Part shown: positions 1 to 64,000 of the stretch, piece after piece | Layout: every line of letters begins with the position of its first letter | Position numbering within the stretch: the first letter of the stretch is position 1 | Assembly (NCBI RefSeq): GCF_014270035.1 | Contig: NZ_JACNEP010000004.1 | Location: 1-64,000 of the forward strand | Direction of reading: 5' to 3' | Source of the DNA: Neptunicella marina | GTDB lineage: Bacteria; Pseudomonadota; Gammaproteobacteria; Enterobacterales; Alteromonadaceae | Length of the DNA: 64,000 bases | Notes under the pieces: generated by a model | Told to the model about the DNA's origin: nothing | What the model saw: only the letters and a program-made list of their open reading frames with translations | Databases searched by the model: none | Position numbers and translations under genes: made by a program

Positions 1-14
1 TCAAGTGCACAATG

Positions 15-41
15 AAAAAAGCCAGTAGAAAATCTACTGGC
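15..41 (-). terminator. Rho-independent terminator of the NSS transporter gene
   Basis: A perfect 9-bp stem (GCCAGTAGA / TCTACTGGC, arms 21-29 and 33-41) has a 3-nt loop. On the minus strand it is followed by a run of six T. It lies about 40 bp past the stop codon of the minus-strand transporter gene. Confidence 0.85.
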
Positions 42-81
42 CTTTGAAAAACCGTCAACCTATTTCAGGACGACACACCGC

Positions 82-1503
82 TTAACCTATCAGGGTGATA
101 TTAAAGTACTTCATGGCTACGGTATTAATAAATATTACAAACAGAATCAGTGGAATGAATGTGCCAACAGACAAGTTGACATATTTCTCGAAAAAGCTGC
201 CTTTGTAATTCGGATCACCTATTTCCAATTCTGCATTAAAGTTCTGACGTTTCCAGCGGTAGATAGCGAATAAACAAATCAGCAAACCATTGAAGGGTAA
301 AATAGTGTCGTAGAAGACATCCACAATAACATCAAATACCGACTTGTTAGCACCAGCATAACTAGTGAAGTTTGTGGTCCAGTCAAAAATACCAAAAGAC
401 GTCGCAGCTAATACAGCACATGTACCCATGGTAAGCGCTAAAACACCTAACGACTTTTTACGGCTTAATCCAGTTTCCTCCATTATGGCTGCATTGGGTA
501 CTTCAATAATTGACACCAGTGAGGTAATGGCTGCAAAAAATACTAACAGAAAGAAAATCGCAGCAACGATACTTGCACCTGCGTAACCGATACTGGTTTG
601 CAGGGCTAAGAAAATTTTGGGCAGGAAGGTAAATATCATGCCAACTGAAGAATCACTTAATTCAGCGGTGTTGGTATTCGGATTGAAAGAGAATACCGCA
701 GGCAGCACCATTAAACCTGCAATAAAGGCGACCGCAGTATCAGTTAATGCCACTAATTTGGCCGAGCCAGGGATGGCATTATCGCGACTTAGATAGGAGC
801 CATAGGTAATCATAATACCCATACCCAGCGATAACGAGAAAAAGGCCTGAGATAATGCGGCACTTACCACTGATGCTGTAATTTTACTGAAGTCGGGGAT
901 TAAATAGTATTCAACACCTGCAAAAGCGTTATCCAGCGTTAATACAAAAATAACCAAACCAATTAACATGATGAATAAAGCTGGCATGAGCACTTTAGCC
1001 GCTTTTTCTATCCCTTCTTTTACGCCACCTTGCAGGATTAAAAATACGATGCCGGCAACAATTGCCATGTAGAAGAAAATATCACCATGATTGATAAAAC
1101 TACCGAAAGTGTCAGGATTGGCTAGTGTATCCAGATCACCAGCTAAAATACTGAACAAATAGCCAATAATCCAGACTGTAATCACGGTATAAAAGATCCC
1201 AATCATGAAGGGGGTGATAATCGATAACCAACCCGCTATTGCCCAGTGTTTTTCGCCGGGGGCGAGTTTTTTGTAGGAGCCCAGGGGATCACTACAACCT
1301 TTGCGTCCAAAGGACATTTCAGCCAGCATCACAGGTAAACAAATCAACACAACAAACAGCGCGTACATAAGTAAAAATGCACCGCCACCATTTTTTGTTG
1401 CTGCTACCGGGAAACCAACCATATTACCAATACCAACGGCTGAACCAGCAGCTGCGAGAATAAACCCTAAGCGAGAACCAAACTGTTCGCGAGGAGCACT
1501 CAT
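82..1503 (-). CDS. Sodium-dependent amino-acid symporter, NSS (SNF) family
   Basis: Inner-membrane Na+-coupled symporter of the neurotransmitter:sodium symporter family, probably importing an amino acid; the substrate cannot be told from sequence. The 473-residue product is hydrophobic throughout, with about 11-12 membrane segments. The N-terminus carries the family signature around residues 15-35 (AAAGSAVGIGNMVGFP), the unwound helix 1 that binds sodium and substrate. Length fits bacterial MhsT/TnaT-type members. The start ATG follows AAGGAAG at good spacing. The gene is single, ends at its own hairpin terminator, and is transcribed divergently from msrA across a 372-bp gap. Confidence 0.92.
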   Translation of the reverse strand: MSAPREQFGSRLGFILAAAGSAVGIGNMVGFPVAATKNGGGAFLLMYALFVVLICLPVMLAEMSFGRKGCSDPLGSYKKLAPGEKHWAIAGWLSIITPFMIGIFYTVITVWIIGYLFSILAGDLDTLANPDTFGSFINHGDIFFYMAIVAGIVFLILQGGVKEGIEKAAKVLMPALFIMLIGLVIFVLTLDNAFAGVEYYLIPDFSKITASVVSAALSQAFFSLSLGMGIMITYGSYLSRDNAIPGSAKLVALTDTAVAFIAGLMVLPAVFSFNPNTNTAELSDSSVGMIFTFLPKIFLALQTSIGYAGASIVAAIFFLLVFFAAITSLVSIIEVPNAAIMEETGLSRKKSLGVLALTMGTCAVLAATSFGIFDWTTNFTSYAGANKSVFDVIVDVFYDTILPFNGLLICLFAIYRWKRQNFNAELEIGDPNYKGSFFEKYVNLSVGTFIPLILFVIFINTVAMKYFNITLIG

Positions 1504-1875
1504 ATCAACTTCCTTTATTATTTTATTTTAATGTACGAGATACGGCCTGTTTCTAGCTGGCTCTGCAGAGCAAAGCAATGTAGCCGGGAGTATCAATAGG
1601 GCAGAGCTACCCTTGTTGAACAAATGGGGTATGGAATTTGTACCCTTTACCACATAGCCTGAGTATCTTCGATTCGCCCCGATGTTAACAGGCCACTAAC
1701 AAAAAGTCCTAGAGTAATCACCTATAGAGCGCATAAAAGTTGTGTAATGGGCTTTTTACAAAAAACAAGGACATGCAGGTAAGACTAATGGTTAAAATTT
1801 GTGGATGAAATGTTTATGTCACGACTTTGCGCTGCGCTACACTAGCCCAATTCAAACTTAATTTGTGGAATCGTT
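1504..1875. other. Divergent intergenic region with nested inverted repeats
   Basis: These 372 bases separate the transporter from msrA and hold no credible gene. They contain several short inverted repeats: a 12-bp palindrome (GCTCTGCAGAGC, 1560-1571), GTAGC/GCTAC (1580-1584, 1606-1610), and two mutually exclusive pairings, ACAAAT/ATTTGT (1620-1625, 1636-1641) and GGGTA/TACCC (1627-1631, 1641-1645). If transcribed leftward, this would form a structured leader of the transporter mRNA. I recognise no known riboswitch consensus. Confidence 0.4.
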
Positions 1876-2415
1876 ATGGCATTAGAGCAAGCAACACTCG
1901 CCGGTGGGTGTTTTTGGTGTATTGAATCAGCGTTTAACTCTGTTGAAGGTGTAGTTAAAGCCTGGTCAGGTTACGCCGGTGGTCATTTGGATAACCCTTC
2001 TTATGAAGCGGTCTGTAAAGGCGATACTGGTCATGCTGAAGTCGTCAGAGTTGAGTTTGATACGGATAAATTATCCTATCGTGACGTTTTGGAGATATTT
2101 TTTGCACTACATAACCCCACACAGCTAAACCGCCAGGGGAATGATGTAGGCACGCAATATCGCAGTGCAATTTTTTATCATGATGATAGCCAAAAACACC
2201 AGGCGGAACAGATTATTGCTGAAATAGAAGATATGGAAATATGGCCGGACCCGGTGGTAACACAAATTGAAGCGGTAGATAATTACTGGCAGGCAGAAGA
2301 CTATCATCAGGATTACTTTAAGCAAAATCCACAAAATCAATATTGCAACATGGTGGTTGCGCCTAAATTAGCCAAATTCAAACAAAAATTTGCCAGCAAA
2401 CTGAAGCAGAATTAA
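1876..2415 (+). CDS. msrA: Peptide methionine sulfoxide reductase MsrA
   Basis: Reduces the S-epimer of methionine sulfoxide in proteins and free methionine, repairing oxidative damage in the cytoplasm. The signature GGCFWCIE at residues 10-17 holds the catalytic Cys12, and the protein continues through the family blocks GYAGG, GHAEVV and GTQYRSAIFY. At 179 aa it is the usual length of stand-alone MsrA. There is no fused MsrB domain and no signal peptide. It is monocistronic: the flanking genes are a divergent transporter and, 310 bp downstream, the chemotaxis operon. Confidence 0.96.
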   Translation: MALEQATLAGGCFWCIESAFNSVEGVVKAWSGYAGGHLDNPSYEAVCKGDTGHAEVVRVEFDTDKLSYRDVLEIFFALHNPTQLNRQGNDVGTQYRSAIFYHDDSQKHQAEQIIAEIEDMEIWPDPVVTQIEAVDNYWQAEDYHQDYFKQNPQNQYCNMVVAPKLAKFKQKFASKLKQN

Positions 2416-2424
2416 TAAGAATTT

Positions 2425-2452
2425 TCACCTCAGTTATCACTCGCTGAGGTGA
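2425..2452 (+). terminator. Possible terminator hairpin after msrA
   Basis: A 9-bp inverted repeat (TCACCTCAG / CTGAGGTGA) with a 10-nt loop starts 9 bp after the msrA stop. No T-run follows, so intrinsic termination is uncertain. The rest of the gap to 2725 is AT-rich, holds no gene, and must contain the promoter of the chemotaxis operon. Confidence 0.45.
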
Positions 2453-2725
2453 TATGTTCCCGCCTTTGCACATTCAATTATTTTTTAATACTTCCTTTTA
2501 TCTCTCTGTCTTTACAGATAGCGGATTTTAGAACGCCGGTGCATCTAAGTTACTTAAAAAGCTATTAAAAATTTCTTGCACATAGAAATTTCCTACTACA
2601 CTGATAGCTCAAGTTTTGATTCCTAATCTAACAATAATAACCATTTTACCGGAATTTAATCATTTGATTGTTTAAACAACAGGATCGTTGCCCTGAAATA
2701 TTTGGGATGAAAAGAAAGTAATCAT

Positions 2726-3901
2726 ATGCAAATTACCGAGTACACCGAAAAACTCAGTCAACAAGCAAAATGGTCAGTGTTTGCCTGTGTAACTTTGTTG
2801 GGTTTGGTTTTGGTTTATATTGAACAAAATTTACTGGCTGTTATTTGTATTGAACTTGGTTTGTTGCCATTTTTTATATCTGCAGTGGCAAAACAACGGC
2901 CAGACTCTCCCGAAACTGAGGTTGACAAGCACACCCGACTATCGCGCTCTGAGTCGGAAAATATAAAAGCGCTTACTGCCGCTATCGTGCCCACGCTCGA
3001 AGAGTGTGAACGTAATATTTCGGATATTTTTTCAACTCAGGAAGATGCTATCAGTACCTTGAGTAGCTCCTTCGCAAATTTACAAAATCTGGTTGATTCA
3101 CAGCAAAATTTTATTAACCAGTTGATTAAATCCGATGAAGAAAGTGGAGAGATGTACAGTGACAAAATGCGTGCTTTTGCTGTTGAAACCGAAAAAACCT
3201 TAGATCGTTTTATTCAGACCACCATCGATATGTCTGCCAGTTCAATGGGGTTGTTGGAAAAAGTAAACAGTATTTCCGATACCATGCCGAGGATCATCAA
3301 AGCGCTCAACGATATTGATGGAATTTCATCTCAAACTAACTTACTGGCATTAAATGCGGCGATTGAAGCTGCACGTGCCGGGGCGGCTGGACGTGGGTTT
3401 GCTGTGGTAGCCGATGAAGTGCGGGCGTTGTCAAATCGTTCATCTCAGTTTAGCAATTCGATTAAATCACAAATATCTGAAATTGATGGACAAATTGCGC
3501 TTTTGACTAAACATGTGGGGGAAGTCGCTGCACAGGATGTGACTTATATCATCACCGCCAAACGTACTATGCAAAACGCGTTAGATAGCATCATCGAGAA
3601 ATCTGAGTCTGATACAAAAGTCACCCGCGAACTGGATGTCGTGGCCAAAGAGCTGGAGGCCGCACTGAATAATTCTATTCGCGGTTTGCAGTTTGGTGAT
3701 ATTAACGGCCAGAACCTGACTTATACCCTGAGTGCCATATCGGTACTTAGAGAAAAATTATCTGAATTGGGAGACGAAGACATTGAAGGGTTGTTAACTA
3801 AGCTGCAGGAGCACCTGCAACAGATACAACAAAAACGTAATCAACAACATAACCCGGTTTCCTCTTCATCGATGGATGCCGGGGATATTGAGTTTTTCTA
3901 A
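2726..3901 (+). CDS. Membrane-anchored methyl-accepting chemotaxis-like protein
   Basis: First gene of the chemotaxis operon. The 391-aa product has two adjacent N-terminal membrane segments (about residues 16-35 and 37-54) with almost no periplasmic loop. No sensory domain or HAMP is evident. A long helical region leads to the conserved hairpin tip ([31 protein letters not shown], given here as one motif region around residues 202-232) that binds CheA and CheW. It may sense membrane state or work through the neighbouring partner-switching proteins. The C-terminus is GDIEFF, close to the GDIDLF end of CheD in the same operon, and is not a typical CheR-tethering pentapeptide. Chemoreceptor signalling family membership is certain; the signal is unknown. 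Confidence 0.9.
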
Positions 3902-3925
3902 GGGACTGCGGGTAAGGAGAATGTG

Positions 3926-4207
3926 ATGTCTGAAGTAGTAATGCCATTACCGGAAAAATTTGATTTTGGATTCAACAAAGAGTTTATGCAGCAATACCAG
4001 AGTGGATTGAGCAGGGAGGGAGTAACGCGGATTGTGCTTGATTTTAATCGGGTTACCTATCTCGACAGCTCCGCGCTGGGCATGATGGTGTTGCTGCAAA
4101 AAAGAGCGAAAGAAAAAAACATCCGTGCCGTTGTTCGCTGTGCTAAAGGAACGGCTAATGAAGTACTGAAAATGGCAAACTTTCAGAAGCTGTTCGATTT
4201 TGAGTAA
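3926..4207 (+). CDS. STAS-domain protein (anti-sigma-factor antagonist type)
   Basis: A 93-aa single STAS domain of the SpoIIAA/RsbV class. In that family a serine is phosphorylated by a kinase partner and dephosphorylated by a PP2C phosphatase, which switches binding partners. The phosphoacceptor region is visible as VTYLDSSALGMMVLL (about residues 45-59). ATG 3926 is preferred over the in-frame GTG at 3923 because AAGGAG ends 6 nt before the ATG. The next gene encodes a receiver-PP2C-ATPase fusion, the natural antagonist set for a STAS protein, so the two probably form a partner-switching pair inside the chemotaxis operon. Confidence 0.88.
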   Translation: MSEVVMPLPEKFDFGFNKEFMQQYQSGLSREGVTRIVLDFNRVTYLDSSALGMMVLLQKRAKEKNIRAVVRCAKGTANEVLKMANFQKLFDFE

Positions 4208-4232
4208 TCCTTAACAGGCATATTGCAGCTAA

Positions 4233-5900
4233 ATGAATCTTAATATAGTGGTGGTTGATGACGACCGTCTGTTCAACCAAATGATCTCAACATTTTTAGC
4301 CAACCGCGGTATGCGGGTGGTATCTCTGTTCAATCTGGCAGAGGCTAAATCCTATGTGAGTCATCACCAACCAGATTTTATTTTACTCGATATTTTACTT
4401 GAAGATGGTATGGGCATTGACTTACTCGACTATATGCCCGGTCCAATTGGCCAGATTCCAATCATGATGATTACCGCTAAGGATGATCAGGACACCATAC
4501 AACAATGTTTTCGTAAAGGTGTGAGTGACTATCTTATCAAGCCGCTGAATCTGGATTTGATGTGGCTGAAAATTGAACGTTTATATCGCAACTCACAATT
4601 GCAAAATCAGGTGCTGTCGCAAGCGGATGAAATGAAGCGACTGATTAATGAACGGGATGCAGAAGAGCAGATTGCCCGGCATGTATATGAATATTTAGCA
4701 GGTAATGCTAATGAACAATATCGTCAGGTTAGCTCGCTAATACGTTCATCCAGTGTTTTTAATGGTGATATTTTTATCTCGGTAAAAGCCCCCAGTGGCA
4801 ATCTTTACAGTTTTCTACTGGATGCCACAGGCCATGGATTGGTGGCTGCAATCAGTGTTCTGCCGTTAGTCAACTCTCTGCCTGCCATGATTCAAAAAGG
4901 ATTAGATATTGCACTGATTGCCTATGAGTTGAATCAAAAGCTCAATTTGAGTATTCCAGATGATCGTTTTGTGGCCGGTGTGATGATTTGTGTCGATATT
5001 CATACTTCACAAATCAGTATCTGGAACGGAGGAATGCCGGATGTATTAGTGCTGGATAAAAAAGGCAATATTGTTGAGCGGGTTGCTTCACAGCATATGC
5101 CACTTGGTATTCTCCATGCTAATCAATTTGATGCTTCAGTGACGACAGTTGAGATTAATCAGCAAACAGCTCACCTAGTTTTCTTTAGTGATGGACTGAT
5201 TGAGCAAACCTCAATCGAAGAGGAATTTTACGGTGAACCGCGTTTACTGGATGTTTTGGCAAACAACAACAAGGTAAGTCTGTTACTGGGTGAAATTGAA
5301 AAAGACTTTGATGCCTTTAAAGGTCCGGTCGAACAATATGATGATGTGTCTGTATGCCAGATTGATGTTCTTGACTGGTTGAAAGAAGCGCAGTACCAGC
5401 AGCATCTTGTCTCTTCAAAACGCGCAAACAGCCAGGTTTCCATGGATTTAACCATTTCTGGTCATCTGCTTAATAACGTCGATTCTATGACCTTGATTAA
5501 TACTTTAATGGGGCTGGCAGATATCCCGGTGGCGCTAAGGCAAAAAGCCTACACAGTCTGTGCCGAACTGGTTAGCAATGCACTGGATCATGGTGTGCTG
5601 AATTTAAACTCAAACCTTAAGAGTGATGCAAACGGATTCCTTGAATATCTGAGTCAGCGTGAAAGTGCCTGTGCCAGTTTAACGGCATCTGACTATATAG
5701 ATCTTCATTTTAAATATGACGATCAGGATCAGCATATTGAGTTTCAGGTAAAGGATTCGGGTGATGGTTTTGTTAATAAAGATATGCTGCCGGCTAAGCA
5801 GGATGCACTTAGCGGACGTGGGTTAGTGTTAATCGAAAAACTGTCTGCTGAGGTAAAGCGCAACGATGTAGGAACACAGACAGAAGTGGTAATTAAATGA
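4233..5900 (+). CDS. Receiver / PP2C (SpoIIE) phosphatase / HATPase fusion response regulator
   Basis: Cytoplasmic 555-aa regulator with three parts. An N-terminal receiver domain spans residues 1-120, with acidic pocket VDDDR, phosphoacceptor Asp53 in LLDILLEDG, and the conserved Lys in YLIKPL. A SpoIIE-type PP2C phosphatase follows at about 150-380 (DATGHG and FFSDGLIEQ metal-binding motifs). A C-terminal GHKL ATPase of the anti-sigma kinase type covers about 420-555 (ELVSNALDHG N-box, VKDSGDGF and SGRGLVLIEKL). It could both phosphorylate and dephosphorylate the upstream STAS protein under control of receiver phosphorylation by CheA. This coupling is inferred from gene order and domains. 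Confidence 0.9.
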   Translation: MNLNIVVVDDDRLFNQMISTFLANRGMRVVSLFNLAEAKSYVSHHQPDFILLDILLEDGMGIDLLDYMPGPIGQIPIMMITAKDDQDTIQQCFRKGVSDYLIKPLNLDLMWLKIERLYRNSQLQNQVLSQADEMKRLINERDAEEQIARHVYEYLAGNANEQYRQVSSLIRSSSVFNGDIFISVKAPSGNLYSFLLDATGHGLVAAISVLPLVNSLPAMIQKGLDIALIAYELNQKLNLSIPDDRFVAGVMICVDIHTSQISIWNGGMPDVLVLDKKGNIVERVASQHMPLGILHANQFDASVTTVEINQQTAHLVFFSDGLIEQTSIEEEFYGEPRLLDVLANNNKVSLLLGEIEKDFDAFKGPVEQYDDVSVCQIDVLDWLKEAQYQQHLVSSKRANSQVSMDLTISGHLLNNVDSMTLINTLMGLADIPVALRQKAYTVCAELVSNALDHGVLNLNSNLKSDANGFLEYLSQRESACASLTASDYIDLHFKYDDQDQHIEFQVKDSGDGFVNKDMLPAKQDALSGRGLVLIEKLSAEVKRNDVGTQTEVVIK

Positions 5901-5907
5901 GGGGAAT

Positions 5908-6273
5908 ATGAGTAAAAATATTCTGATAGTTGATGATTCACCATCCATTAGGCAGATGGTAGAAATGACATTAAAAACCGCGGGTTATAATGTTACCACC
6001 GCTCAGGACGGGCAGGATGCACTGGACTGTTGTAAAGGCAGAAGCTTTGATTTTGTGCTGACTGACCAGAATATGCCGCGTATGGATGGCATAACGCTGA
6101 TTCGTTCACTGCGGTCGTTGGGAGCTTACAGAACAATCCCTATTGTGATGTTAACCACTGAGAGCAGTGATGCGATGAAGGCACAAGGCAGGGCTGCAGG
6201 TGCTACTGGCTGGATGGTAAAACCTTTTGATCCGCCTAAATTGCTCGACGTGATCAGTAAAGTGTTGCGGTAA
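5908..6273 (+). CDS. cheY: CheY-like single-domain response regulator
   Basis: A 121-aa receiver domain with the acidic pair DD at residues 9-10, phosphoacceptor Asp53 (VLTDQNMPRMDG), the Thr in MLTTES and the Lys in MVKPFDPPK. There is no output domain. It is the probable diffusible phosphoacceptor of the CheA encoded next, acting on the motor or on another target. It starts 7 bp after the preceding stop, with GGGG upstream of the ATG, and is followed by cheA after 14 bp. Whether it controls flagella or another output cannot be read from the window, since no motility genes are present. Confidence 0.9.
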   Translation: MSKNILIVDDSPSIRQMVEMTLKTAGYNVTTAQDGQDALDCCKGRSFDFVLTDQNMPRMDGITLIRSLRSLGAYRTIPIVMLTTESSDAMKAQGRAAGATGWMVKPFDPPKLLDVISKVLR

Positions 6274-6287
6274 AGGCTGGGGTTATT

Positions 6288-8249
6288 ATGTCCATTGATA
6301 TGGAACAGTTTCATCAGGTCTTTTTTGACGAAAGTCAGGAGCACATCCAGGAAATGGAGCAGCTACTGATGGAACTTGATCCGGATAATGCTGATCCTGA
6401 ACAGCTTAATTGCATATTCCGCGCGGCCCACTCTATTAAAGGTGGTAGCGGTATCTTTGGTTTCGATGCCCTGACTGGCATCACTCACGTGATGGAAAAT
6501 ATTCTTGATGGCGCCAGACAGCAAAGTCTGAAAATGACAATCCCTATTGTGGATTGTCTGTTGTCAACCGTTGATATTTTGAAAGATACATTAGACAGCT
6601 ATCGTGAAAAGCAACCGGTAAATCAGGAGGCTATAACTGACGGAATCAAAAAGCTGGAAAATGTTCTGGAACAAAGCGGAGGTAAAAAGGCGCTTGCTAT
6701 TGAACAGGATGAAGGATTTGGACTATTTGAACCGGTAGCAAAGGAAGGGGAAGATTTTGGTTTCTTTGATACAGAGGAGGAGCCACAGGTTATCCCGGGT
6801 GACCATTTACCGCAATCCGTTGCTAAAGAAGGTGAAGACTTTGGCTTCTTTGCCCCGCCAGAAGATGAGTCTGCCAACACTACAAACACAAATCTTGTGT
6901 CGGGTATTGCAAAAGAGGGAGAAGATTTCGGATTTTTTGAACCGGTTAACAATCATTCCGTGACCAATGCCCAGGTTGCCACGCAGGATAAATCTAAACA
7001 AGCCGTTGCAGAAGCTCCGGCAAAACGCGCATTAAAATCTACGCCAACACAAAGTCATAATGAATCCAGCAGCATCAGAGTAGACACCGGCAAGATTGAT
7101 TCGCTGGTAAATCTGGTCGGTGAATTAGTCATTACCCAATCAATGTTGGCACTGATTGGTGAGAACCGTGAAAGTCGCGATGAAGCCAAATTGCAATCCA
7201 GTATTGCCGAATTAGAGCGTCATACCCGGGAAATCCAGGAAGCCGTTATGTCAATGCGGATGTTGCCTGTTTCCTTTGTCTTTAATCGCTTCCCGCGTCT
7301 GGTACGGGACTTGTCGACTAAATTGGGTAAAAAGCTGGAGCTGGTGATCGAAGGCGGTAATACCGAAGTCGACAAAGGACTGATAGAAAAACTGGTCGAC
7401 CCACTGACTCACTTGGTGCGCAACAGTATTGACCATGGCATTGAAATGCCAAATGTACGAATTGAAAAAGGTAAAGACGCAACGGGTGAGGTAATTCTGA
7501 GAGCGGCGCAAAAAGGCGGCAGTATTGTTATTAGCATTATTGATGATGGAGCGGGGTTGAATCGGGAACGTATATTGAACAAAGCGATCGAAAAAGGCAT
7601 TGATGCGTCCGATGCCATGTCGGATGCCGAAGTCTGGAATCTGATTTTTGCCCCGGGGTTCTCAACCGCAGAACAAATTACTGACGTCTCAGGCCGGGGG
7701 GTTGGCATGGATGTAGTTAAACGCAATATTGAGAGCATTGGCGGAAGAGTTGAAATCGAATCCATCGCCGGTCAGGGCTCCGAATTTAATATAAGACTGC
7801 CTCTGACACTTGCCATTGTTGATGGCATGTGTGTAGGAGTCGGTGACCAGATATATGTGGTCCCTTTGGTTAATATTATTGAATCTATCCAACCTCAGCC
7901 TTCACAAATTAAATCCCTTACTAAAGACAAGCTGTTATGGGTCAGAGACAAATACTGGCCAGTTATTCCGCTTTATGACTGCATGGCTATCGACAATGCA
8001 CAACTTGATCCCGCAGACGCTATCGTGGTGCTAATCGAAAGCAGTAAAAAGCGTTTTGGTTTGATGGTTGATCGTTTGTTAGGGCAACAGCAGGTAGTCA
8101 TAAAAAGTCTGGAACAAAATTATCGAAGGGTATCTGGTGTAGCAGGAGCAACCATTATGGGGGATGGAACAGTGGCCTTAATTCTGGACGTAGAGTCCCT
8201 TGCCAGTAGTGTTGATTTAAACAAAATTGAGAGGTTGAAGCATGAGTAA
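6288..8249 (+). CDS. cheA: Chemotaxis histidine kinase CheA
   Basis: Cytoplasmic kinase that phosphorylates CheY and CheB in response to receptor arrays. Domains in order: HPt/P1 (1-105, phosphorylatable His48 in AAHSIKGG); an unusual linker (about 130-250); P3 dimerisation ([18 protein letters not shown]); P4 ATPase ([13 protein letters not shown]-box, [24 protein letters not shown]); and P5 CheW-like (about 510-645). At 653 aa it is normal length. The region where a P2 domain would sit instead holds three copies of [10 protein letters not shown] (residues 151-160, 179-188, 208-217) and one degenerate EGFGLF (142-147). It overlaps cheW by 8 bp. Confidence 0.97.
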
Positions 8250-8754
8250 AAACGATGTCACAACCGGTGAATCCGAAATATCAAATCTCGATTCACAGGA
8301 ATTTCTCAGCTTTGTATTAGGCGATGAACATTACGCACTGGATATTATGGCGGTTAAGGAGATTCGCGGATATGAAGCAGTCACTAAAATTGCCAACGCC
8401 CCTCCTTTTATTAAAGGCGTGATAAACCTGCGTGGTGAAATCGTACCTATTGTAGATTTGCGCATCAAGTTTGATGTGGGAGAAGTGACTTACAACGAAT
8501 TCACCATAGTGATTATGTTGCATGTGCATAACCGTGTGGTCGGCATTGTGGTTGATGGCGTGTCCGATGTAATCAAACTGCAGGACGATGATATTCGGCC
8601 CCCGCCAGAATTTGGTGTGGCTTTTGATAGTCGTTACCTGCTTGGATTGGTACCGATAGATGATCATATGGTGATTCTGGTCAATATAGAACGACTGATC
8701 ACCAGTGATGAATTTGGTTTATTAGATACTCAAGTTAACTCTGCTCAGGAGTAA
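8242..8754 (+). CDS. cheW: Chemotaxis coupling protein CheW
   Basis: A 170-aa adaptor that links receptor tips to the P5 domain of CheA in the signalling array. The CheW fold shows in [21 protein letters not shown], the block [23 protein letters not shown], and [13 protein letters not shown] short acidic N-terminal extension precedes the domain. Its ATG lies inside the 3' end of cheA (8-bp overlap), which suggests translational coupling. The soluble MCP gene starts 4 bp after its stop, behind an AGGAG site. Confidence 0.96.
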
Positions 8755-8758
8755 AGTT

Positions 8759-10957
8759 ATGACATTTTTAAACGGGATAAAAAACTTACTGTCCAATGGT
8801 GAAAGTCCTGCTGGAGGTTCACATCAGGCCTTACGCAATGAGCAGACGATAGCCAAGAGTTCCACCTGTTTTATGATGGCCGATGCAAATAATGTCATCA
8901 TTTATGCAAACGATGCTGTGAAAAAACTGCTCAAAGATAATGAAGCCGAACTTAAGCAATCACTGCCCAACTTTAGTGCGGATAATGTGGTTGGACAGAA
9001 TGTTGATGTATTTCATAAAAATCCCGCGCACCAGCAGGGATTAATTGGCAATCTGCGGGGGACTCATTCGTCTTCTATTAAAGTAGGCAGTATTCATTTT
9101 CAGCTAACCCTTAATCCATTGTTCGACCATCAACAACAACGCATTGGTACCGTGGTTGAGTGGTTGGATCAAACGCAGCTTATTACCAAAGAAGGCATGC
9201 TGGACGCACTTGACCGTTCACAAGCTATTATCGAATTCACTCCTGAAGGTATTGTTAAAACAGCCAACGACAATTTTCTACAGAGCATGGGGTATAGCCT
9301 TGATGAAATAAAGGGTAAGCATCACAGCATGTTTGTCGACCCCGATTATAAAGCTTCCCGTGAATATAGTGATTTTTGGAAAGGTCTGCGGGAAGGGAAG
9401 TTTAGTGCAGGGGAAATCAAACGTTTTGGACGTGGTAATAAAGAACTATGGTTGCAAGCCAGTTACAACCCAATTCTGGATGCCAATAATAAAGTAACGG
9501 CGGTGGTTAAATATGCCACTGAGATTACCGAGCAGAAACTCAAAAATGCCGACTATCAAGGGCAAATCGACGCCATAGGCAAATCGCAGGCGGTGATAGA
9601 GTTTGATATGAAAGGCACCATACTTAAAGCTAATGATTTGTTCCTCGAAACCATGGGATTTAGTTTTAATGAAATCAAAGGCAAACATCACAGTATGTTT
9701 GTTGATCCGGCTTATCGTGCCAGTCCTGAATATTCCCATTTTTGGGAGCAGTTAAATGACGGGGTGTTTAGTACCGGTGAGTTTAAACGGGTCGGAAAAG
9801 GTGGTCGTGAGATTTGGTTGCAGGCATCCTATAACCCCATTTTGGATTTAAATGGTAACCCTTTTAAAGTGGTTAAATATGCTACGGATATCACTGCGCG
9901 TAAGTCCGCGGTTGAAGAAATTAAATCGATTCTGATGAAACTCTCGGAAGGAGATTTAACGTGCAGAATTGAAAAAGAATTCGGGCCAGAGTTTCAGGAA
10001 CTACGTGATGCAATCAACATTTTTGTTGATGATTTGTTTAACACCATTACCGACATAAAAGGCGCCGTCACGACAATTAATGGTGCTTCAAGTGAAATTG
10101 CTCAGGGCAATGCTGATTTATCTAACCGTACCGAGCAACAAGCTTCCAGTCTGGAAGAAACTGCATCAAGTATGGAAGAGCTAACAGGAACGGTTCGTTT
10201 AAACGCTGAAAATGCTAATCAGGCTAATGGCCTGGCATCGCAGGCGTCTACTATTGCGGTAGAAGGTGGCGGCCTGATAGAACAAGTGGTTAAAACCATG
10301 GAATCTATCAACGACTCATCTCAGAAAATATCTGACATTATTGGCGTTATCGATGGTATCGCTTTCCAGACTAATATTCTGGCGTTGAACGCCGCTGTTG
10401 AAGCCGCACGAGCAGGTGAACAGGGGCGTGGTTTTGCTGTGGTTGCTTCCGAAGTTCGTACACTGGCTCAACGCTCAGCAGATGCAGCCAAAGATATTAA
10501 GGCACTTATTTCTGATTCTGTATCAAAAATAGAAAACGGTAATGAACTGGTTGGACGCTCCGGTGACACTATGCAAGAGGTGGTAACTGCAATAAAAAGG
10601 GTGAATGACATCATGTCAGAAATTGCCGCAGCGTCTGCCGAACAAGCGTCAGGAATTGATGAAGTGGGTAAAGCGGTTGTGCAAATGGATGAAGTGACAC
10701 AGCAAAACGCGGCATTAGTGGAGGAAGCGGCTGCTGCTGCCGAGACCCTGCGAGGTCAGGCGCAAAATCTGGCACAGCGCGTATCCGCATTTAAGTTGCA
10801 GGATGGAGATGAAGAAATACCTGTAAGTGCTCCTGTCACAAATGTCGCCCGAATGTCATCCGCTCCACTTAAAAAAGCTGTAACGCCTCAACCGTCGCGC
10901 AAAATAACTAACCCTAAGGTCCCGCAAGGGGAAGAAGATGATTGGGAAAGCTTTTAG
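8759..10957 (+). CDS. Soluble triple-PAS methyl-accepting chemotaxis protein
   Basis: A 732-aa cytoplasmic chemoreceptor with no membrane segment. A divergent N-terminal PAS domain (about 30-140) is followed by two closely related PAS/PAC repeats (about 150-265 and 275-385). Both repeats carry the block [12 protein letters not shown] and the PAC motif [10 protein letters not shown], so they arose by duplication. A short HAMP-like segment ([10 protein letters not shown]) leads to the MCP signalling domain, whose tip is at about 535-575 ([32 protein letters not shown] region). The C-terminus DDWESF fits the xWxxF pentapeptide that tethers CheR, and cheR is the next gene. PAS domains of this type often bind heme or flavin to sense oxygen or redox state; no cofactor residue could be assigned. 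Confidence 0.95.
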
Positions 10958-10977
10958 ATACGGATTAAGAGGTTTCT

Positions 10978-11799
10978 ATGGCCGAATTTGTGCAGAACAG
11001 GGAGTTTGCCTTTACGCCTGAAGATTTTGATCTGGTCAGAAAGATCTTATTTGCTAATACCGGGATAAAGCTGGCTGATAGTAAAGATTCGATGGTCTAT
11101 GGCAGATTATCGCGGCGGCTAAGGCAGTTAAAGTTAACGTCATTTAATCAATATCTGCAATTTCTGGATTCAACACCGGAAGAGCTGGAAGTTTTTATTA
11201 ACGGGTTAACGACTAATCTCACTTCATTTTTTCGTGAGCCGCATCATTTTGAAGTATTAACGCAATTTTTAAAGGAACAAAAAGGCCAAATTAAAATTTG
11301 GTGCTCTGCCAGTAGCACTGGTGAAGAGCCTTATTCACTTGCCATGACGGCCGTGGAAGCATATGGAAGTATGACTCCGCCGGTGTCAATTCTGGCATCC
11401 GATATCGATAGCAGTGTGTTAGCCAAGGCCAGCGAAGGGATTTACGAATTTGACCGAATTAACAGCATGAGTAAACCGAGGTTAAAGCAGTTTTTTTATC
11501 GTGGAAAAGGGGCAAATGCAGGCAAAGTCAAAGTGGTACCTGAGTTACAAAAGCTGATCAAATTTCAGAAAATCAACCTGATGGATAATAAATGGCCGAT
11601 GCAACCGCCGGTAAATGTCATTTTTTGTCGTAATGTGATGATTTATTTCGACAGACAGACACAAATGGCCATTTTTGAACGCATGTTGGCTCTATTACCC
11701 AATGGTGGTTTATTTGTCGCGGGTCACTCAGAAAACTTTGCCAATTCTTCACCCAGACTTAAAGCGCTGGGGCATACCGTGTACAAGGTAATCAGTTGA
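10978..11799 (+). CDS. cheR: Chemoreceptor glutamate methyltransferase CheR
   Basis: Transfers methyl from S-adenosylmethionine to receptor glutamates for adaptation. The 273-aa protein has the N-terminal helical CheR domain (GRLSRRLRQL, LTTNLTSFFREPHHF) and the Rossmann catalytic domain (WCSASSTGEEPYSLAM for AdoMet binding, DIDSSVLAKA, NVIFCRNVMIYFD). It follows the MCP that ends in a CheR-binding pentapeptide by 20 bp, behind GAGG. The C-terminal block GGLFVAGHSEN is typical. Confidence 0.96.
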   Translation: MAEFVQNREFAFTPEDFDLVRKILFANTGIKLADSKDSMVYGRLSRRLRQLKLTSFNQYLQFLDSTPEELEVFINGLTTNLTSFFREPHHFEVLTQFLKEQKGQIKIWCSASSTGEEPYSLAMTAVEAYGSMTPPVSILASDIDSSVLAKASEGIYEFDRINSMSKPRLKQFFYRGKGANAGKVKVVPELQKLIKFQKINLMDNKWPMQPPVNVIFCRNVMIYFDRQTQMAIFERMLALLPNGGLFVAGHSENFANSSPRLKALGHTVYKVIS

Positions 11800-11808
11800 G
11801 GGGTAGAT

Positions 11809-12429
11809 GTGAGTGTAATTGATACAGATAGCCATTCTGCGGACATCAGCCCTAACCGATACTTTGACCGCAATTTTGATCGGGATGCGGTAAAAATATT
11901 GCCCGGGGAATATTATGCAACCAAAGATGACACCATGATAGTGACGGTGTTGGGATCTTGTGTGGCTGTTTGTTTGAGTGATGCTTCTACCGGTATTGGG
12001 GGCATGAACCACTTTTTATTGCCAAATGATGAAAGCACAGGAATGGAGGTGTTATCCGAATCTGCCCGCTATGGAGTGTTTGCTATGGAATTGCTGATTA
12101 ACCAAATGCTAAAACTCGGGGCGCAGCGGAAAAGGCTGGAAGCGAAAGTATTTGGTGGTGGCAATGTGCTAAAGGGACTTACCCTGAATAATGTGGGAGA
12201 ACGCAATGCCGATTTTACAATTAATTATTTAAAAGCTGAGCGCATTCCTGTGCTGGCCAGTGATTTACTGGATGTCTATCCTCGTAAAGTCTATTTTTTC
12301 CCGGATAGCGGAAAAGTAATGGTCAGGAAGATTAAATCTCTGCATAACAGCACTATTATTGATCGTGAAAGTGAATACCGTATGCGCATTCGTCAAACAC
12401 CGAAAGGGGGAGATATTGATCTTTTCTAA
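11809..12429 (+). CDS. cheD: Chemoreceptor glutamine deamidase CheD
   Basis: Deamidates receptor glutamines to methylatable glutamates. The catalytic Cys is in VLGSCVAVCL (about residue 50) and the catalytic His in GGMNHFLLP (about residue 66). The block KVFGGGNVLKGL is also conserved. At 206 aa it is slightly longer than minimal CheD because of an N-terminal extension and a basic tail ending GDIDLF. That ending resembles the GDIEFF end of the operon's first MCP. The start is GTG, with TGAGGGG just upstream overlapping the cheR stop region. No CheC is encoded in the window. Confidence 0.95.
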   Translation: MSVIDTDSHSADISPNRYFDRNFDRDAVKILPGEYYATKDDTMIVTVLGSCVAVCLSDASTGIGGMNHFLLPNDESTGMEVLSESARYGVFAMELLINQMLKLGAQRKRLEAKVFGGGNVLKGLTLNNVGERNADFTINYLKAERIPVLASDLLDVYPRKVYFFPDSGKVMVRKIKSLHNSTIIDRESEYRMRIRQTPKGGDIDLF

Positions 12430-12441
12430 GCGAGACTGGTT

Positions 12442-13485
12442 ATGATTAAAGTGCTGATTGTAGATGACTCCGCATTGATTCGTAGTTTGTTGACCGAAAT
12501 ATTTTCCGCTGAAGCTGATATGAATGTAATTGGCGTCGCTCCGAACTCCTATGTTGCCCGTGACATGGTTAATCAGTTTGCCCCCGATGTCATTACATTG
12601 GATATTGAAATGCCAAAAGTTGATGGACTGACCTTTTTAGATCGGTTAATGAAAGCGCGGCCTACTCCTGTGGTGATGATCTCGACTCTGACTGAGAGAG
12701 GTGCCGATGCTACTCTGCGTGCTCTGGAGCTTGGCGCAATTGACTTTGTTGCCAAACCAAAGGTTGGTGTGTCGGAAGGCATTGAGGCCTATCGTGTTGA
12801 GATTGTTGAAAAAGTACGCGAAGCTGCAAAAGCCAGAGTAAAAAAAAGAACAACTTCGGCTACGGCACAACCCTTAAAAATAAGTTATACCGGCACGGAA
12901 AAAATTATCGCAATAGGTGCTTCCACAGGGGGGACAGAGGCGATAAAAACCGTGCTGAACCAGTTGCCGGCCAATTGCCCTGCTGTGGTGATCACCCAAC
13001 ATATGCCGCCGGGGTTTACCAGTCGATTTGCTGACAGGCTGAATAAAACCAGTCAGATGAACGTTATGGAGGCGAGCGACCGGATTCGGATTCTGCCGGG
13101 CAATGTATATCTGGCGCCGGGTAACCTGCATATGCAAATAGAAAAGGACGGCGCAAATTATCAAATCAGATTGAACAACGGACCTTTGGTCAGTTGTCAT
13201 AAACCCTCAGTGGACGTGATGTTTGATTCTTTGGCCGATAATGTGGGTAAAAACGCGCTGGGGATATTACTGACAGGTATGGGAAAGGATGGCGCCCAGG
13301 GGTTGTTCAATATGCGTAAGGCGGGGGCAGTGACCATGGCGCAGGATGAACAAAGTTGTGTGGTCTATGGTATGCCAAAAGAAGCTGTAAATATGGGGGC
13401 CGTACAGCAAGTATTATCGCTGGACGCAATCGCTCCGGCCATAACTGATTATCTGAAACACACCTCAGTAACCAGCCGGCTTTAA
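12442..13485 (+). CDS. cheB: Chemotaxis response regulator methylesterase CheB
   Basis: Phosphorylation-activated enzyme that removes receptor methyl groups and deamidates glutamines. The 347-aa protein has a receiver domain (1-120; VDDSALIR, Asp54 in TLDIEMPKVDG) and a linker. The C-terminal methylesterase domain carries the catalytic triad motifs GASTGGTEA (Ser), TQHMPPGFTSRFADRLN (His) and LTGMGKDGAQG (Asp). It is the last gene of the chemotaxis operon, converging on the acyl-CoA ligase gene with only 10 bp between stop codons. Confidence 0.97.
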   Translation: MIKVLIVDDSALIRSLLTEIFSAEADMNVIGVAPNSYVARDMVNQFAPDVITLDIEMPKVDGLTFLDRLMKARPTPVVMISTLTERGADATLRALELGAIDFVAKPKVGVSEGIEAYRVEIVEKVREAAKARVKKRTTSATAQPLKISYTGTEKIIAIGASTGGTEAIKTVLNQLPANCPAVVITQHMPPGFTSRFADRLNKTSQMNVMEASDRIRILPGNVYLAPGNLHMQIEKDGANYQIRLNNGPLVSCHKPSVDVMFDSLADNVGKNALGILLTGMGKDGAQGLFNMRKAGAVTMAQDEQSCVVYGMPKEAVNMGAVQQVLSLDAIAPAITDYLKHTSVTSRL

Positions 13486-13495
13486 TCAATACACC

Positions 13496-15169
13496 TTAAT
13501 TTGTTTGCCAGCTTATTTTTTCGGGCAATGGTTGGGCGTAAAGACTGGCGTAGTATTTTTCAATGTTTTGTCTGCGGATTTTGAGTGTTGGTGTGAGCAA
13601 TTCGTTTTCAACTGTCCAGGGCTCATTCACTATCCACATACCATCCAGTTTTTCATGTTTGGGCAGATGCTGATTCACTTCCTGAAGTTGCAGCTGCAGA
13701 CGGTCACTCACCTGCTCTGAACTTAGAGACTGACCGGCGTCATTTAATACAACCAGTGCAACCGGTTGTTTAAGATTAGTACCCACAACACATAATTGGT
13801 CGATAATATCGCAGTGAGATAACGTGCCTTCAATCGGTGCTGGTGCGACATATTTACCTTTAGCCGTTTTAAAAATATCCTTCAGGCGACCAATGATGCG
13901 AATATAGCCTTCTGAGTCAATTTCGCCCTGATCGCCGGTACGAAAATAACCATCTTCGGTAAATACCTTTGCGGTTTGCTCCGGTTGCTTGTAATAGGCT
14001 TTCATCAGGCAGTTCCCTTTGATTTGGATTTCCTGTTCTTCGCCAATACGGATATCGATATTTGGCAGAGGTAAACCTATCGTTGCTCTTTTATCGGAGC
14101 GGTAGGGTAGTTGTGTCGTGCCTGCCGCGTTTGTTTCTGTCATTCCCCAGCCCTGACATATATTTATGTCGAGATTCTCATACCAACCTATTACCTCATC
14201 TGATAATGGGGCTGAACCGGAAGCAAATAGTTTAGTGCTGGATAATCCCAGTGCTTTTTGAATTTTTCGCTTGATCAGGTAATTAACCAGCGGAACCTTT
14301 AATAATAAATCGAGTTTTTTCTGGGGTAATTTAAGTAACACTTCTGAGCGGAATTTTTGCCACAGTCTGGGAACAGAAATAAAAATAGTAGGTGAGCAGT
14401 GACTCAGATCCTGTGTAAAGCTTGCCAGTGATTCAACAAAATACAGCTGCATGTGGGCGTTGTTTTGTGAAATATATAAACTGACTCCCTGACCTAACAC
14501 ACGTTCCGTAATGTGTGCGAGCGGCAAATAAGATAAATAACGCTCATTACATAGCGGCATCTGGCTACCCAGATTTTCGACAAAATTTAAACAAGCGTTG
14601 ATATAGGCCTGATAATCATGCACCACTCCTTTGGGGACGCCGGTACTGCCAGAGGTGTATATTATTGTCATGGTGTCACTTAGCTTCACTTCTGGCCATT
14701 GTGATGTGGAGGAGGAGGCACCTTGAATCTCTGACCATTGATAATCACATGTGACCCGGCAACCAGGCAGAGAAATTGACAGTATCTGTGCTTCAATGCA
14801 GTTTTGGTAATTTTCTGCATTATCCAGCTTACCGATGAATATTGCTTTAGCTTCACTGTGGCGAAGTATGTATTGAAGAGTGTCACGATCTGCCGCTGGA
14901 AAGACAGGTACGCTGACAGCGCCGGCCAGTCCAATTGCCCAGTCAGCAATCATCCACTCCATGCTGTTTTTCGCGAAAATGGCAACCTTATCCCCGACCT
15001 TAATTTTCTGAATTTGCAAAAATGTGGCGGCTTTTTGCATTTGTTCAGCAACCTGAGTAAAGCTGTATTGATGTCGCTCGCCATTGACAGGTTGGTTCAT
15101 AAAAATTTTTGAAGGATGCTGGCGGGTCAGTTCCAGTAATTGTCTGGCAGGGGTACGGGCTGAATTCAT
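13496..15169 (-). CDS. Long-chain acyl-CoA synthetase-like AMP-forming ligase
   Basis: Activates a carboxylic acid, probably a fatty acid, to its acyl-CoA through an acyl-adenylate. The 557-aa sequence has the P-loop-like motif TIIYTSGSTGVPKG (about 168-181), the adenine motif GWGMTETNAAGT (about 340), and the C-terminal hinge and lysine block YFRTGDQGEIDSEGYIRIIGR followed by KTAKGKYVAP. These last features resemble the bacterial long-chain FACS/bubblegum type rather than E. coli FadD. No other beta-oxidation genes adjoin it. It is a single gene on the minus strand. Confidence 0.9.
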   Translation of the reverse strand: MNSARTPARQLLELTRQHPSKIFMNQPVNGERHQYSFTQVAEQMQKAATFLQIQKIKVGDKVAIFAKNSMEWMIADWAIGLAGAVSVPVFPAADRDTLQYILRHSEAKAIFIGKLDNAENYQNCIEAQILSISLPGCRVTCDYQWSEIQGASSSTSQWPEVKLSDTMTIIYTSGSTGVPKGVVHDYQAYINACLNFVENLGSQMPLCNERYLSYLPLAHITERVLGQGVSLYISQNNAHMQLYFVESLASFTQDLSHCSPTIFISVPRLWQKFRSEVLLKLPQKKLDLLLKVPLVNYLIKRKIQKALGLSSTKLFASGSAPLSDEVIGWYENLDINICQGWGMTETNAAGTTQLPYRSDKRATIGLPLPNIDIRIGEEQEIQIKGNCLMKAYYKQPEQTAKVFTEDGYFRTGDQGEIDSEGYIRIIGRLKDIFKTAKGKYVAPAPIEGTLSHCDIIDQLCVVGTNLKQPVALVVLNDAGQSLSSEQVSDRLQLQLQEVNQHLPKHEKLDGMWIVNEPWTVENELLTPTLKIRRQNIEKYYASLYAQPLPEKISWQTN

Positions 15170-15251
15170 CGTATCTGAGCTTTTAAAATTTATAATACGT
15201 TCAGATATTTAAGCACTTAATTTTTAAGATTGGCAAGTTAATGATTAAATT

Positions 15252-15452
15252 TCACTCTTTGTTAGCCGGGGTGTTATCAATGACTTCGGTTACAACTTTT
15301 TGCACTAACTTTACCCTGCCTTGTTTTACGAGTGCATCGCGTAAGACAAATTCAATTTGCGCGTTCAGGCTGCGCAAATCATCGTCCGCCCAGCGTTGCA
15401 TGGACGCCAGAACATCTTCATTTATTCTCAGTGGATAGGCTTTTTTGGCCAA
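15252..15452 (-). CDS. Arc-type ribbon-helix-helix DNA-binding protein
   Basis: A 66-aa protein with the Arc/MetJ-like fold: an N-terminal beta strand (AYPLRINEDVL) and two helices (MQRWADDDLRSLNAQIEFVLRDAL split by a turn, residues about 16-43). The start is TTG at 15452, supported by GAGAGG 6 nt upstream; no ATG is available. It lies 59 bp downstream of the SPFH gene on the same strand, behind a strong hairpin, and the pair looks like one operon. A role as repressor of its own operon, binding the large palindrome upstream of the SPFH gene, is inferred. Confidence 0.85.
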   Translation of the reverse strand: MAKKAYPLRINEDVLASMQRWADDDLRSLNAQIEFVLRDALVKQGRVKLVQKVVTEVIDNTPANKE

Positions 15453-15477
15453 AATAACCTCTCTGTCTGCTAAAACA

Positions 15478-15500
15478 GACCGATGGCGCTGCCATCGGTC
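15478..15500 (-). terminator. Intercistronic hairpin between the SPFH and ribbon-helix-helix genes
   Basis: A perfect 10-bp stem (GACCGATGGC / GCCATCGGTC) with a 3-nt loop lies 11 bp after the SPFH stop. On the minus strand it is followed by TGTTTT, a weak T-run. It could partly terminate the transcript or protect its 3' end, which would lower expression of the downstream regulator. Confidence 0.6.
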
Positions 15501-15511
15501 AAAATAGATTG

Positions 15512-16363
15512 CTAATAAATACTACCGGTATTAACTATCGGTTGTGTGGCCTTGTCGCCGCATAATACCACTAGTAAGTTACTGATCATGGTTGCTTTTC
15601 GCTCTTCATCCAACTCAACAACCTGTTTTTCCTGTAGTTTGTCCAGTGCCATTTCGACCATGCCTACGGCACCTTCAACAATTTTGGTACGGGCTGCAAT
15701 AATTGCTGAGGCTTGCTGGCGTTGTAACATCGCATGGGCAATTTCTGGTGAATAGGCTAAGTGACTGATTCGGGCTTCATGCACGGTTACCCCGGCTTTT
15801 CCTAATCTTTCCTGAATTTCATTTTTTAATACATCCGAAATGGTCTGTGGGTGACTTCGTAGCGAAATATCATCGTCGTTTTGCGGATCATAAGCATAGC
15901 TGCTGGCCATATTACGCAGAGCCGATTCGCTTTGAATACTGACATAACTTTCAAAATCATCGACTTCAAATACCGCTTCCGCTGTATCAGTGACAGACCA
16001 TACTACAATAGTGGCAATCTCAATCGGATTGCCCTGATTATCGTTCACCTTAATTTTGCCACTTTCAAAATTGCGAATACGCAGAGAGACAGTGCGGCGC
16101 ATGAAAAACGGGATGGTCCAGCGCAGTCCGTTACGTTTCTCTGTGCCGACATAACTACCAAATAACGTCATTACCTTGCCCTGGTTTGGCTGAACCATAA
16201 AAAATCCTCCCCAGCAAATGGCGGTTAGTATCGACAATATTGCGGAGGGAATTGGCATAATGTGATGGATAAACTGATAAGCAAATGTAAATTGTAAAAC
16301 GGGCAACACGACAAAAAAGGCAATGTAACCGTTTAGGGAAAAACCTTGTTTTTCTGTAACCAT
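15512..16363 (-). CDS. SPFH/Band 7 domain membrane protein
   Basis: A 283-aa stomatin/prohibitin-like protein. Two hydrophobic segments lie near the N-terminus (about residues 8-26 and 31-48). The SPFH domain follows ([62 protein letters not shown]), then a helical Ala/Glu-rich stretch ([20 protein letters not shown]). Such proteins form oligomeric microdomain scaffolds in the inner membrane. The ATG at 16363 is chosen over an in-frame ATG at 16387, since GGAG lies 8 nt before the former and the upstream codons run through a palindromic operator-like site. Confidence 0.9.
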
Positions 16364-16375
16364 GATATTATCTCC

Positions 16376-16400
16376 AATTGATATCATTTTGATATCAATT
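16376..16400. promoter_or_regulatory. Candidate ribbon-helix-helix operator upstream of the SPFH gene
   Basis: Perfect 11-bp inverted arms (AATTGATATCA and TGATATCAATT) are separated by TTT. Each arm also contains the 6-bp palindrome GATATC. Tandem short palindromes of this kind suit Arc-family repressors that bind as paired dimers. Two further TTGATAT copies lie at 16453-16459 and 16466-16472. Position directly before the SPFH start suggests autoregulation by the downstream Arc-type protein. Confidence 0.65.
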
Positions 16401-16537
16401 TAGTTTGATGCATGTTCAATGTAAAGCATAATTTTTGTTCACTTAAGTTAACTTGATATAAGTTTTTGATATTTAATGAATTAATAGACAGTGTTAATCT
16501 TAAAATTATTATTTTTACATCGGACAGGGATGACGGG

Positions 16538-17758
16538 ATGCGCTTATTTGATGAGCAAAATAGTGTCAGGTTAACAACAAAGTTACTAATTTGTTTAGCC
16601 TTGTTCGTGGTAAATTCAGTCCATGCTAAGCAAGCGGTTATCGCCAGTTACTATGCCTCCGATGGCAATATTGAAGCTATCAAACAGTTACCCGCCCATA
16701 AGCTTACTCACATTTTGTATGCCTTTATTGCAATATGCGGTGATAACAGTGGTGCAGATAAGCAAACCCAATTAGCGATTAAAAAAGCCTGTAAAGATAA
16801 GAAAAACTATTCCGCTGTATTATTTAATCCTGCAGCTAAAGCTGAGCTGGATGCGTTTAAGCAGTTAAAACAACAACATGCACAACTTAAGGTATTACCT
16901 TCGTTTGGTGGCTGGATATTGTCACAACCTTTTCATGACATAGTTAAAACTCAGGATAACCTGGCATATTTCGTAAAATCAGCGGTTGAATTAATCGCAG
17001 AGTATGACGTATTTGATGGTATTGATATTGACTGGGAGTACCCCGGTGGTGGTGGCAATCAGCAACCAATCTTAGATGGAGCTGCGGCAGACAACGAACG
17101 CATTCAGTATACCAATATGATGAAGTTGCTTCGCCATAAGATGGATCAACTCGCACTAAAAACAGGACGAACCTATCTGTTAAGTGCCGCTGTCAACGGT
17201 ATGCCCTATAAGGTGAACGCCATTGATTGGCGCGGTGTTATTCCTTACATGGATTATGTTTTTGCCATGACCTACGACTTTGCTGTTGGTGACGGACGTG
17301 CCGCCCATCACACCAATTTATTCAGTGACGCCTCCGGTTCAATGAGCGCATCGGCGATGCTGGAAAATTTGCTAGTTGCGGGGGTTCCGTCACAAAAGCT
17401 GGTGATGGGCGCAGCGTTTTATGGTCGTGGCTGGACCCAAAGTGGCTGGCAGGGCGAGGCTTTTGCCGACAATAGTCAGTCAGTGTCTACTGGCAGTTAT
17501 CAATACAGAGAATTGATCGATCAGCCGCCAGCCGGATATGTGTATGGTTTTGATAAAAAAGCGCAAGCGCCATACTTTTACAATTCTGCTAATGATGGAT
17601 TTATCTCTTTTGATGATGCGCGTTCAATTGAAGCCAAAGCCCGATGGGCTAAACAAAAGGACTTAGCCGGGATATTTTCCTGGCAGATCCGTCAGGACAA
17701 TGGAGATTTGCTGGATGCGATGCTTAAAGGTTTTGCAGCAAAGCCTGATGTGCAGTGA
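16538..17758 (+). CDS. GH18 chitinase-like glycoside hydrolase
   Basis: Secreted family 18 enzyme, probably hydrolysing chitin or a related beta-1,4-GlcNAc polymer. The ATG at 16538 gives a 406-aa protein with a signal peptide (hydrophobic TTKLLICLALFVVNSVHA, cleavage near residue 30); a longer TTG-initiated frame is less likely. The catalytic motif DGIDIDWEYPG (DxxDxDxE) is intact. It also has the substrate-binding blocks LKVLPSFGGW, YDYVFAMTYDF-like VFAMTYDFAV, and MGAAFYGRGW. There is no separate chitin-binding module. Its 3' end overlaps the convergent halogenase gene by 35 bp. Confidence 0.93.
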   Translation: MRLFDEQNSVRLTTKLLICLALFVVNSVHAKQAVIASYYASDGNIEAIKQLPAHKLTHILYAFIAICGDNSGADKQTQLAIKKACKDKKNYSAVLFNPAAKAELDAFKQLKQQHAQLKVLPSFGGWILSQPFHDIVKTQDNLAYFVKSAVELIAEYDVFDGIDIDWEYPGGGGNQQPILDGAAADNERIQYTNMMKLLRHKMDQLALKTGRTYLLSAAVNGMPYKVNAIDWRGVIPYMDYVFAMTYDFAVGDGRAAHHTNLFSDASGSMSASAMLENLLVAGVPSQKLVMGAAFYGRGWTQSGWQGEAFADNSQSVSTGSYQYRELIDQPPAGYVYGFDKKAQAPYFYNSANDGFISFDDARSIEAKARWAKQKDLAGIFSWQIRQDNGDLLDAMLKGFAAKPDVQ

Positions 17759-19232
17759 AATTTAACCCACAGCGGCGAATAAAATCATGCACATTGTTCA
17801 GCTCATGCTGATATAGGTGTTTATCAAATTGTGCTTGCGGGTTTTTCGCAGGGAATATGCCATAACCGGCCAGCATACAAGCCCAGGATTTGGCCTGATA
17901 ACTACCCATTAACTGCTGTTTGTGCATCTCTCCAGCAAAGTCAGGACTATGCTGCCACAAATGCAGGATATGTTTGAGCTTGTCGGATATGTGCGGGTTA
18001 TTGGCGTTATCGCGCCAGTAGTTAGTATCGCGGCGCTGATTGGCTTTATAGTGGCATACGACATAATCGCGGATGCCATCAAAACGTTTATTGATATCCT
18101 GATTAAAGGCGTCCTGATACTGATGAGTGAACTGCCCTTGCTCAAAGCACCGGATAAACTGCGCGATAGTATTAAAGGTCAGTGCTATGGCTGTCGCTTC
18201 TAAGGGTTCAATAAAACCCTGGGATAATCCCACTGCTAAACAGTTTTGCTGCCAGTGTTTTGTTACCCGACCTACCTTCATCTTCAGATGTCTGGCTTCA
18301 ACATCGCTTTCGGTTAAATCCAGATGCTGCCTTAGCTCGGTTTCGGCCTGACTGGCATCAGTATAATCGCTGGCATACACATAACCATTGCCAAAGCGAT
18401 TACGCAGAGGGATTTGCCATGCCCAGCCATTAGTAAGTGCAGTGGAGCGGGTGGCAACCGGCGTTGGTGTGGTGATTTCCGAGGGTAACACTACAGCTGC
18501 ATCATTAAATAATGTGTCTTTGTAACTGCTAAATTCAACTTTTAGTGCTTGTTGTAACAACAACGAATTAAAGCCTGAACAATCAATAAAAAAGTCTGCG
18601 TTAAGCTGAGTGTGGTCATCCAGTTTTACTGCACTGATATTGCCGCTGTTACCTAACAACACATCGGTTACATTGCCTATGATGCGTTTAACGCCTTTTT
18701 GCTGCGCATGCTTAGCTAAAAACTGCCCGAGTAAACCTGAATCAAAATGATAGCCATAGGCGATGCCAAACGGAAAAGATTCAGCGGGTAAAGGACCTAA
18801 AACCTGCTCGGATAAATAGGTTTCGAGAAAGTACGAATCCGGATGTGCATTCACATCCAGCCCTTGCATCCGTGCACGGATATTTTTAAAAAACAACGGT
18901 ACGGTAAACACATCGTCGGTTTGGGCAGCAAAGGGATGGAAATAGCTCTCATGGCCTTTTATTTGTGACCAGTTATCAAACCAGATGCCATTTTTATAGG
19001 TGGCGTTGCACGCGGTCATCCAGTCTTTATCCGCAACGCCAATTGCATCAAAAAACAGTTTTAAATGCGGCGTACTGCCTTCACCCACCCCAATAATGCC
19101 GATATCTTTTGATTCAACTAATGTCACCGCCATATCAGGCCATTGGGTTACCAGTAAATTAGCCGCCATCCAGCCAGCGGTGCCACCACCAACGATCAGA
19201 ATGTGTTTAGGTTTATTTTGCGCCTGTTGCAT
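17724..19232 (-). CDS. Flavin-dependent tryptophan-halogenase family protein (distal copy)
   Basis: A 502-aa FADH2-dependent halogenase-family protein. It shows the FAD-binding GGGTAGWMAA at residues 15-24, GVGEGSTP, and a Lys at position 80 in TYKNGIWF, matching the catalytic Lys79 of PrnA/RebH. The family signature WxWxIP is at 270-275 (WAWQIP), and PLEAT with Glu345 matches the catalytic Glu346. All halogenase landmarks are therefore kept. The substrate is unknown; free indoles or an outer-surface peptide are possible. No flavin reductase is in the window. It is the last gene of the operon, 18 bp after the FIH-like gene, and overlaps the GH18 gene tail-to-tail. Confidence 0.9.
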   Translation of the reverse strand: MQQAQNKPKHILIVGGGTAGWMAANLLVTQWPDMAVTLVESKDIGIIGVGEGSTPHLKLFFDAIGVADKDWMTACNATYKNGIWFDNWSQIKGHESYFHPFAAQTDDVFTVPLFFKNIRARMQGLDVNAHPDSYFLETYLSEQVLGPLPAESFPFGIAYGYHFDSGLLGQFLAKHAQQKGVKRIIGNVTDVLLGNSGNISAVKLDDHTQLNADFFIDCSGFNSLLLQQALKVEFSSYKDTLFNDAAVVLPSEITTPTPVATRSTALTNGWAWQIPLRNRFGNGYVYASDYTDASQAETELRQHLDLTESDVEARHLKMKVGRVTKHWQQNCLAVGLSQGFIEPLEATAIALTFNTIAQFIRCFEQGQFTHQYQDAFNQDINKRFDGIRDYVVCHYKANQRRDTNYWRDNANNPHISDKLKHILHLWQHSPDFAGEMHKQQLMGSYQAKSWACMLAGYGIFPAKNPQAQFDKHLYQHELNNVHDFIRRCGLNFTAHQALLQNL

Positions 19233-19250
19233 GTCGGGTTCGTCGTGCCT

Positions 19251-20267
19251 TTATTTTTGTAGTTTGTTGATGAAGTAGTCTTTGATGCTGTTGGCATATT
19301 CGTCTGATACCTCACCCAGTAAGTGCAATTGATGTTCAGGGATATAACTGGCCGGGTCGATATTCTGGCGGAATAGATAATGATCAAACAGGCAGCGCCA
19401 GGCATCACGTTGATGTTGACTAAGGTTACGCATCGCCAGTAACGCCAGATTCAGACTATCGATGGCGCTGGGCGGCATGGCATTAGGTGCAGATGAGCCA
19501 TTCCACCAGTAATTCATTAGCGCATTGACTTTGCTAAGTGATTCCACATGATGCCACCACAGCATCGGGATAAATATTGCGTCGCCTGCTTCAAGCTCGG
19601 CGCTATAAGCCGCTGCCTGGGCTTTTTTATAAAGTGGAAAACGCTCAAAGTCCGGCTGATTGATATCCACCAAACTGGTCGGTGCCCCTGCGGGGGTAAA
19701 ATTAAGTGGCCCCGGATATAAATGGCAAGTTTGCTGCGGGGGGAACAAGATAAATTGCCGTTTGCCTGCCACGACACACGCCAGATTGTCAGAGCCGTCA
19801 TAGTGAGCACTAACAATGCCCTCATTGCCCATCCACAAACGTGGTTCAAGCTCAGGGAAAAACGAGCAGGGATTCGCGTCAATCAGGCCGGGTAAAACCT
19901 CGCTGGTTTTGGCATTTTGCATAGAAATAGCTGGATACACATCGCGCTCAATCAGCTCCAGCAAACGGCCAAAAAACAAGTCTAAACGTTCCTCACCACT
20001 TAAATAATTTACCCCTGTCATATCCTCGTTGTAATAAAAACGTTTATTGGCCGCCGGTGGCGCTACCACCATTCTGGCCTTTTTGCCCTGATAAAACTGA
20101 TTAAGATAAGCAATCAATTCTGCCGGTGTTTTTTGCGCTGCTGCTACCAGTGGCCAGTCTCTGGTAAAACCACGGATCACAACTGGCTGTTGTGCGGGGG
20201 CGATTTCACTAAAAAACTGCTCCGGGGTTAAGGTGGTATATTCTGCGATGGCCTTGTACTGCGTCAT
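19251..20267 (-). CDS. FIH-like cupin/JmjC Fe(II)/2-oxoglutarate oxygenase
   Basis: A 338-aa protein of the cupin_8/JmjC superfamily, related to asparaginyl hydroxylase FIH. The iron-binding facial triad is visible as H155-x-D157 (SAHYDGSDN) and the distal His240 in IPMLWWHHVESL, a block closely matching FIH. Conserved KRQFILFPP and CHLYPGPLNF follow the HxD. The ATG at 20267 overlaps the upstream halogenase stop as ATGA; a longer frame from 20315 would overlap by about 50 bp and is less likely. It may hydroxylate a protein or small molecule also acted on by the two halogenase-like neighbours. Confidence 0.9.
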   Translation of the reverse strand: MTQYKAIAEYTTLTPEQFFSEIAPAQQPVVIRGFTRDWPLVAAAQKTPAELIAYLNQFYQGKKARMVVAPPAANKRFYYNEDMTGVNYLSGEERLDLFFGRLLELIERDVYPAISMQNAKTSEVLPGLIDANPCSFFPELEPRLWMGNEGIVSAHYDGSDNLACVVAGKRQFILFPPQQTCHLYPGPLNFTPAGAPTSLVDINQPDFERFPLYKKAQAAAYSAELEAGDAIFIPMLWWHHVESLSKVNALMNYWWNGSSAPNAMPPSAIDSLNLALLAMRNLSQHQRDAWRCLFDHYLFRQNIDPASYIPEHQLHLLGEVSDEYANSIKDYFINKLQK

Positions 20268-21814
20268 TTCGCCATGGCCCTGGTTTGATGTGTATGATGA
20301 TGAATGGCCGGACAATGCTGGCGAATATACTCAGCGTGTTTGGGCATCTGTATTACCGTATCGTGAATTGTATTCACATTGGTGGTTAGTGTTTTGCTCA
20401 GGCTTTGGAAATCAAAGCCATCCACTAACGGATGATATTTTTTGGGGCGAATTTGCATGCCTTCCAAAATAGAATGCCAGCTGTCCGTGCTAAAAAACTG
20501 GCCATCACGCACTTGCAACTGGCCGCGCTGTTTAAACAATTGCAGCTGTTGTTTAAGTGAATCGGGTACCGGCATTTGCTGGCAATCACGCCAGAAAGGT
20601 GTATCACTGCGCCCGGCAGTGCAATAGTGCAGGATAATAAAATCCCGAATTTCCACATAATCAGCATCGATTTTTTGATTAAACAACTGTTGGTTATCGC
20701 TATCAAAATCGGCATCAGGAAAATGCTGAATAAAATGCACCAGCGTTTTGTAAATCAGGTGAATGGCAGTGGATTCGAGCGGCTCTAAAAAGCCACCAGC
20801 CAGCCCCAGTGCCAGACAGTTTTTATGCCAAATTTTATGGCGCTTACCCGTAACAAAGGGGATGACTCTGGGCTGATTCAGGACGTTACCGTCAACCTGA
20901 TTCAATAAGGTGCTAATCGCCTCATCATCCGGGCAATAACGGCTGGAATAGACATAACCATTGCCTGTGCGTTGTTGCAGTGGAATTTGCCAGCGCCAAC
21001 CGGCATCGAGCGCGGTTGCTATGGTATAGGGTGCAGGTTCTTGTTTATTGTCACTTTGCACCACCACTGCACGGTCACAGGGTAAATACTGTGACCAGTC
21101 CTCATAACCTGTTTTAAGTGTTTGCTCAATTAACAGCCCGTTAAAACCGCTGCAATCAATAAAAAAATCGCTGTTAATTAGTTCGCCAGTTTGCAATTGC
21201 AGATGTTGAATAAAACCCTTGTTATCTAACTCTGCCTTTTTAACTGTGGCTTCAATGCGTTGTACGCCGCGTTGTAAACATAGTTCGCGCAAATAACGTG
21301 CAACTAATACTGCATCCAGATGCAGTGCGTGCGCAGAGTTGCCCAATACCCAGTTGGCCGGATTGCTATTGTTAAGTTGTGGACGCAACATAAAACGCTG
21401 ATGCTGCGCCATAACCGCATTGGGAGAAAAATCGAGCCAGGTGCTTGCGTGACCATCACTCATCGCTTTTAACCAAACCTGATAAAAATCAAATCCGTTG
21501 ACATCTTTGCCTACTTTGCCAAAGGGATGAAAATAGTTTTTACCCTGTTGCAACCAGTCATCAAATCGAATACCCAGTTTGAAAGTGGCACAAGTGGCTT
21601 GAATAAAATCTCTGAGGTTAATCTGACTGGCGCGCAGAAAATCCATTATGGAAGGTACAGTGGATTCTCCTACGCCTGTGCTGGCGATATCAGCTGATTC
21701 CACTAAGGTAATTTTGATATTGCTGCCACCTAAAGTACTGGAAAGCAAAGAGGCAGCCATCCATCCTGCGGTACCACCGCCGACAATACAGATTGTTGTT
21801 ATTTTGTTTTGCAT
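20264..21814 (-). CDS. Flavin-dependent tryptophan-halogenase family protein (proximal copy)
   Basis: A 516-aa FADH2-dependent halogenase-family protein. The dinucleotide-binding motif GGGTAGWMAA is at residues 12-21, followed by GVGESTVPSI. Lys79 in TFKLGIRF falls at the same number as the catalytic lysine of PrnA/RebH. WRWQIP (273-278) is the family WxWxIP signature, and PLEST with Glu347 matches the second catalytic residue. It differs clearly in sequence from the distal copy, so this is not a recent duplication. It is translationally coupled (ATGA) to the FIH-like gene and lies 132 bp downstream of the TonB receptor gene. Confidence 0.91.
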   Translation of the reverse strand: MQNKITTICIVGGGTAGWMAASLLSSTLGGSNIKITLVESADIASTGVGESTVPSIMDFLRASQINLRDFIQATCATFKLGIRFDDWLQQGKNYFHPFGKVGKDVNGFDFYQVWLKAMSDGHASTWLDFSPNAVMAQHQRFMLRPQLNNSNPANWVLGNSAHALHLDAVLVARYLRELCLQRGVQRIEATVKKAELDNKGFIQHLQLQTGELINSDFFIDCSGFNGLLIEQTLKTGYEDWSQYLPCDRAVVVQSDNKQEPAPYTIATALDAGWRWQIPLQQRTGNGYVYSSRYCPDDEAISTLLNQVDGNVLNQPRVIPFVTGKRHKIWHKNCLALGLAGGFLEPLESTAIHLIYKTLVHFIQHFPDADFDSDNQQLFNQKIDADYVEIRDFIILHYCTAGRSDTPFWRDCQQMPVPDSLKQQLQLFKQRGQLQVRDGQFFSTDSWHSILEGMQIRPKKYHPLVDGFDFQSLSKTLTTNVNTIHDTVIQMPKHAEYIRQHCPAIHHHTHQTRAMAK

Positions 21815-21946
21815 ACTGCTGCCGTTTAAACCCGATGCGTCACTCCTGTGAGGTTTACTACTATTTATTGTTTGAACCTAAAAGTAAACAAACTGCGCAG
21901 TATTGCTACCAGGCAGTTTGTTTTCTTTTTAAGTTAAAACCATTTA

Positions 21947-24900
21947 TCAGAAGGTTGCCCGCACTGTTAACGCAAACCGGCGATCAGTGGTAAAGGTAAA
22001 CCCATCGGTTAAGGTACCTTGCTGATTTTGCTGATATTGAGTTTGAGTCTTCTCATCAAGCACGTTATTTATCTGCAATCCTACTTTGACTTGTTCATTA
22101 ACGGCATAAAAGAAGCTGGCATCCATCATGCCTTGTGCCTTGGAATATGCCGGAACAAACTCTTCAGATTCACGTAAGGTCAACAGATATTCTGAGCGCC
22201 ATGTATAGGCTAAACGGAAAGAAATATCATCCTTTTCGTACATACCAACGATGTTGTAGTTTTGGTCTGAATAGCCCTGTAATGGCAGACCCGTAAACTG
22301 ACGGAACGAATTGCGATTATCACTAATCGGCACACCCGCGCCATCATATTGGATGGCCTGAGTTGGGTTAGTATTCGGATCTTCCAAACCACTCTGGTCA
22401 ATATAGGTATAGTTAAGTTGCAAGCCCAAACCGCTCATCCAGCCGGGTAACATATCGTAAAACTGACTGTAGGATATCTCGAACCCACGAATGGTGCCGG
22501 AACCGGTGTTATCCGGGCCATAGGCCGAAACCGGGAAACGGGTTCCATCGACTTCCACTTCGGTGGAAAATTGTCTGTTGCGAATGATGTTTGACAGTTT
22601 TTTATGGAACAGGCCTGCGGTGAGTGACCCTGCCTCGGCAAAATACCATTCAGTGGTTAAATCAAGATTAATTGCATCTTCAGGTTCAAGGAATGGGTTA
22701 CGGGCATTGGCACTGATTTCAATGTTTTTCAGATCAATAACAGGGTTAGTGGTGTCATCTCTGGCTTCATCAGGATTCTGTAAAACCTGTTGATAGTCCA
22801 GGCTAAGTACCATTTTGTTAGCTGAATCGACCAAACTTGGGTAATACAGGCCTTTAGATGCACCGAATCGGATCACCACATCATCTGTTACTCCAAAGCT
22901 CAGATTTAGGCTGGGTAACACGGTGGTATAATCGGTACCGTCTACTGTACTGGAGATGGCCTCACCTGATGCTAAAGCAAAAATACTGGGGTATTGATTT
23001 AACATGACCTGATATAGCGAACCATTTTCGTCAGTACCGCGACGGGCTGTTGATGGAAAATTAACACCACCGGTCGATTGCAACTGATAGTTAACATAGC
23101 GCAGGCCAAAATTACCTTTGACCAACACATCAGACATTTCCACATCAAAGTCAGCACGTACATAAAACTCGGTACGTTCGGTGGTACTGGCACTAATATG
23201 TCTTGGGGCAAAATGACTAAATGCGCGATCTGCTAAGTCAGCGTATGGTAATGCACAAGCTCCGCTACCATCCATCGCATTACCTACTGCATTCCAGGTG
23301 CCACAGCCATCACGCAAACTTTGTTCGTAGTTTTGCACCAAATCCATACGGGGGAATAAAAAGCTGTTATTAGGCCCAAGCAGGGTATTGCCATCATTGT
23401 GGTCAGCAAAGCTGACACGCTCAAATAATTCAGGAACAACCTGTGGTGAGGCATTATATGAGTCCTGTGCTATCCAGGGGGTGCCCAAAGCTTGCCAGCC
23501 TTCGTACTCAGTATTACGTACAATTAGCTCTTTTTTGGAATGATACAAGCCGGCTTTTATGGCGCTAAACGCCCCTGCCAGTTTGTATTCCACATCCAGC
23601 TGGAAGGTATTAGCCTTAGCTTCATTAAACTCCTCTTGTTGCATGCCACTGCCTAATCGTAAAAACGGATTGGTGTTTTCTTCTACATCAGGTGGCATCG
23701 AAGTATTAGCATTCAAAAATTCCAACTGTGGATCCGAACCTCTTAAATCGAGGAAAAATGGTGCATTTTCAGCGGTTTGATTTCCATTCATGATGGAGGT
23801 CATGCCGTTATTATGAACCACTTGTTCGGAATCAATATGCTGATAATCGATAGCAACAGTTAGCAGGTCTGTTGGTGTAAAGACCACGTTCAGCGACGTA
23901 TCCTTAACTTTATTCTCATTAAAGTTATAACGAGAGCGGAATTGAAGCGGGACATTCGGCTCGCTTGCATGACCGACACCGGAGGTCACGTAACCATTCT
24001 CATCAACAGTTAAAGGGTGGCCACTGTCGCTTTCATCAAACCATTGAATTGCATTGGGAGCATAAGGTTTAAACGCCTGATCGGCCTGAGTAACAACGTG
24101 TTCCCGCCATACTAAAGACGCGGTAGAACTAATATGTTCCAGTGTTGCTGTAATTTTTTCGTCAGGGCTTTGCCATTGCAATGCGGCAGTAAAGCCGCGG
24201 CGCTTGCGATCATTTTCAGCCGTGGTCATTGTGTAGCTGGCCGGTGCATACCAGGTGGCACCTTCAGGTTGTCCTTCCAGTTCCTGACCGTCAAACGCTG
24301 GAACATAATTAGCGGCATCAGCATCGGTATATTGAACCGCATCCGGGAACCCCAGATTGTCACAGTTCCGCCAATCTGACGCATCAGGTATACATGGCTC
24401 AGAATACTGACCAGCATTAATACCAGGGCTGGGTGTACCCCATTCGTCGTATGAAAAAGTATCCAGTGGCCCACGGCTGTGAAAATTACCTAAACCAAAA
24501 CCATCACCCCGGGTTTGATATTCAGATTGAGAGGCGGCAATCAATAAACCAAATTTGCCCGAATCAGTGTCCCAGTTATCTGAAAAAAGCGCGCTGAATG
24601 ATGGGGTGGTTTCTTTACGGTAATCGCCATAATTAGCCTGGGCACTGACTGCGATTAAACGTTCATCAGAATCAAAAGGTTTACGTGTTACCAAATTAAC
24701 CGTACCGGCAATGCCGCCGGAAATCAGGTCGGCAGTTTGGTTTTTTACCACTTCAACGGCGCCAAGTAATTCTGCGGGAAAGTCTTCATAACTTAAACCT
24801 CCCCAGGGATTCGCACTAAAACTATCGCGACCATTAATTTCACTGCGAACTCTGTCCAAACCACGTACTAGTACGCTGGTACCCTCATCAGCATAGTGTT

Positions 24901-25204
24901 TAGGATCGTCTGAAGCAGCAAAACGCTCAATGGTAACGCCTGGCACACGTTGCAGTGCCTCCGTAACTGAGCTATCGGGCAGTGCACCTATGTCTGATGC
25001 GGTAATGGCATCTTTTACCGTGTCGGCAAATCGTTTTAGATCCTGAGCGGTTTGAATACTTTGCCGAATTCCACGTATTTCAATGACCTCAGTTGGGTCA
25101 TCACTTTTCGGTTGTTCTGTAGTGGTTTCCTGAGCTATAACCGGCGCTGAGAGTGCGCATGATATTGCCAGAACAAGATGCTTTTTCTTAAATTTATCAG
25201 ACAT
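21947..25204 (-). CDS. TonB-dependent receptor (halogenase-operon type)
   Basis: A 1085-aa outer-membrane active transporter. It has a signal peptide (LVLAISCALSAPVIA, cleavage before QETT) and a TonB-box-like stretch EVIEIRGIR (about 41-49). The plug domain (DIGALPDSSVTEALQRVPGVTIER through GGIAGTVNLVTRKPFD) leads to a long beta-barrel ending in ALTVRATF with a terminal aromatic. It is the large Caulobacter/Alteromonas type rather than a siderophore receptor, usually associated with oligosaccharide uptake. The ligand is unknown. It is the first gene of the operon with the two halogenases and the FIH-like oxygenase. Two LacI-type operators lie 93-138 bp upstream of the start. Confidence 0.94.
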   Translation of the reverse strand: MSDKFKKKHLVLAISCALSAPVIAQETTTEQPKSDDPTEVIEIRGIRQSIQTAQDLKRFADTVKDAITASDIGALPDSSVTEALQRVPGVTIERFAASDDPKHYADEGTSVLVRGLDRVRSEINGRDSFSANPWGGLSYEDFPAELLGAVEVVKNQTADLISGGIAGTVNLVTRKPFDSDERLIAVSAQANYGDYRKETTPSFSALFSDNWDTDSGKFGLLIAASQSEYQTRGDGFGLGNFHSRGPLDTFSYDEWGTPSPGINAGQYSEPCIPDASDWRNCDNLGFPDAVQYTDADAANYVPAFDGQELEGQPEGATWYAPASYTMTTAENDRKRRGFTAALQWQSPDEKITATLEHISSTASLVWREHVVTQADQAFKPYAPNAIQWFDESDSGHPLTVDENGYVTSGVGHASEPNVPLQFRSRYNFNENKVKDTSLNVVFTPTDLLTVAIDYQHIDSEQVVHNNGMTSIMNGNQTAENAPFFLDLRGSDPQLEFLNANTSMPPDVEENTNPFLRLGSGMQQEEFNEAKANTFQLDVEYKLAGAFSAIKAGLYHSKKELIVRNTEYEGWQALGTPWIAQDSYNASPQVVPELFERVSFADHNDGNTLLGPNNSFLFPRMDLVQNYEQSLRDGCGTWNAVGNAMDGSGACALPYADLADRAFSHFAPRHISASTTERTEFYVRADFDVEMSDVLVKGNFGLRYVNYQLQSTGGVNFPSTARRGTDENGSLYQVMLNQYPSIFALASGEAISSTVDGTDYTTVLPSLNLSFGVTDDVVIRFGASKGLYYPSLVDSANKMVLSLDYQQVLQNPDEARDDTTNPVIDLKNIEISANARNPFLEPEDAINLDLTTEWYFAEAGSLTAGLFHKKLSNIIRNRQFSTEVEVDGTRFPVSAYGPDNTGSGTIRGFEISYSQFYDMLPGWMSGLGLQLNYTYIDQSGLEDPNTNPTQAIQYDGAGVPISDNRNSFRQFTGLPLQGYSDQNYNIVGMYEKDDISFRLAYTWRSEYLLTLRESEEFVPAYSKAQGMMDASFFYAVNEQVKVGLQINNVLDEKTQTQYQQNQQGTLTDGFTFTTDRRFALTVRATF

Positions 25205-25296
25205 GTTAATCCCTCATCTTATTTTTATATGTGTGGTTACCTGCATAACCTAAGCTGTTATTTTTTTAGTTACTGCTGATATTTGCACTGCATGTC

Positions 25297-25342
25297 TGAC
25301 AGCGTTGTCATTTTTTTGAGGTGATAAGTGACAGCGTTGTCA
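25297..25342 (-). promoter_or_regulatory. Tandem LacI-family operators upstream of the TonB receptor/halogenase operon
   Basis: Two identical 14-bp sites TGACAGCGTTGTCA (25297-25310 and 25329-25342) have palindromic ends TGACA/TGTCA. They are spaced 32 bp apart, about three helical turns. The CG-centred palindrome is the usual LacI/GalR-type operator form. No LacI-family gene is in the window, so the regulator would act in trans. The sites lie in a 577-bp gap (25205-25781) shared with the divergent aminotransferase gene; nothing else recognisable is in that gap. Confidence 0.75.
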
Positions 25343-25781
25343 TTGTTCAAATAACATACATCGTAATTTTGCACGTGACAAATTTATTGCTTCCTGAGCG
25401 TTATTTTTATTGTTACTTTTGTGCGGTTAGGTTTGATGGTGGGCTACCGGGGCTTTGGTAGATAAACGTTGGTGGCATTGTTATAAAAAAACAGTCATTA
25501 GACCATGTTCTCTCTTTAATCCTGACTTAATTAAAGTTTATTGGGTTTTATGTGCTACTTATTGCATTTGGTACTGTTATATAACTATTTTATTTAAAGG
25601 TGGGCCGGTTTTTTCTTCTCTTTCCTTTAGGTCAGGCTATAAGTTAAGTCTTTTCGTTGTAAAAAAACTTCAATAATTCTGCTTCCCCTTATTGCAACAA
25701 CTATACGCCAGCTATAAATTGCTGAGAGGTATTGCTCAATTGAGCAATGAATAACAATCAGTGTTGTAAAAAGGATCCACA

Positions 25782-27020
25782 GTGCAAGTCTCAGTACCAA
25801 AGCAAATTGTTCCGCTCGACAGTATTTTACCCGATGAACCCCTGTTAATGATGGGAGCCGGACCGGTTCCTGTGCCGGCACGGGTGGCGGCGGCCAACGG
25901 TATTGTGATTAATCACCTTGGCGACACCATGGCGCAGATTATTGAGCAGGTTAAAATCATGTCGCGCTACGTATTCCAGACCCAAAATGGCTACATTTTA
26001 GGTGTCGCCGGACCAGGTTCTGCCGCAATGGAAATGGCGGTTGCTAACTTAGTGGTACCTGGCTCCAAAGTGCTAAGCATCTGTAATGGTTTTTTCAGTC
26101 ATCGCTTAGCGGAAATGGCGCTGCGTTTAGAAGCTGATGTCGTGAAGCTGGAAGTGGCTCAGGGTTTTACCGCAGATCTGGATGTGGTTGAACAATATCT
26201 GATACAACATCGCCCACAGGTCATGACCATAGTGCAGGGCGAGACCTCCAATACTGTGTGTAATCATAATCTTGCGGCTATTACTAAACTGGCCAAACAG
26301 TACGATTGTTTAGTGATTGTGGATGCCGTTTGTACGCTAAGCACCATGCCGCTGGATATGGATGAGTGGGGTATCGATGCGGTGATTACTGGCGGTCAAA
26401 AAGGCTTGTCCTGTATTCCGGGTATTTCACTGGTGGGCTTTTCTGAGCAAGCCTGGCAACTTATTCAATCGCGCACAGATCAGCTGCGGCATTGGTGTCT
26501 GGATGCCAAACTGGCGGAGCAGTTCTGGTATAAAAAGTCTTATCATTACACTGCGCCGGTATCTGGCATTCTGGCCATTCATGAAGCGATGCGTTTAATC
26601 ATTAATGAAACGCTTCCTGTTCGTTTTGATCGTCACCTGCGTTGTTCTCAGGCACTACAAGCTGGCATTGAAGCATTAGGATTGCAGTTATTTGTTAAAC
26701 CACATAACCGATTGAATTCTGTAGTGGGAATCGAAGTGCCGGATGGCATTGATGCCAAAGCGGTACTTAAATACATGTCGAGTCGCTACCGCGTGGAAAT
26801 ATCCGGTTCATTTGGCCCGAACATAGTGCGTATTGGCCAGATGGGTGAACAATGCCGTGCGCATAATCTGTTCCGTACCTTACATGCATTGGGCGCCAGT
26901 TTTATATCCATGGGCTGTAAACTGGATTTACCGGCCGGTGTGGCTGCGCTGGAAAGCACACTGGATCGTTATGAATTTCCACCGGAACAACATTTGTCTG
27001 CGGTAAACGCGATTAAATAA
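25782..27020 (+). CDS. PLP-dependent alanine/serine-glyoxylate-type aminotransferase
   Basis: A 412-aa fold-type I aminotransferase of the AGXT/SPT class, which transfers the amino group of alanine or serine to glyoxylate or a related 2-oxo acid. The PLP lysine is Lys207 in ITGGQKGLSC. Also visible are the N-terminal GAGPVPVPARV, GPGSAAMEMA, and VDAVCTLSTMPLDMDEWGID with the PLP-contacting Asp. The start is GTG behind AAGGATC. It is followed after 156 bp by an FMN-dependent 2-hydroxyacid oxidase, a pairing that fits glycolate/glyoxylate or lactate metabolism. Confidence 0.87.
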   Translation: MQVSVPKQIVPLDSILPDEPLLMMGAGPVPVPARVAAANGIVINHLGDTMAQIIEQVKIMSRYVFQTQNGYILGVAGPGSAAMEMAVANLVVPGSKVLSICNGFFSHRLAEMALRLEADVVKLEVAQGFTADLDVVEQYLIQHRPQVMTIVQGETSNTVCNHNLAAITKLAKQYDCLVIVDAVCTLSTMPLDMDEWGIDAVITGGQKGLSCIPGISLVGFSEQAWQLIQSRTDQLRHWCLDAKLAEQFWYKKSYHYTAPVSGILAIHEAMRLIINETLPVRFDRHLRCSQALQAGIEALGLQLFVKPHNRLNSVVGIEVPDGIDAKAVLKYMSSRYRVEISGSFGPNIVRIGQMGEQCRAHNLFRTLHALGASFISMGCKLDLPAGVAALESTLDRYEFPPEQHLSAVNAIK

Positions 27021-27176
27021 TTGTTGTTTATAACCGCTCATTTACACCCGTGATTGAGCGGTTGTCGCTTGCTAAAAATGACAGCTAATGGTCTGATAAA
27101 CATACAAAAATTGGGTTTACACCGGCTGCTAACAGTAATATGAAATATCTGTCTCAGCCTCGTTGAGTATTTTAAT

Positions 27177-28337
27177 ATGACAGCTGTTTCCAATGATTAT
27201 TTTAACCCCTCATTTCCTGATTCTGCATCATTAAGACTGGCCGCAAAAAAACGCATGCCGGGGTTCGCCTTTGATTATCTGGAAGGGGGCTGTATTGACG
27301 AAAGAGGGTTGAGCCATAACCGTGACGTATTGCAGGCGGTTAAATTACGTAGCCAGTTATTAAAAGTCTTTGATAAAAGCGATTTGAGTTGCGAGCTTTT
27401 TGGTCACACCTATGACCTGCCATTTGGTATTGCACCGGTTGGCCTGCAAGGACTGATGTGGCCTAACGCGCCGGAAATTCTGGCTAAAGCTGCTGCAAAT
27501 TTAAATATTCCCTATGTGTTAAGTACAGTGTCTTCAACCTCGCTGGAGCGCATTAGCGAAGTGTCAGAGGGCAGAGCCTGGTTTCAATTGTACAATCCAA
27601 CCAGGAGTGAAATACGTCAGGATTTGCTTAAACGTATTCATGCTGCACGCATTCCTGTGTTGATGGTAACAGTGGATGTGCCTACCTTTGGTTATCGGGT
27701 CAAAGACATTAAAAATGGTTTGTCGATGCCCCCCAAAATGACCTTGTCCAATATATTGCAAATGGTGAGCAGGCCGAACTGGCTCTATCACACCGCGTTG
27801 TCGGGTAAGCCGAAAATGCAGACATTATTGCCATATATGCCCAAGGGCATGCCGGTGGATCAGCTTGCCGCTTTTATGAATAACACTGTGATGGGGCGGG
27901 TCGATATCGAAGGTTTGCAGCCAATCCGTGATCAGTGGCAAGGTCCGTTGATTATTAAAGGTTTAGTCAGTCAGGATGATGTGGAGTTAGCGGTAAAACT
28001 GGGCGCCGATGCTGTTATTTTGTCTAATCATGGCGCTCGCCAGCTGGATGCCGGTGAGTCTCCCTTTGAAAACCTGGCAGCTATTAAACAACGTTTTGGT
28101 CAGCAACTTAAAATTATGGTGGATAGCGGTATCCGAAGTGGTTCAGAGGTTGCCTGTGCCATGGCCGCGGGTGCCGATTTTAGTTTTCTGGGGCGAACAT
28201 TTGTTTATGGTGTGGGGGCTCTTGGTGATAAAGGCGGGGTGCATACTATTAATATGCTGAGAAAACAATTTGAGCAAACCATGAACCAGTTACGTTGTCC
28301 GGATGTACCTTCATTGCCAGATTATTTGGTGCAATAG
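27177..28337 (+). CDS. FMN-dependent alpha-hydroxy-acid oxidase/dehydrogenase (LldD-like)
   Basis: A 386-aa TIM-barrel flavoprotein oxidising an L-2-hydroxy acid (L-lactate, glycolate or similar) to the 2-oxo acid. The active-site His285 and Arg288 are in ILSNHGARQLD, and FMN-binding blocks FGIAPVGLQGL, VTVDVPTFGYR and VDSGIRSGSEV are present. Length is typical of LldD and glycolate oxidase. It converges on the rhamnose isomerase gene and shares a bidirectional terminator with it. L-lactate produced by the rhamnose pathway would be an obvious substrate, but this is inference; the upstream aminotransferase would suit a glyoxylate role instead. Confidence 0.88.
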   Translation: MTAVSNDYFNPSFPDSASLRLAAKKRMPGFAFDYLEGGCIDERGLSHNRDVLQAVKLRSQLLKVFDKSDLSCELFGHTYDLPFGIAPVGLQGLMWPNAPEILAKAAANLNIPYVLSTVSSTSLERISEVSEGRAWFQLYNPTRSEIRQDLLKRIHAARIPVLMVTVDVPTFGYRVKDIKNGLSMPPKMTLSNILQMVSRPNWLYHTALSGKPKMQTLLPYMPKGMPVDQLAAFMNNTVMGRVDIEGLQPIRDQWQGPLIIKGLVSQDDVELAVKLGADAVILSNHGARQLDAGESPFENLAAIKQRFGQQLKIMVDSGIRSGSEVACAMAAGADFSFLGRTFVYGVGALGDKGGVHTINMLRKQFEQTMNQLRCPDVPSLPDYLVQ

Positions 28338-28362
28338 TTTAGCTCTCATCTTGTAAATATAT

Positions 28363-28390
28363 AAAAAAAGCCCCGTTTACCGGGGCTTTT
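28363..28390. terminator. Bidirectional rho-independent terminator
   Basis: The stem AAAAGCCCCG / CGGGGCTTTT with a 5-nt loop has an A-run on the left and T-run on the right. It can therefore end both the plus-strand hydroxyacid oxidase transcript and the minus-strand rhamnose isomerase operon. Confidence 0.9.
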
Positions 28391-28406
28391 GGGTTATCGA
28401 TACAAT

Positions 28407-29699
28407 CTAAACAATACCTGAGCCAGAACTTTGTGATGCCGGACGTTGTTCTTTAAGGTTTTGCCTGTAATTGGCTTTGCGATAGGTTTCAATTGGATTA
28501 ATTGCGCCACCCGAGCGTAAACGTGCCATCGCTAAAATAGGTGATACATCCGTATGGAATGCTGCTTTTAGGGTATTGCTTGCCATTAGTGCGTCATTGT
28601 CATCCTGATAGGCATAAAGGGCCTTACGATTAACCAGTTTAGCCTGAACAAACGAGCGCTGAACCGATTCTGCTGAATTGACCAGACTCTCAATCGGGTC
28701 GGTGACATTATGCGACTGATCAAGCATATAGGCTGGATTAAAGCTGTCTGCTTTTCGGTATTCGGCATCAACCAGTTCATTAAATATTAGGAACTGTTGA
28801 TAAGGGTTTATTGAGCCACTATCCAGATCATCATCACCGTATTTGCTGTCATTAAAATGGAATCCCGCCAGTTTTTTAAACTGTATTAAGCGCGATACGA
28901 TCATTTCAATGTTCACGTTCGGTGCATGGTGACCCAAATCCACCAGAGATTTGGCTTTTTCGCCCAATTCCAAGGCGCATAAAATATTGGTGCCCCAATC
29001 CTGGATCACGGTTGAATAGAACGCCGGTTCGAACATTTTGTGTTCGATAAACATTGTCCAGTCATCGGGTAATGAGTTGTATATCACTCTGGCTGAGTCC
29101 AGGTAACGCTCGAGTGCGCGGCTGAAATGCTGCTGGCCCGGGTGGTTACTACCATCGCCAACCCACACTGTAAGTGCTTTACTGCCCAGTACCCGGCCGT
29201 AAGCAATGCAATCGAGATTATGTTGTATTGCTTGTTCGCGCGTCGCTTGCTGGGTGTGAGTTAGGCTGCCGTATTTGTAACTGTGAATCTGTCCTTGCTG
29301 ATCCTGAAAGGTATTGGAATTGACTGCATCAAAACCAAGGCCAAGTGAGTCTGCCTGTTGTTTGACTGCTGTCATATCATCAACAACATCCCACGGGAAA
29401 TGCGGTGATACTTTCGGTGTGCATTTAACCAGACGTTGAATAACGCCACAGTCGTCTAACTTTTCAAAAATATTACGTGGCTCGGCTACACCGGGGAAAC
29501 GCGCAAACCGGGTACCGCCTGTGCCGACACCCCAGGTTGGAACGGCGATTTCAAATTGTTGTGCTGCAGAAACTAAATCTTCTATATCAACATTTTGCGT
29601 GGCAAGTTTTTCGCCTAAATATTGGTACTCACGATTTAACTGCGGTTTCAGCGCCTGATTGGCGTCATCAATAAAATTAATGTCTAACAAATTCGTCAC
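28407..29699 (-). CDS. rhaI: L-rhamnose isomerase, RhaI type
   Basis: Metal-dependent TIM-barrel isomerase converting L-rhamnose to L-rhamnulose. At 430 aa it belongs to the Pseudomonas stutzeri-type catabolic isomerases and not the E. coli RhaA family. Metal-binding and substrate residues are expected in FIEHKMFEPAFYSTV (Glu, His), DLGHHAPNVNIEMIVSRL and GFHFNDSKYGDDDLDSGS (His, Asp cluster). It lies 18 bp downstream of the aldolase/dehydrogenase gene on the same strand, so the two form the minus-strand arm of the rhamnose locus. Confidence 0.92.
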   Translation of the reverse strand: MTNLLDINFIDDANQALKPQLNREYQYLGEKLATQNVDIEDLVSAAQQFEIAVPTWGVGTGGTRFARFPGVAEPRNIFEKLDDCGVIQRLVKCTPKVSPHFPWDVVDDMTAVKQQADSLGLGFDAVNSNTFQDQQGQIHSYKYGSLTHTQQATREQAIQHNLDCIAYGRVLGSKALTVWVGDGSNHPGQQHFSRALERYLDSARVIYNSLPDDWTMFIEHKMFEPAFYSTVIQDWGTNILCALELGEKAKSLVDLGHHAPNVNIEMIVSRLIQFKKLAGFHFNDSKYGDDDLDSGSINPYQQFLIFNELVDAEYRKADSFNPAYMLDQSHNVTDPIESLVNSAESVQRSFVQAKLVNRKALYAYQDDNDALMASNTLKAAFHTDVSPILAMARLRSGGAINPIETYRKANYRQNLKEQRPASQSSGSGIV

Positions 29700-29717
29700 T
29701 TGGTTATCCTGTCATAC

Positions 29718-31910
29718 TTATCGAAGGAAAGCTTCATGCAGACCACCGTCCACACTGATTATTTGCCCCGTGGTTTTGCTTAACTGACCTGAAATCAGTA
29801 AATAAGCGGCCTCGGCCTGATCTTCCGGCGTTATCGGTTGCTGAGTTAAAGTGCGTGTAGCATAAAACTCTGCCAGTTTGGTACGTAAGTCATCATCACT
29901 TTCGTCTTCTGCAAAAGAAATGGAATATTTGCTCAGTGAGGCAATCACCCTGTCTCTGGGGAACATAGTGCTGCCCTTAACCACAGTGGCAGGAGCTAAA
30001 CCATTGACATTGACCAGAGGCGCCAGTTCGATTGCCAGTTCACGCATCAGATGGTTGGCTGCTGCTTTACTGGTGTCATAGGCCAGCGAGCCTTTTTTAG
30101 CCACAACACCATTGACGCTGGTTGTCAGTACTAATGCTCCGGGCAGATTTTGTTGTTTCCAGATTTTGGCTGCTTCAGTGGCGACGATATACCCGCCTTT
30201 AACATTAACCGCAAAACTGGCATCAAACATTTCATCTGCCGACATACCCTGTTGGCCGGGGGCTAAAAATACACCCGCGGTGACAATCACTTTATCAATA
30301 CCACCGTATGCTAAAACAACCTGTTCAAACAGATTCTTAACATTGTTTCTGTCAGTAATATCTGCACTCAGGGCCACGGCGGGTCCACAGCCGGAAATAC
30401 CACTACCGGCAACACCTATGCCTTGTCCGTAAATATTAATTAATTCATTTGCTGTTTGTTCTGCCGCTTCAATGCGTAAGTCGGCACAAATGACATGCGC
30501 ACCTTCTTTTGCCACTCTGTGTGCGGTTGCTTTACCAATGCCGTCTCCTGCGCCGATTACTACGACAACGTCACGTGCCAGAGGTTTCTCCGGTGGCATA
30601 CGCTGTAACTTGGCTTCTTCCAGTGCCCAGTATTCAATATCAAACGCTTCCTGTTGCGGCAGGGCGGTATATTCACTGATGGCTTCGGCACCACGCATTA
30701 CTTCAATTGCACAGTTATAGAATTCAGTGGTTACCCGCGATTCACTTTTATTTTTGCCCCAGCCAATCATGCCGATGCCAGGAATCAGTACCACAGTTGG
30801 ACTGGGGTCGCGCATGGGTGGTGAGTCAGGATGTTTGCACTGCTCATAGTATGCGCTGTAATCCAGCCGGTACTGCTCAAGGCCGGTTTTAAAACTGTCT
30901 ATCAGTTGCTGTACTGATTGTTGTTGCGGATCCCAGTGAACTAACAAAGGTTTAATTTTGGTGCGTAAAAAATGATCCGGACAAGAGGTGCCTAATGCGG
31001 CTAATCGCTGCGCATCATGACTGTTAACAAAGCGTAATGTGGCGTCATCGCTCTGAACTGTGGCAATAAATTTATTTGCTGTGGAAATGAGTCCACGCGC
31101 TACCGGCAGAAACTCCGCTAATATGTCATTGCGCTCAGATTCGCTCAGACTTTGATAACGTGCACCACCAAAGGTGTGTTCACCTTTATCCCGTTGTTCA
31201 ATATAACGTGCTGCGGTTTCTATTACCCAAAGCGAGGTTTCATAACAGTCTTTGCTGTTATCTTCCCAGTTGGTATGGCCATGCTGGCCCAGTAAGATCC
31301 CTTTAATATCCGGATTTTTTTCATAAACGTCGGAACACAATTTGGCCGCTTCCCATCCGGGACGCATCCAGGGCACATAGGCTAACTGGCCTTGCCACAC
31401 TTCATGTGTCAGCCTTTCCTGATCTTTACAGGATGCAATCGCAATCACAGCGTTAGGATGCAAATGATCCACATGTTTTTTCTGGATCATCGAATGTAGT
31501 GGAGTATCGATTGATGAGGCGCGTTGATTAAGGCAGAAAACACAATGGGGAAACAAGCTAACCATAGTATCTTCACCGGCGGATTTATAGCCTTTCTCCG
31601 GCATTGTCTGGTAAAGCTCATCCAGCGCCTGCAGTTTATCTTCATATAAGGACGCAAAGTTGGCTCTGGTTGCTGTTCTTAAATCTCCGCCTGAACCTTT
31701 TACCCATAATATTTTTACTTTTTTACCTGTTAAAGGATCGGTTTCTTCCAGCTTGGCTGACGTATTACCACCACCTGTATTGGTAATTCTCTGGTCAGAA
31801 CCGAGCAAATTCGAGCGATAAACAAGATTATCAACCGGATCGAGTTTGTCAGCGACTTCATCAGACCAGAGGTAATTTACGTGGCGGTAGTGGTTCTGCG
31901 GGTCCTGCAT
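29718..31910 (-). CDS. Bifunctional rhamnulose-1-phosphate aldolase / lactaldehyde dehydrogenase
   Basis: A 730-aa fusion. The N-terminal class II aldolase domain (about 1-430; NTGGGNTSAK, HPNAVIAIA, LLGQHGHTNW carry the metal-binding His and Glu) splits L-rhamnulose-1-phosphate to DHAP and L-lactaldehyde. The C-terminal SDR domain (about 450-730; VVVIGAGDGIGKATA for NAD binding, YDTSKAAANHL with the catalytic Tyr-xxx-Lys) oxidises lactaldehyde to L-lactate. This matches the RhaEW architecture known in Bacillus and other bacteria. It is the first gene of the minus-strand arm, divergent from the DeoR regulator across a 188-bp gap with repeated ATTATC motifs. Confidence 0.93.
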   Translation of the reverse strand: MQDPQNHYRHVNYLWSDEVADKLDPVDNLVYRSNLLGSDQRITNTGGGNTSAKLEETDPLTGKKVKILWVKGSGGDLRTATRANFASLYEDKLQALDELYQTMPEKGYKSAGEDTMVSLFPHCVFCLNQRASSIDTPLHSMIQKKHVDHLHPNAVIAIASCKDQERLTHEVWQGQLAYVPWMRPGWEAAKLCSDVYEKNPDIKGILLGQHGHTNWEDNSKDCYETSLWVIETAARYIEQRDKGEHTFGGARYQSLSESERNDILAEFLPVARGLISTANKFIATVQSDDATLRFVNSHDAQRLAALGTSCPDHFLRTKIKPLLVHWDPQQQSVQQLIDSFKTGLEQYRLDYSAYYEQCKHPDSPPMRDPSPTVVLIPGIGMIGWGKNKSESRVTTEFYNCAIEVMRGAEAISEYTALPQQEAFDIEYWALEEAKLQRMPPEKPLARDVVVVIGAGDGIGKATAHRVAKEGAHVICADLRIEAAEQTANELINIYGQGIGVAGSGISGCGPAVALSADITDRNNVKNLFEQVVLAYGGIDKVIVTAGVFLAPGQQGMSADEMFDASFAVNVKGGYIVATEAAKIWKQQNLPGALVLTTSVNGVVAKKGSLAYDTSKAAANHLMRELAIELAPLVNVNGLAPATVVKGSTMFPRDRVIASLSKYSISFAEDESDDDLRTKLAEFYATRTLTQQPITPEDQAEAAYLLISGQLSKTTGQIISVDGGLHEAFLR

Positions 31911-31924
31911 AAGATATGATTCCG

Positions 31925-31998
31925 ATTATCAAATTCCAAAGTGCAACCAATTATAATCATCAAACAATCATTATCAATCATTAAATTGTCATTATCGA
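31925..31998. promoter_or_regulatory. Repeated ATTATC(A/G)A motifs in the divergent rhamnose promoter
   Basis: Three same-orientation copies lie at 31925-31932, 31970-31977 and 31991-31998, within an AT-rich stretch also containing ATAATCATCA and AATCATTA. They sit between the aldolase/dehydrogenase and the DeoR gene and are candidate operators for that regulator. Confidence 0.5.
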
Positions 31999-32098
31999 AC
32001 ATTTGTGCTCTAATGTTGCAAAATTTGTTAATTCTTTTGCTCATTTTGATCGCATGATTTAGTGTTTTTTAACTTAAAAATAACAAGGACTAACACTT

Positions 32099-32887
32099 AT
32101 GCTTAAATCGCAACGTCATCATTTGATTCTGGATCTTCTGGACGAGAGGCGATCAATTACAGTTCAGGAATTAACGACTGAGCTGTCGGCTTCTGAGGCC
32201 ACTATCCGTCGCGACCTATCTGAATTAGCGGATGAGGGAAAATTAAAAAAGGTACATGGTGGTGCAGAATGGCCGGAAGCGAATAAAAAACGTCGTTTGC
32301 AGCATCTGGAAGGCAGCGCTTTTCTGGTCGATAAAGAACGTAAAATCAGGGAAAAACAACTGATAGCGCGTAAAGCGGTAGAGCTGTGTGAAGAAGGTGA
32401 ATCCATCATTATTAATGGTGGCAGTTCAACTTATATGATGGCCGAGTATCTGGCTAAACGCGAGCTCAACATACTGACCAACTCTTTCCCGCTGGCACTT
32501 GAGCTGCTCGAAACCAGCGACAACCGTATTACCTTGCCGGGTGGTGAGCTGTACCGCAAACAGAAATTAATTCTTAGCGCATTTGAACACGACACTATCA
32601 AGCATTACCACGGTACCAAGATGTTTATGGGTACACCCGGAGTGGGTGATTACGGGGTGATGGAATCTGATCCCTTGTTGATTAGTGCTGAACAAAAATT
32701 AATGCGTCAGGTTGACCAGTTAATTGTTTTGGCTGACTCAAGCAAACTTGGCAAACGCTCGAATTTTATCCTGTGTCCTCTGGAAGAGGTGGACATTTTA
32801 ATCACTGACAGCGGGGCGGATGATAAATATCTGCGGTTATTCGCAGAGCATGGGGTTCAGACCATTATTGTGGACGCTGAACAATAA
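32099..32887 (+). CDS. DeoR-family transcriptional regulator of the rhamnose locus
   Basis: A 262-aa regulator with an N-terminal DeoR winged helix-turn-helix (about 1-57; QRHHLILDLLDERRSITVQEL, ATIRRDLSELADEGKLKKVHGG). A C-terminal sugar-phosphate sensor domain of the DeoRC type follows (IIINGGSSTYMMAEYL, NILTNSFPLALELL, DSSKLGKRSNF). It probably binds the divergent promoter region and responds to a phosphorylated rhamnose intermediate. It is the first gene of the plus-strand arm, 40 bp upstream of the permease. Rhamnose loci controlled by DeoR rather than AraC-type RhaR/S are known in several lineages. Confidence 0.92.
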   Translation: MLKSQRHHLILDLLDERRSITVQELTTELSASEATIRRDLSELADEGKLKKVHGGAEWPEANKKRRLQHLEGSAFLVDKERKIREKQLIARKAVELCEEGESIIINGGSSTYMMAEYLAKRELNILTNSFPLALELLETSDNRITLPGGELYRKQKLILSAFEHDTIKHYHGTKMFMGTPGVGDYGVMESDPLLISAEQKLMRQVDQLIVLADSSKLGKRSNFILCPLEEVDILITDSGADDKYLRLFAEHGVQTIIVDAEQ

Positions 32888-32927
32888 CATATTGAAATAA
32901 CAATAATATTGTAAGGGACAGGTTGCT

Positions 32928-34622
32928 ATGCAAAACCAAGAGTTTGCGCGCGAGCCGGTAAGTGCTAACCGGCTGCAACCCGCGCGCTATTTTGCTGCCA
33001 GTTATGCCGGAGAACATGTTGCCGGAACCGAGTTTGTTATCGGGGCAATGTTTGTTACCTGGGGCGTGGGCACCAGTGACATTTTACTGGGGCTTTTATT
33101 AGGCAATCTGCTGGCGGTGTTGACCTGGGGATTAGTCTGTGCGCCGATTGCGGTAAATACACGTTTAACCCTGTATGCCTATCTGGAAAAAATCGCCGGG
33201 CCTGGCACCATCAAACTCTACTCTATTGTTAATGGCATTTTATTTTGTGTGCTGGCCGGAACCATGATTACGGTTTCTGCATCAGCGGTGCGCATATTAT
33301 TTGATATTCCACCTCAGGTGAATTGGTATCCCTCTAATATAGGTTTTGTTGCGGTTGCCTTATTAGTTGGTGCGGTGGTGGTGTTAGTCGCTGCCAAAGG
33401 GTTTAAAAGGGTTGCGCAATTTGCAGAAGTTTGTGCACCCTGGATGATTTTAATGTTTTTTGCCGGTGCATTAGCGTTATTACCATCATTGGCCAGTATG
33501 ACGCCGGGTATTAGTAGTATCAGCAATTTTAGTGATTTTAAGGTTGCCGCAGATACCTTTATTTGGGTGAGCGATGTCAACAGTGAATTAAGTTTCTGGC
33601 ATGTGGCTGCGTTTGCATGGGTATGTAACTTTGCTATGCACGGTGGCTTGTCGGATATGACAGTGTTGAGATTCGCCAGAAAAGCCAGTTATGGGTATTT
33701 TTCTGCGCTTGGCATGTTTATCGGGCACTTTGCCGCCTGGATCTGTGCGGGCATTATGGGAGCCGGTGCAGGTTTATTATTACAAACGTCGGTGACGGCA
33801 TTAGATGCCGGAGAGGTGGCTTATCAGGCGCTTGGTGCGGCCGGTATTATTGCGGTGATTATTGCTGGCTGGACAACATCAAACCCAACTATTTATCGCG
33901 CTGGTCTGGCATTTCAGTCGATTAATCCTAAATGGGATCGGGTTAAGGTCACCATTATAACTGGTGTAGTTACAACCGTTATCGCTTGTTTTCCTTTTGT
34001 GTTCTCAAAATTAATGGATTTTGTCAGCATTATGGGACTGATTCTGGCACCGGTTGGCGCCGTGATCGTCACTGAGCACTGGATCTTGCCAAAGTGCAAT
34101 ATGACGCGTTACTGGTCGTCTTATCGGAAGTTGTACACCAACTATGCCGCGATTGGTGCCTGGGGCATTGCTCTGCTGGTGGCATTACTCTGTTTTAATC
34201 TTGGTGTGCATCAGTTTTTCCTGATTATTCCCAGCTGGATTACCGCAACCTTAAGCTATTTATTACTGGCAAAAATGAGTGGAGCATCGGCGTTTTATGA
34301 GCAAGCCGGGCAGCATGAGCAAAGTGAAGCTGAACGTATCCAGTCAGAGCTGCAATATTGGTTAAAACACACTCAGCAAAAAAACAGCACTAAAGTAGCC
34401 ACCGGTGGCACCTTAACTACGGTTAAATGGTTGTCTGTGTTTGCACTGCTTATCTGTGCTTTATTAGCTATTGGCTGCGCTGCTTCAATGATTAGTCTGT
34501 CGCAATTTAAACAGTATTTGATTTGGCCTACGGTTGGTTATTTTATACTGGCTATTTTGTGGGCTGTTTCTGCCAGTAAGCCAGGTGTTCAAACCGCTGA
34601 AAGTGAGTCCAGTCGTGGCTAA
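32928..34622 (+). CDS. NCS1-type permease, candidate rhamnose transporter
   Basis: A 564-aa inner-membrane protein with about 12 hydrophobic segments, related to the purine/cytosine/allantoin permeases (NCS1). The N-terminal block GEHVAGTEFVIGAMFVTWGVGTSDILLG is rich in glycine and small residues as in that family. A hydrophilic insertion (about 455-500) precedes the last two segments. It sits between the DeoR regulator and the kinase, overlapping the kinase by 8 bp. No other sugar transporter is in the locus, so it is the best candidate for rhamnose or rhamnoside import. That would be an unusual substrate for this family. Confidence 0.82.
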   Translation: MQNQEFAREPVSANRLQPARYFAASYAGEHVAGTEFVIGAMFVTWGVGTSDILLGLLLGNLLAVLTWGLVCAPIAVNTRLTLYAYLEKIAGPGTIKLYSIVNGILFCVLAGTMITVSASAVRILFDIPPQVNWYPSNIGFVAVALLVGAVVVLVAAKGFKRVAQFAEVCAPWMILMFFAGALALLPSLASMTPGISSISNFSDFKVAADTFIWVSDVNSELSFWHVAAFAWVCNFAMHGGLSDMTVLRFARKASYGYFSALGMFIGHFAAWICAGIMGAGAGLLLQTSVTALDAGEVAYQALGAAGIIAVIIAGWTTSNPTIYRAGLAFQSINPKWDRVKVTIITGVVTTVIACFPFVFSKLMDFVSIMGLILAPVGAVIVTEHWILPKCNMTRYWSSYRKLYTNYAAIGAWGIALLVALLCFNLGVHQFFLIIPSWITATLSYLLLAKMSGASAFYEQAGQHEQSEAERIQSELQYWLKHTQQKNSTKVATGGTLTTVKWLSVFALLICALLAIGCAASMISLSQFKQYLIWPTVGYFILAILWAVSASKPGVQTAESESSRG

Positions 34623-36003
34623 TTGTTTTATTCTGGATATTGGTAAAACCAATATTAAAGCCTATTTACTGGATGAACAGGCACAGATTCTATGGCAGCA
34701 GAATACGCCAAACCAGAGTTATGAGGCGCAGTATCGCTATTTTGATGTTGATGCTATCTGGCAGTGGGTCATTGAGGCTCTAACCACGGCAGTGACTGTC
34801 GCGCCGTTTACAAAAATCAATGTCAGCACCCATGGTGCCTGCGCGGCATTACTGGATAAAAACGGGCAGCTGGTTTTGCCAGTGATGGATTATGAGCAGA
34901 CCATTCCACAAGATGTTAATCAAGCCTATGGCAATATTCGCGATGATTTTAGTCAGACGTTTTCGCCAGATTTACCCATGGGGCTCAATTTAGGACGCCA
35001 ACTTTACTGGCAAAAACACAGCCATCCGGCAGCATTCTCCCGGGTCGATTGTGTCTTGCCTTACGCCCAGTACTGGGTGTGGCGCTTAACCGGGGTTAAA
35101 TGTGCGGAAATCACATCACTCGGTTGTCATACTGACTTGTGGTTGCCGCAGCAAAATAAACCCTCTTCTTTATGGAAAAAACTTTCTCTGGAACATGCCT
35201 TACCACCTATTAAGGCTGCTTATGATGTGGCGGGTAATTTACTGCCCGGGATTCGTCAGGCTGTTAAGTTAGATCAGGAGTGTCAGGTTTTTTGTGGCGT
35301 GCATGATTCAAATGCCGGATTTGCCCGTTACATCTATAGTCTTCAAAACACCAACCTAACCTTAATATCAACCGGAACCTGGGTGTTATGTATGTCGCTC
35401 AGTTTACCGCAGCACGGGTTGGATCCTGACCGTGACATGCTGGCGAATATCAGTGTTCATTCGCAGGTATTGCCCTGCGCCAAGTTTATGGGTGGGCGTG
35501 AATTTGAACGTATCTGTGCGCAAGTCGGCAGTCCATTAGAACAATCTTTCAAAGTACACGATCTGCAACAACTAATTGATCAGCAGGTTTATGCTCTGCC
35601 CAGTTTTAGTCAGTCTGGCGGTCCATTTATGGGCTTAAAAGGTCAGATAATCGGCGACGCCAATAATGGCAAAGCGCTGGCAACTTTATATCTGGCGCTG
35701 ATGATTGATTATGAGCTGACTCTGCTCGGCGCGCATAATGACATTGTTCTTGGTAGTTCTGCGGTCAAAAATCCATTGCTATGTGCTTTATTAGCGCAGC
35801 TTAGACCCTCTCAAAAAGTTTTACTGTCTGGTGACCTTGCGACCACTGTTATTGGTGCCTGGAGCCTGACTCGCTGGCATCAGGATGTCCCTGAATCCTT
35901 GCAAACCTTTTCTCAGGCCAGCGCATTGTCATTAAGAGGATTAATTGCCTACCGGGATAACTGGGTTCAGCTTGCTGAAAGTCGCATAAGAGTCGCCAGT
36001 TAA
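34615..36003 (+). CDS. rhaB: Rhamnulokinase, FGGY carbohydrate kinase family
   Basis: Phosphorylates L-rhamnulose to L-rhamnulose-1-phosphate, the substrate of the aldolase encoded upstream. The N-terminal phosphate loop CFILDIGKTNIKAYLLD marks the true beginning of the fold, so the GTG at 34615 (462 aa, overlapping the permease stop by 8 bp) or the GTG at 34603 is preferred over the long frame from 34534. Other family blocks are CGVHDSNAGFARY and TLISTGTWVLCMS. Substrate assignment rests on the surrounding isomerase and aldolase; the sequence itself only shows FGGY membership. Confidence 0.88.
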   Translation: MANCFILDIGKTNIKAYLLDEQAQILWQQNTPNQSYEAQYRYFDVDAIWQWVIEALTTAVTVAPFTKINVSTHGACAALLDKNGQLVLPVMDYEQTIPQDVNQAYGNIRDDFSQTFSPDLPMGLNLGRQLYWQKHSHPAAFSRVDCVLPYAQYWVWRLTGVKCAEITSLGCHTDLWLPQQNKPSSLWKKLSLEHALPPIKAAYDVAGNLLPGIRQAVKLDQECQVFCGVHDSNAGFARYIYSLQNTNLTLISTGTWVLCMSLSLPQHGLDPDRDMLANISVHSQVLPCAKFMGGREFERICAQVGSPLEQSFKVHDLQQLIDQQVYALPSFSQSGGPFMGLKGQIIGDANNGKALATLYLALMIDYELTLLGAHNDIVLGSSAVKNPLLCALLAQLRPSQKVLLSGDLATTVIGAWSLTRWHQDVPESLQTFSQASALSLRGLIAYRDNWVQLAESRIRVAS

Positions 36004-36088
36004 TCGCTAGTTTAATTTTATACGGTAACTGACAAATGCTTATTGCATAGCGGTTATCACACATAAACCAATAAAGATGGAAGTGGAC

Positions 36089-38362
36089 ATGAAAGTAAAA
36101 CAATATCTGTGCCGGTTGGTGGCGGTGGGGGTCAGTTTATTGCCCATAAGTGTTATGGCTGAACAGGTGAGTTTGCAACTGGCTGAGCAAACACTGCAGG
36201 TTGATACTGATCACGGGTTAAAGATTACGCTGTCACATGCCAGTCAGGTCAAAATGGCACTGGAAGATGTTCAGTTTAACTATCAAAGTGCGTTGAACTG
36301 GAAAATTAAACGTCAGGCTAAAAATGAGATTGTTTTGCAAGCGAGCTTTAAGCCGGGGGTTGAATTTTATCGCACTGTTAACGACAACCAACCACGTCAG
36401 GCCATACTGACCATCAGTAAAGTTGATGGCGGTTTCCGTTTTTATTCAGCGCCGGACTGGGGTCGTCAGGTAAAACTAAAACTAAAAGACTTAGGTTCGC
36501 ATATTTTTGGTCTGACCGAGGGCTTACAGCCGGATAACCGTTTGTCGCCGGATTTGCGCAATGCCACTGTGCATGTGGATGTGAACGCAGAAGAAGCCTC
36601 GATTCATGAAAATTATGCATCGGCACATTCTGCCTTTTTTATGAGCAGTCTGGGGTATGGCGCTTTCTTTGATACCTTTGCGCGCGGCACCTATGATATT
36701 GCAATCAATGGTTATCACACCATTCAGCATGACAGTAAAACCCTCGACTGGTACGTGTTTCCGGGAAAAAACGGCGCGCAAATTCATAAAGCCTACTTTG
36801 CGCTAATCGGTGCGCCCAAAGCGGTTCCTGCCTGGGGACTTGGTCCTGTTGGCTGGCGAGACCAGAATGACGGTGGTGCGGCAGAAATGCTTGATGACAT
36901 CGCCAAAATGAGCGAGCGCCAGATGCCTTTTACCGCCTGGTTTGTTGACAGACCTTACAGTGATGGCACCCATGGCTGGTCACAAATGAACTTCTCACCG
37001 CTGTTTGCTGATCCTGCAAAATGGATTAATACCATGCGTGAGCAATATGGTCTGGAATTTATGACCTGGACCACACCTGCCTTTTTTGGTGCCACGCCAT
37101 TTGCTAAACATCTGGACGGCGACTTTAGTTATATCGATGTGTCTGATGCACAGTCACAACAAGCTTTTAAACAAGCTCTGGTTGATAAACAACTGCAGTT
37201 TGGGGTTAAGGGCCACAAAATCGATCGTGCGGATGAAGCTTTTCCGGTGTCAGAAAAATGGGCCGACGAGTCAGTATTGCCGGCTTATCGCCGTAATTTA
37301 TATACCTACCTGATGACAAAAATGCATGATGAAGCTTTACGCAGCGTATGGGGTGATGATCAAATTACCTTCACCCGTTCTGCTATTCATCGAAGCCAGC
37401 CATATTTGAGTGCTATCTGGGCGGGCGATCCGCGTACTAGCTGGGATGGATTACAGGCCAACTTTGCCAATGCGGCACGCAGCAGTTTTATGGGTTTCCC
37501 GGTATGGGGAACGGATGTTGGCGGTTATCAGGGCGAAGGTTATATCCCGCAAGATCTCTATTTACGCTGGATGCAAGCTGGCAGCATGACCGGATTATTT
37601 GAAATAAAACTCGATGGGGCTGGTGGTGATGGTCGTGACCGTATGCCATGGCAATACGATGACAATTTCCAGAAACAGTTTAAGCATATTCTGGATGATC
37701 GTATGGCGCTGGTACCCTATTTATATTCGCTGGTGCATACCAGTGCTCAAACCGGCACTGTGATGCAGCCGCTGGCTTACCGTCATCTGGATGATAAAAA
37801 TACCTATCAGATCTGGGATGAGTTTTATGTTGGGGACGCGATTTTAGTGGCGCCGGTGTTTACCCCTGAAAACCAGCGTAGTGTGTATTTGCCCGAGGGA
37901 AACTGGCGTGACTTTGATGATCCTGCTGTTCGTTACCAGGGTGGTAAACGCTACGACTTAAAGGTTCCTCTGGTTAAGTTACCGCGTTTTGTGAAAGCCA
38001 ATAGTCTGTTTGTCAGCGGTAATCTGTATCACGGCAGTGATAAAATCTGGCGTGCCGATGAACAACCAACATTAACCATTCACGCTTTTCCTGCTGTGAA
38101 ACAAGGCGAAACTCAGTTTCAGTATGTGGATTTAATCGATAATAAACACAAAACCATTAGCCTGAAACGCGATGCAAAACAACTGGTGGTTAACAGTCCT
38201 GCGGTGGATTACGCCAGAGTATTTGAAGTTGTCACGGACACGGCACCCAAAACCGTTGTTTTAAATGGCAAGGTCGTTGATTTCAGTTTCAAGCAGCAAC
38301 AAAACCTGTTGCTTGTAACATCGGATAGTCAGGACGATCTGAGGTTGCAGGTTACCTTCTAA
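36089..38362 (+). CDS. Secreted GH31 family glycoside hydrolase
   Basis: A 757-aa protein with a signal peptide (LCRLVAVGVSLLPISVMA, cleavage before EQ). The N-terminal beta-sandwich, GH31 TIM barrel and C-terminal beta domains are recognisable. The nucleophile Asp is in VKGHKIDRADE and the acid/base Asp in SAIWAGDPRTSW. Family members cleave alpha-glucosides, alpha-xylosides or sulfoquinovosides; the specificity here cannot be decided. It is the last gene of the rhamnose plus-strand arm, 85 bp after the kinase, so it may release sugars from a rhamnose-containing polysaccharide. The ATG at 36089 is chosen because GGAAG precedes it and it starts the signal peptide. Confidence 0.88.
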   Translation: MKVKQYLCRLVAVGVSLLPISVMAEQVSLQLAEQTLQVDTDHGLKITLSHASQVKMALEDVQFNYQSALNWKIKRQAKNEIVLQASFKPGVEFYRTVNDNQPRQAILTISKVDGGFRFYSAPDWGRQVKLKLKDLGSHIFGLTEGLQPDNRLSPDLRNATVHVDVNAEEASIHENYASAHSAFFMSSLGYGAFFDTFARGTYDIAINGYHTIQHDSKTLDWYVFPGKNGAQIHKAYFALIGAPKAVPAWGLGPVGWRDQNDGGAAEMLDDIAKMSERQMPFTAWFVDRPYSDGTHGWSQMNFSPLFADPAKWINTMREQYGLEFMTWTTPAFFGATPFAKHLDGDFSYIDVSDAQSQQAFKQALVDKQLQFGVKGHKIDRADEAFPVSEKWADESVLPAYRRNLYTYLMTKMHDEALRSVWGDDQITFTRSAIHRSQPYLSAIWAGDPRTSWDGLQANFANAARSSFMGFPVWGTDVGGYQGEGYIPQDLYLRWMQAGSMTGLFEIKLDGAGGDGRDRMPWQYDDNFQKQFKHILDDRMALVPYLYSLVHTSAQTGTVMQPLAYRHLDDKNTYQIWDEFYVGDAILVAPVFTPENQRSVYLPEGNWRDFDDPAVRYQGGKRYDLKVPLVKLPRFVKANSLFVSGNLYHGSDKIWRADEQPTLTIHAFPAVKQGETQFQYVDLIDNKHKTISLKRDAKQLVVNSPAVDYARVFEVVTDTAPKTVVLNGKVVDFSFKQQQNLLLVTSDSQDDLRLQVTF

Positions 38363-38503
38363 AATCTAATGCAGTGCCAGCCAAACCATTTACAGGCTGG
38401 TGCTGCATGCCTTTCGTGTTTTTCTGATCTCAATCAAGTTGCCTTGGCATGCCGACTGGCATAGTCTGATCACCAATGGATTTGTTCAATAAAAGGTGAG
38501 CTT

Positions 38504-40345
38504 GTGTATACCGCCCTGCCAAACCGCCCCGACTGGGCATCAATGCTGAAATCCGGCAACCGCATCTTTTTAGGCTCTAATGCTGCGGTGCCCAATGGAT
38601 TAATTGATGATCTGATTAAGCACAGTAAAGACTTGCATGATATTGAAGTGGTGCACATTAATACCGTATCAGACAGTCGCTGGGTGGAACCGCAATACAG
38701 TGACCTATTTAAGGTAAATACCTTTTTTATCAATGGCGACAAAATGCGTCAGGCGGTGGCGCAAGGCCGGGCTGATTATACGCCCTGTTTTTTATCTGAG
38801 GTGCCGTCGTTATTTGAACAGGATGTGATGCCCATCGATGTAGCGCTGGTGATGGTAGGACCGCCCGATGAATATGGTTATTGCTCGCTAGGCGTTGCGG
38901 TGGATGTGGTCTTTGCTGCCATTCGTAAAGCCAGATATGTGGTGGCGCAGATTAATCCTAATATGCCACGCACCAGTGGTCATTCCTTTGTGCATGTCAG
39001 TGATTTTCACGCCTGTATTGAGCAGCCACAAACCTTACCGGAAATACCCAGCTTTGAGCTGGATAAAAAAACCGAACGTATTGGCCAGTATGTTTCTATG
39101 TTGGTGGAAGATGGCAGTACTATCCAACTTGGTATAGGCAAAATACCTAATGCAGTGCTGCGTTATTTGCAAAATCACAAAGATTTAGGTGTGCACAGCG
39201 AATTAATTACCGATGGCATTATTGAGCTGATTTCCAAAGGCGTCATCAATAATCGCAGCAAAACCTTTCATCCCGGTAAAGTGGTCACCAGTTTTTGTCT
39301 TGGTAGCCAGGCCTTATACGACTTTGTGCATAATAATCCGCATGTGGAATTTTATCCGGTGGATTATGTTAACTCGCCGGCAAACATTGCACGTAACCAC
39401 AATATGGTGGCGATCAACAGCGCGTTGGAAGTGGATTTAACCGGACAGGTGGTGTCCGACTCGCTCGGTTACCAGTTTTACAGTGGCATTGGTGGGCAGG
39501 TTGATTTTATTCGTGGCGCGGCGATGTCCAAAGGTGGTAAACCGATTATCGCTATGCCTTCAACCGCACAAAACGGCACGGTATCGCGCATTGTGCCCAC
39601 TATTACCGAAGGCAGTGGAGTGGTCACCTCGCGTGGTCACGTACATTATGTGGTGACTGAATTTGGTGTCGCTTCGTTAAAAGGCCGCAGTATTCGTGAA
39701 CGCGCACTGGAGCTCATTCGCATCGCGCACCCCGATTTCCGGCCGCAGCTATTAGAAGCGGTGCGTAACCATTACTGGGTGCCTAACTATCAAAAAAACT
39801 TTCCACGTGAAGTGCCGGAATTAGGTTCTATTAATGTTAAACCGCTGCGCATAGACGGCGAAGAATACGATTTGCGTCCGCTCAATCCGGCTGATGAGCG
39901 ACGCTTGCAGGAATTCTTTTATTCACATACCAAAGAAACCCTGTTTTATCGTTACAACCATTACCCGACGCAAATGACACGTGAAAAATCCTGTGAACTA
40001 GTGAGCGTGGATCAAAGCCGCGATCTGGCTTTGTGTATCGTTAAACAAAAAGGCTCGGTATCACAAATTAAAGCGGTAGGGCGTTATTACCTCAATACCG
40101 ATGAAAAAAGCTGTGAAGTGGCGTTTGTCACCCGCGAGCAATTTCATGGTAAAGGCATGGCATCGCAGTTGCTGCGTGAGATTATTCATATCGCCAAACA
40201 GCGTGGGCTGGAGCGCATGTATGCCTGTGTGCGGCAGGATAATAAAAGCATGTTAAAGGTGTTTGAAAATGCCGGTTTTGTTCGCCAGCCGATTGACGAA
40301 CCGGGTGAACTAACACTCATTTTGAATTTGGAGGAAAAATCATGA
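38504..40345 (+). CDS. Acetyl-CoA hydrolase/transferase fused to a GNAT acetyltransferase
   Basis: A 613-aa fusion. Residues about 1-430 form an acetyl-CoA hydrolase/CoA-transferase of the propionyl/4-hydroxybutyrate transferase type (IQLGIGKIPNAV, TDGIIELISKGVI, SGIGGQVDFIRGA, TEFGVASLKGRSIRERA). Residues about 445-613 form a GNAT N-acetyltransferase (VAFVTREQFHGKGMASQLLREI with the acetyl-CoA loop, and KSMLKVFENAGF). The enzyme could couple acetyl-CoA level to acetylation of a protein or small molecule. The start is GTG behind AAGGTGAG. Its stop overlaps the deacetylase start by 4 bp (ATGA), so the two are co-translated. Confidence 0.9.
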   Translation: MYTALPNRPDWASMLKSGNRIFLGSNAAVPNGLIDDLIKHSKDLHDIEVVHINTVSDSRWVEPQYSDLFKVNTFFINGDKMRQAVAQGRADYTPCFLSEVPSLFEQDVMPIDVALVMVGPPDEYGYCSLGVAVDVVFAAIRKARYVVAQINPNMPRTSGHSFVHVSDFHACIEQPQTLPEIPSFELDKKTERIGQYVSMLVEDGSTIQLGIGKIPNAVLRYLQNHKDLGVHSELITDGIIELISKGVINNRSKTFHPGKVVTSFCLGSQALYDFVHNNPHVEFYPVDYVNSPANIARNHNMVAINSALEVDLTGQVVSDSLGYQFYSGIGGQVDFIRGAAMSKGGKPIIAMPSTAQNGTVSRIVPTITEGSGVVTSRGHVHYVVTEFGVASLKGRSIRERALELIRIAHPDFRPQLLEAVRNHYWVPNYQKNFPREVPELGSINVKPLRIDGEEYDLRPLNPADERRLQEFFYSHTKETLFYRYNHYPTQMTREKSCELVSVDQSRDLALCIVKQKGSVSQIKAVGRYYLNTDEKSCEVAFVTREQFHGKGMASQLLREIIHIAKQRGLERMYACVRQDNKSMLKVFENAGFVRQPIDEPGELTLILNLEEKS

Positions 40346-41259
40346 GTCTGGTGTTTATCAGCCACCCCAATTGCGCCTTGCACGATGTGGGTAATGAACA
40401 TCCTGAATCGCCGGAGCGGCTGGATGCAATCAACGACAGGCTGATTACCTCGGGGCTGGATTTTTCACTGCAAAAACTCACTGCAGAGCCGGCACAAAAG
40501 GAACATTTATATCGCGTGCACAGCAAAGACTACGTGGATGAGATTTTCGATAAAACCCCGGAACACGGCATGATCCATCTGGACGACGATACCCAGATGA
40601 TGCCACGAAGCCTGGATGCAGCGCTGTATGCTGCCGGTGCCAATATTATGGCCGTGGATAAAGTGATGAGCGGTGAGGCCAAACAAGCCTTTTGTGCGGT
40701 GCGCCCGCCCGGGCATCATGCCGAGCGCGATAAAGCTATGGGCTTTTGTATTTTTAATAATGTGGCGGTAGCGGCAGCACATGCGATGGCGCAATACGGA
40801 TTAAAAAGGGTGGCGATTATCGATTTTGATGTGCACCACGGTAATGGTACTGAAAACATCTTTTTTAATGATGAGCGGGTGTTGTTTTGTTCATCCTATC
40901 AATACCCGTTTTACCCCTTTGAAGTCGGGGCGGGCAATGCCCATATTCTGAATTTACCCCTGCCGGCTGGCACCGATGGCGACGGCTGGCAGCAGGCGGT
41001 AACCGATAGCTGGCTGGAAAAAATCGACAATTTTGCGCCTGAGCTGATTTTATTTTCAGCCGGTTTTGATGCGCATTATGAAGATGATATGGCGCATTTC
41101 AAACTGGTGGAAACCGATTATCACTGGATAACTACTGAAATGAAAAGAATCGCTGATAAACACTGCTATGGTCGCATGATATCGACTTTAGAAGGGGGTT
41201 ACAGCTTAAGTGCGCTGGGGCGCAGCGTGGCAGTGCATATTAAGGCGATGATGGATTAG
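40342..41259 (+). CDS. Histone-deacetylase superfamily protein (AcuC/acetylpolyamine amidohydrolase type)
   Basis: A 305-aa zinc-dependent deacetylase. Visible motifs are the tandem active-site histidines in RPPGHHAERDKAMGFC, zinc ligands in VAIIDFDVHHGNGT (Asp and His) and FSAGFDAHYEDDM (Asp), and LEGGYSL. It probably removes acetyl groups from lysines or polyamines. It is translationally coupled to the upstream CoA-transferase/GNAT fusion, placing an acetyl donor/acetyltransferase and a deacetylase in one operon. This resembles the logic of the Bacillus acuABC operon. Confidence 0.94.
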   Translation: MSLVFISHPNCALHDVGNEHPESPERLDAINDRLITSGLDFSLQKLTAEPAQKEHLYRVHSKDYVDEIFDKTPEHGMIHLDDDTQMMPRSLDAALYAAGANIMAVDKVMSGEAKQAFCAVRPPGHHAERDKAMGFCIFNNVAVAAAHAMAQYGLKRVAIIDFDVHHGNGTENIFFNDERVLFCSSYQYPFYPFEVGAGNAHILNLPLPAGTDGDGWQQAVTDSWLEKIDNFAPELILFSAGFDAHYEDDMAHFKLVETDYHWITTEMKRIADKHCYGRMISTLEGGYSLSALGRSVAVHIKAMMD

Positions 41260-41326
41260 CACCCGTTATGGCCATATTTAAAGTGTCGTCCATGACACTC
41301 ATTCATAGTGTGCGTGGATTTGTAGC

Positions 41327-42766
41327 TTACTTCACAACCTCTTTTAGCCTGGCGATTTTATCTGTATAGCGGTGTTTATTGGACGTCAGGCTATGCGCTT
41401 TAATCAAATTGTTAAGCGCGAGTCGATTGTCACCATTGGCAAGATAGGCATCCGCTAAACTGTCGTAAACATTTTCGCTATCTGGATGGTCTTGTGTATT
41501 TAATTTAAAAAAGGCGATTGCCGCCTGATTGGCATCGATTGCCAGTAATTGATAACCGAAGCGATTTAACCCAGATTCACTAAAAGCGTTATTTAACTGC
41601 TGCTGTTGTTTGTACCAGGCAAGCGCATTATCAATCCCTTTTTCATCAATTGTTTTATACAGGCGCTGGGTAAATCTGAGTTTTGGTTGTTGAGCGGGTT
41701 TGTTATTCATCAGCCTGATAATGTTATTACTCATGGCTGTCATCGGGCCGGGGCCGGTATTGTTTAAAAGCACGATAAGTAAATTGTCTTCAGGAATGCG
41801 GGTAATACTGGCATTAAACCCTTGAATACCGCCCGTATGGTGTAATTTTGTCAGGGCTTTACCAAACTCACTTGCCTTAAGTTTATCAACCTCCCAACCG
41901 GCGGCGTAGTTTTTGTGGGGGGTAACCTGATACAGCACCTCACTAAATGGTTTAGATAACAGCGTATGATGAGTAAGTGCCTGCTCCCAAAGGAGCAAAT
42001 CTTGTGCTGTCGAATAAATACTGCCCGCAGAATAGGGAACCGACATATCAATATATGCAGCAGGTTTAACGCCATTTAACGTGCGTTGGTAACCATATAC
42101 CCGCTTGTTAACCAGCTTGGTTTGATCATTAAATCCACTATGATGCATGCCTGCCGGAGTGAATATTTGCGCACTTAGTGCTTGTTCGTAAGATAACTTA
42201 GTCACATGTTCGATAATGCTACCCAAAATCGTGTATCCAGCATTGCTGTAGTTAAACTGTGTTCCTGGTTTGAACAACAAATCTTCGCTACAAAACTTTG
42301 CGATAAATTCATCCGGAGAATAGGGATTGTATGTTTCGACCTGACGATAATCCTTAAGATGGAAAAAGTTACCTAAGCCGGAAGTATGATTGAGCAGTTG
42401 GCGAATGGTTATTTGAGTGCCTGTGTCATGGCGGTAATTTGGGAGATAATCACTTATTTTGCCATCCAGTTTAATTTTCCCTTTTTCAACCAGTTGCATT
42501 ATCAGCATGGCGGTAAATTGCTTAGTTAGTGATGCGATTCTGAATACGCCGTCTGGCTGATGATCAATGTGCCATTCAAAATTGGCTTGGCCATACCCCT
42601 TATTCAGAATGATCTGGCCGTTTTGCGCAACCAATGCGACGCCATTAAATTGCTGTAACTGATGATACTGGTTTAACAGAAGATCAATTTTTTGAGATTT
42701 ATTCACCTCTTGTGCTGTTAGCGAGCAAGACACAATCAGTAAAAATAAGGTGGAGAGTAAACGCAT
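41327..42766 (-). CDS. Serine hydrolase, class C beta-lactamase-like, with C-terminal TPR-like tail
   Basis: A 479-aa exported protein with signal peptide (LLSTLFLLIVSCSLTA, cleavage before QE; the Cys could make it a lipoprotein). The beta-lactamase/DD-peptidase domain (about 25-350) has the catalytic SxxK as SLTK (in RIASLTKQFTAM), the YxN motif as YSN (YSNAGYTILG) and HTG (LHHTGGIQGF). The C-terminal 120 residues are helical, with a tetratricopeptide-like repeat (NVYDSLADAYLANGDNRLALNNL). It may be a periplasmic esterase or peptidase rather than a true beta-lactamase. It is divergent from a CadC-like regulator across 135 bp. Confidence 0.9.
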   Translation of the reverse strand: MRLLSTLFLLIVSCSLTAQEVNKSQKIDLLLNQYHQLQQFNGVALVAQNGQIILNKGYGQANFEWHIDHQPDGVFRIASLTKQFTAMLIMQLVEKGKIKLDGKISDYLPNYRHDTGTQITIRQLLNHTSGLGNFFHLKDYRQVETYNPYSPDEFIAKFCSEDLLFKPGTQFNYSNAGYTILGSIIEHVTKLSYEQALSAQIFTPAGMHHSGFNDQTKLVNKRVYGYQRTLNGVKPAAYIDMSVPYSAGSIYSTAQDLLLWEQALTHHTLLSKPFSEVLYQVTPHKNYAAGWEVDKLKASEFGKALTKLHHTGGIQGFNASITRIPEDNLLIVLLNNTGPGPMTAMSNNIIRLMNNKPAQQPKLRFTQRLYKTIDEKGIDNALAWYKQQQQLNNAFSESGLNRFGYQLLAIDANQAAIAFFKLNTQDHPDSENVYDSLADAYLANGDNRLALNNLIKAHSLTSNKHRYTDKIARLKEVVK

Positions 42767-42901
42767 AATATTCCTTGAAGTTTCAAAACTGTATTCAAGC
42801 TAACCTGCGCTCGACAAAAAACTAAGTGACGTACAGTGACTTTTAGTGACAGTGAAAAATTATCTAATTAATATAAAGACTTATGTGAATGTAGGATTGT
42901 T

Positions 42902-44455
42902 ATGGCGTGTTATAAAATTGGTGATTTTTTGCTGCTTGATTCAACTCGGCGCAAGTTATTTAGACAAAATACAGAACTTGAGCTGCCCGAATTATCCTTT
43001 CGATTTTTAGTTTGTTTAGCCGAAAATGCCCCTAATGTTGTTGCGCATAACGTATTACTTGAACAAGTTTGGCAAGGTAAAGTTGTATCAGAAGATACCA
43101 TCAAAAAGCGTGTTTCCCGACTTAGGGATGTTATTCAGGGGGCTGACAACCAGGCCCTGATTATTGCGGAACGAGGGCTCGGTTACCGGTTAAATAGCAG
43201 TGTTGTCGAAACGACAACACCCATTGTCCCTCTTAAAAATATCACAGGTTTTAATAGTCGAATTGCATACGCTATTTTGGCATTGAGCATATGTTCACTG
43301 CTGGCATGGCTTGTATTCAAACAAGATAAACCTGACATCCAACAAGCAAACAAACATTATTCTGCACATCATCAAACACCAGAACAAATTGCCGATGCAG
43401 TAAGCCAATATTTGGATGTGACTGACCAAAGCCAATTAGTTAATGCCAGTGACGAATTAAACAAGCTACTTGCATTATATCCAACTAATATTGCTCTGCT
43501 TTGTGTGTTAAGTCAGACCTACCAAACCCAATATCAGCTGTTTAATGCCGACCGTTTTAAATTAGAGCAAGCAGTAAACCTGGCAAAAAAAGCGATAAAG
43601 GAAAAACCTGCTGAAGCCTGGGGTTACCTGACACTTGCCAATGCACAAATACTATCCGGGCAAGCTAAAGTCGCCGTTGATAATGCGCAGCGCAGCATTG
43701 AATTAGCACCAGACTGGGTGAATGGATATGTCTCACAGGCCAGAGCCTATCGTTTGCTTGGGCAAACCGAAAAGGCCTGGCAAAGCATTAGTTATGTGTA
43801 CGATATGCAACCCGATAATTTTTCGCTGAAGTTAGAACGAGCAAGAGTGTTAACCGCTAAAAATATGTTTAGTTGGGCCGCACAAAGCTTGCAAGAATTA
43901 AATGACGAACAAGCAGACCAGCCTTATGTGCAACTGGCTAGGGCGGAACTGCTTGTTGCAACAAAAGATTATGCCAATACACGTCCAATACTAGATAAGT
44001 TAAATGCCGATTATCCACACGCATTTCAGGTGAGTTTTTTAAACGCATTGTTGTTTGATATACAAGGACAACAACAGCAGGCTATCAGCCATTTTGCTGA
44101 TCTAACAAAAGCACCAAACCCTTATAGCACAATGGCGAAACTGTTTTTAATACTGAATGGTGCTGAATATGAATTGCCGGATGTGCAAAACACAGGTGAA
44201 TGGTCAATTAACCATGTTGAACAGGCACTATTCCAGCTTGCATCAGGTGATAACCAAGGTTTTTTGTCACAATTACAATCCGCGATTCAGCATGGTTTTA
44301 GCACTGAGTATTTGCTACAAGCAAAAAGTATCCAGCACATGTTGGAGGGCGCAAGCTCCAGCAATATCCAGCAAAGGTTTCAGCAAATTCAGCTTGAATT
44401 ACACAATATAAACCAGCGTAAAAGGGTAAAACGACTGCCTCTTTTAACGAGATAA
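42902..44455 (+). CDS. CadC/ToxR-like membrane transcriptional regulator with TPR sensor
   Basis: A 517-aa protein. An OmpR-type winged helix (about 5-98; LLEQVWQGKVVSEDTIKKRVSRLRDVI, ERGLGYRL) is followed by one membrane segment (about 119-138, AYAILALSICSLLAWLVF) and a C-terminal periplasmic region of tetratricopeptide-like repeats (about 175-420). This is the layout of one-component membrane-bound activators. It is divergent from the beta-lactamase-like gene, which is its most likely target. The signal is unknown. Confidence 0.88.
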   Translation: MACYKIGDFLLLDSTRRKLFRQNTELELPELSFRFLVCLAENAPNVVAHNVLLEQVWQGKVVSEDTIKKRVSRLRDVIQGADNQALIIAERGLGYRLNSSVVETTTPIVPLKNITGFNSRIAYAILALSICSLLAWLVFKQDKPDIQQANKHYSAHHQTPEQIADAVSQYLDVTDQSQLVNASDELNKLLALYPTNIALLCVLSQTYQTQYQLFNADRFKLEQAVNLAKKAIKEKPAEAWGYLTLANAQILSGQAKVAVDNAQRSIELAPDWVNGYVSQARAYRLLGQTEKAWQSISYVYDMQPDNFSLKLERARVLTAKNMFSWAAQSLQELNDEQADQPYVQLARAELLVATKDYANTRPILDKLNADYPHAFQVSFLNALLFDIQGQQQQAISHFADLTKAPNPYSTMAKLFLILNGAEYELPDVQNTGEWSINHVEQALFQLASGDNQGFLSQLQSAIQHGFSTEYLLQAKSIQHMLEGASSSNIQQRFQQIQLELHNINQRKRVKRLPLLTR

Positions 44456-44652
44456 TAAGTGTGTTTAATCGTAGTGAAGACGTTTGGGCTGTATTTTTTA
44501 GCGCGAGTTGCCATCTAATTGAATATCTCGTCTAAGCCCCCATATAGCAAGAATCAAATAACAATTTGGGTTTGTTATTTCACTTAACAAAGCAAATGTC
44601 ATTTCCACATTCCAGTTTCATTATACTGCTGGACAACCGATAAAAGACTGAT

Positions 44653-45264
44653 ATGACAGATAAAATCCTGCACGATTTTTTAATTATATGGGCAACCATC
44701 GATCCTATTGGCACCATGGCGTTGTTTGCCGCGTTGACGGCGAATTTGTCTGCGAAGGAATTAAAGAAAACAGCTTATAAAACCATTTTATATGCAGGTT
44801 TGATACTCATCGGTTCCATTGTTGTTGGTCAGTTATTGCTGGGGGCGATGGGTATTAGTTTGTTGTCGTTTCAGGTTGCTGGTGGGGTTATTTTATTCCT
44901 GTTTGGTCTGCAGATGATCTTTTCTAATAATATCTCAGACGAGACCGGAGAACCGCGGCATGATATTGCGGTGTTTCCATTGGCAATTCCTGCTACTGCA
45001 TCACCAGGTGCAATTCTGGCGGTGATTTTAATCACCGATAACCACACTTATTCTATTGTGGAGCAGGCTATTACCACTGCAACCATGTTATCCGTGTTGT
45101 TGATTACCTTGCTTCTATTACTATTCTCAGGTCGTATTATTCGGTTAATTGGGCTGGGTGGCGCTTCCTTACTAACCAGATTAATGGGTATGATCCTCGC
45201 GGCCTTGTCGGTTGAGTTTATTATGGAAGCGCTAGGTGTTAGCAAGTGGGTGACTACTATATAG
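44653..45264 (+). CDS. MarC/YchE family integral membrane protein
   Basis: A 203-aa protein with six predicted membrane segments and the family blocks ATIDPIGTMALFAALT near the N-terminus, FQVAGGVILFLFGLQM in the middle, and FPLAIPATASPGAI. The family's function is not established; the old multiple-antibiotic-resistance link of MarC is not supported. It stands alone, with 197 bp upstream holding nothing recognisable. A hairpin follows the stop. Confidence 0.9.
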   Translation: MTDKILHDFLIIWATIDPIGTMALFAALTANLSAKELKKTAYKTILYAGLILIGSIVVGQLLLGAMGISLLSFQVAGGVILFLFGLQMIFSNNISDETGEPRHDIAVFPLAIPATASPGAILAVILITDNHTYSIVEQAITTATMLSVLLITLLLLLFSGRIIRLIGLGGASLLTRLMGMILAALSVEFIMEALGVSKWVTTI

Positions 45265-45308
45265 AAACATACCGGCACGGTGGCTTGAGCTAAAGGTATC
45301 GTTAGTTG

Positions 45309-45331
45309 AAGGGACAGATAACCTGTCCCTT
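45309..45331. terminator. Hairpin between the marC-like gene and the MFS pseudogene
   Basis: A perfect 9-bp stem AAGGGACAG / CTGTCCCTT has a 5-nt loop ATAAC, 44 bp after the marC-like stop and 26 bp from the convergent MFS fragment stop. No strong T-run follows, so it may be a weak bidirectional terminator. Confidence 0.6.
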
Positions 45332-45356
45332 ATTCCCTGCATATTTAACAGACTGA

Positions 45357-46837
45357 TTAGTTGGGTAACACGGTACTTTTGTTAGTGATTGAGTTTAATT
45401 TGATGACGCTTACTGAGCCCAGTATTAGCAAAACCGCACTAAAGCAGAAGGTTGTTTGATAACCAAATTGATCAAATAACAAGCCCCCGGATGTTGAGCC
45501 TAACGCAATAGCAAGTTGAACAACGGCGACCATTAATCCTCCACCCGCTTCAGGGTCATGATTCATGGTTTGTGATATCCAGGTCCACCAGCCCACTGGT
45601 GCAGCGGTCGCTACAAGTCCCCATATGATCAATATAACAACCAATAGAGATATGTCTTTGGCAAGCAATATCATAAGGGCTGCCATCATTGCCATAATCA
45701 GAGGCATGAGCGCCAGCGTGAGATAAAATTTTGCGCGCAGAAACAGGTTAATAAATGTTGTTCCGATAAAACCTGCGATGCCAATCAACAGTAAAATACC
45801 AGACAGTGTATAGCTATTCACACCTGCCGTTATTTCCAGAAAAGGTCTGATATATGTGAACAACGAAAACTGACCAGAGAATAGGAAAGTAATGGCAATA
45901 AAACCCAGTAAAATTCTGTGGTCGGATAAATGTGAGAATATCGCTGTTAGCTTTTTTTTCTGATGGTTAGCAGGCATATCTGGCAGAGCAAACCATTGCC
46001 ATACAAATGTGATTAATGCCACTGGCGCCAAACACAGGAAAGCGCCTCTCCAGCCAACGAATGTGGCTAGGGCGTGTTGATCTTTGCAGTGTGTTTTTGC
46101 AGCCGTTTGTAGGGTTTTTATACAAGACAGAACGAATGTCGTGTAGTTATTCTACATAAATGAGTGATAACGCCGTAGAAAAGCCCTACAAACACTGCCC
46201 AGAGGGTTCAATTCAACACCTTTTGCTCTTTGTCGTCGGGTTTTGACTTAGACCCACTAAGCCTGCAACCCGGCTTCGCGATCAAAAAATGTTGAACTTG
46301 AACAAAATTCATACCGCAAAGATTAACACGCCCTGAACTACCCAGAGGAGCGGCAATAACCATAGCAAGGGCATTGCCTGCATTAAAAGTAGCGAGGGCT
46401 TTGGGTACTGCATAGTCAGGCACAAGTAACATCGCGGCTTTAGCCGATAATGACCAAAATCCGCCGAGAGCTATACCTACCAGAATTCGTCCCGTCATAT
46501 AAATAATATAATTAGGGGCAAAACCCACCATCAAAGAGGCAATGACCATAATAGCGGTTAAACCAAGCATTAAGGTACGTCTGTTTAGATTGCCTGCAAG
46601 TGATGAAATAGATAAGGCAGTTATTAATGCAAACAGGCCAGATATAGAAATACCCTGACCAATTGCCCCCTCACTGACACTTAGATCATCAGACATTAAA
46701 GTTAATAAGCTGACTGGTAAAAACTCCGACGCTACCATCGCAAAAGCACAAAGTGACATGGCAAACACACCTCCCCAGTGAGCAACTGGCTTGCTATCCA
46801 TACCTTGATTTAATGGGGCTTCATCAACATGATTCAT
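45357..46837 (-). pseudogene. MFS drug/nucleoside efflux transporter gene split by an insertion
   Basis: The two reading frames encode the N-terminal 168 residues (46334-46837; SEFLPVSLLTLMSDDL, GRILVGIALGGFWSL, AAPLGSS) and the C-terminal 237 residues (45357-46070; LATFVGWRGAFLCLAPVALI onward) of one 12-TM major facilitator protein of the YdhP/NepI type. Removing 46071-46333 joins them exactly in frame as APLGSS-LATFVGWR, giving 405 aa, a normal length with the expected APLGSxLxxxxGWR motif intact. The N-terminal frame now reads through the insertion to a stop at 46208. The gene is almost certainly non-functional. Confidence 0.9.
46070..46333. mobile_element. MITE-like non-autonomous insertion inside the MFS gene
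   Basis: The element is about 263 bp with terminal inverted repeats GGGCGTGTTGATCTTTGC (46070-46087) and GCAAAGATTAACACGCCC (46316-46333), which match except at one position. Inside are nested inverted repeats: GTTTGTAGGG/CCCTACAAAC (around 46105 and 46184) and TGTAG/CTACA (around 46142-46156). No transposase is encoded. No clear target-site duplication is seen; the flanks are CTA and TGA. The ends resemble insertion-sequence termini I associate with Alteromonadales, but I cannot name the family. Confidence 0.85.
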
Positions 46838-46946
46838 TAATAATTATCCTGACAATTCTTTGTGATAAGTGATTTTTTGCATTGGGGAAAAAACAGATTC
46901 CCGGCCATCAACCGATGAAAAAACAGTTTCAAGCCGGGGGATTTGG

Positions 46947-48041
46947 TTAGATATTCTGTTGAAAAAACGTGCTTATTTTGTCAAATGGGATCACATCTAA
47001 CTGATCGTAAAGGTCGGTATGAGTCGCATCCGGAATTATCATCAGTTCTTTAGGCTCGGCTGCTGCTGCAAAGGCCGTTTCACTGAAATATCTGGAATGC
47101 GCTTTTTCTCCATGGATGAAGAGCGCAGGTCGCGGAGATATTTCATCAATGTAACTTAGGATCGGCATGTTCATAAACGACAAAGGTGTTGTAACAGTCC
47201 ATGACGCATTCGAATTGATTGCTCTTGGATGAAAACCACGCTCTGTAGATTTGTAATAAGCCGCATACTCCACAACAAATTGAGGTTCCCCACCTTTCAG
47301 TTCGAGTGATACCGGGCCGTATGTCGGGCTGCCGTTTTCTGCGTCCTTCCAGCGTTGTTCACCAAGCTGTTCCAGGGTTTTTGTGCGTTGTTCCTGGGTA
47401 ACACTATCGTTGTAACCTTTCGAGAATAAACGGGTCATATCGTACATAGTGCTCGCTACGACCGCTTTAACTCGTTTATCCACTGCAACCGCATTTAACG
47501 CCATACCGCCCCAGCCGCAGATACCAATCACGCCCATGCGCTCACGATCAACGCTTGGTAATAAGCCAATAAAATCTACTGCCGCGCTAAAATCTTCTGT
47601 ATTGATATCAGGTGAGGCCACATTACGCGGTTCACCACCACTTTCGCCGGTAAAAGAAGGATCAAATGCCAGTGTGACAAAACCTCTTTCCGCCATGGTT
47701 TGTGCATAAAGACCTGATGATTGCTCTTTTACCGCGCCAAAAGGCCCACAAACAACAATCGCGGCATGTTGTGTATTACTGTCTTTCGGTTGATATAGAT
47801 CCGCAGCCAGCGTGATGCCGTAACGGTTGACAAAACTTACCTTGGCGTGATTGACCTTGTTACTTTTAGGGAACGTTTTATCCCATTCATTGCTAAGTGT
47901 TAAAGCTTGTGTGGCGTTGGCCGTTTCGGCGCTTAAGCCGATCAGGCTCATGGTTGCGATGCCTGTTCCCGCTGCCTTGAGTACATTGCGGCGATTAACA
48001 TCGTATGTAGTGTCGTTATGGGTATCTGATTGTACGCTCAT
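46947..48041 (-). CDS. Tat-exported alpha/beta hydrolase (dienelactone-hydrolase-like)
   Basis: A 364-aa protein with a twin-arginine signal (RRNVLKAAGTGIATMSLIGL, residues about 17-36, cleavage near ANA). An alpha/beta-hydrolase domain follows, with oxyanion region VVCGPFGAVKEQ, a nucleophile elbow GICGWGG in which Cys replaces the usual Ser, and a catalytic His in DATHTDLYD. A Cys nucleophile is typical of dienelactone hydrolases. The substrate is unknown. It is divergent from an AraC regulator; such AraC/hydrolase pairs are common in stress or xenobiotic responses. Confidence 0.87.
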   Translation of the reverse strand: MSVQSDTHNDTTYDVNRRNVLKAAGTGIATMSLIGLSAETANATQALTLSNEWDKTFPKSNKVNHAKVSFVNRYGITLAADLYQPKDSNTQHAAIVVCGPFGAVKEQSSGLYAQTMAERGFVTLAFDPSFTGESGGEPRNVASPDINTEDFSAAVDFIGLLPSVDRERMGVIGICGWGGMALNAVAVDKRVKAVVASTMYDMTRLFSKGYNDSVTQEQRTKTLEQLGEQRWKDAENGSPTYGPVSLELKGGEPQFVVEYAAYYKSTERGFHPRAINSNASWTVTTPLSFMNMPILSYIDEISPRPALFIHGEKAHSRYFSETAFAAAAEPKELMIIPDATHTDLYDQLDVIPFDKISTFFQQNI

Positions 48042-48261
48042 TGAGAAGTCTCCATCGTTATAAACCGGATTTAATTATCAATGAACAGGTGTTAAAGCAG
48101 GTATCACTATAGTTTGTTTATATTGCCTAATCCTACGGACGAGTGTTTTTTTATGATAAGATTTTTTAAATGTAAGGTAAGCTTTAGGTTTTGCATTATA
48201 TGGACTTGTTCGATGATTGTATGTTTTTTGTTATTGTCTTAACAGCAGTGGAGTAAAAAAA

Positions 48262-49164
48262 GTGAACGCATCCCTGATACCGTTACAGCAGTCTTTAATT
48301 CCAATTATTGATCGATGGAGTGCGGGGCATTTAGATTACGCGACCGCGATTCCCGGACTCAATTTATTTCGTCGGGAGACACCTCTGCCACCTGCTTTTT
48401 GCCTGATTAAACCCAGCGTGGTGCTGGTGGTGCAGGGGGATAAACAAATGTATGCCGGAGACAAAACCTACCCCTACGACATTACACGTTTCCTCATAAC
48501 ATCGCTGGAATTACCAGCCAAGTCGGAAACCTTGTCGGCCAGTGCTGAAAAACCCTGCCTTGGGCTGAACCTGGAACTTGATAAGCGATTAATTACCGAA
48601 ATGGTGGCACATGGTGAAGTTCCATCTAAAAGTGATGTTACTGAAGGATGTGTCGGTACGGGGCGTGTTACCGACAAGTTATTAGAGTCTTTTCAGCGCT
48701 TAGTCTCGTTGCTGGATGAGCCGGAAGCGGTTTCAGCTTTGTTACCCGGGGTAATGCGTGAGATCCATTATCGATTACTGACCAGTGATCAGGGCAGTCG
48801 TTTACGTCAAATCGCATCAGTTGAAGGGCAGGGATATAAAATTGCCAAGGCAATTGACTGGCTTTGTCTTCATTTTTCCGAACCTCTGAGTATTGATGCA
48901 CTCTCTTCTCAGGTTCAAATGAGTACCACCACATTTCACAGCCATTTCCGTCGTTTGACCAGTATGACGCCACTACAATATCAAAAATGGCTAAGACTGA
49001 ACGAAGCAAAAAGGCTGATGTTAAATGATGATTTAGATGCTGCCAGTGCGGGTTATAAGGTCGGGTACGAGAGCCCATCACAATTTAATCGGGAATATAG
49101 CCGTTTGTTTGGTGTTTCGCCCAGACGAGATGTTGAAATGTTACGTACACAATTGGTGAGTTAA
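48262..49164 (+). CDS. AraC-family transcriptional regulator
   Basis: A 300-aa regulator with an N-terminal AraC_N-type ligand domain (SVVLVVQGDKQMYAGDKTYPYD, LITSLELPA). The C-terminal double helix-turn-helix spans about 205-295 (IDALSSQVQMSTTTFHSHFRRLTSMTPLQYQKWLRL, AGYKVGYESPSQFNREYSRLFGVSPRRD). The GTG at 48262 is chosen because GGAG lies 8 nt upstream; a longer frame from 48217 has no such site. It is divergently transcribed from the Tat-exported hydrolase and probably controls it. Confidence 0.9.
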   Translation: MNASLIPLQQSLIPIIDRWSAGHLDYATAIPGLNLFRRETPLPPAFCLIKPSVVLVVQGDKQMYAGDKTYPYDITRFLITSLELPAKSETLSASAEKPCLGLNLELDKRLITEMVAHGEVPSKSDVTEGCVGTGRVTDKLLESFQRLVSLLDEPEAVSALLPGVMREIHYRLLTSDQGSRLRQIASVEGQGYKIAKAIDWLCLHFSEPLSIDALSSQVQMSTTTFHSHFRRLTSMTPLQYQKWLRLNEAKRLMLNDDLDAASAGYKVGYESPSQFNREYSRLFGVSPRRDVEMLRTQLVS

Positions 49165-49335
49165 GTTGTTATCCAACGTCTGACAAGTGGATTGTGTTTT
49201 TATTTTGTCATCTTTGGTTCCTAAATATGAGCTTTGCTGTCGCTTTACATTACGCAAACTATGTATGTTAACCCTTCATTCATTTTATGTTTAACTCGAT
49301 CTGTTTAAATGCCACGGAAGCCATAGCAGACCTTT

Positions 49336-49701
49336 ATGAATAAAATTAATATCGCTGAAAAATTCTCATTATTTGATGAAACATGGACGCCTAAAATCCT
49401 TGCAGAATCTAATGGACAACTGGTCAAGATTGCTAAAGGAAGTGGTGAACTGGTATGGCACAAACACGACAATGAAGATGAGCTGTTTATTGTGTTTAAA
49501 GGTCATCTCACCCTGCAGTTACGTGATCGCAATATTGAACTAGCCGAAGGGGAAATGTTTGTGGTGCCTAAAGGGGTTGAGCATTGCCCTATTGCGGAAC
49601 CCGATACCCATTTTATGATGATTGAGCCTGCAACGACTGCCCATACGGGTGAGGTGGAGTCACAGGTGACAGTGGCTGCTGATAAACAGCAATGGATATA
49701 G
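49336..49701 (+). CDS. Small cupin-domain protein
   Basis: A 121-aa single-cupin protein. The metal-binding cupin motif 1 is seen as WHKHDNEDELFIVFKG (HxH...E) and motif 2 as PKGVEHCPIAE (His). It resembles the mannose-6-phosphate-isomerase-like or quercetinase-like small cupins, whose functions are mostly unknown. It is a single gene between an AraC regulator and an outer-membrane barrel gene, with no clear operon partner. Confidence 0.88.
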   Translation: MNKINIAEKFSLFDETWTPKILAESNGQLVKIAKGSGELVWHKHDNEDELFIVFKGHLTLQLRDRNIELAEGEMFVVPKGVEHCPIAEPDTHFMMIEPATTAHTGEVESQVTVAADKQQWI

Positions 49702-49806
49702 TTAGTTTATTTCAGGTGATTTAAGGCGCAGCCAGAGCTGGTTAATCAACTTATTATTTTTAATAAAATTTTGTAATTAAAACAAACTCAATGAAAAGGA
49801 CTTTAT

Positions 49807-50412
49807 ATGAAAGCAGTAAAATCTATCGCCACATTGTGCATTCTTATATCTGGTGTTATTTCCTCGGCTTTTGCCGCAGAGAAAAACAATTGGCATGTTG
49901 GTAGTTTATTTACATCACAGAAAGTGAATGACCGTGATTTAAATACCTTTGGTCTGACAGTTGGTTATCAGTTCAACCAGTACTTTTCAGTTCAGACTCG
50001 TTACTCAAAGGGTACGTCTGGAAGCTCGGAAGTACTGGATTTTACTAATTTCGACAAAGTGAGTCTGGATAGAGACATAAAGTATCAAGGCTCAATACTA
50101 ATAAAAGCAGCTTATCCTTTTGCGAACCAATTTAGTTTTTATGGGATCGCCGGGTATTCAAAAACAAAAGCAGAACAAGATTTATTTGAATCAACAACAG
50201 ATTCACAAGGCAATCTGACAGGCGTGAATACTTCACCTCCATCTATGACTTTTACCGAGAATGGATTTACCTATGGTGTCGGTGTGGATTATCACGTGAC
50301 AAAAAATGTAGAACTATTTATTGAATATCAGGTTCTGCCAGACTGGGAACCGTTATCTGGTATTTCGCAAAGTTGGGATAGTATTAACCTTGGTTTTAAT
50401 TACAGGTTTTAA
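49807..50412 (+). CDS. Small outer-membrane beta-barrel protein (OmpA/porin-like fold)
   Basis: A 201-aa protein with signal peptide (IATLCILISGVISSAFA, cleavage before AEKNN). It shows alternating amphipathic strands typical of an eight-stranded barrel (NTFGLTVGYQFNQYFSVQTRYS, FTYGVGVDYHVTKNVELFIEYQ), ending NLGFNYRF with the terminal Phe required for outer-membrane insertion. The role is unknown. A site AAAAGGA lies 5 nt before the ATG. It converges on the CE15 gene. Confidence 0.87.
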   Translation: MKAVKSIATLCILISGVISSAFAAEKNNWHVGSLFTSQKVNDRDLNTFGLTVGYQFNQYFSVQTRYSKGTSGSSEVLDFTNFDKVSLDRDIKYQGSILIKAAYPFANQFSFYGIAGYSKTKAEQDLFESTTDSQGNLTGVNTSPPSMTFTENGFTYGVGVDYHVTKNVELFIEYQVLPDWEPLSGISQSWDSINLGFNYRF

Positions 50413-50495
50413 TTCACTCAATCTTACTTTTATGGGGAATGTTGCCGCAGCAGATTGCAGTGCATTCTCTAACGTCCCTATGTTAATCGTCGCCA

Positions 50496-51740
50496 CTATA
50501 AGTCAGGTAAGTTCCATCGCTGCCATTTTTCTACGCTAGTATCAAACTCTCCATCGGTTTTCATCACCTGCGTATCAGCCTTTTTATCATCCAGTAAAAA
50601 CCGTGCTAAAAAGGCATTTAACTCAGGCAACTGAGCATCGGGGAATTGGCAGTGTTTATGTCCTCCAAGTTGCGACACACCCATATTCTGCGGTACGCCC
50701 AATGCCTGCCAAATGCTGTGTGCGACTTTGGCTGTGAGGTAGGTGCTTTGGTTACCCAGCCATTCCATGGAAGTGTTTTCGATAACCAATAATCCACGAG
50801 GTGCAATCATGCCCATCAGCTGGTGATGATCGACCGGGATTTTGGTGGTGTGGCCGCTGAATTGTTTGAAGTTATCACGGAACCAGACATTTTCAGTGAC
50901 GATTTGCTTTTGGGTTTGCACGTTTTGCCCCTGACTTTGTTGATAGTCAGAGATGCGCCAGCTGGCAGACCCACCCGAGCCGGATTCCTGTGCAATGGTC
51001 AGGGCAATACGTTCATCAAAAGCACCCGCGACAATCGCGCCTTTGCCGTTACGTGAACAGCCGGTCACGCCAATATGTTTGGTATCGATTTGCTGTTGGC
51101 CGGAGTCGGCCAGCACATCAATTATACGGCTTATACCCCAGCTCCAGGCGATCATGGCACTGGCAGAATGTTGGCTGCCATACAGCTGATAAAATTTGCC
51201 TTTACCGCGTGAGCCGGTGTTTTGCTGCTCGGCAATCTCGTTGTTGTTAAACTCAATGACCGCAATGCCTGCATCATCCAGCGCTTGTTTGTTTAAGCAA
51301 TACCAGCCGATTGAAATCACCGCAGGATAGGGTGCTTTGCCTTTGCTGGGATAGTGCACTTTGGTATTAAAACTAATCGATTGCTGTAAGTGTGTAGCGT
51401 TAACCGTTAGGCTTTCTCCCTCCAGTTTTCCGCTGACTTTTTGTGGTTTAGGCGGCTTTTCACCTAGTTCGAATCGTTCAAACAAGACGCGGGTATGTGC
51501 CCGTACACAAGGCCAGTCTGATTTGTCAGTGATTGTTGTGCCATCGGTTTTTAAAAATGGATTGGGTAAGGCTGTTATCTCGGGGAGTTGCGACATAGCT
51601 TTAAAACTCAGCGCCTCACATGGGTGAATGCCGGTTTCATTAAATTGGCTGGTGCTGACGGTATTGGCGACTGCAAGCTGGTTGTGTGCGATACAGCATA
51701 AAACAACCAACATCATGCGGCGAACATGGCTTAAATACAT
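50496..51740 (-). CDS. CE15 glucuronoyl esterase
   Basis: A 414-aa secreted esterase that cleaves the ester between lignin alcohols and 4-O-methyl-glucuronic acid on xylan. The CE15 signature GVTGCSRNGKGA holds the catalytic Ser, and GGHKHCQFP holds the catalytic His near the C-terminus. The acidic region AQESGSGGSASWR is also typical. A signal peptide (MLVVLCCIAHNQLAVA) is present. It lies 132 bp downstream of the GH10 xylanase gene on the same strand. Together with GH10 and GH43 this points to glucuronoxylan breakdown. It may have its own promoter, since a hairpin lies between it and the xylanase. Confidence 0.92.
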   Translation of the reverse strand: MYLSHVRRMMLVVLCCIAHNQLAVANTVSTSQFNETGIHPCEALSFKAMSQLPEITALPNPFLKTDGTTITDKSDWPCVRAHTRVLFERFELGEKPPKPQKVSGKLEGESLTVNATHLQQSISFNTKVHYPSKGKAPYPAVISIGWYCLNKQALDDAGIAVIEFNNNEIAEQQNTGSRGKGKFYQLYGSQHSASAMIAWSWGISRIIDVLADSGQQQIDTKHIGVTGCSRNGKGAIVAGAFDERIALTIAQESGSGGSASWRISDYQQSQGQNVQTQKQIVTENVWFRDNFKQFSGHTTKIPVDHHQLMGMIAPRGLLVIENTSMEWLGNQSTYLTAKVAHSIWQALGVPQNMGVSQLGGHKHCQFPDAQLPELNAFLARFLLDDKKADTQVMKTDGEFDTSVEKWQRWNLPDL

Positions 51741-51837
51741 AATTAGCTTCTCTTTAATGTACTGGCCATCAGTGTGTGTGTTGCTAAGCTATGCGGCTAT
51801 GGCAAATTCTGATTTTTGAGTTGTTAAATTTATGTAA

Positions 51838-51862
51838 CTGGCAGGCTGGGCTGGCCTGCCAG
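51838..51862 (-). terminator. Hairpin downstream of the GH10 gene
   Basis: A perfect 9-bp stem CTGGCAGGC / GCCTGCCAG has a 7-nt loop, 10 bp past the GH10 stop on the minus strand. Only a short T-poor sequence follows, so it may stabilise the 3' end of the GH43-hydrolase-GH10 transcript as much as terminate it. Confidence 0.6.
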
Positions 51863-51872
51863 CTAAATAAGT

Positions 51873-53015
51873 CTAGAAATCCATTACCGCATTAAACGCC
51901 GATTTGGGTTGATGCTTAACATCAAATAACATTGGAAAATCCTCACGGCCGGAATCAAACTCGGATAACCAGGTATTATCATCGGCAATGCCCCAGAAGG
52001 TCACATTGCTGATGTGCTGGCTATTGCGTCTGAACATGGCAAATAAATCCGCATAACGCTGTGCCTGTTTCTCATCTAACTCTGCGGGAATGGTATCGGC
52101 GGTATAAAAATCACTTTTTTCATACTTGTGACCGCCTATATACAAAGACACATCCAGTTCGGTTATCTGCACATCCAGTCCCAGCGAGGCGTAAAGTTGA
52201 ATCGCTTTTTCCAGATTTTCAATCGATTGATAATAGGACTGATGATTTGGATCATCCGATGGAATGGTATTTAAATGGGCTTGCAGACCAACGCCATCAA
52301 TAGGTACCCCTTGCTCCAGCAGTGATTTTAATAAGTCATAAATTGCCTGCTGGCGCGCCGGAATATAGTTGTAATAGTCGTTGTAATACAGTTTGGCGTT
52401 AGGATCGGCTGCATGGGCATAATGAAACGCTGCTGCAATATAGTCTTTGCCAATGGTGCCGTACCACCAGCTTTTCTGGTCATCGGCGCTTTCGTTTTCG
52501 GTGCGCATGCTGCCGTCATCCATAATGGCTTCGTTGACCACATCCCAGTAATCGACCTTGCCTTTGAAATGACCCACCACATTATCAATATGGTTTTTCA
52601 TAATGGCCAGCACCTGATCTTTGCTGCGTTTGTTATCTGTCTCGTCAAAAAATACCCATTGTGGCGTCTGGCGATGCCACACCAGTGCGTGACCGCGCAT
52701 TTGCATCTGATTGGATTTGGCAAAGGCCACCATTTTATCTGCCAGCGCAAAATCAAACTGGTTTTGACTGGGTTCCAGCGATTCGAATTTCATTTCATTT
52801 TCGGTGGTCATGCTGGAAAAATGGGTTTTTAGCAGCTCGGCGTGATCAATGTAACTGTTTTGATCTGCCGCTGCTCCCACATAAAAATAATCCTGATATT
52901 TTTGTTTTAAGCTTTGTTGTTTAAGCGGCTGGTTTGACGCTGACGGCTGTTGCTGACTGCAGGCACTGATTGCGCTCAGTGCCAGTAAAGAAGCCAGTTT
53001 GATGAACTTGCTCAT
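51873..53015 (-). CDS. GH10 endo-beta-1,4-xylanase lipoprotein
   Basis: A 380-aa endo-xylanase. The conserved GH10 blocks are MTTENEMKFESLEP, RGHALVWHRQTPQW, WDVVNEAI (acid/base Glu) and ITELDVSL (nucleophile Glu), with WGIADDNTWL near the end. The start ATG at 53015 follows AAAGGAT. It begins a lipoprotein signal with lipobox-like AISAC, so the enzyme is probably anchored in the outer membrane. A longer frame from 53096 would run into the upstream gene. It is preceded by the unassigned hydrolase with a 13-bp gap. Confidence 0.95.
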   Translation of the reverse strand: MSKFIKLASLLALSAISACSQQQPSASNQPLKQQSLKQKYQDYFYVGAAADQNSYIDHAELLKTHFSSMTTENEMKFESLEPSQNQFDFALADKMVAFAKSNQMQMRGHALVWHRQTPQWVFFDETDNKRSKDQVLAIMKNHIDNVVGHFKGKVDYWDVVNEAIMDDGSMRTENESADDQKSWWYGTIGKDYIAAAFHYAHAADPNAKLYYNDYYNYIPARQQAIYDLLKSLLEQGVPIDGVGLQAHLNTIPSDDPNHQSYYQSIENLEKAIQLYASLGLDVQITELDVSLYIGGHKYEKSDFYTADTIPAELDEKQAQRYADLFAMFRRNSQHISNVTFWGIADDNTWLSEFDSGREDFPMLFDVKHQPKSAFNAVMDF

Positions 53016-53028
53016 AGTTGATCCTTTA

Positions 53029-55164
53029 TTATTGTGTATTTGCATGAGTGAAACCTTCGGTTTTAACCTGCCAGCTACCATCAGCCGGAAAACCACGTGT
53101 GCTGCTTTCTGGTTGCTGCATCGCCATCATGGCAACCGCGGATAAAAGTGCGCCATTGGCCGGTAAATAAACCGGTAGACCGACTTTTTGCTGAGGGCAG
53201 TTTCCATTCACCATATAGTGGTTGTTGTGTGCGTCCATAAGCAGGGCATCAACAGCCTGTTGCGGCCGGTTAAGTTTAGTGGCGGTCATGGCGATCATGG
53301 GGTAGTCCCAGCCCCAGATTCGGGTGGCGAAGTCCCAGTCTCTGAGCACCGCATCCAGTGTGTTTTGCATCACCTGTTTGTCGGTGCGCTGGTCTTCAAG
53401 TAGCCCCCACAGTGCCAGCATGGCAGGGTGGTCGTTACGGCTTTCTATGTTGTCAAAGGTGTCGGGAATGGTTTCAATCGCGACGTATTTTCCATCTTTT
53501 TGCGGCAGCGCGGCCAGTTTTTCAATTTGTTGTTGCCATTGTGGATTGGCTTGTAATCCTAAACGACTGCGCCATTTTTGCGCGGTGATCAGGGCTGTGC
53601 GCCAGTAAGCCAGTTCAAAACTGGGATTTTGTGATTGGGTTACATCATAGTGTTCCTGCGCGATCCAGATGGGTGGAAGCAGTGAATAACGGTTTAACTG
53701 TGGTTGGTAAACCAGCATGGATGACAGTGCATCAGCGGTTTGCATCACCAGTTCAGCATAACGCTGCAATAGTTTTTTATCGCCGGTGCTTTGATATAAA
53801 CGTTCTGCTAAATCAATCGGTTGAGGCTGGTTCCAGATAATCAATGGATTACCACCCGGGCTTTCACGCCCATCCGGGCCGACCATTTTTGACCATCGTG
53901 CGCCGCTTAATCCACGGTCTTTGGCAGTTTGTTGTGCGACCGGCAGATGGGCGACATACCAGTCGAGTACTTTTTGAGTATATTGGCCACGCTGCCACAG
54001 GCTCCAGTGTGCGCTGTGCCACCAGCTCATTTCGGTGTGAAATTTGCCATACCAGCTGCTGCTGGTTAACCCGGTTTCCTGTGCTGGAATATCAGCACGT
54101 TCCTGCGCTGCCATCAGGTACTGGCTGAGTATTACCCTGCGTTCCAGCTCTTTGGCCTGAGCTGAGCGGCTGCCGGAAAAATCAATCGCTGCGCCAGATT
54201 GCCAGAAGTTTTGCCAGCCTTGTCTGGCATCTGCCGTTATCTGAGCGTAATCATATTGGTTGAATCCGTCCGGTTGCTGGCTGAATTGCACAGTAACACC
54301 GAGGTTATTGTTGCCTTTAGCCGGAGTTAACACATATTGCTGGGGGGCGAGTTGGTTGAGGCTGGCGTCGCCCTGCCAGCTTATTTTCAGCCAGTGCTGA
54401 TGATCATCTACCTCTCGTTTGAACACCACAGAATGTGCATCCTGACTGACTACACTGGTGTGGTGCGCCTCTGCGTTCCAGATTAAATCAGGGGTATTTT
54501 TAACCTGTAAATCATAGCCGCGTGGAAAGGCAAATTTTACCGCTAACTGCGCTTTATCAATCAGGGCCGAATGAATGTTAAATCCCAGGCTGTCTGTGCT
54601 TTGTGCCACGCTTGAGCGTAATTCAACCGGTTCACCATCTATCTGATACTGACTGGTTAGTTCACCCTGCCATAAATCCAGTGATTGCTGGATTTTACCA
54701 ATTTTATCCGCAGTCAGTGGCTGGTTGTTGTATAGCAGACTAATACGGCTTAGTGGCAGATCGTGTGGATTCTGGCGTAACCATTGCCCGGCGTCTCCAT
54801 CCATATTGGTGGGAAAATCAACCTCAGTCGAATAGGCCTGATAACTGACGTAAGTGTCTTTCAACTTATAGTGATTAGGATTAGGGTGGCTGTGCCATGC
54901 CCAACGCGCCTTGGTTTCCAGCGGTGTGCCCTTGGCATAATAATCATCAGCCAGACTTTGCAAACCGGTTACATCGGCGGTAAAAGCAAACTGGCCGTTG
55001 CCCAGTGTAAAAGGTGAGTGCCAGTCAATTTTATTTAAGGCTGGGTTATGGCGGCTGACCAGTGCCTGGCGGTCAATTTTGGCTACTGGTTGTGCACAGC
55101 CGACCACCGCTGTGAGCGTTATGGTGATTAAAGCGTGGCGCAGTAAGTGAGTTATCTTCATCAT
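53029..55164 (-). CDS. Unassigned (alpha/alpha)6-barrel-type glycoside hydrolase, lipoprotein
   Basis: A 711-aa lipoprotein (signal with lipobox VVGC, then AQPV) that I cannot place in a named family. An N-terminal beta-sandwich-like region (NPALNKIDWHSPFTLGNGQFAF) precedes a helical toroid with Trp/His/Glu-rich blocks: FHTEMSWWHSAHWSLW, GNPLIIWNQPQPIDLAERLY, WIAQEHYDV, NIESRNDHPAML, WGWDYPMIAMTA. The layout recalls six-hairpin glycosidases (GH65/GH95-like). The Glu in FHTEMSWW and the Asp in WGWDYP are candidate active-site residues. The ATG at 55164 follows AAGGGC; the longer frame from 55359 would overlap GH43. Placed between GH43 and GH10, it probably removes a xylan side group. Confidence 0.8.
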   Translation of the reverse strand: MMKITHLLRHALITITLTAVVGCAQPVAKIDRQALVSRHNPALNKIDWHSPFTLGNGQFAFTADVTGLQSLADDYYAKGTPLETKARWAWHSHPNPNHYKLKDTYVSYQAYSTEVDFPTNMDGDAGQWLRQNPHDLPLSRISLLYNNQPLTADKIGKIQQSLDLWQGELTSQYQIDGEPVELRSSVAQSTDSLGFNIHSALIDKAQLAVKFAFPRGYDLQVKNTPDLIWNAEAHHTSVVSQDAHSVVFKREVDDHQHWLKISWQGDASLNQLAPQQYVLTPAKGNNNLGVTVQFSQQPDGFNQYDYAQITADARQGWQNFWQSGAAIDFSGSRSAQAKELERRVILSQYLMAAQERADIPAQETGLTSSSWYGKFHTEMSWWHSAHWSLWQRGQYTQKVLDWYVAHLPVAQQTAKDRGLSGARWSKMVGPDGRESPGGNPLIIWNQPQPIDLAERLYQSTGDKKLLQRYAELVMQTADALSSMLVYQPQLNRYSLLPPIWIAQEHYDVTQSQNPSFELAYWRTALITAQKWRSRLGLQANPQWQQQIEKLAALPQKDGKYVAIETIPDTFDNIESRNDHPAMLALWGLLEDQRTDKQVMQNTLDAVLRDWDFATRIWGWDYPMIAMTATKLNRPQQAVDALLMDAHNNHYMVNGNCPQQKVGLPVYLPANGALLSAVAMMAMQQPESSTRGFPADGSWQVKTEGFTHANTQ

Positions 55165-55174
55165 TGTTTGGCCC

Positions 55175-56773
55175 TTATTGCATTCTGAACCAGTCAAAAT
55201 CTGCGTAACCCTGACTGCGCTGAATATTGGGGCTAAGGGCAAAGATGCCCACTTTGGCACCAATCCATACGCCAGCGGTAGCCTGCAGTTGCTCACCCAT
55301 GTCGGTGAACTGTTCTCCATCCTGACTGTAGGAAAAGCGATATTTGCCATCAGCGTCAACCTTTACCCGCAGGTAATACTGGTAGTCGCCTTGTGCATTT
55401 TGTTGTGCTTTAACAGAACTTAATTCCTGTGTTGCATCATCATACTGTTCATAGTGGCCTTTAAATACGCCTAGCCTGACGTCATCTTTAGCCTGATACA
55501 GTGCGATATATCCCCATTTTTGTCCGTTAATCACTAATCCGGCTTTATCGTTTAACTGCGATGGATGGAAGTTAATCTTGGTGGTGGCACTGAAACCGGG
55601 TGAGGAAAACTTTTGTAAAAGCTGATTACCGACAAAACGCAGGTTGCCAAACTGGGTTAAATTCTGCTCGGCATATAAACGCAGATGACCGGGGTTAGCC
55701 TGATTAAGTGAATACCAATTGGGTTTTGGATTGGCGTGCCACTGCCATTGTAATCCCAGTTTGTCCTGATTAAATTCATCGGAGGTTTGTGGCGTGGTGA
55801 TTGGATAGTTATGACCCACATCCGGTTTTTTATAACGGGCAACCGGTTCACCTATGCCATCATTATTTTGATCTTCTCCCATATACGGCCAGCCGTCTTT
55901 CCAGCCCATTGGTTGTAAATGTACAATCCGGCCGTACAAACCTCTGTCCTGAAAGTGCATAAACCACCACTCACCAGATTTAAGCTGCACCACGCCGCCC
56001 TGATGCGGGCCGTTTATCTCGGTATTGCCTTTATGCAAAATGGTTTTACTTTGATAAGGACCATAGATGTTTTTAGCACGCAAAACAGCCTGCCAGCCCA
56101 CCTTTACACCACCAGCGGGGGCGAAAATATAATAATAACCGTCTTTTTTAAGTACTTTAGGGCCTTCAATCACCGGTTGCTTATCGAGATCCTTAAACAG
56201 CACTTTTCCGTCATCCAGCAGCTGTTTACCATCGGCGCTCATTTTGTGGATATAAAGAATATCGGCTCTGACTTTACCGCGAATAAGATACGCGTTGCCG
56301 TCATCATCCCAGAAGGGGGTTGGATCTTCCCATAATTCTACTGCTGCCATTTGCTGTAAATCCCAGCTGCCAGCCGGATCTTTGCTGGTGGCCACAAACA
56401 GGCCGGTTTGTGGTGTGCAGAAGTACACATAAAAGGTGCCATTGTGATAACGAATAGTCGGGGCCCACGAACCGTTGCCATGTGAGGGTTTATCAAATTT
56501 TTCAAATGGCAGTGACTGGTAAACATGACCAATGATTTGCCAGTTCACCATATCTTTGGAATGCAGAACCGGTATGCCGGGCATAACGTTAAAACTGGAG
56601 GACACCATATAAAAGTCATCTCCCACCCTGATCACATCCGGATCAGAGTAGTCCGCAAATAGTACCGGATTCTGGTATTGCCCATCGCCCAAATCGGCCT
56701 GCCATTCCAGAGCCGGTATTGACCGGCAAAATATCAATACCAGCAAAGGCAGTAAAAAACGTCGTTTTTGCAT
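55175..56773 (-). CDS. GH43 beta-xylosidase/alpha-L-arabinofuranosidase-like enzyme
   Basis: A 532-aa secreted enzyme with signal peptide (RRFLLPLLVLIFCRSIPA). The five-bladed propeller of GH43 has the catalytic base Asp in FADYSDPDVIRVGDDFYMVSSSF, the pKa-modulating Asp in WEDPTPFWDDDGNAYL, and the general acid Glu in PVIEGPKVLKKDGYYYIF. A C-terminal concanavalin-like domain (about 330-532) often shapes the substrate pocket. It is the first gene of the minus-strand xylan operon GH43-unassigned hydrolase-GH10, divergent from the TonB receptor. Xylosidase and arabinofuranosidase activities cannot be separated by eye. Confidence 0.92.
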   Translation of the reverse strand: MQKRRFLLPLLVLIFCRSIPALEWQADLGDGQYQNPVLFADYSDPDVIRVGDDFYMVSSSFNVMPGIPVLHSKDMVNWQIIGHVYQSLPFEKFDKPSHGNGSWAPTIRYHNGTFYVYFCTPQTGLFVATSKDPAGSWDLQQMAAVELWEDPTPFWDDDGNAYLIRGKVRADILYIHKMSADGKQLLDDGKVLFKDLDKQPVIEGPKVLKKDGYYYIFAPAGGVKVGWQAVLRAKNIYGPYQSKTILHKGNTEINGPHQGGVVQLKSGEWWFMHFQDRGLYGRIVHLQPMGWKDGWPYMGEDQNNDGIGEPVARYKKPDVGHNYPITTPQTSDEFNQDKLGLQWQWHANPKPNWYSLNQANPGHLRLYAEQNLTQFGNLRFVGNQLLQKFSSPGFSATTKINFHPSQLNDKAGLVINGQKWGYIALYQAKDDVRLGVFKGHYEQYDDATQELSSVKAQQNAQGDYQYYLRVKVDADGKYRFSYSQDGEQFTDMGEQLQATAGVWIGAKVGIFALSPNIQRSQGYADFDWFRMQ

Positions 56774-57181
56774 AGTCCATTTCCAAAGTTAGTGAATTGA
56801 TTAATTTGCGCTCGAATTTGATTGATAAACGTAAATATGTTGCGTGATTGTTGCAATTTCAATCAGTTATATAAATGGCAATATTTAACAATCGATTCAT
56901 TTTTTTGCATGTAATTCAATCAAATTCAGTCAAATGATGCACGGAGAGTAGCCAATTAGCCATTTTCCTGTCAATCATTCGTTAATAAAATGTAATGATT
57001 GTTATTGACCTTAAATGTCTTATTGTGTATTTTTTGTGAACTTATTTGATTGAAAGTGATTTATTTAGATTGCATCAATTCAATAGTAGTCAAACAAAGT
57101 AACAAGATAAGACGACCGCATTTATTTAAATCTTATGGGTGTTTTGGAAGTCGCCCAGTGGATACTTGGAGAACACAACAA
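56774..57181. promoter_or_regulatory. Divergent control region with repeated TTTGATTGA motif
   Basis: This 408-bp AT-rich region lies between GH43 and the TonB receptor. The 9-bp motif TTTGATTGA occurs at 56817-56825 (+), 56916-56924 (as TCAATCAAA) and 57045-57053 (+). The first two copies extend to an 11-bp inverted pair AATTTGATTGA / TCAATCAAATT. A related TTCAATCA lies near 56857. These are candidate operators for a regulator not encoded nearby. No gene is credible here. Confidence 0.5.
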
Positions 57182-60100
57182 ATGAAACAACATAAAATAT
57201 CTAAATTTCATTGCAGTACCCTGTCCATGATCGCGGTGGCGGTAGGTATGGCCTTGATCCCTGGTATGACTCTGGCTCAGGAACAACCAGCTACGCCTCA
57301 AGATGATGCTGTTGAGAAAATTGCAGTAACAGGTACACGATTGGCACCAAGGGGTATGGATTCGCCTACTCCGGTTAATGTGGTAGGTGAGGAAGAATTT
57401 GTACTGTCTGGCACGCAAAATGTGGAAGAATTGATGCTTGATACGCCGCAGTTCTCGGGAAATCAGCTGGAAGGGCCAAAATCAAACACGGTACAAGCCG
57501 GACAACCTATTGGCGTATCGACACTTAACTTGCGTAATTTTGGTGCTACACGAAATTTAGTACTAGTAAATGGCCGACGCTTTGCGATTACCGGCCCGTC
57601 CATGACAACAGATATTAATACCATCCCGGCAGCATTAATTCAGAGAACCGAAATCGTGACCGGTGGATCGTCCGCAGTGTATGGTTCAGATGCTATTACA
57701 GGGGTGGTTAACTTTGTGATGAAGGACGACTTTGAAGGTGTCGAAGTCAACGCACAAAGTTCGTGGGACCAACCTTCAAGTGCACCAACCTATAATATTG
57801 ATCTTACTTTTGGTGGTAATTTAGATAATGGTAAAGGCAATATTACAGCGTCGTTGGGGTATTTAAGTCGTAAAGGGTTCACTACTAACCAGATCTCAGA
57901 TATTGCCTTTCCCGGACTTTCTGATGGTTGTGTAACGGCAGACTCCTGGAGCAATAAACATGCGGGAATACCATTAGATACAGGCGGACAAAGTTGTGAA
58001 GCTGCCGGGGGGCGCCTTGGTTTTGTGACAGGCGGTTCATCCAGCGTACCTAATGGACGTATTGGCAACCTGCCAACGGTAGGTTCTGCTCAGTCTGATC
58101 CTGAACTGGATGCTGCTTTAGTTGCGGCAGGCTTACAGGATATGACGGGTCTAGGCGCTATCTTTGACAAACAAGGTAGCTCGGTCAGACCTTTTATTAG
58201 TCCTGATGATCGTTTTGATTTTAATGACAATTCTTTTGTTCTTGCGCCACAAGAGCGCTGGATGGGCAATGTTTTTGCTAACTATGATTTGAGTGACGAT
58301 ACTCAGGCATATATGGAGTTGCACTACAGTGGCAACGTTACCAGTGTACAAATTGCACCACCTAATGTGGGTGAAAACTTTTTATTTGATGTGGATAACC
58401 CTTACTTAAGCCAGGAAATGCAAAACCTTTTGACGTTGCTGGATGCCCGGGAAACCGGTTCATCTACTGTGAATCCTGGTAATTTAACTATGACCACTGT
58501 GGCTAATGATGGATTGGCGTTATTGAATTATGGTCGCCGTTTTAATGATTTAGGTGGTCGTTATGCAGAAGCTGATCACAATGTCTTTCGCACCGTTGTT
58601 GGTGTAAAAGGCTTTTTGCCCAGTGTTTCCAGTGATGTTCTGTATGACCTGACCTATGACATTTATTACAGTTATGCAAAAACCACTGAAACCGATTTGC
58701 AAACTGGATCTGTGTCTAAAAGTGCAGTGCAAAGGTTGTTGTTATCCCAAAATGGTGAAGCGCCAGTCCTTAATCTTTTTGGTAACGGTAATATTAGCGA
58801 AGCAGCTGCCCAGGCCATTTCTATTGGTGCAGTATCTAAAATTGAAGCCGAACAAAAAGTTGCCGTTGCAGCGTTAACCGGTGTTGCATTTGATATGCCA
58901 GCTGGCCCGGTTGATTTCGCTTTTGGTTTGGAGTGGCGAGATGCGTCGGGTTCCTACACCCCAGACTCTTATCTTGCATCAGGTGACGTTTCGGGATGGA
59001 ACTCGGCTAAAGCCACCAGCGGTAGTCAGTCTGTTAAAGAAGTTTTTGGTGAAATTCGTGTTCCGGTACTGGCAGATATGCCGGGGATCAAACGTCTTGA
59101 TGTAAATGGTGCATTCCGTTATTCGGACTATGATGTTGGCAGCGACGATTCCGTATGGACGTATTCAACTGGTGTTGAATGGGCTGTTAACTCTGACTTG
59201 TCTTTCCGCGGCCAGTTCCAGCATGCTATTCGGGCTCCGAATATCGGTGAGCTATTTGGTGGGCAGGGATCGGATGGACCCACCGCGATTGACCCCTGTT
59301 CAGCAGGACAACCTGCGGAAGGGCAAACTCAAACCGTACGTGACTTATGTATTGCCACCGGTGTACCCGCTGATGCCGTGTTTACTGTCGGTGTTCAGAC
59401 GTCACCTTTCTTAACTCAGATTCGTGGCGGTAATCCTGAATTAACCCCGGAAGAGTCTGATACCACCACTTTAGGTGTGATTGTTCAGCCGCAACAAGTT
59501 CGTGGGTTAGCGGTAGCAATAGATTATTTTGATATTGAGCTTGAAGACGCGATTGCGCCGTTAGGTGGTGGTGGATTGCAGAATGTTCTGGATTTGTGCT
59601 ACAGCACACTTCAGGACGCTAACAGTGTTTATTGTCAGGCAATCAACCGCGATAGTACGGGGCAAATAGCGGCACCCAAATATGTTTATACAACCAATGC
59701 CAATATAGGTGGTATTAAAACATCGGGCATTGATATAAACGCCAGCTATACCTTTGATGTTGATTGGGGCTTGTTTGACGGTGGTAGTAAATGGAGCCTG
59801 AATACATCCTGGACTTATACCGATGAATTTACCGTAACACCTATTCAGGAATTACCGGATATTACCAATGAATGTGTAGGTGCCTTTGGTAATACCTGTG
59901 GTCAGCCTTTGCCTGAGTGGAAGGGGAGTTCGCGTATTACATGGGAAAATGGACCGGCACTGGTGTCATTACGCATGCGTTATCTGGGTGAAGTGACTAC
60001 CGATAATATTGTGGTGCCTGAGGCCAGAGGTGAATCGGCACCTTCGCCTGATTCCTATGTTCATCCAACCATTGATTCATATGCTTATTTTGATCTGACA

Positions 60101-60271
60101 GGTGGTTATCAATTATCCGAAGATACTGATTTAACCGTGGGGATGCGTAACATTTTCGATAAAAAAGCACCTATTATGGGCAGCCTGACGCTCGGTGGTG
60201 CTAACACGATTCCGTCAACCTATGATGTACAGGGACGTACATTGTTTGTTGGAATTAATGCGCACTTCTAA
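57182..60271 (+). CDS. TonB-dependent receptor for xylo- or pectic oligosaccharides
   Basis: A 1029-aa outer-membrane transporter. The ATG at 57182 follows GGAG and begins a long signal peptide (LSMIAVAVGMALIPGMTLA, cleavage before QEQP); a longer frame from 57050 runs through promoter sequence. The TonB box is EKIAVTGTRL. The plug has GVSTLNLRNFGATRNLVLVNGRR and VYGSDAITGVVNFVMKDDF, and the barrel ends in RTLFVGINAHF. A C-rich loop (DPCSAGQPAEG...DLCIATG) probably forms an extracellular disulfide. Divergent from the GH43/GH10 operon and followed by GH28, it most likely imports the released oligosaccharides. Confidence 0.94.
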   Translation: MKQHKISKFHCSTLSMIAVAVGMALIPGMTLAQEQPATPQDDAVEKIAVTGTRLAPRGMDSPTPVNVVGEEEFVLSGTQNVEELMLDTPQFSGNQLEGPKSNTVQAGQPIGVSTLNLRNFGATRNLVLVNGRRFAITGPSMTTDINTIPAALIQRTEIVTGGSSAVYGSDAITGVVNFVMKDDFEGVEVNAQSSWDQPSSAPTYNIDLTFGGNLDNGKGNITASLGYLSRKGFTTNQISDIAFPGLSDGCVTADSWSNKHAGIPLDTGGQSCEAAGGRLGFVTGGSSSVPNGRIGNLPTVGSAQSDPELDAALVAAGLQDMTGLGAIFDKQGSSVRPFISPDDRFDFNDNSFVLAPQERWMGNVFANYDLSDDTQAYMELHYSGNVTSVQIAPPNVGENFLFDVDNPYLSQEMQNLLTLLDARETGSSTVNPGNLTMTTVANDGLALLNYGRRFNDLGGRYAEADHNVFRTVVGVKGFLPSVSSDVLYDLTYDIYYSYAKTTETDLQTGSVSKSAVQRLLLSQNGEAPVLNLFGNGNISEAAAQAISIGAVSKIEAEQKVAVAALTGVAFDMPAGPVDFAFGLEWRDASGSYTPDSYLASGDVSGWNSAKATSGSQSVKEVFGEIRVPVLADMPGIKRLDVNGAFRYSDYDVGSDDSVWTYSTGVEWAVNSDLSFRGQFQHAIRAPNIGELFGGQGSDGPTAIDPCSAGQPAEGQTQTVRDLCIATGVPADAVFTVGVQTSPFLTQIRGGNPELTPEESDTTTLGVIVQPQQVRGLAVAIDYFDIELEDAIAPLGGGGLQNVLDLCYSTLQDANSVYCQAINRDSTGQIAAPKYVYTTNANIGGIKTSGIDINASYTFDVDWGLFDGGSKWSLNTSWTYTDEFTVTPIQELPDITNECVGAFGNTCGQPLPEWKGSSRITWENGPALVSLRMRYLGEVTTDNIVVPEARGESAPSPDSYVHPTIDSYAYFDLTGGYQLSEDTDLTVGMRNIFDKKAPIMGSLTLGGANTIPSTYDVQGRTLFVGINAHF

Positions 60272-60286
60272 TCGTGTCTGATATGT

Positions 60287-60318
60287 AAAAGGTGCAGCGT
60301 TAATGCTGCACCTTTTTT
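60287..60318 (+). terminator. Rho-independent terminator after the TonB receptor
   Basis: The 12-bp stem AAAAGGTGCAGC / GCTGCACCTTTT has a 6-nt loop and is followed by more T. It lies 16 bp after the receptor stop, so the GH28 gene needs its own promoter in the 140 bp that follow. Confidence 0.92.
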
Positions 60319-60460
60319 ATTGCCAGATTGCATGTGGGCAATATCTCCGGCTGATGCCGGGGATAATGTATCTGCAACGTTTTGGAGGTCTGGTATCGGC
60401 TAAATTGTAAGGTTAATCATTCCGGGCTTGCTCCGGAAGAACCTGTTTCCGGGACTGAAA

Positions 60461-61864
60461 ATGATAGAGCATCTCAATCGGCGTCAATTTCTTAAATTAA
60501 CTTCTGCAATGGGGGTTTTACCTTTTATACCGTCCTGTGTATTACAAAAAACATATTGGGCAAAGGCGGAAAAAATTCAGCACCAGTTGGGCGCGCCAAC
60601 TATTCCAAGGCGAGAATTTAATCTGGACGAATACGGTGCAAAAGGTGACGGGCTATTCAAAAATACTCAGGTGTTTGAGGCCGCAATTAAAGCTTGTGCC
60701 GCTGCCGGAGGGGGCCGGGTTATTGTGCCAAAGGGGCGATATCTTACCGGAGCAATTGAACTTACATCGAATGTGGAGTTGCATTTGCAGGCTGAGGCGG
60801 AACTGCTATTTAGTACAGAGCCAAACGATTACCCAAAGGTTTTGAGCCGTTACGAAGGCGTGGAGTTATATAACTACTCACCACTGATATATGCATACAA
60901 AGCACAAAATATTGCCTTAACCGGTCGGGGGCTGATCAATGGGCAGGCAGCTGACGAAAACTGGTGGTCATGGTGTGGTTCGCCTAAATTTGGCTGGCAA
61001 CCCGGTATGCCAAGACAAACAGAAGATCGTAATGCTTTGTTCGACATGGCAGAAGCAGGTGTGGCGGTTGAAAAGCGTCAGTTTGGACATGGACATTTTC
61101 TGCGTCCCAGCATGGTGGAATTCTACCAGTGTGAAAATGTACTGATAGAAGATGTCACCCTCAAAGATTCGCCCTTTTGGAATATCCATCCTGTACTTAG
61201 TCGAAATGTGACTGTACGGGGCGTCACGGTAACCGGTCATGGCCCTAATAATGATGGTTGTAATCCGGAGTCGGTCAACGGGATGTTGATAGAAAATTGT
61301 CTGTTTGACACTGGTGACGACTGCATTGCAATTAAATCCGGGCGTAATGCCGATGGTCGGCGTTTAATGATAGCCAGCGAAAATATTGTGATTAGGCACT
61401 GTCGAATGCGTGCCGGTCACGGCGGTGTGGTGATTGGCAGTGAAATATCGGGTGGTGTACGTAATGTGTTTGTTGAGCATTGTCAGATGGACAGCCCAGA
61501 GCTTTGGTATGCACTTAGATTTAAAAACAATGCCATGCGTGGTGGAGTCATAGAAGATATTTATGTGAGGGATGTGACAGTAGGACAGGTTAAATTTGCT
61601 GCGATCACCTGCGATTTTAATTATGAAGAAGGTGCCAATGGTGAATTTACGCCACAACTTAATAACTTACAGGTTGATAACCTCAAGGTTAAACATGCCA
61701 TCAGAGTGCTGGATTCACAGGGCTTAGACAATGCACCGATTCGCGGGATACGTTTAACAGATTGCCAGTTTAATGGTGTGACACAAGCCAGCATAGTGAA
61801 AAACACCCAACAATTGATACTGGATAATGTAGCTGTCAATGGTAAGCCAGTATCTTCGTTATAA
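60461..61864 (+). CDS. GH28 polygalacturonase-family enzyme, Tat-exported
   Basis: A 467-aa right-handed beta-helix enzyme acting on galacturonan or rhamnogalacturonan. The active-site Asp residues are in GPNNDGCNPES and DTGDDCIAIKSG, with the His in AGHGGVVIGSE and the substrate-binding Arg/Lys in LRFKNN. The N-terminus NRRQFLKLTSAM is a twin-arginine signal. ATG 60461 is preferred over the TTG at 60428 because it sits just before the signal. The pectinolytic role contrasts with the xylan genes opposite, suggesting that plant cell wall in general is the target. Its relation to the xylan genes is by location only. Confidence 0.92.
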   Translation: MIEHLNRRQFLKLTSAMGVLPFIPSCVLQKTYWAKAEKIQHQLGAPTIPRREFNLDEYGAKGDGLFKNTQVFEAAIKACAAAGGGRVIVPKGRYLTGAIELTSNVELHLQAEAELLFSTEPNDYPKVLSRYEGVELYNYSPLIYAYKAQNIALTGRGLINGQAADENWWSWCGSPKFGWQPGMPRQTEDRNALFDMAEAGVAVEKRQFGHGHFLRPSMVEFYQCENVLIEDVTLKDSPFWNIHPVLSRNVTVRGVTVTGHGPNNDGCNPESVNGMLIENCLFDTGDDCIAIKSGRNADGRRLMIASENIVIRHCRMRAGHGGVVIGSEISGGVRNVFVEHCQMDSPELWYALRFKNNAMRGGVIEDIYVRDVTVGQVKFAAITCDFNYEEGANGEFTPQLNNLQVDNLKVKHAIRVLDSQGLDNAPIRGIRLTDCQFNGVTQASIVKNTQQLILDNVAVNGKPVSSL

Positions 61865-61903
61865 GTATTTTGTGGTAAATAGTTTTACAGATTGTTGTCC
61901 GTT

Positions 61904-61939
61904 AAAGCCTCTGATTGATTATGCGTCAGGGGCTTTTTT
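61904..61939 (+). terminator. Rho-independent terminator after the GH28 gene
   Basis: The stem AAAGCCTCTGA / TCAGGGGCTTT has one mismatch and an 11-nt loop, and is followed by six T in total. It lies 40 bp after the GH28 stop. Confidence 0.85.
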
Positions 61940-61966
61940 CCGGTTTGTTGGTTGTTCACAGACAAT

Positions 61967-61992
61967 AAAAAACCGCCATAAAGGCGGCTTTT
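61967..61992 (-). terminator. Rho-independent terminator after valS
   Basis: The stem CCGCC / GGCGG has a 5-nt loop. On the minus strand it is followed by six T. It lies about 20-45 bp past the valS stop. Confidence 0.88.
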
Positions 61993-62012
61993 AGCATTAA
62001 CAATAAACTGAA

Positions 62013-64000
62013 TTACAGATTTTCGATGGTTTCTTTCTGCTCGTTGAGTTTTTGCATTTGAGTGCTGAACTCATCCAGCTTAGCGCGCTCTTTGGCGATA
62101 ACCGCTTCCGGTGCTTTGCTAACAAAGGTTTCGTTACTCAGTTTGGCTTCGGTGCGGGCAAAGTCGGCTTTGACTTTTTCCAGCGCTTTATTGATACGCG
62201 CCAGTTCGGCTTCTTTATCAATCAAGCCTGCCATTGGGATCATCACTTCCATCTCACCCACAATCGCGGTAGCAGATGCCGGGCCCTTTTCACCGTCGGC
62301 TAAAATGGTCACTTGTTCTAAACGTGCCATTTTGGTTAACAGTAAATCGGTTGCTTGTAAACGACGTTTGTCTTCACTGCTGGCGTTTTTCAGCAGTACT
62401 GATAATGGCTTGCTAGGCGCGATATCCATTTCACCACGGATGTTACGTACACCAACAATCACTTGTTTGAGCCATTCGATATCAGCAACCACTTGTTCAT
62501 CCTGCAGGCCTGCATCTACTTGTGGATAGGGCTGCAACATAATGCTGCGGGTATCATCCAGTGAGCATAATGGCGCCACACGTTGCCAGATTTCTTCAGT
62601 GATAAACGGCATAACCGGGTGCATTAAACGCAGCAGGCTTTCCAGTACGTTAACCAGCGTATGGCGGGTACCGCGTTTTTGCGCATCGGTGCTGGCATCG
62701 CTGTTCAATACCGGTTTGGATAATTCCAGATACCAGTCACAGAACTGGTTCCAGGTGAACTCATATACCGCCTGGGCAGCTAAGTCGAAACGGTAATCTT
62801 TTAATGCTGCTTCAAACGCAATAAGTGTTTGTTGGAAACGCGCCCAAATCCAGCGATCGGCCAGACTCAGTTCCAGTTCGCCACCGTTTTTACCGGTATC
62901 CTGCTCTTCGGTATTCATCAGTACAAAACGGGATGCGTTCCACAGTTTGTTACAGAAGTTACGGTAACCTTCCACACGGCCCATATCGAAGTTGATATCA
63001 CGACTGGTGGATGCCATGGCGGTAAAGGTAAAGCGCAGTGCATCAGTACCGTAAGCGGCAATTCCATCCGGGAATTGCTGACGGGTACGTTTGGCGATTT
63101 TCTCTGCCAGTTTTGGCTGCATCATGCCAGCGGTACGTTTTTCTACCAGGCTTTCTAAATCGATACCGTCAATCAAATCGATGGGATCAAGTACGTTACC
63201 CTTAGACTTGGACATTTTATTGCCCTGCTCGTCACGGATAAGGCCGGTGATATAAATTTCTTTAAACGGAATTTTGCCGGTGAATTTCTGAGTCATCATG
63301 ATCATTCTGGCTACCCAGAAGAAGATAATGTCAAAACCCGTCACCAGTACCGATGAGGGTACAAAGGTTTCCAGTTCAGGGGTTTTCTGTGGCCAGCCCA
63401 TGGTGGCGAATGGCCACAATGCCGATGAGAACCAGGTATCTAAAACGTCTTCGTCCTGACGCAGGGTTAAACTGTCATCCAGTTTGTATTTGGCGCGCAC
63501 TGCCGCTTCGTCTGTGCCTACATAGATATTGTCGGCATCGTCAAACCAGGCCGGAATGCGGTGTCCCCACCACAACTGACGGCTGATACACCAATCCTGA
63601 ATGTTGTACATCCACTGGTAGTAAGTTTTGTTCCAGTTTTCCGGAACGAATTTAATCTCGCCTTTTTCCACCGCTTCAATCGCCGGTTTGGCCAGAGATT
63701 CAACAGCCACATACCACTGGTTAGTTAGGTAAGGTTCGATAACTGCACCGCTGCGATCACCACGTGGTACTTTTAATTTGTGTGGTTCAACTTTTACCAG
63801 CAGACCTTGCTCTTCTAAATCGGCCACAATTTGCTTACGCGCATCATAACGATCTAAACCACGGTATTGCTCTGGCGCGTTGTCATTGATTTTGGCATCC
63901 GGGGTGAAGATGTTGATCATTTCCAGATCGTGACGTTTACCTAACTCGTAATCGTTAAAATCGTGTGCCGGGGTGATTTTTACGCAGCCAGTACCAAACC
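62013..64000 (-). CDS. valS: Valyl-tRNA synthetase ValS, 3' part (5' end outside window)
   Basis: Class I aminoacyl-tRNA synthetase that charges tRNA-Val. About 662 codons are present; the frame stays open at the window edge ([24 protein letters not shown]), so the catalytic HIGH region lies outside. Visible are part of the editing domain, the KMSKS loop ([14 protein letters not shown]), the anticodon-binding domain (about 62250-62850), and the C-terminal coiled-coil arm ([27 protein letters not shown]) typical of ValS. A good terminator follows. It is the one essential housekeeping gene in the window and marks chromosomal backbone. Confidence 0.97.

Follow-up and report, generated by a model that had tools for sequence, protein, structure and literature searches.

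The window analysed here is a stretch of 64,000 nucleotides from Neptunicella marina, the relevant features of which are collected in Table 1. Four intact open reading frames lie on the minus strand in the order receptor, halogenase A (HalA), cupin and halogenase B (HalB). As computed from the coordinates, 132 bp separate the receptor from HalA, HalA and the cupin (start at 20267) share a 4 bp ATGA overlap, and 18 bp separate the cupin from HalB. The one-unit organization proposed in the original prediction therefore stands, as do the four gene identities, which were assigned with profile scores far above the cut-offs. A GH18-family gene on the opposite strand, an addition to the genes listed originally, shares 35 bp with the end of HalB; a genome search for PF00704 gave no other match.

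Table 1. Features of the receptor–halogenase operon and its surroundings (window numbering).
Feature	Position	Strand	Remarks
TonB-dependent receptor, TIGR01782 (Xanthomonas-Caulobacter type)	21947..25204	-	Predicted chitooligosaccharide receptor
Halogenase A (HalA), flavin-dependent, PF04820	20264..21814	-	Groups next to GlcNAc-locus halogenases
FIH/JMJD5-like cupin, PF13621, 338 aa	19251..20267	-	Predicted Fe(II)/2-oxoglutarate oxygenase
Halogenase B (HalB), PF04820, GVGEGST subtype	17724..19232	-	Clusters with second halogenase of maltodextrin-type locus
GH18 chitinase-family gene	16466..17758	+	Convergent to HalB
Palindromic operator-like site TGACAACGCTGTCA, copy 1	25297..25310		Receptor-proximal
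Palindromic operator-like site TGACAACGCTGTCA, copy 2	25329..25342		32 bp from copy 1

The receptor matched the TIGR01782 profile at 533 bits (cut-off 310), and its TonB barrel and plug domains also gave matches far above cut-off. The PF04820 scores of the two halogenases were 568.5 and 434.4 bits (cut-off 21). Both retain GxGxxG, WxWxIP and the Lys (Lys79 in HalA, Lys80 in HalB). HalB Lys80 and Glu345 align on Lys79 and Glu346 of PrnA (numbers counted from the alignment, tag subtracted), its catalytic residues; the counterpart of HalB Glu345 is HalA Glu347, within an EPLES motif. The Lys, WxWxIP and Glu near 346 noted originally are thus all present. Lys and WxWxIP are invariant in 15 HalA and 13 HalB sequences. 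Loss of Lys and Glu in most homologues was looked for in the retrieved loci, and the signature proved intact: of their 132 halogenase-family proteins, 130 have the Lys and 129 have the second Glu of EPLE. An export signal was not seen by eye in either protein, and the FAD motif begins near both N-termini. A Trp4 substrate motif such as YYHGLPPYS, as found in free-tryptophan halogenases of groups A and B (PMC8269204), is absent from HalB when aligned to 5lv9 and 8fov.

There is a minor but appreciable chance that PF04820 proteins of this kind are instead flavin monooxygenases or oxygen/halide-dependent redox helpers, with in vitro indole halogenation as a side activity. The profiles of the monooxygenase QhpG and of two maturases, LodB and GoxB, match them weakly, only 81 of the 132 proteins end WxWxIP with Pro, and one paralogue (HALX_deg, beside an intact paralogue) has neither Lys nor Glu. 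A pure monooxygenase, however, would need neither of the two residues that are so widely kept. HalA and HalB are described here as predicted flavin-dependent halogenases with conserved catalytic residues.

The cupin scored 238 bits against PF13621. Its iron triad, His155-x-Asp157 and His239, is invariant in 37 cupin sequences and IPMLWWHHVESL aligns with IPMYWWHHIESL of FIH, in agreement with the HxD...H motif and FIH-like block reported originally. Arg170, also invariant in 37 sequences, aligns with FIH Lys214, which binds the 2-oxoglutarate carboxylate and in place of which Arg170 could serve. A structure model (mean pLDDT 90.1) superposed on JMJD5 with Z 26.1 and rmsd 2.3 over 226 aligned residues, placing the modelled protein in the double-stranded β-helix fold of the JmjC group. 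TYW5, an RNA hydroxylase, was equally close. The cupin is thus like FIH, JMJD5 and TYW5 in fold and HxD...H motif and has an FIH-like IPMxWWHH block, but differs from them in its identity of about 22% and in the Arg that replaces FIH Lys214.

A neighbourhood survey for the four-gene order was carried out using the receptor as query, each gene taking its name from the closest BLAST match in a small reference set. Of the 15 loci found, 11 show the exact order, as does one further genome (G134); the receptors at their head are 62–85% and 74% identical to that of the window, respectively. Since the unit recurs across genera (six are named), the order is more than chance. Within the order, sugar-uptake loci repeatedly carry a receptor, one or more halogenases and a SapC, cupin or DUF6445 partner, and such sets also occur in Sphingomonas, so the pairing is less poorly explained than first stated. 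Similar halogenase sets are carried by maltodextrin-type loci, the sugar being assigned from their GH13 enzymes. For 70 of the 82 loci the halogenases had a recognizable receptor nearby; the remainder comprised contig ends, receptors too distant and loci with none. SapC was considered as another oxygenase fold, and its structure model (pLDDT 96.4) found no PDB match (Foldseek E 0.001; second comparison Z 2); DUF6445 gave no meaningful PDB match by sequence. A natural-product cluster remnant is disfavoured because, among the labelled neighbours in 12 relatives, only ong-like and GH18 genes recur beside the unit, and because the enzymes recur in sugar loci.

Two perfect copies of TGACAACGCTGTCA stand upstream of the receptor. 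Ten perfect sites of this type are present in the 4.14 Mb genome, compared with none for the reversed control. Five lie in an N-acetylglucosamine (GlcNAc) locus (C42) that contains a LacI regulator, its own receptor, three halogenases, an SMP-30-like gene, GH20 and NagK/NagB-II/NagA/NagP genes (of these four, only NagB-II and NagA exceeded their cut-offs), and another precedes an ong-like cluster for oxidized chitin sugars (G000 C41:201414). The operator is therefore common to the window operon and the GlcNAc catabolic genes. With up to one mismatch, 24 sites were counted; because the reversed control gives 11, most of the 14 extra sites are probably chance.

In 13 of 14 homologue loci, and also in G134, the 400 bp upstream of the receptor contain a site with 0–1 mismatch (none for the reversed control); the same search found no site in L230. 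The halogenase survey covered 36 genomes, and all 24 of those with halogenase matches together contain 82 perfect sites compared with six reversed ones, six of the 24 being without a perfect site. Outside the window genome, 65 of the 72 sites were listed (16 of the 24 genomes), and 32 of these 65 have a halogenase within 10 kb, where 1.2 were expected. The operon most likely belongs to a NagR-type, LacI-family regulon, repressor binding being assumed from what is known of the family. The NagR identity is drawn from gene context. The LacI-family protein at C42:14837–15874 is the candidate regulator.

Further links to chitin come from the neighbourhoods. Near the four-gene unit, GH18-type genes occur in L229 and L237, while L233, L234 and L238 carry such genes downstream in the same orientation. 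Genes resembling the ong cluster adjoin the operon in four relatives (L229, L230, L231 and L160, OngR being checked by Pfam in L160 only). In the window genome OngC-R-B-D-like genes, an SSS transporter and GH20 stand under the shared operator about 176 kb from the receptor operon. The receptor was found in three of 148 genomes of the order (best five candidates scored per genome). OngC occurs in 17 of the 148, and these include all three (P = 0.0013; for the ten genomes of the family alone, 0.008). A strictly oxidized-chitin reading is weakened because no AA10 LPMO (PF03067) was found in ten genomes, including the window genome, G134 and G052, and because the interval between the SSS and GH20 genes of the window genome showed no kdgK-type gene.

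Given the shared operator, the GlcNAc locus, the ong-like neighbours and the overlapping GH18 gene, the operon very probably serves chitin/GlcNAc (chitooligosaccharide) uptake within a NagR-type regulon, the uptake function following from knowledge of the receptor family. The ligand originally described as whatever the receptor handles is thereby narrowed to chitin-derived sugars. A rhamnose link was also considered. Rhamnose-type genes at 28407–31910 are separated from the operon by the receptor promoter and two other genes, and a DeoR-family regulator is encoded at 32099. They were treated as a separate locus because in L225–L238 the 10 kb around the unit contain no gene with such a label.

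The halogenases follow the class of receptor. On a tree of 162 halogenases the receptor label changes 16 times, compared with 91 when shuffled (18 sequences without a label excluded from the count), and within genomes the receptor and halogenase distances correlate with rho 0.40 (80 pairs, 0 of 1000 permutations). The enzymes are probably dedicated to the receptor or its function; whole-block co-inheritance could yield the same tree agreement without any contact. Halogenases are not essential for such uptake, since a receptor 56% identical to that of the window (G052) has none next to its gene and the Pseudoalteromonas ong cluster, with its working receptors, is also described without one (PMC9537276). 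A receptor residue marking modification was sought in an alignment of 78 halogenase-linked and 54 unlinked TIGR01782 receptors, and none separated the two groups; the largest column difference was 0.43, at residue 5. The comparison left out L192 and L208, which carry cassette genes and were among 40 loci first taken as unlinked, and the receptor G072:C1:2082880 was outside it.

We propose the following scheme. When a GlcNAc-type inducer is present, the LacI-family repressor would leave both operators and the receptor would be produced along with three O2-using enzymes of the cytoplasm, a pair of flavin halogenases and an FIH/JMJD5-like hydroxylase. The four genes would serve outer-membrane uptake of chitin-derived oligosaccharides, perhaps C1-oxidized ones, and before export the enzymes would modify an exported polypeptide of the operon, the receptor first, on aromatic and other side chains. 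Taken whole, from regulon to target, the scheme is tentative, with somewhat less than an even chance of being right. The target is speculative and has its precedent in QhpG, which works in the cytoplasm on Trp of a polypeptide encoded alongside it. Modification there of the receptor or another exported partner is the reading favoured here, although it is more likely wrong than right. It is also rather unlikely that bacteria more generally brominate and/or hydroxylate side chains of outer-membrane sugar receptors by class-specific cytoplasmic halogenases made with each receptor and with an FIH-like or SapC/DUF6445 partner, as a post-translational system under sugar control. Such modification, if real, may have escaped attention through the annotation of these enzymes as natural-product-type tryptophan halogenases.

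Two other substrates were weighed. Chitin sugars might lead to a brominated or hydroxylated indole-type metabolite that serves as a signal, a deterrent or a surface ligand and either moves along with the receptor system or uses it to compete. HalA and HalB retain the residues for halogenation, but among the labelled neighbours only the ong-like and GH18 genes recur, and the occurrence of similar enzymes with different sugar-receptor classes, mostly in their own clades, is not what a single secreted metabolite would predict; we regard it as improbable. Action on aromatic groups carried by the imported glycan, as in cuticle chitin bearing catechol or tyrosine, is very improbable: cuticle chitin is linked to aromatic residues and ligand-specific enzymes would fit the receptor-specific clades too, but the same kind of halogenase is carried by GH13 maltodextrin-type loci, whose sugars have no aromatic part, and the enzymes show no export signal by eye while the receptor delivers to the periplasm.

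Modification of an exported polypeptide, if the receptor is its target, would represent a type of protein modification new to glycan uptake, the gene sets being found in Gammaproteobacteria and Sphingomonas. Halogenases of the BrvH branch act on indoles in vitro, with no natural substrate known to date. The GlcNAc/chitin operator gives the halogenase set a likely inducer, a partner receptor and carbon sources, and receptors with and without halogenases offer a clean comparison, so that the natural substrate becomes searchable. A puzzling enzyme family is thus tied to sugar uptake and its natural target becomes testable.

Literature linking a halogenase, a TonB-dependent receptor and a sugar regulon was not found in a search that covered subscription journals thinly. 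Halogenases have reportedly been noted beside GlcNAc receptors in Xanthomonas and beside maltodextrin and GlcNAc receptors in Caulobacter, and the halogenase–sugar-receptor link may already be in print. What is new here is the pair of perfect TGACAACGCTGTCA palindromes before the receptor, which by sequence ties the halogenase operon to the GlcNAc/chitin regulon. The words halogenase, SapC and Pass1 do not occur in PMC1790865. Colwellia halogenase transcripts are reported and read as antibiotic- or phage-related in PMC11337851.

Among known systems, QhpG is a cytoplasmic flavoprotein with an FAD-halogenase-like structure that acts on Trp of a co-encoded polypeptide before translocation (PMC7876137); HalA and HalB match its profile (NF049967) at only 38.8 and 40.0 bits, far below the cut-off of 240. 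The NagR regulon of Shewanella and Xanthomonas (PMC2996990, PMC5343134) comprises a LacI-family regulator, NagK/NagB-II/NagA/NagP-type genes and TonB receptors, gene types like those of the C42 locus; the word halogenase does not occur in the main text of either paper. The ong cluster of Pseudoalteromonas prydzensis for oxidative chitin use is controlled by OngR, has working receptors and is described without a halogenase or cupin (PMC9537276). OngC-R-B-D-like genes occur in the window genome and, adjoining the unit, in four relatives, but the window receptor operon stands apart from those of its own genome, no kdgK was seen among them and no AA10 LPMO was found. The closest enzymes are the indole-type halogenases BrvH (PDB entry 6frl) and Xcc4156 (PDB entry 6y1w); HalA matches the two entries with E values of 1.1e-125 and 1.2e-126 and has the same residues. 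BrvH also adjoins a second halogenase (PMC5945002). Compared with BrvH and Xcc4156, the present operon is distinguished by its chitin/GlcNAc operator, its FIH-like cupin and its divergent second halogenase.

The four minus-strand genes of the original prediction were confirmed at the coordinates collected in the table, together with their tight coupling: the receptor and halogenase A (HalA) genes lie 132 bp apart, HalA and the FIH/JMJD5-like cupin overlap by 4 bp, and 18 bp separate the cupin from halogenase B (HalB). The receptor was assigned with 533 bits (cut-off 310). The GH18-family gene overlaps the end of HalB by 35 bp and is the sole match to its family found in the 4.14 Mb own genome. 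The nearest PDB chains to HalA are 9luq, 6y1w and 6frl, of which we take 6y1w to be Xcc4156 and 6frl to be BrvH. HalB is about as distant from the tryptophan halogenases as from BrvH, and the cupin resembles FIH and JMJD5 in sequence and in predicted fold. The genes beside the receptor promoter, presumably a rhamnose-type set, go with a DeoR-family regulator.

Coordinates of the four-gene unit, its neighbours and further loci
Feature	Location	Strand	Family or content
TonB receptor	window 21947-25204	minus	TIGR01782
HalA	window 20264-21814	minus	flavin halogenase PF04820
Cupin	window 19251-20267	minus	FIH/JMJD5-like
HalB	window 17724-19232	minus	flavin halogenase PF04820
GH18-family gene	window 16466-17758	towards HalB	PF00704
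Genes beside receptor promoter	window 25782-31910		class V aminotransferase, FMN-dependent dehydrogenase, isomerase-like, aldolase/dehydrogenase
Regulator	window 32099		DeoR family
GlcNAc locus (own genome)	C42:16033-27888		
ong-like cluster (own genome)	C41:201414-209495		OngC-OngR-OngB-RidA-SSS-GH20-type
Maltodextrin-type locus with ong-like cluster	G000 C41:188896-209495		
Operator-bearing receptor locus	G000 C2:102614-108706		TIGR01782
HALX_deg	G000 C33:331354-332769 (L029:17354-18769)		PF04820-like
SapC	L032:10660-11388		PF07277

The predicted catalytic lysine is invariant as Lys79 in 15 HalA sequences and as Lys80 in 13 HalB sequences, both with WxWxIP, and the glutamate expected near position 346 was recovered in HalB, whose Lys80 and Glu345 align on PrnA Lys79 and Glu346. 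Loss of these residues in homologues, which had been named as a point against the proposal, is rare: of the 132 PF04820 proteins taken from these fetched loci, 130 retain the lysine and 129 the second glutamate of EPLE. WxWxIP ends in Pro in 81 of them and in Gly in 36. HALX_deg, flanked by two intact halogenases, carries Ser for the catalytic Lys and Gln for the Glu; judged by these substitutions, it is perhaps a non-catalytic partner. His155, Asp157, Asn161, Arg170, His239 and Asn248 are invariant across 37 cupins, Arg170 occupying the place of what we take to be Lys214 of FIH.

A receptor scan of named genomes gave 15 loci, 11 of which keep the receptor-HalA-cupin-HalB order, three of the 11 having two cupin copies. 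The 11 belong to Paraglaciecola hydrolytica, P. arctica, Bowmanella pacifica, B. yangjiangensis, B. denitrificans, B. dokdonensis, Arsukibacterium indicum, Alteromonas sediminis, Lacimicrobium alkaliphilum, a Colwellia and an unclassified Alteromonadaceae. A further relative, G134, has the exact order. The four remaining named loci are two from Thalassotalea (receptor-HalA-GH18), a second A. sediminis receptor whose halogenase is a different one, and a single distant contig from Lysobacteraceae. The tandem cupins (L229, L230 and L231; the second copy sharing 58-62% identity with the cupin of the window) coincide exactly with the named loci that have ong-like genes next to the unit. G134 also has such genes beside its unit, and a single cupin.

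Two perfect copies of TGACAACGCTGTCA, spaced by 32 bp, lie upstream of the receptor. The pattern TGACANCGNTGTCA has ten perfect sites in the own genome (reversed pattern, none). Five fall in the C42 locus, which encodes a LacI-family regulator, a receptor, three halogenases, an SMP-30-like protein, GH20, NagK, NagB-II, NagA and NagP. NagB-II (540 bits against 430) and NagA (277 against 226) exceed the NCBIfam cut-offs; NagK (364 against 370) and NagP (528 against 625) match Shewanella models below cut-off. Single perfect sites precede the ong-like cluster, an HGSNAT-like gene (C33) and a different TIGR01782 receptor (C2). The last, a candidate second receptor of the regulon, adjoins a protein with F5/F8-type domains, with no halogenase seen alongside.

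Across 24 halogenase-bearing genomes 82 perfect sites were found, against 6 for the reversed pattern; six genomes had none. Among the sites listed, 32 of 65 lie within 10 kb of a halogenase where 1.2 were expected (16 genomes, own excluded). For 13 of the 14 closer named loci and for G134, an operator with at most one mismatch precedes the receptor by no more than 400 bp (reversed, 0). The only copy at L230 (L230:10090) is instead in-frame within the receptor coding sequence near its start, and so is that in the homologue of relative G052 (L213:1455), reflecting either intragenic control or coincidence. The locus type of C42, with operators, TonB receptor, halogenase and GlcNAc genes, recurs in 13 relatives (L090, L098, L107, L118, L122, L131, L136, L142, L147, L157, L161, L166 and L168), the receptor of L107 lying beyond the contig end; SapC is present in all except L157 (12/13). 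Because the operators are shared and given the neighbouring genes, the receptor would probably import chitooligosaccharides under the control of a NagR-type repressor.

The published ong cluster is described as serving C1-oxidised chitooligosaccharides, includes a TonB receptor and has members matching the OngC-, OngR-, OngB-, RidA-, SSS- and GH20-type genes found here (PMC9537276). It also has a kdgK, of which none was seen in the own genome in the interval from SSS to GH20. P. arctica, A. indicum, A. sediminis and G134 carry ong-like genes next to the unit (OngB-, OngR- and OngC-type only in the G134 stretch). The receptor was found in three of 148 genomes of the order, all among the 17 with OngC (P = 0.0013; 0.008 over the family's ten genomes alone, kinship being otherwise uncorrected). 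A search of the ten family genomes, the window's own included, found no PF03067 LPMO, which counts against a strict oxidised-chitin reading; products made by other organisms may be scavenged.

Halogenases go with their receptors. The 13 PF04820 genes of the own genome form six clusters, and next to every cluster lies a TIGR01782 receptor, one of the 20 in this genome that score over cut-off; of 82 loci in relatives, 70 showed a recognisable receptor close to the halogenases. Across the 144 labelled leaves of a halogenase tree the receptor class changes 16 times, where 200 shuffles gave 91 changes on average and never fewer than 82, and receptor and halogenase distances within genomes correlate (rho 0.40, 80 pairs, 12 genomes; null 0.08, sd 0.11, 0/1000 reaching this value). 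By leaf order, HalA clusters with halogenases from the GlcNAc locus, and HalB with the maltodextrin-type locus's second halogenase. This agreement is no proof of contact between the proteins, since the blocks may be inherited whole. Partner genes are SapC, cupin and DUF6445; of 22 cupins in 16 genomes, 20 have a halogenase no more than 500 bp away, one has it at 980 bp and one sits on a contig with no halogenase match. SapC, a frequent partner with 45 relatives in the fetched loci, has a confidently predicted fold (pLDDT 96.4), for which a PDB fold search found no match. Such sets also occur in loci with GH13, the sugar of which we infer to be maltodextrin, and, by others' annotation, in Sphingomonas as receptor-SapC-cupin-halogenase sets, also beside xylanase, GH43 and GH115 genes. 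In the own genome the maltodextrin-type locus (receptor, two halogenases, one a HalB paralogue, LacI-family regulator, MFS and GH13) directly adjoins the ong-like cluster.

No export signals were seen by eye on the halogenases or the cupin, and these families require FADH2 or Fe(II)/2-oxoglutarate, plus O2; HalA, HalB and the cupin should thus act in the cytoplasm. Maltodextrin-like glycans have no aromatic group, and among the labelled neighbours in 12 relatives no gene besides the ong-like and GH18 genes recurs with the unit, which makes a protein encoded in the same operon the likeliest of the candidate targets of the enzymes. This step is tentative and somewhat doubtful because a comparison of 78 receptors with and 54 without an adjacent halogenase found no receptor residue marking the linkage, and because the G052 homologue (56%) has no adjacent halogenase. 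QhpG is a precedent for cytoplasmic modification of a co-encoded polypeptide: structurally like FAD halogenases, it dihydroxylates Trp before export (PMC7876137).

In the open literature we found no paper tying these halogenases to a GlcNAc or chitin regulon. Halogenases of this branch are already described, without a known native substrate (PMC7336383, PMC5945002, PMC8269204). What we rate as a new form of such a known set is the fixed four-gene unit with its FIH-like cupin and its second, divergent halogenase, under a chitin/GlcNAc operator.
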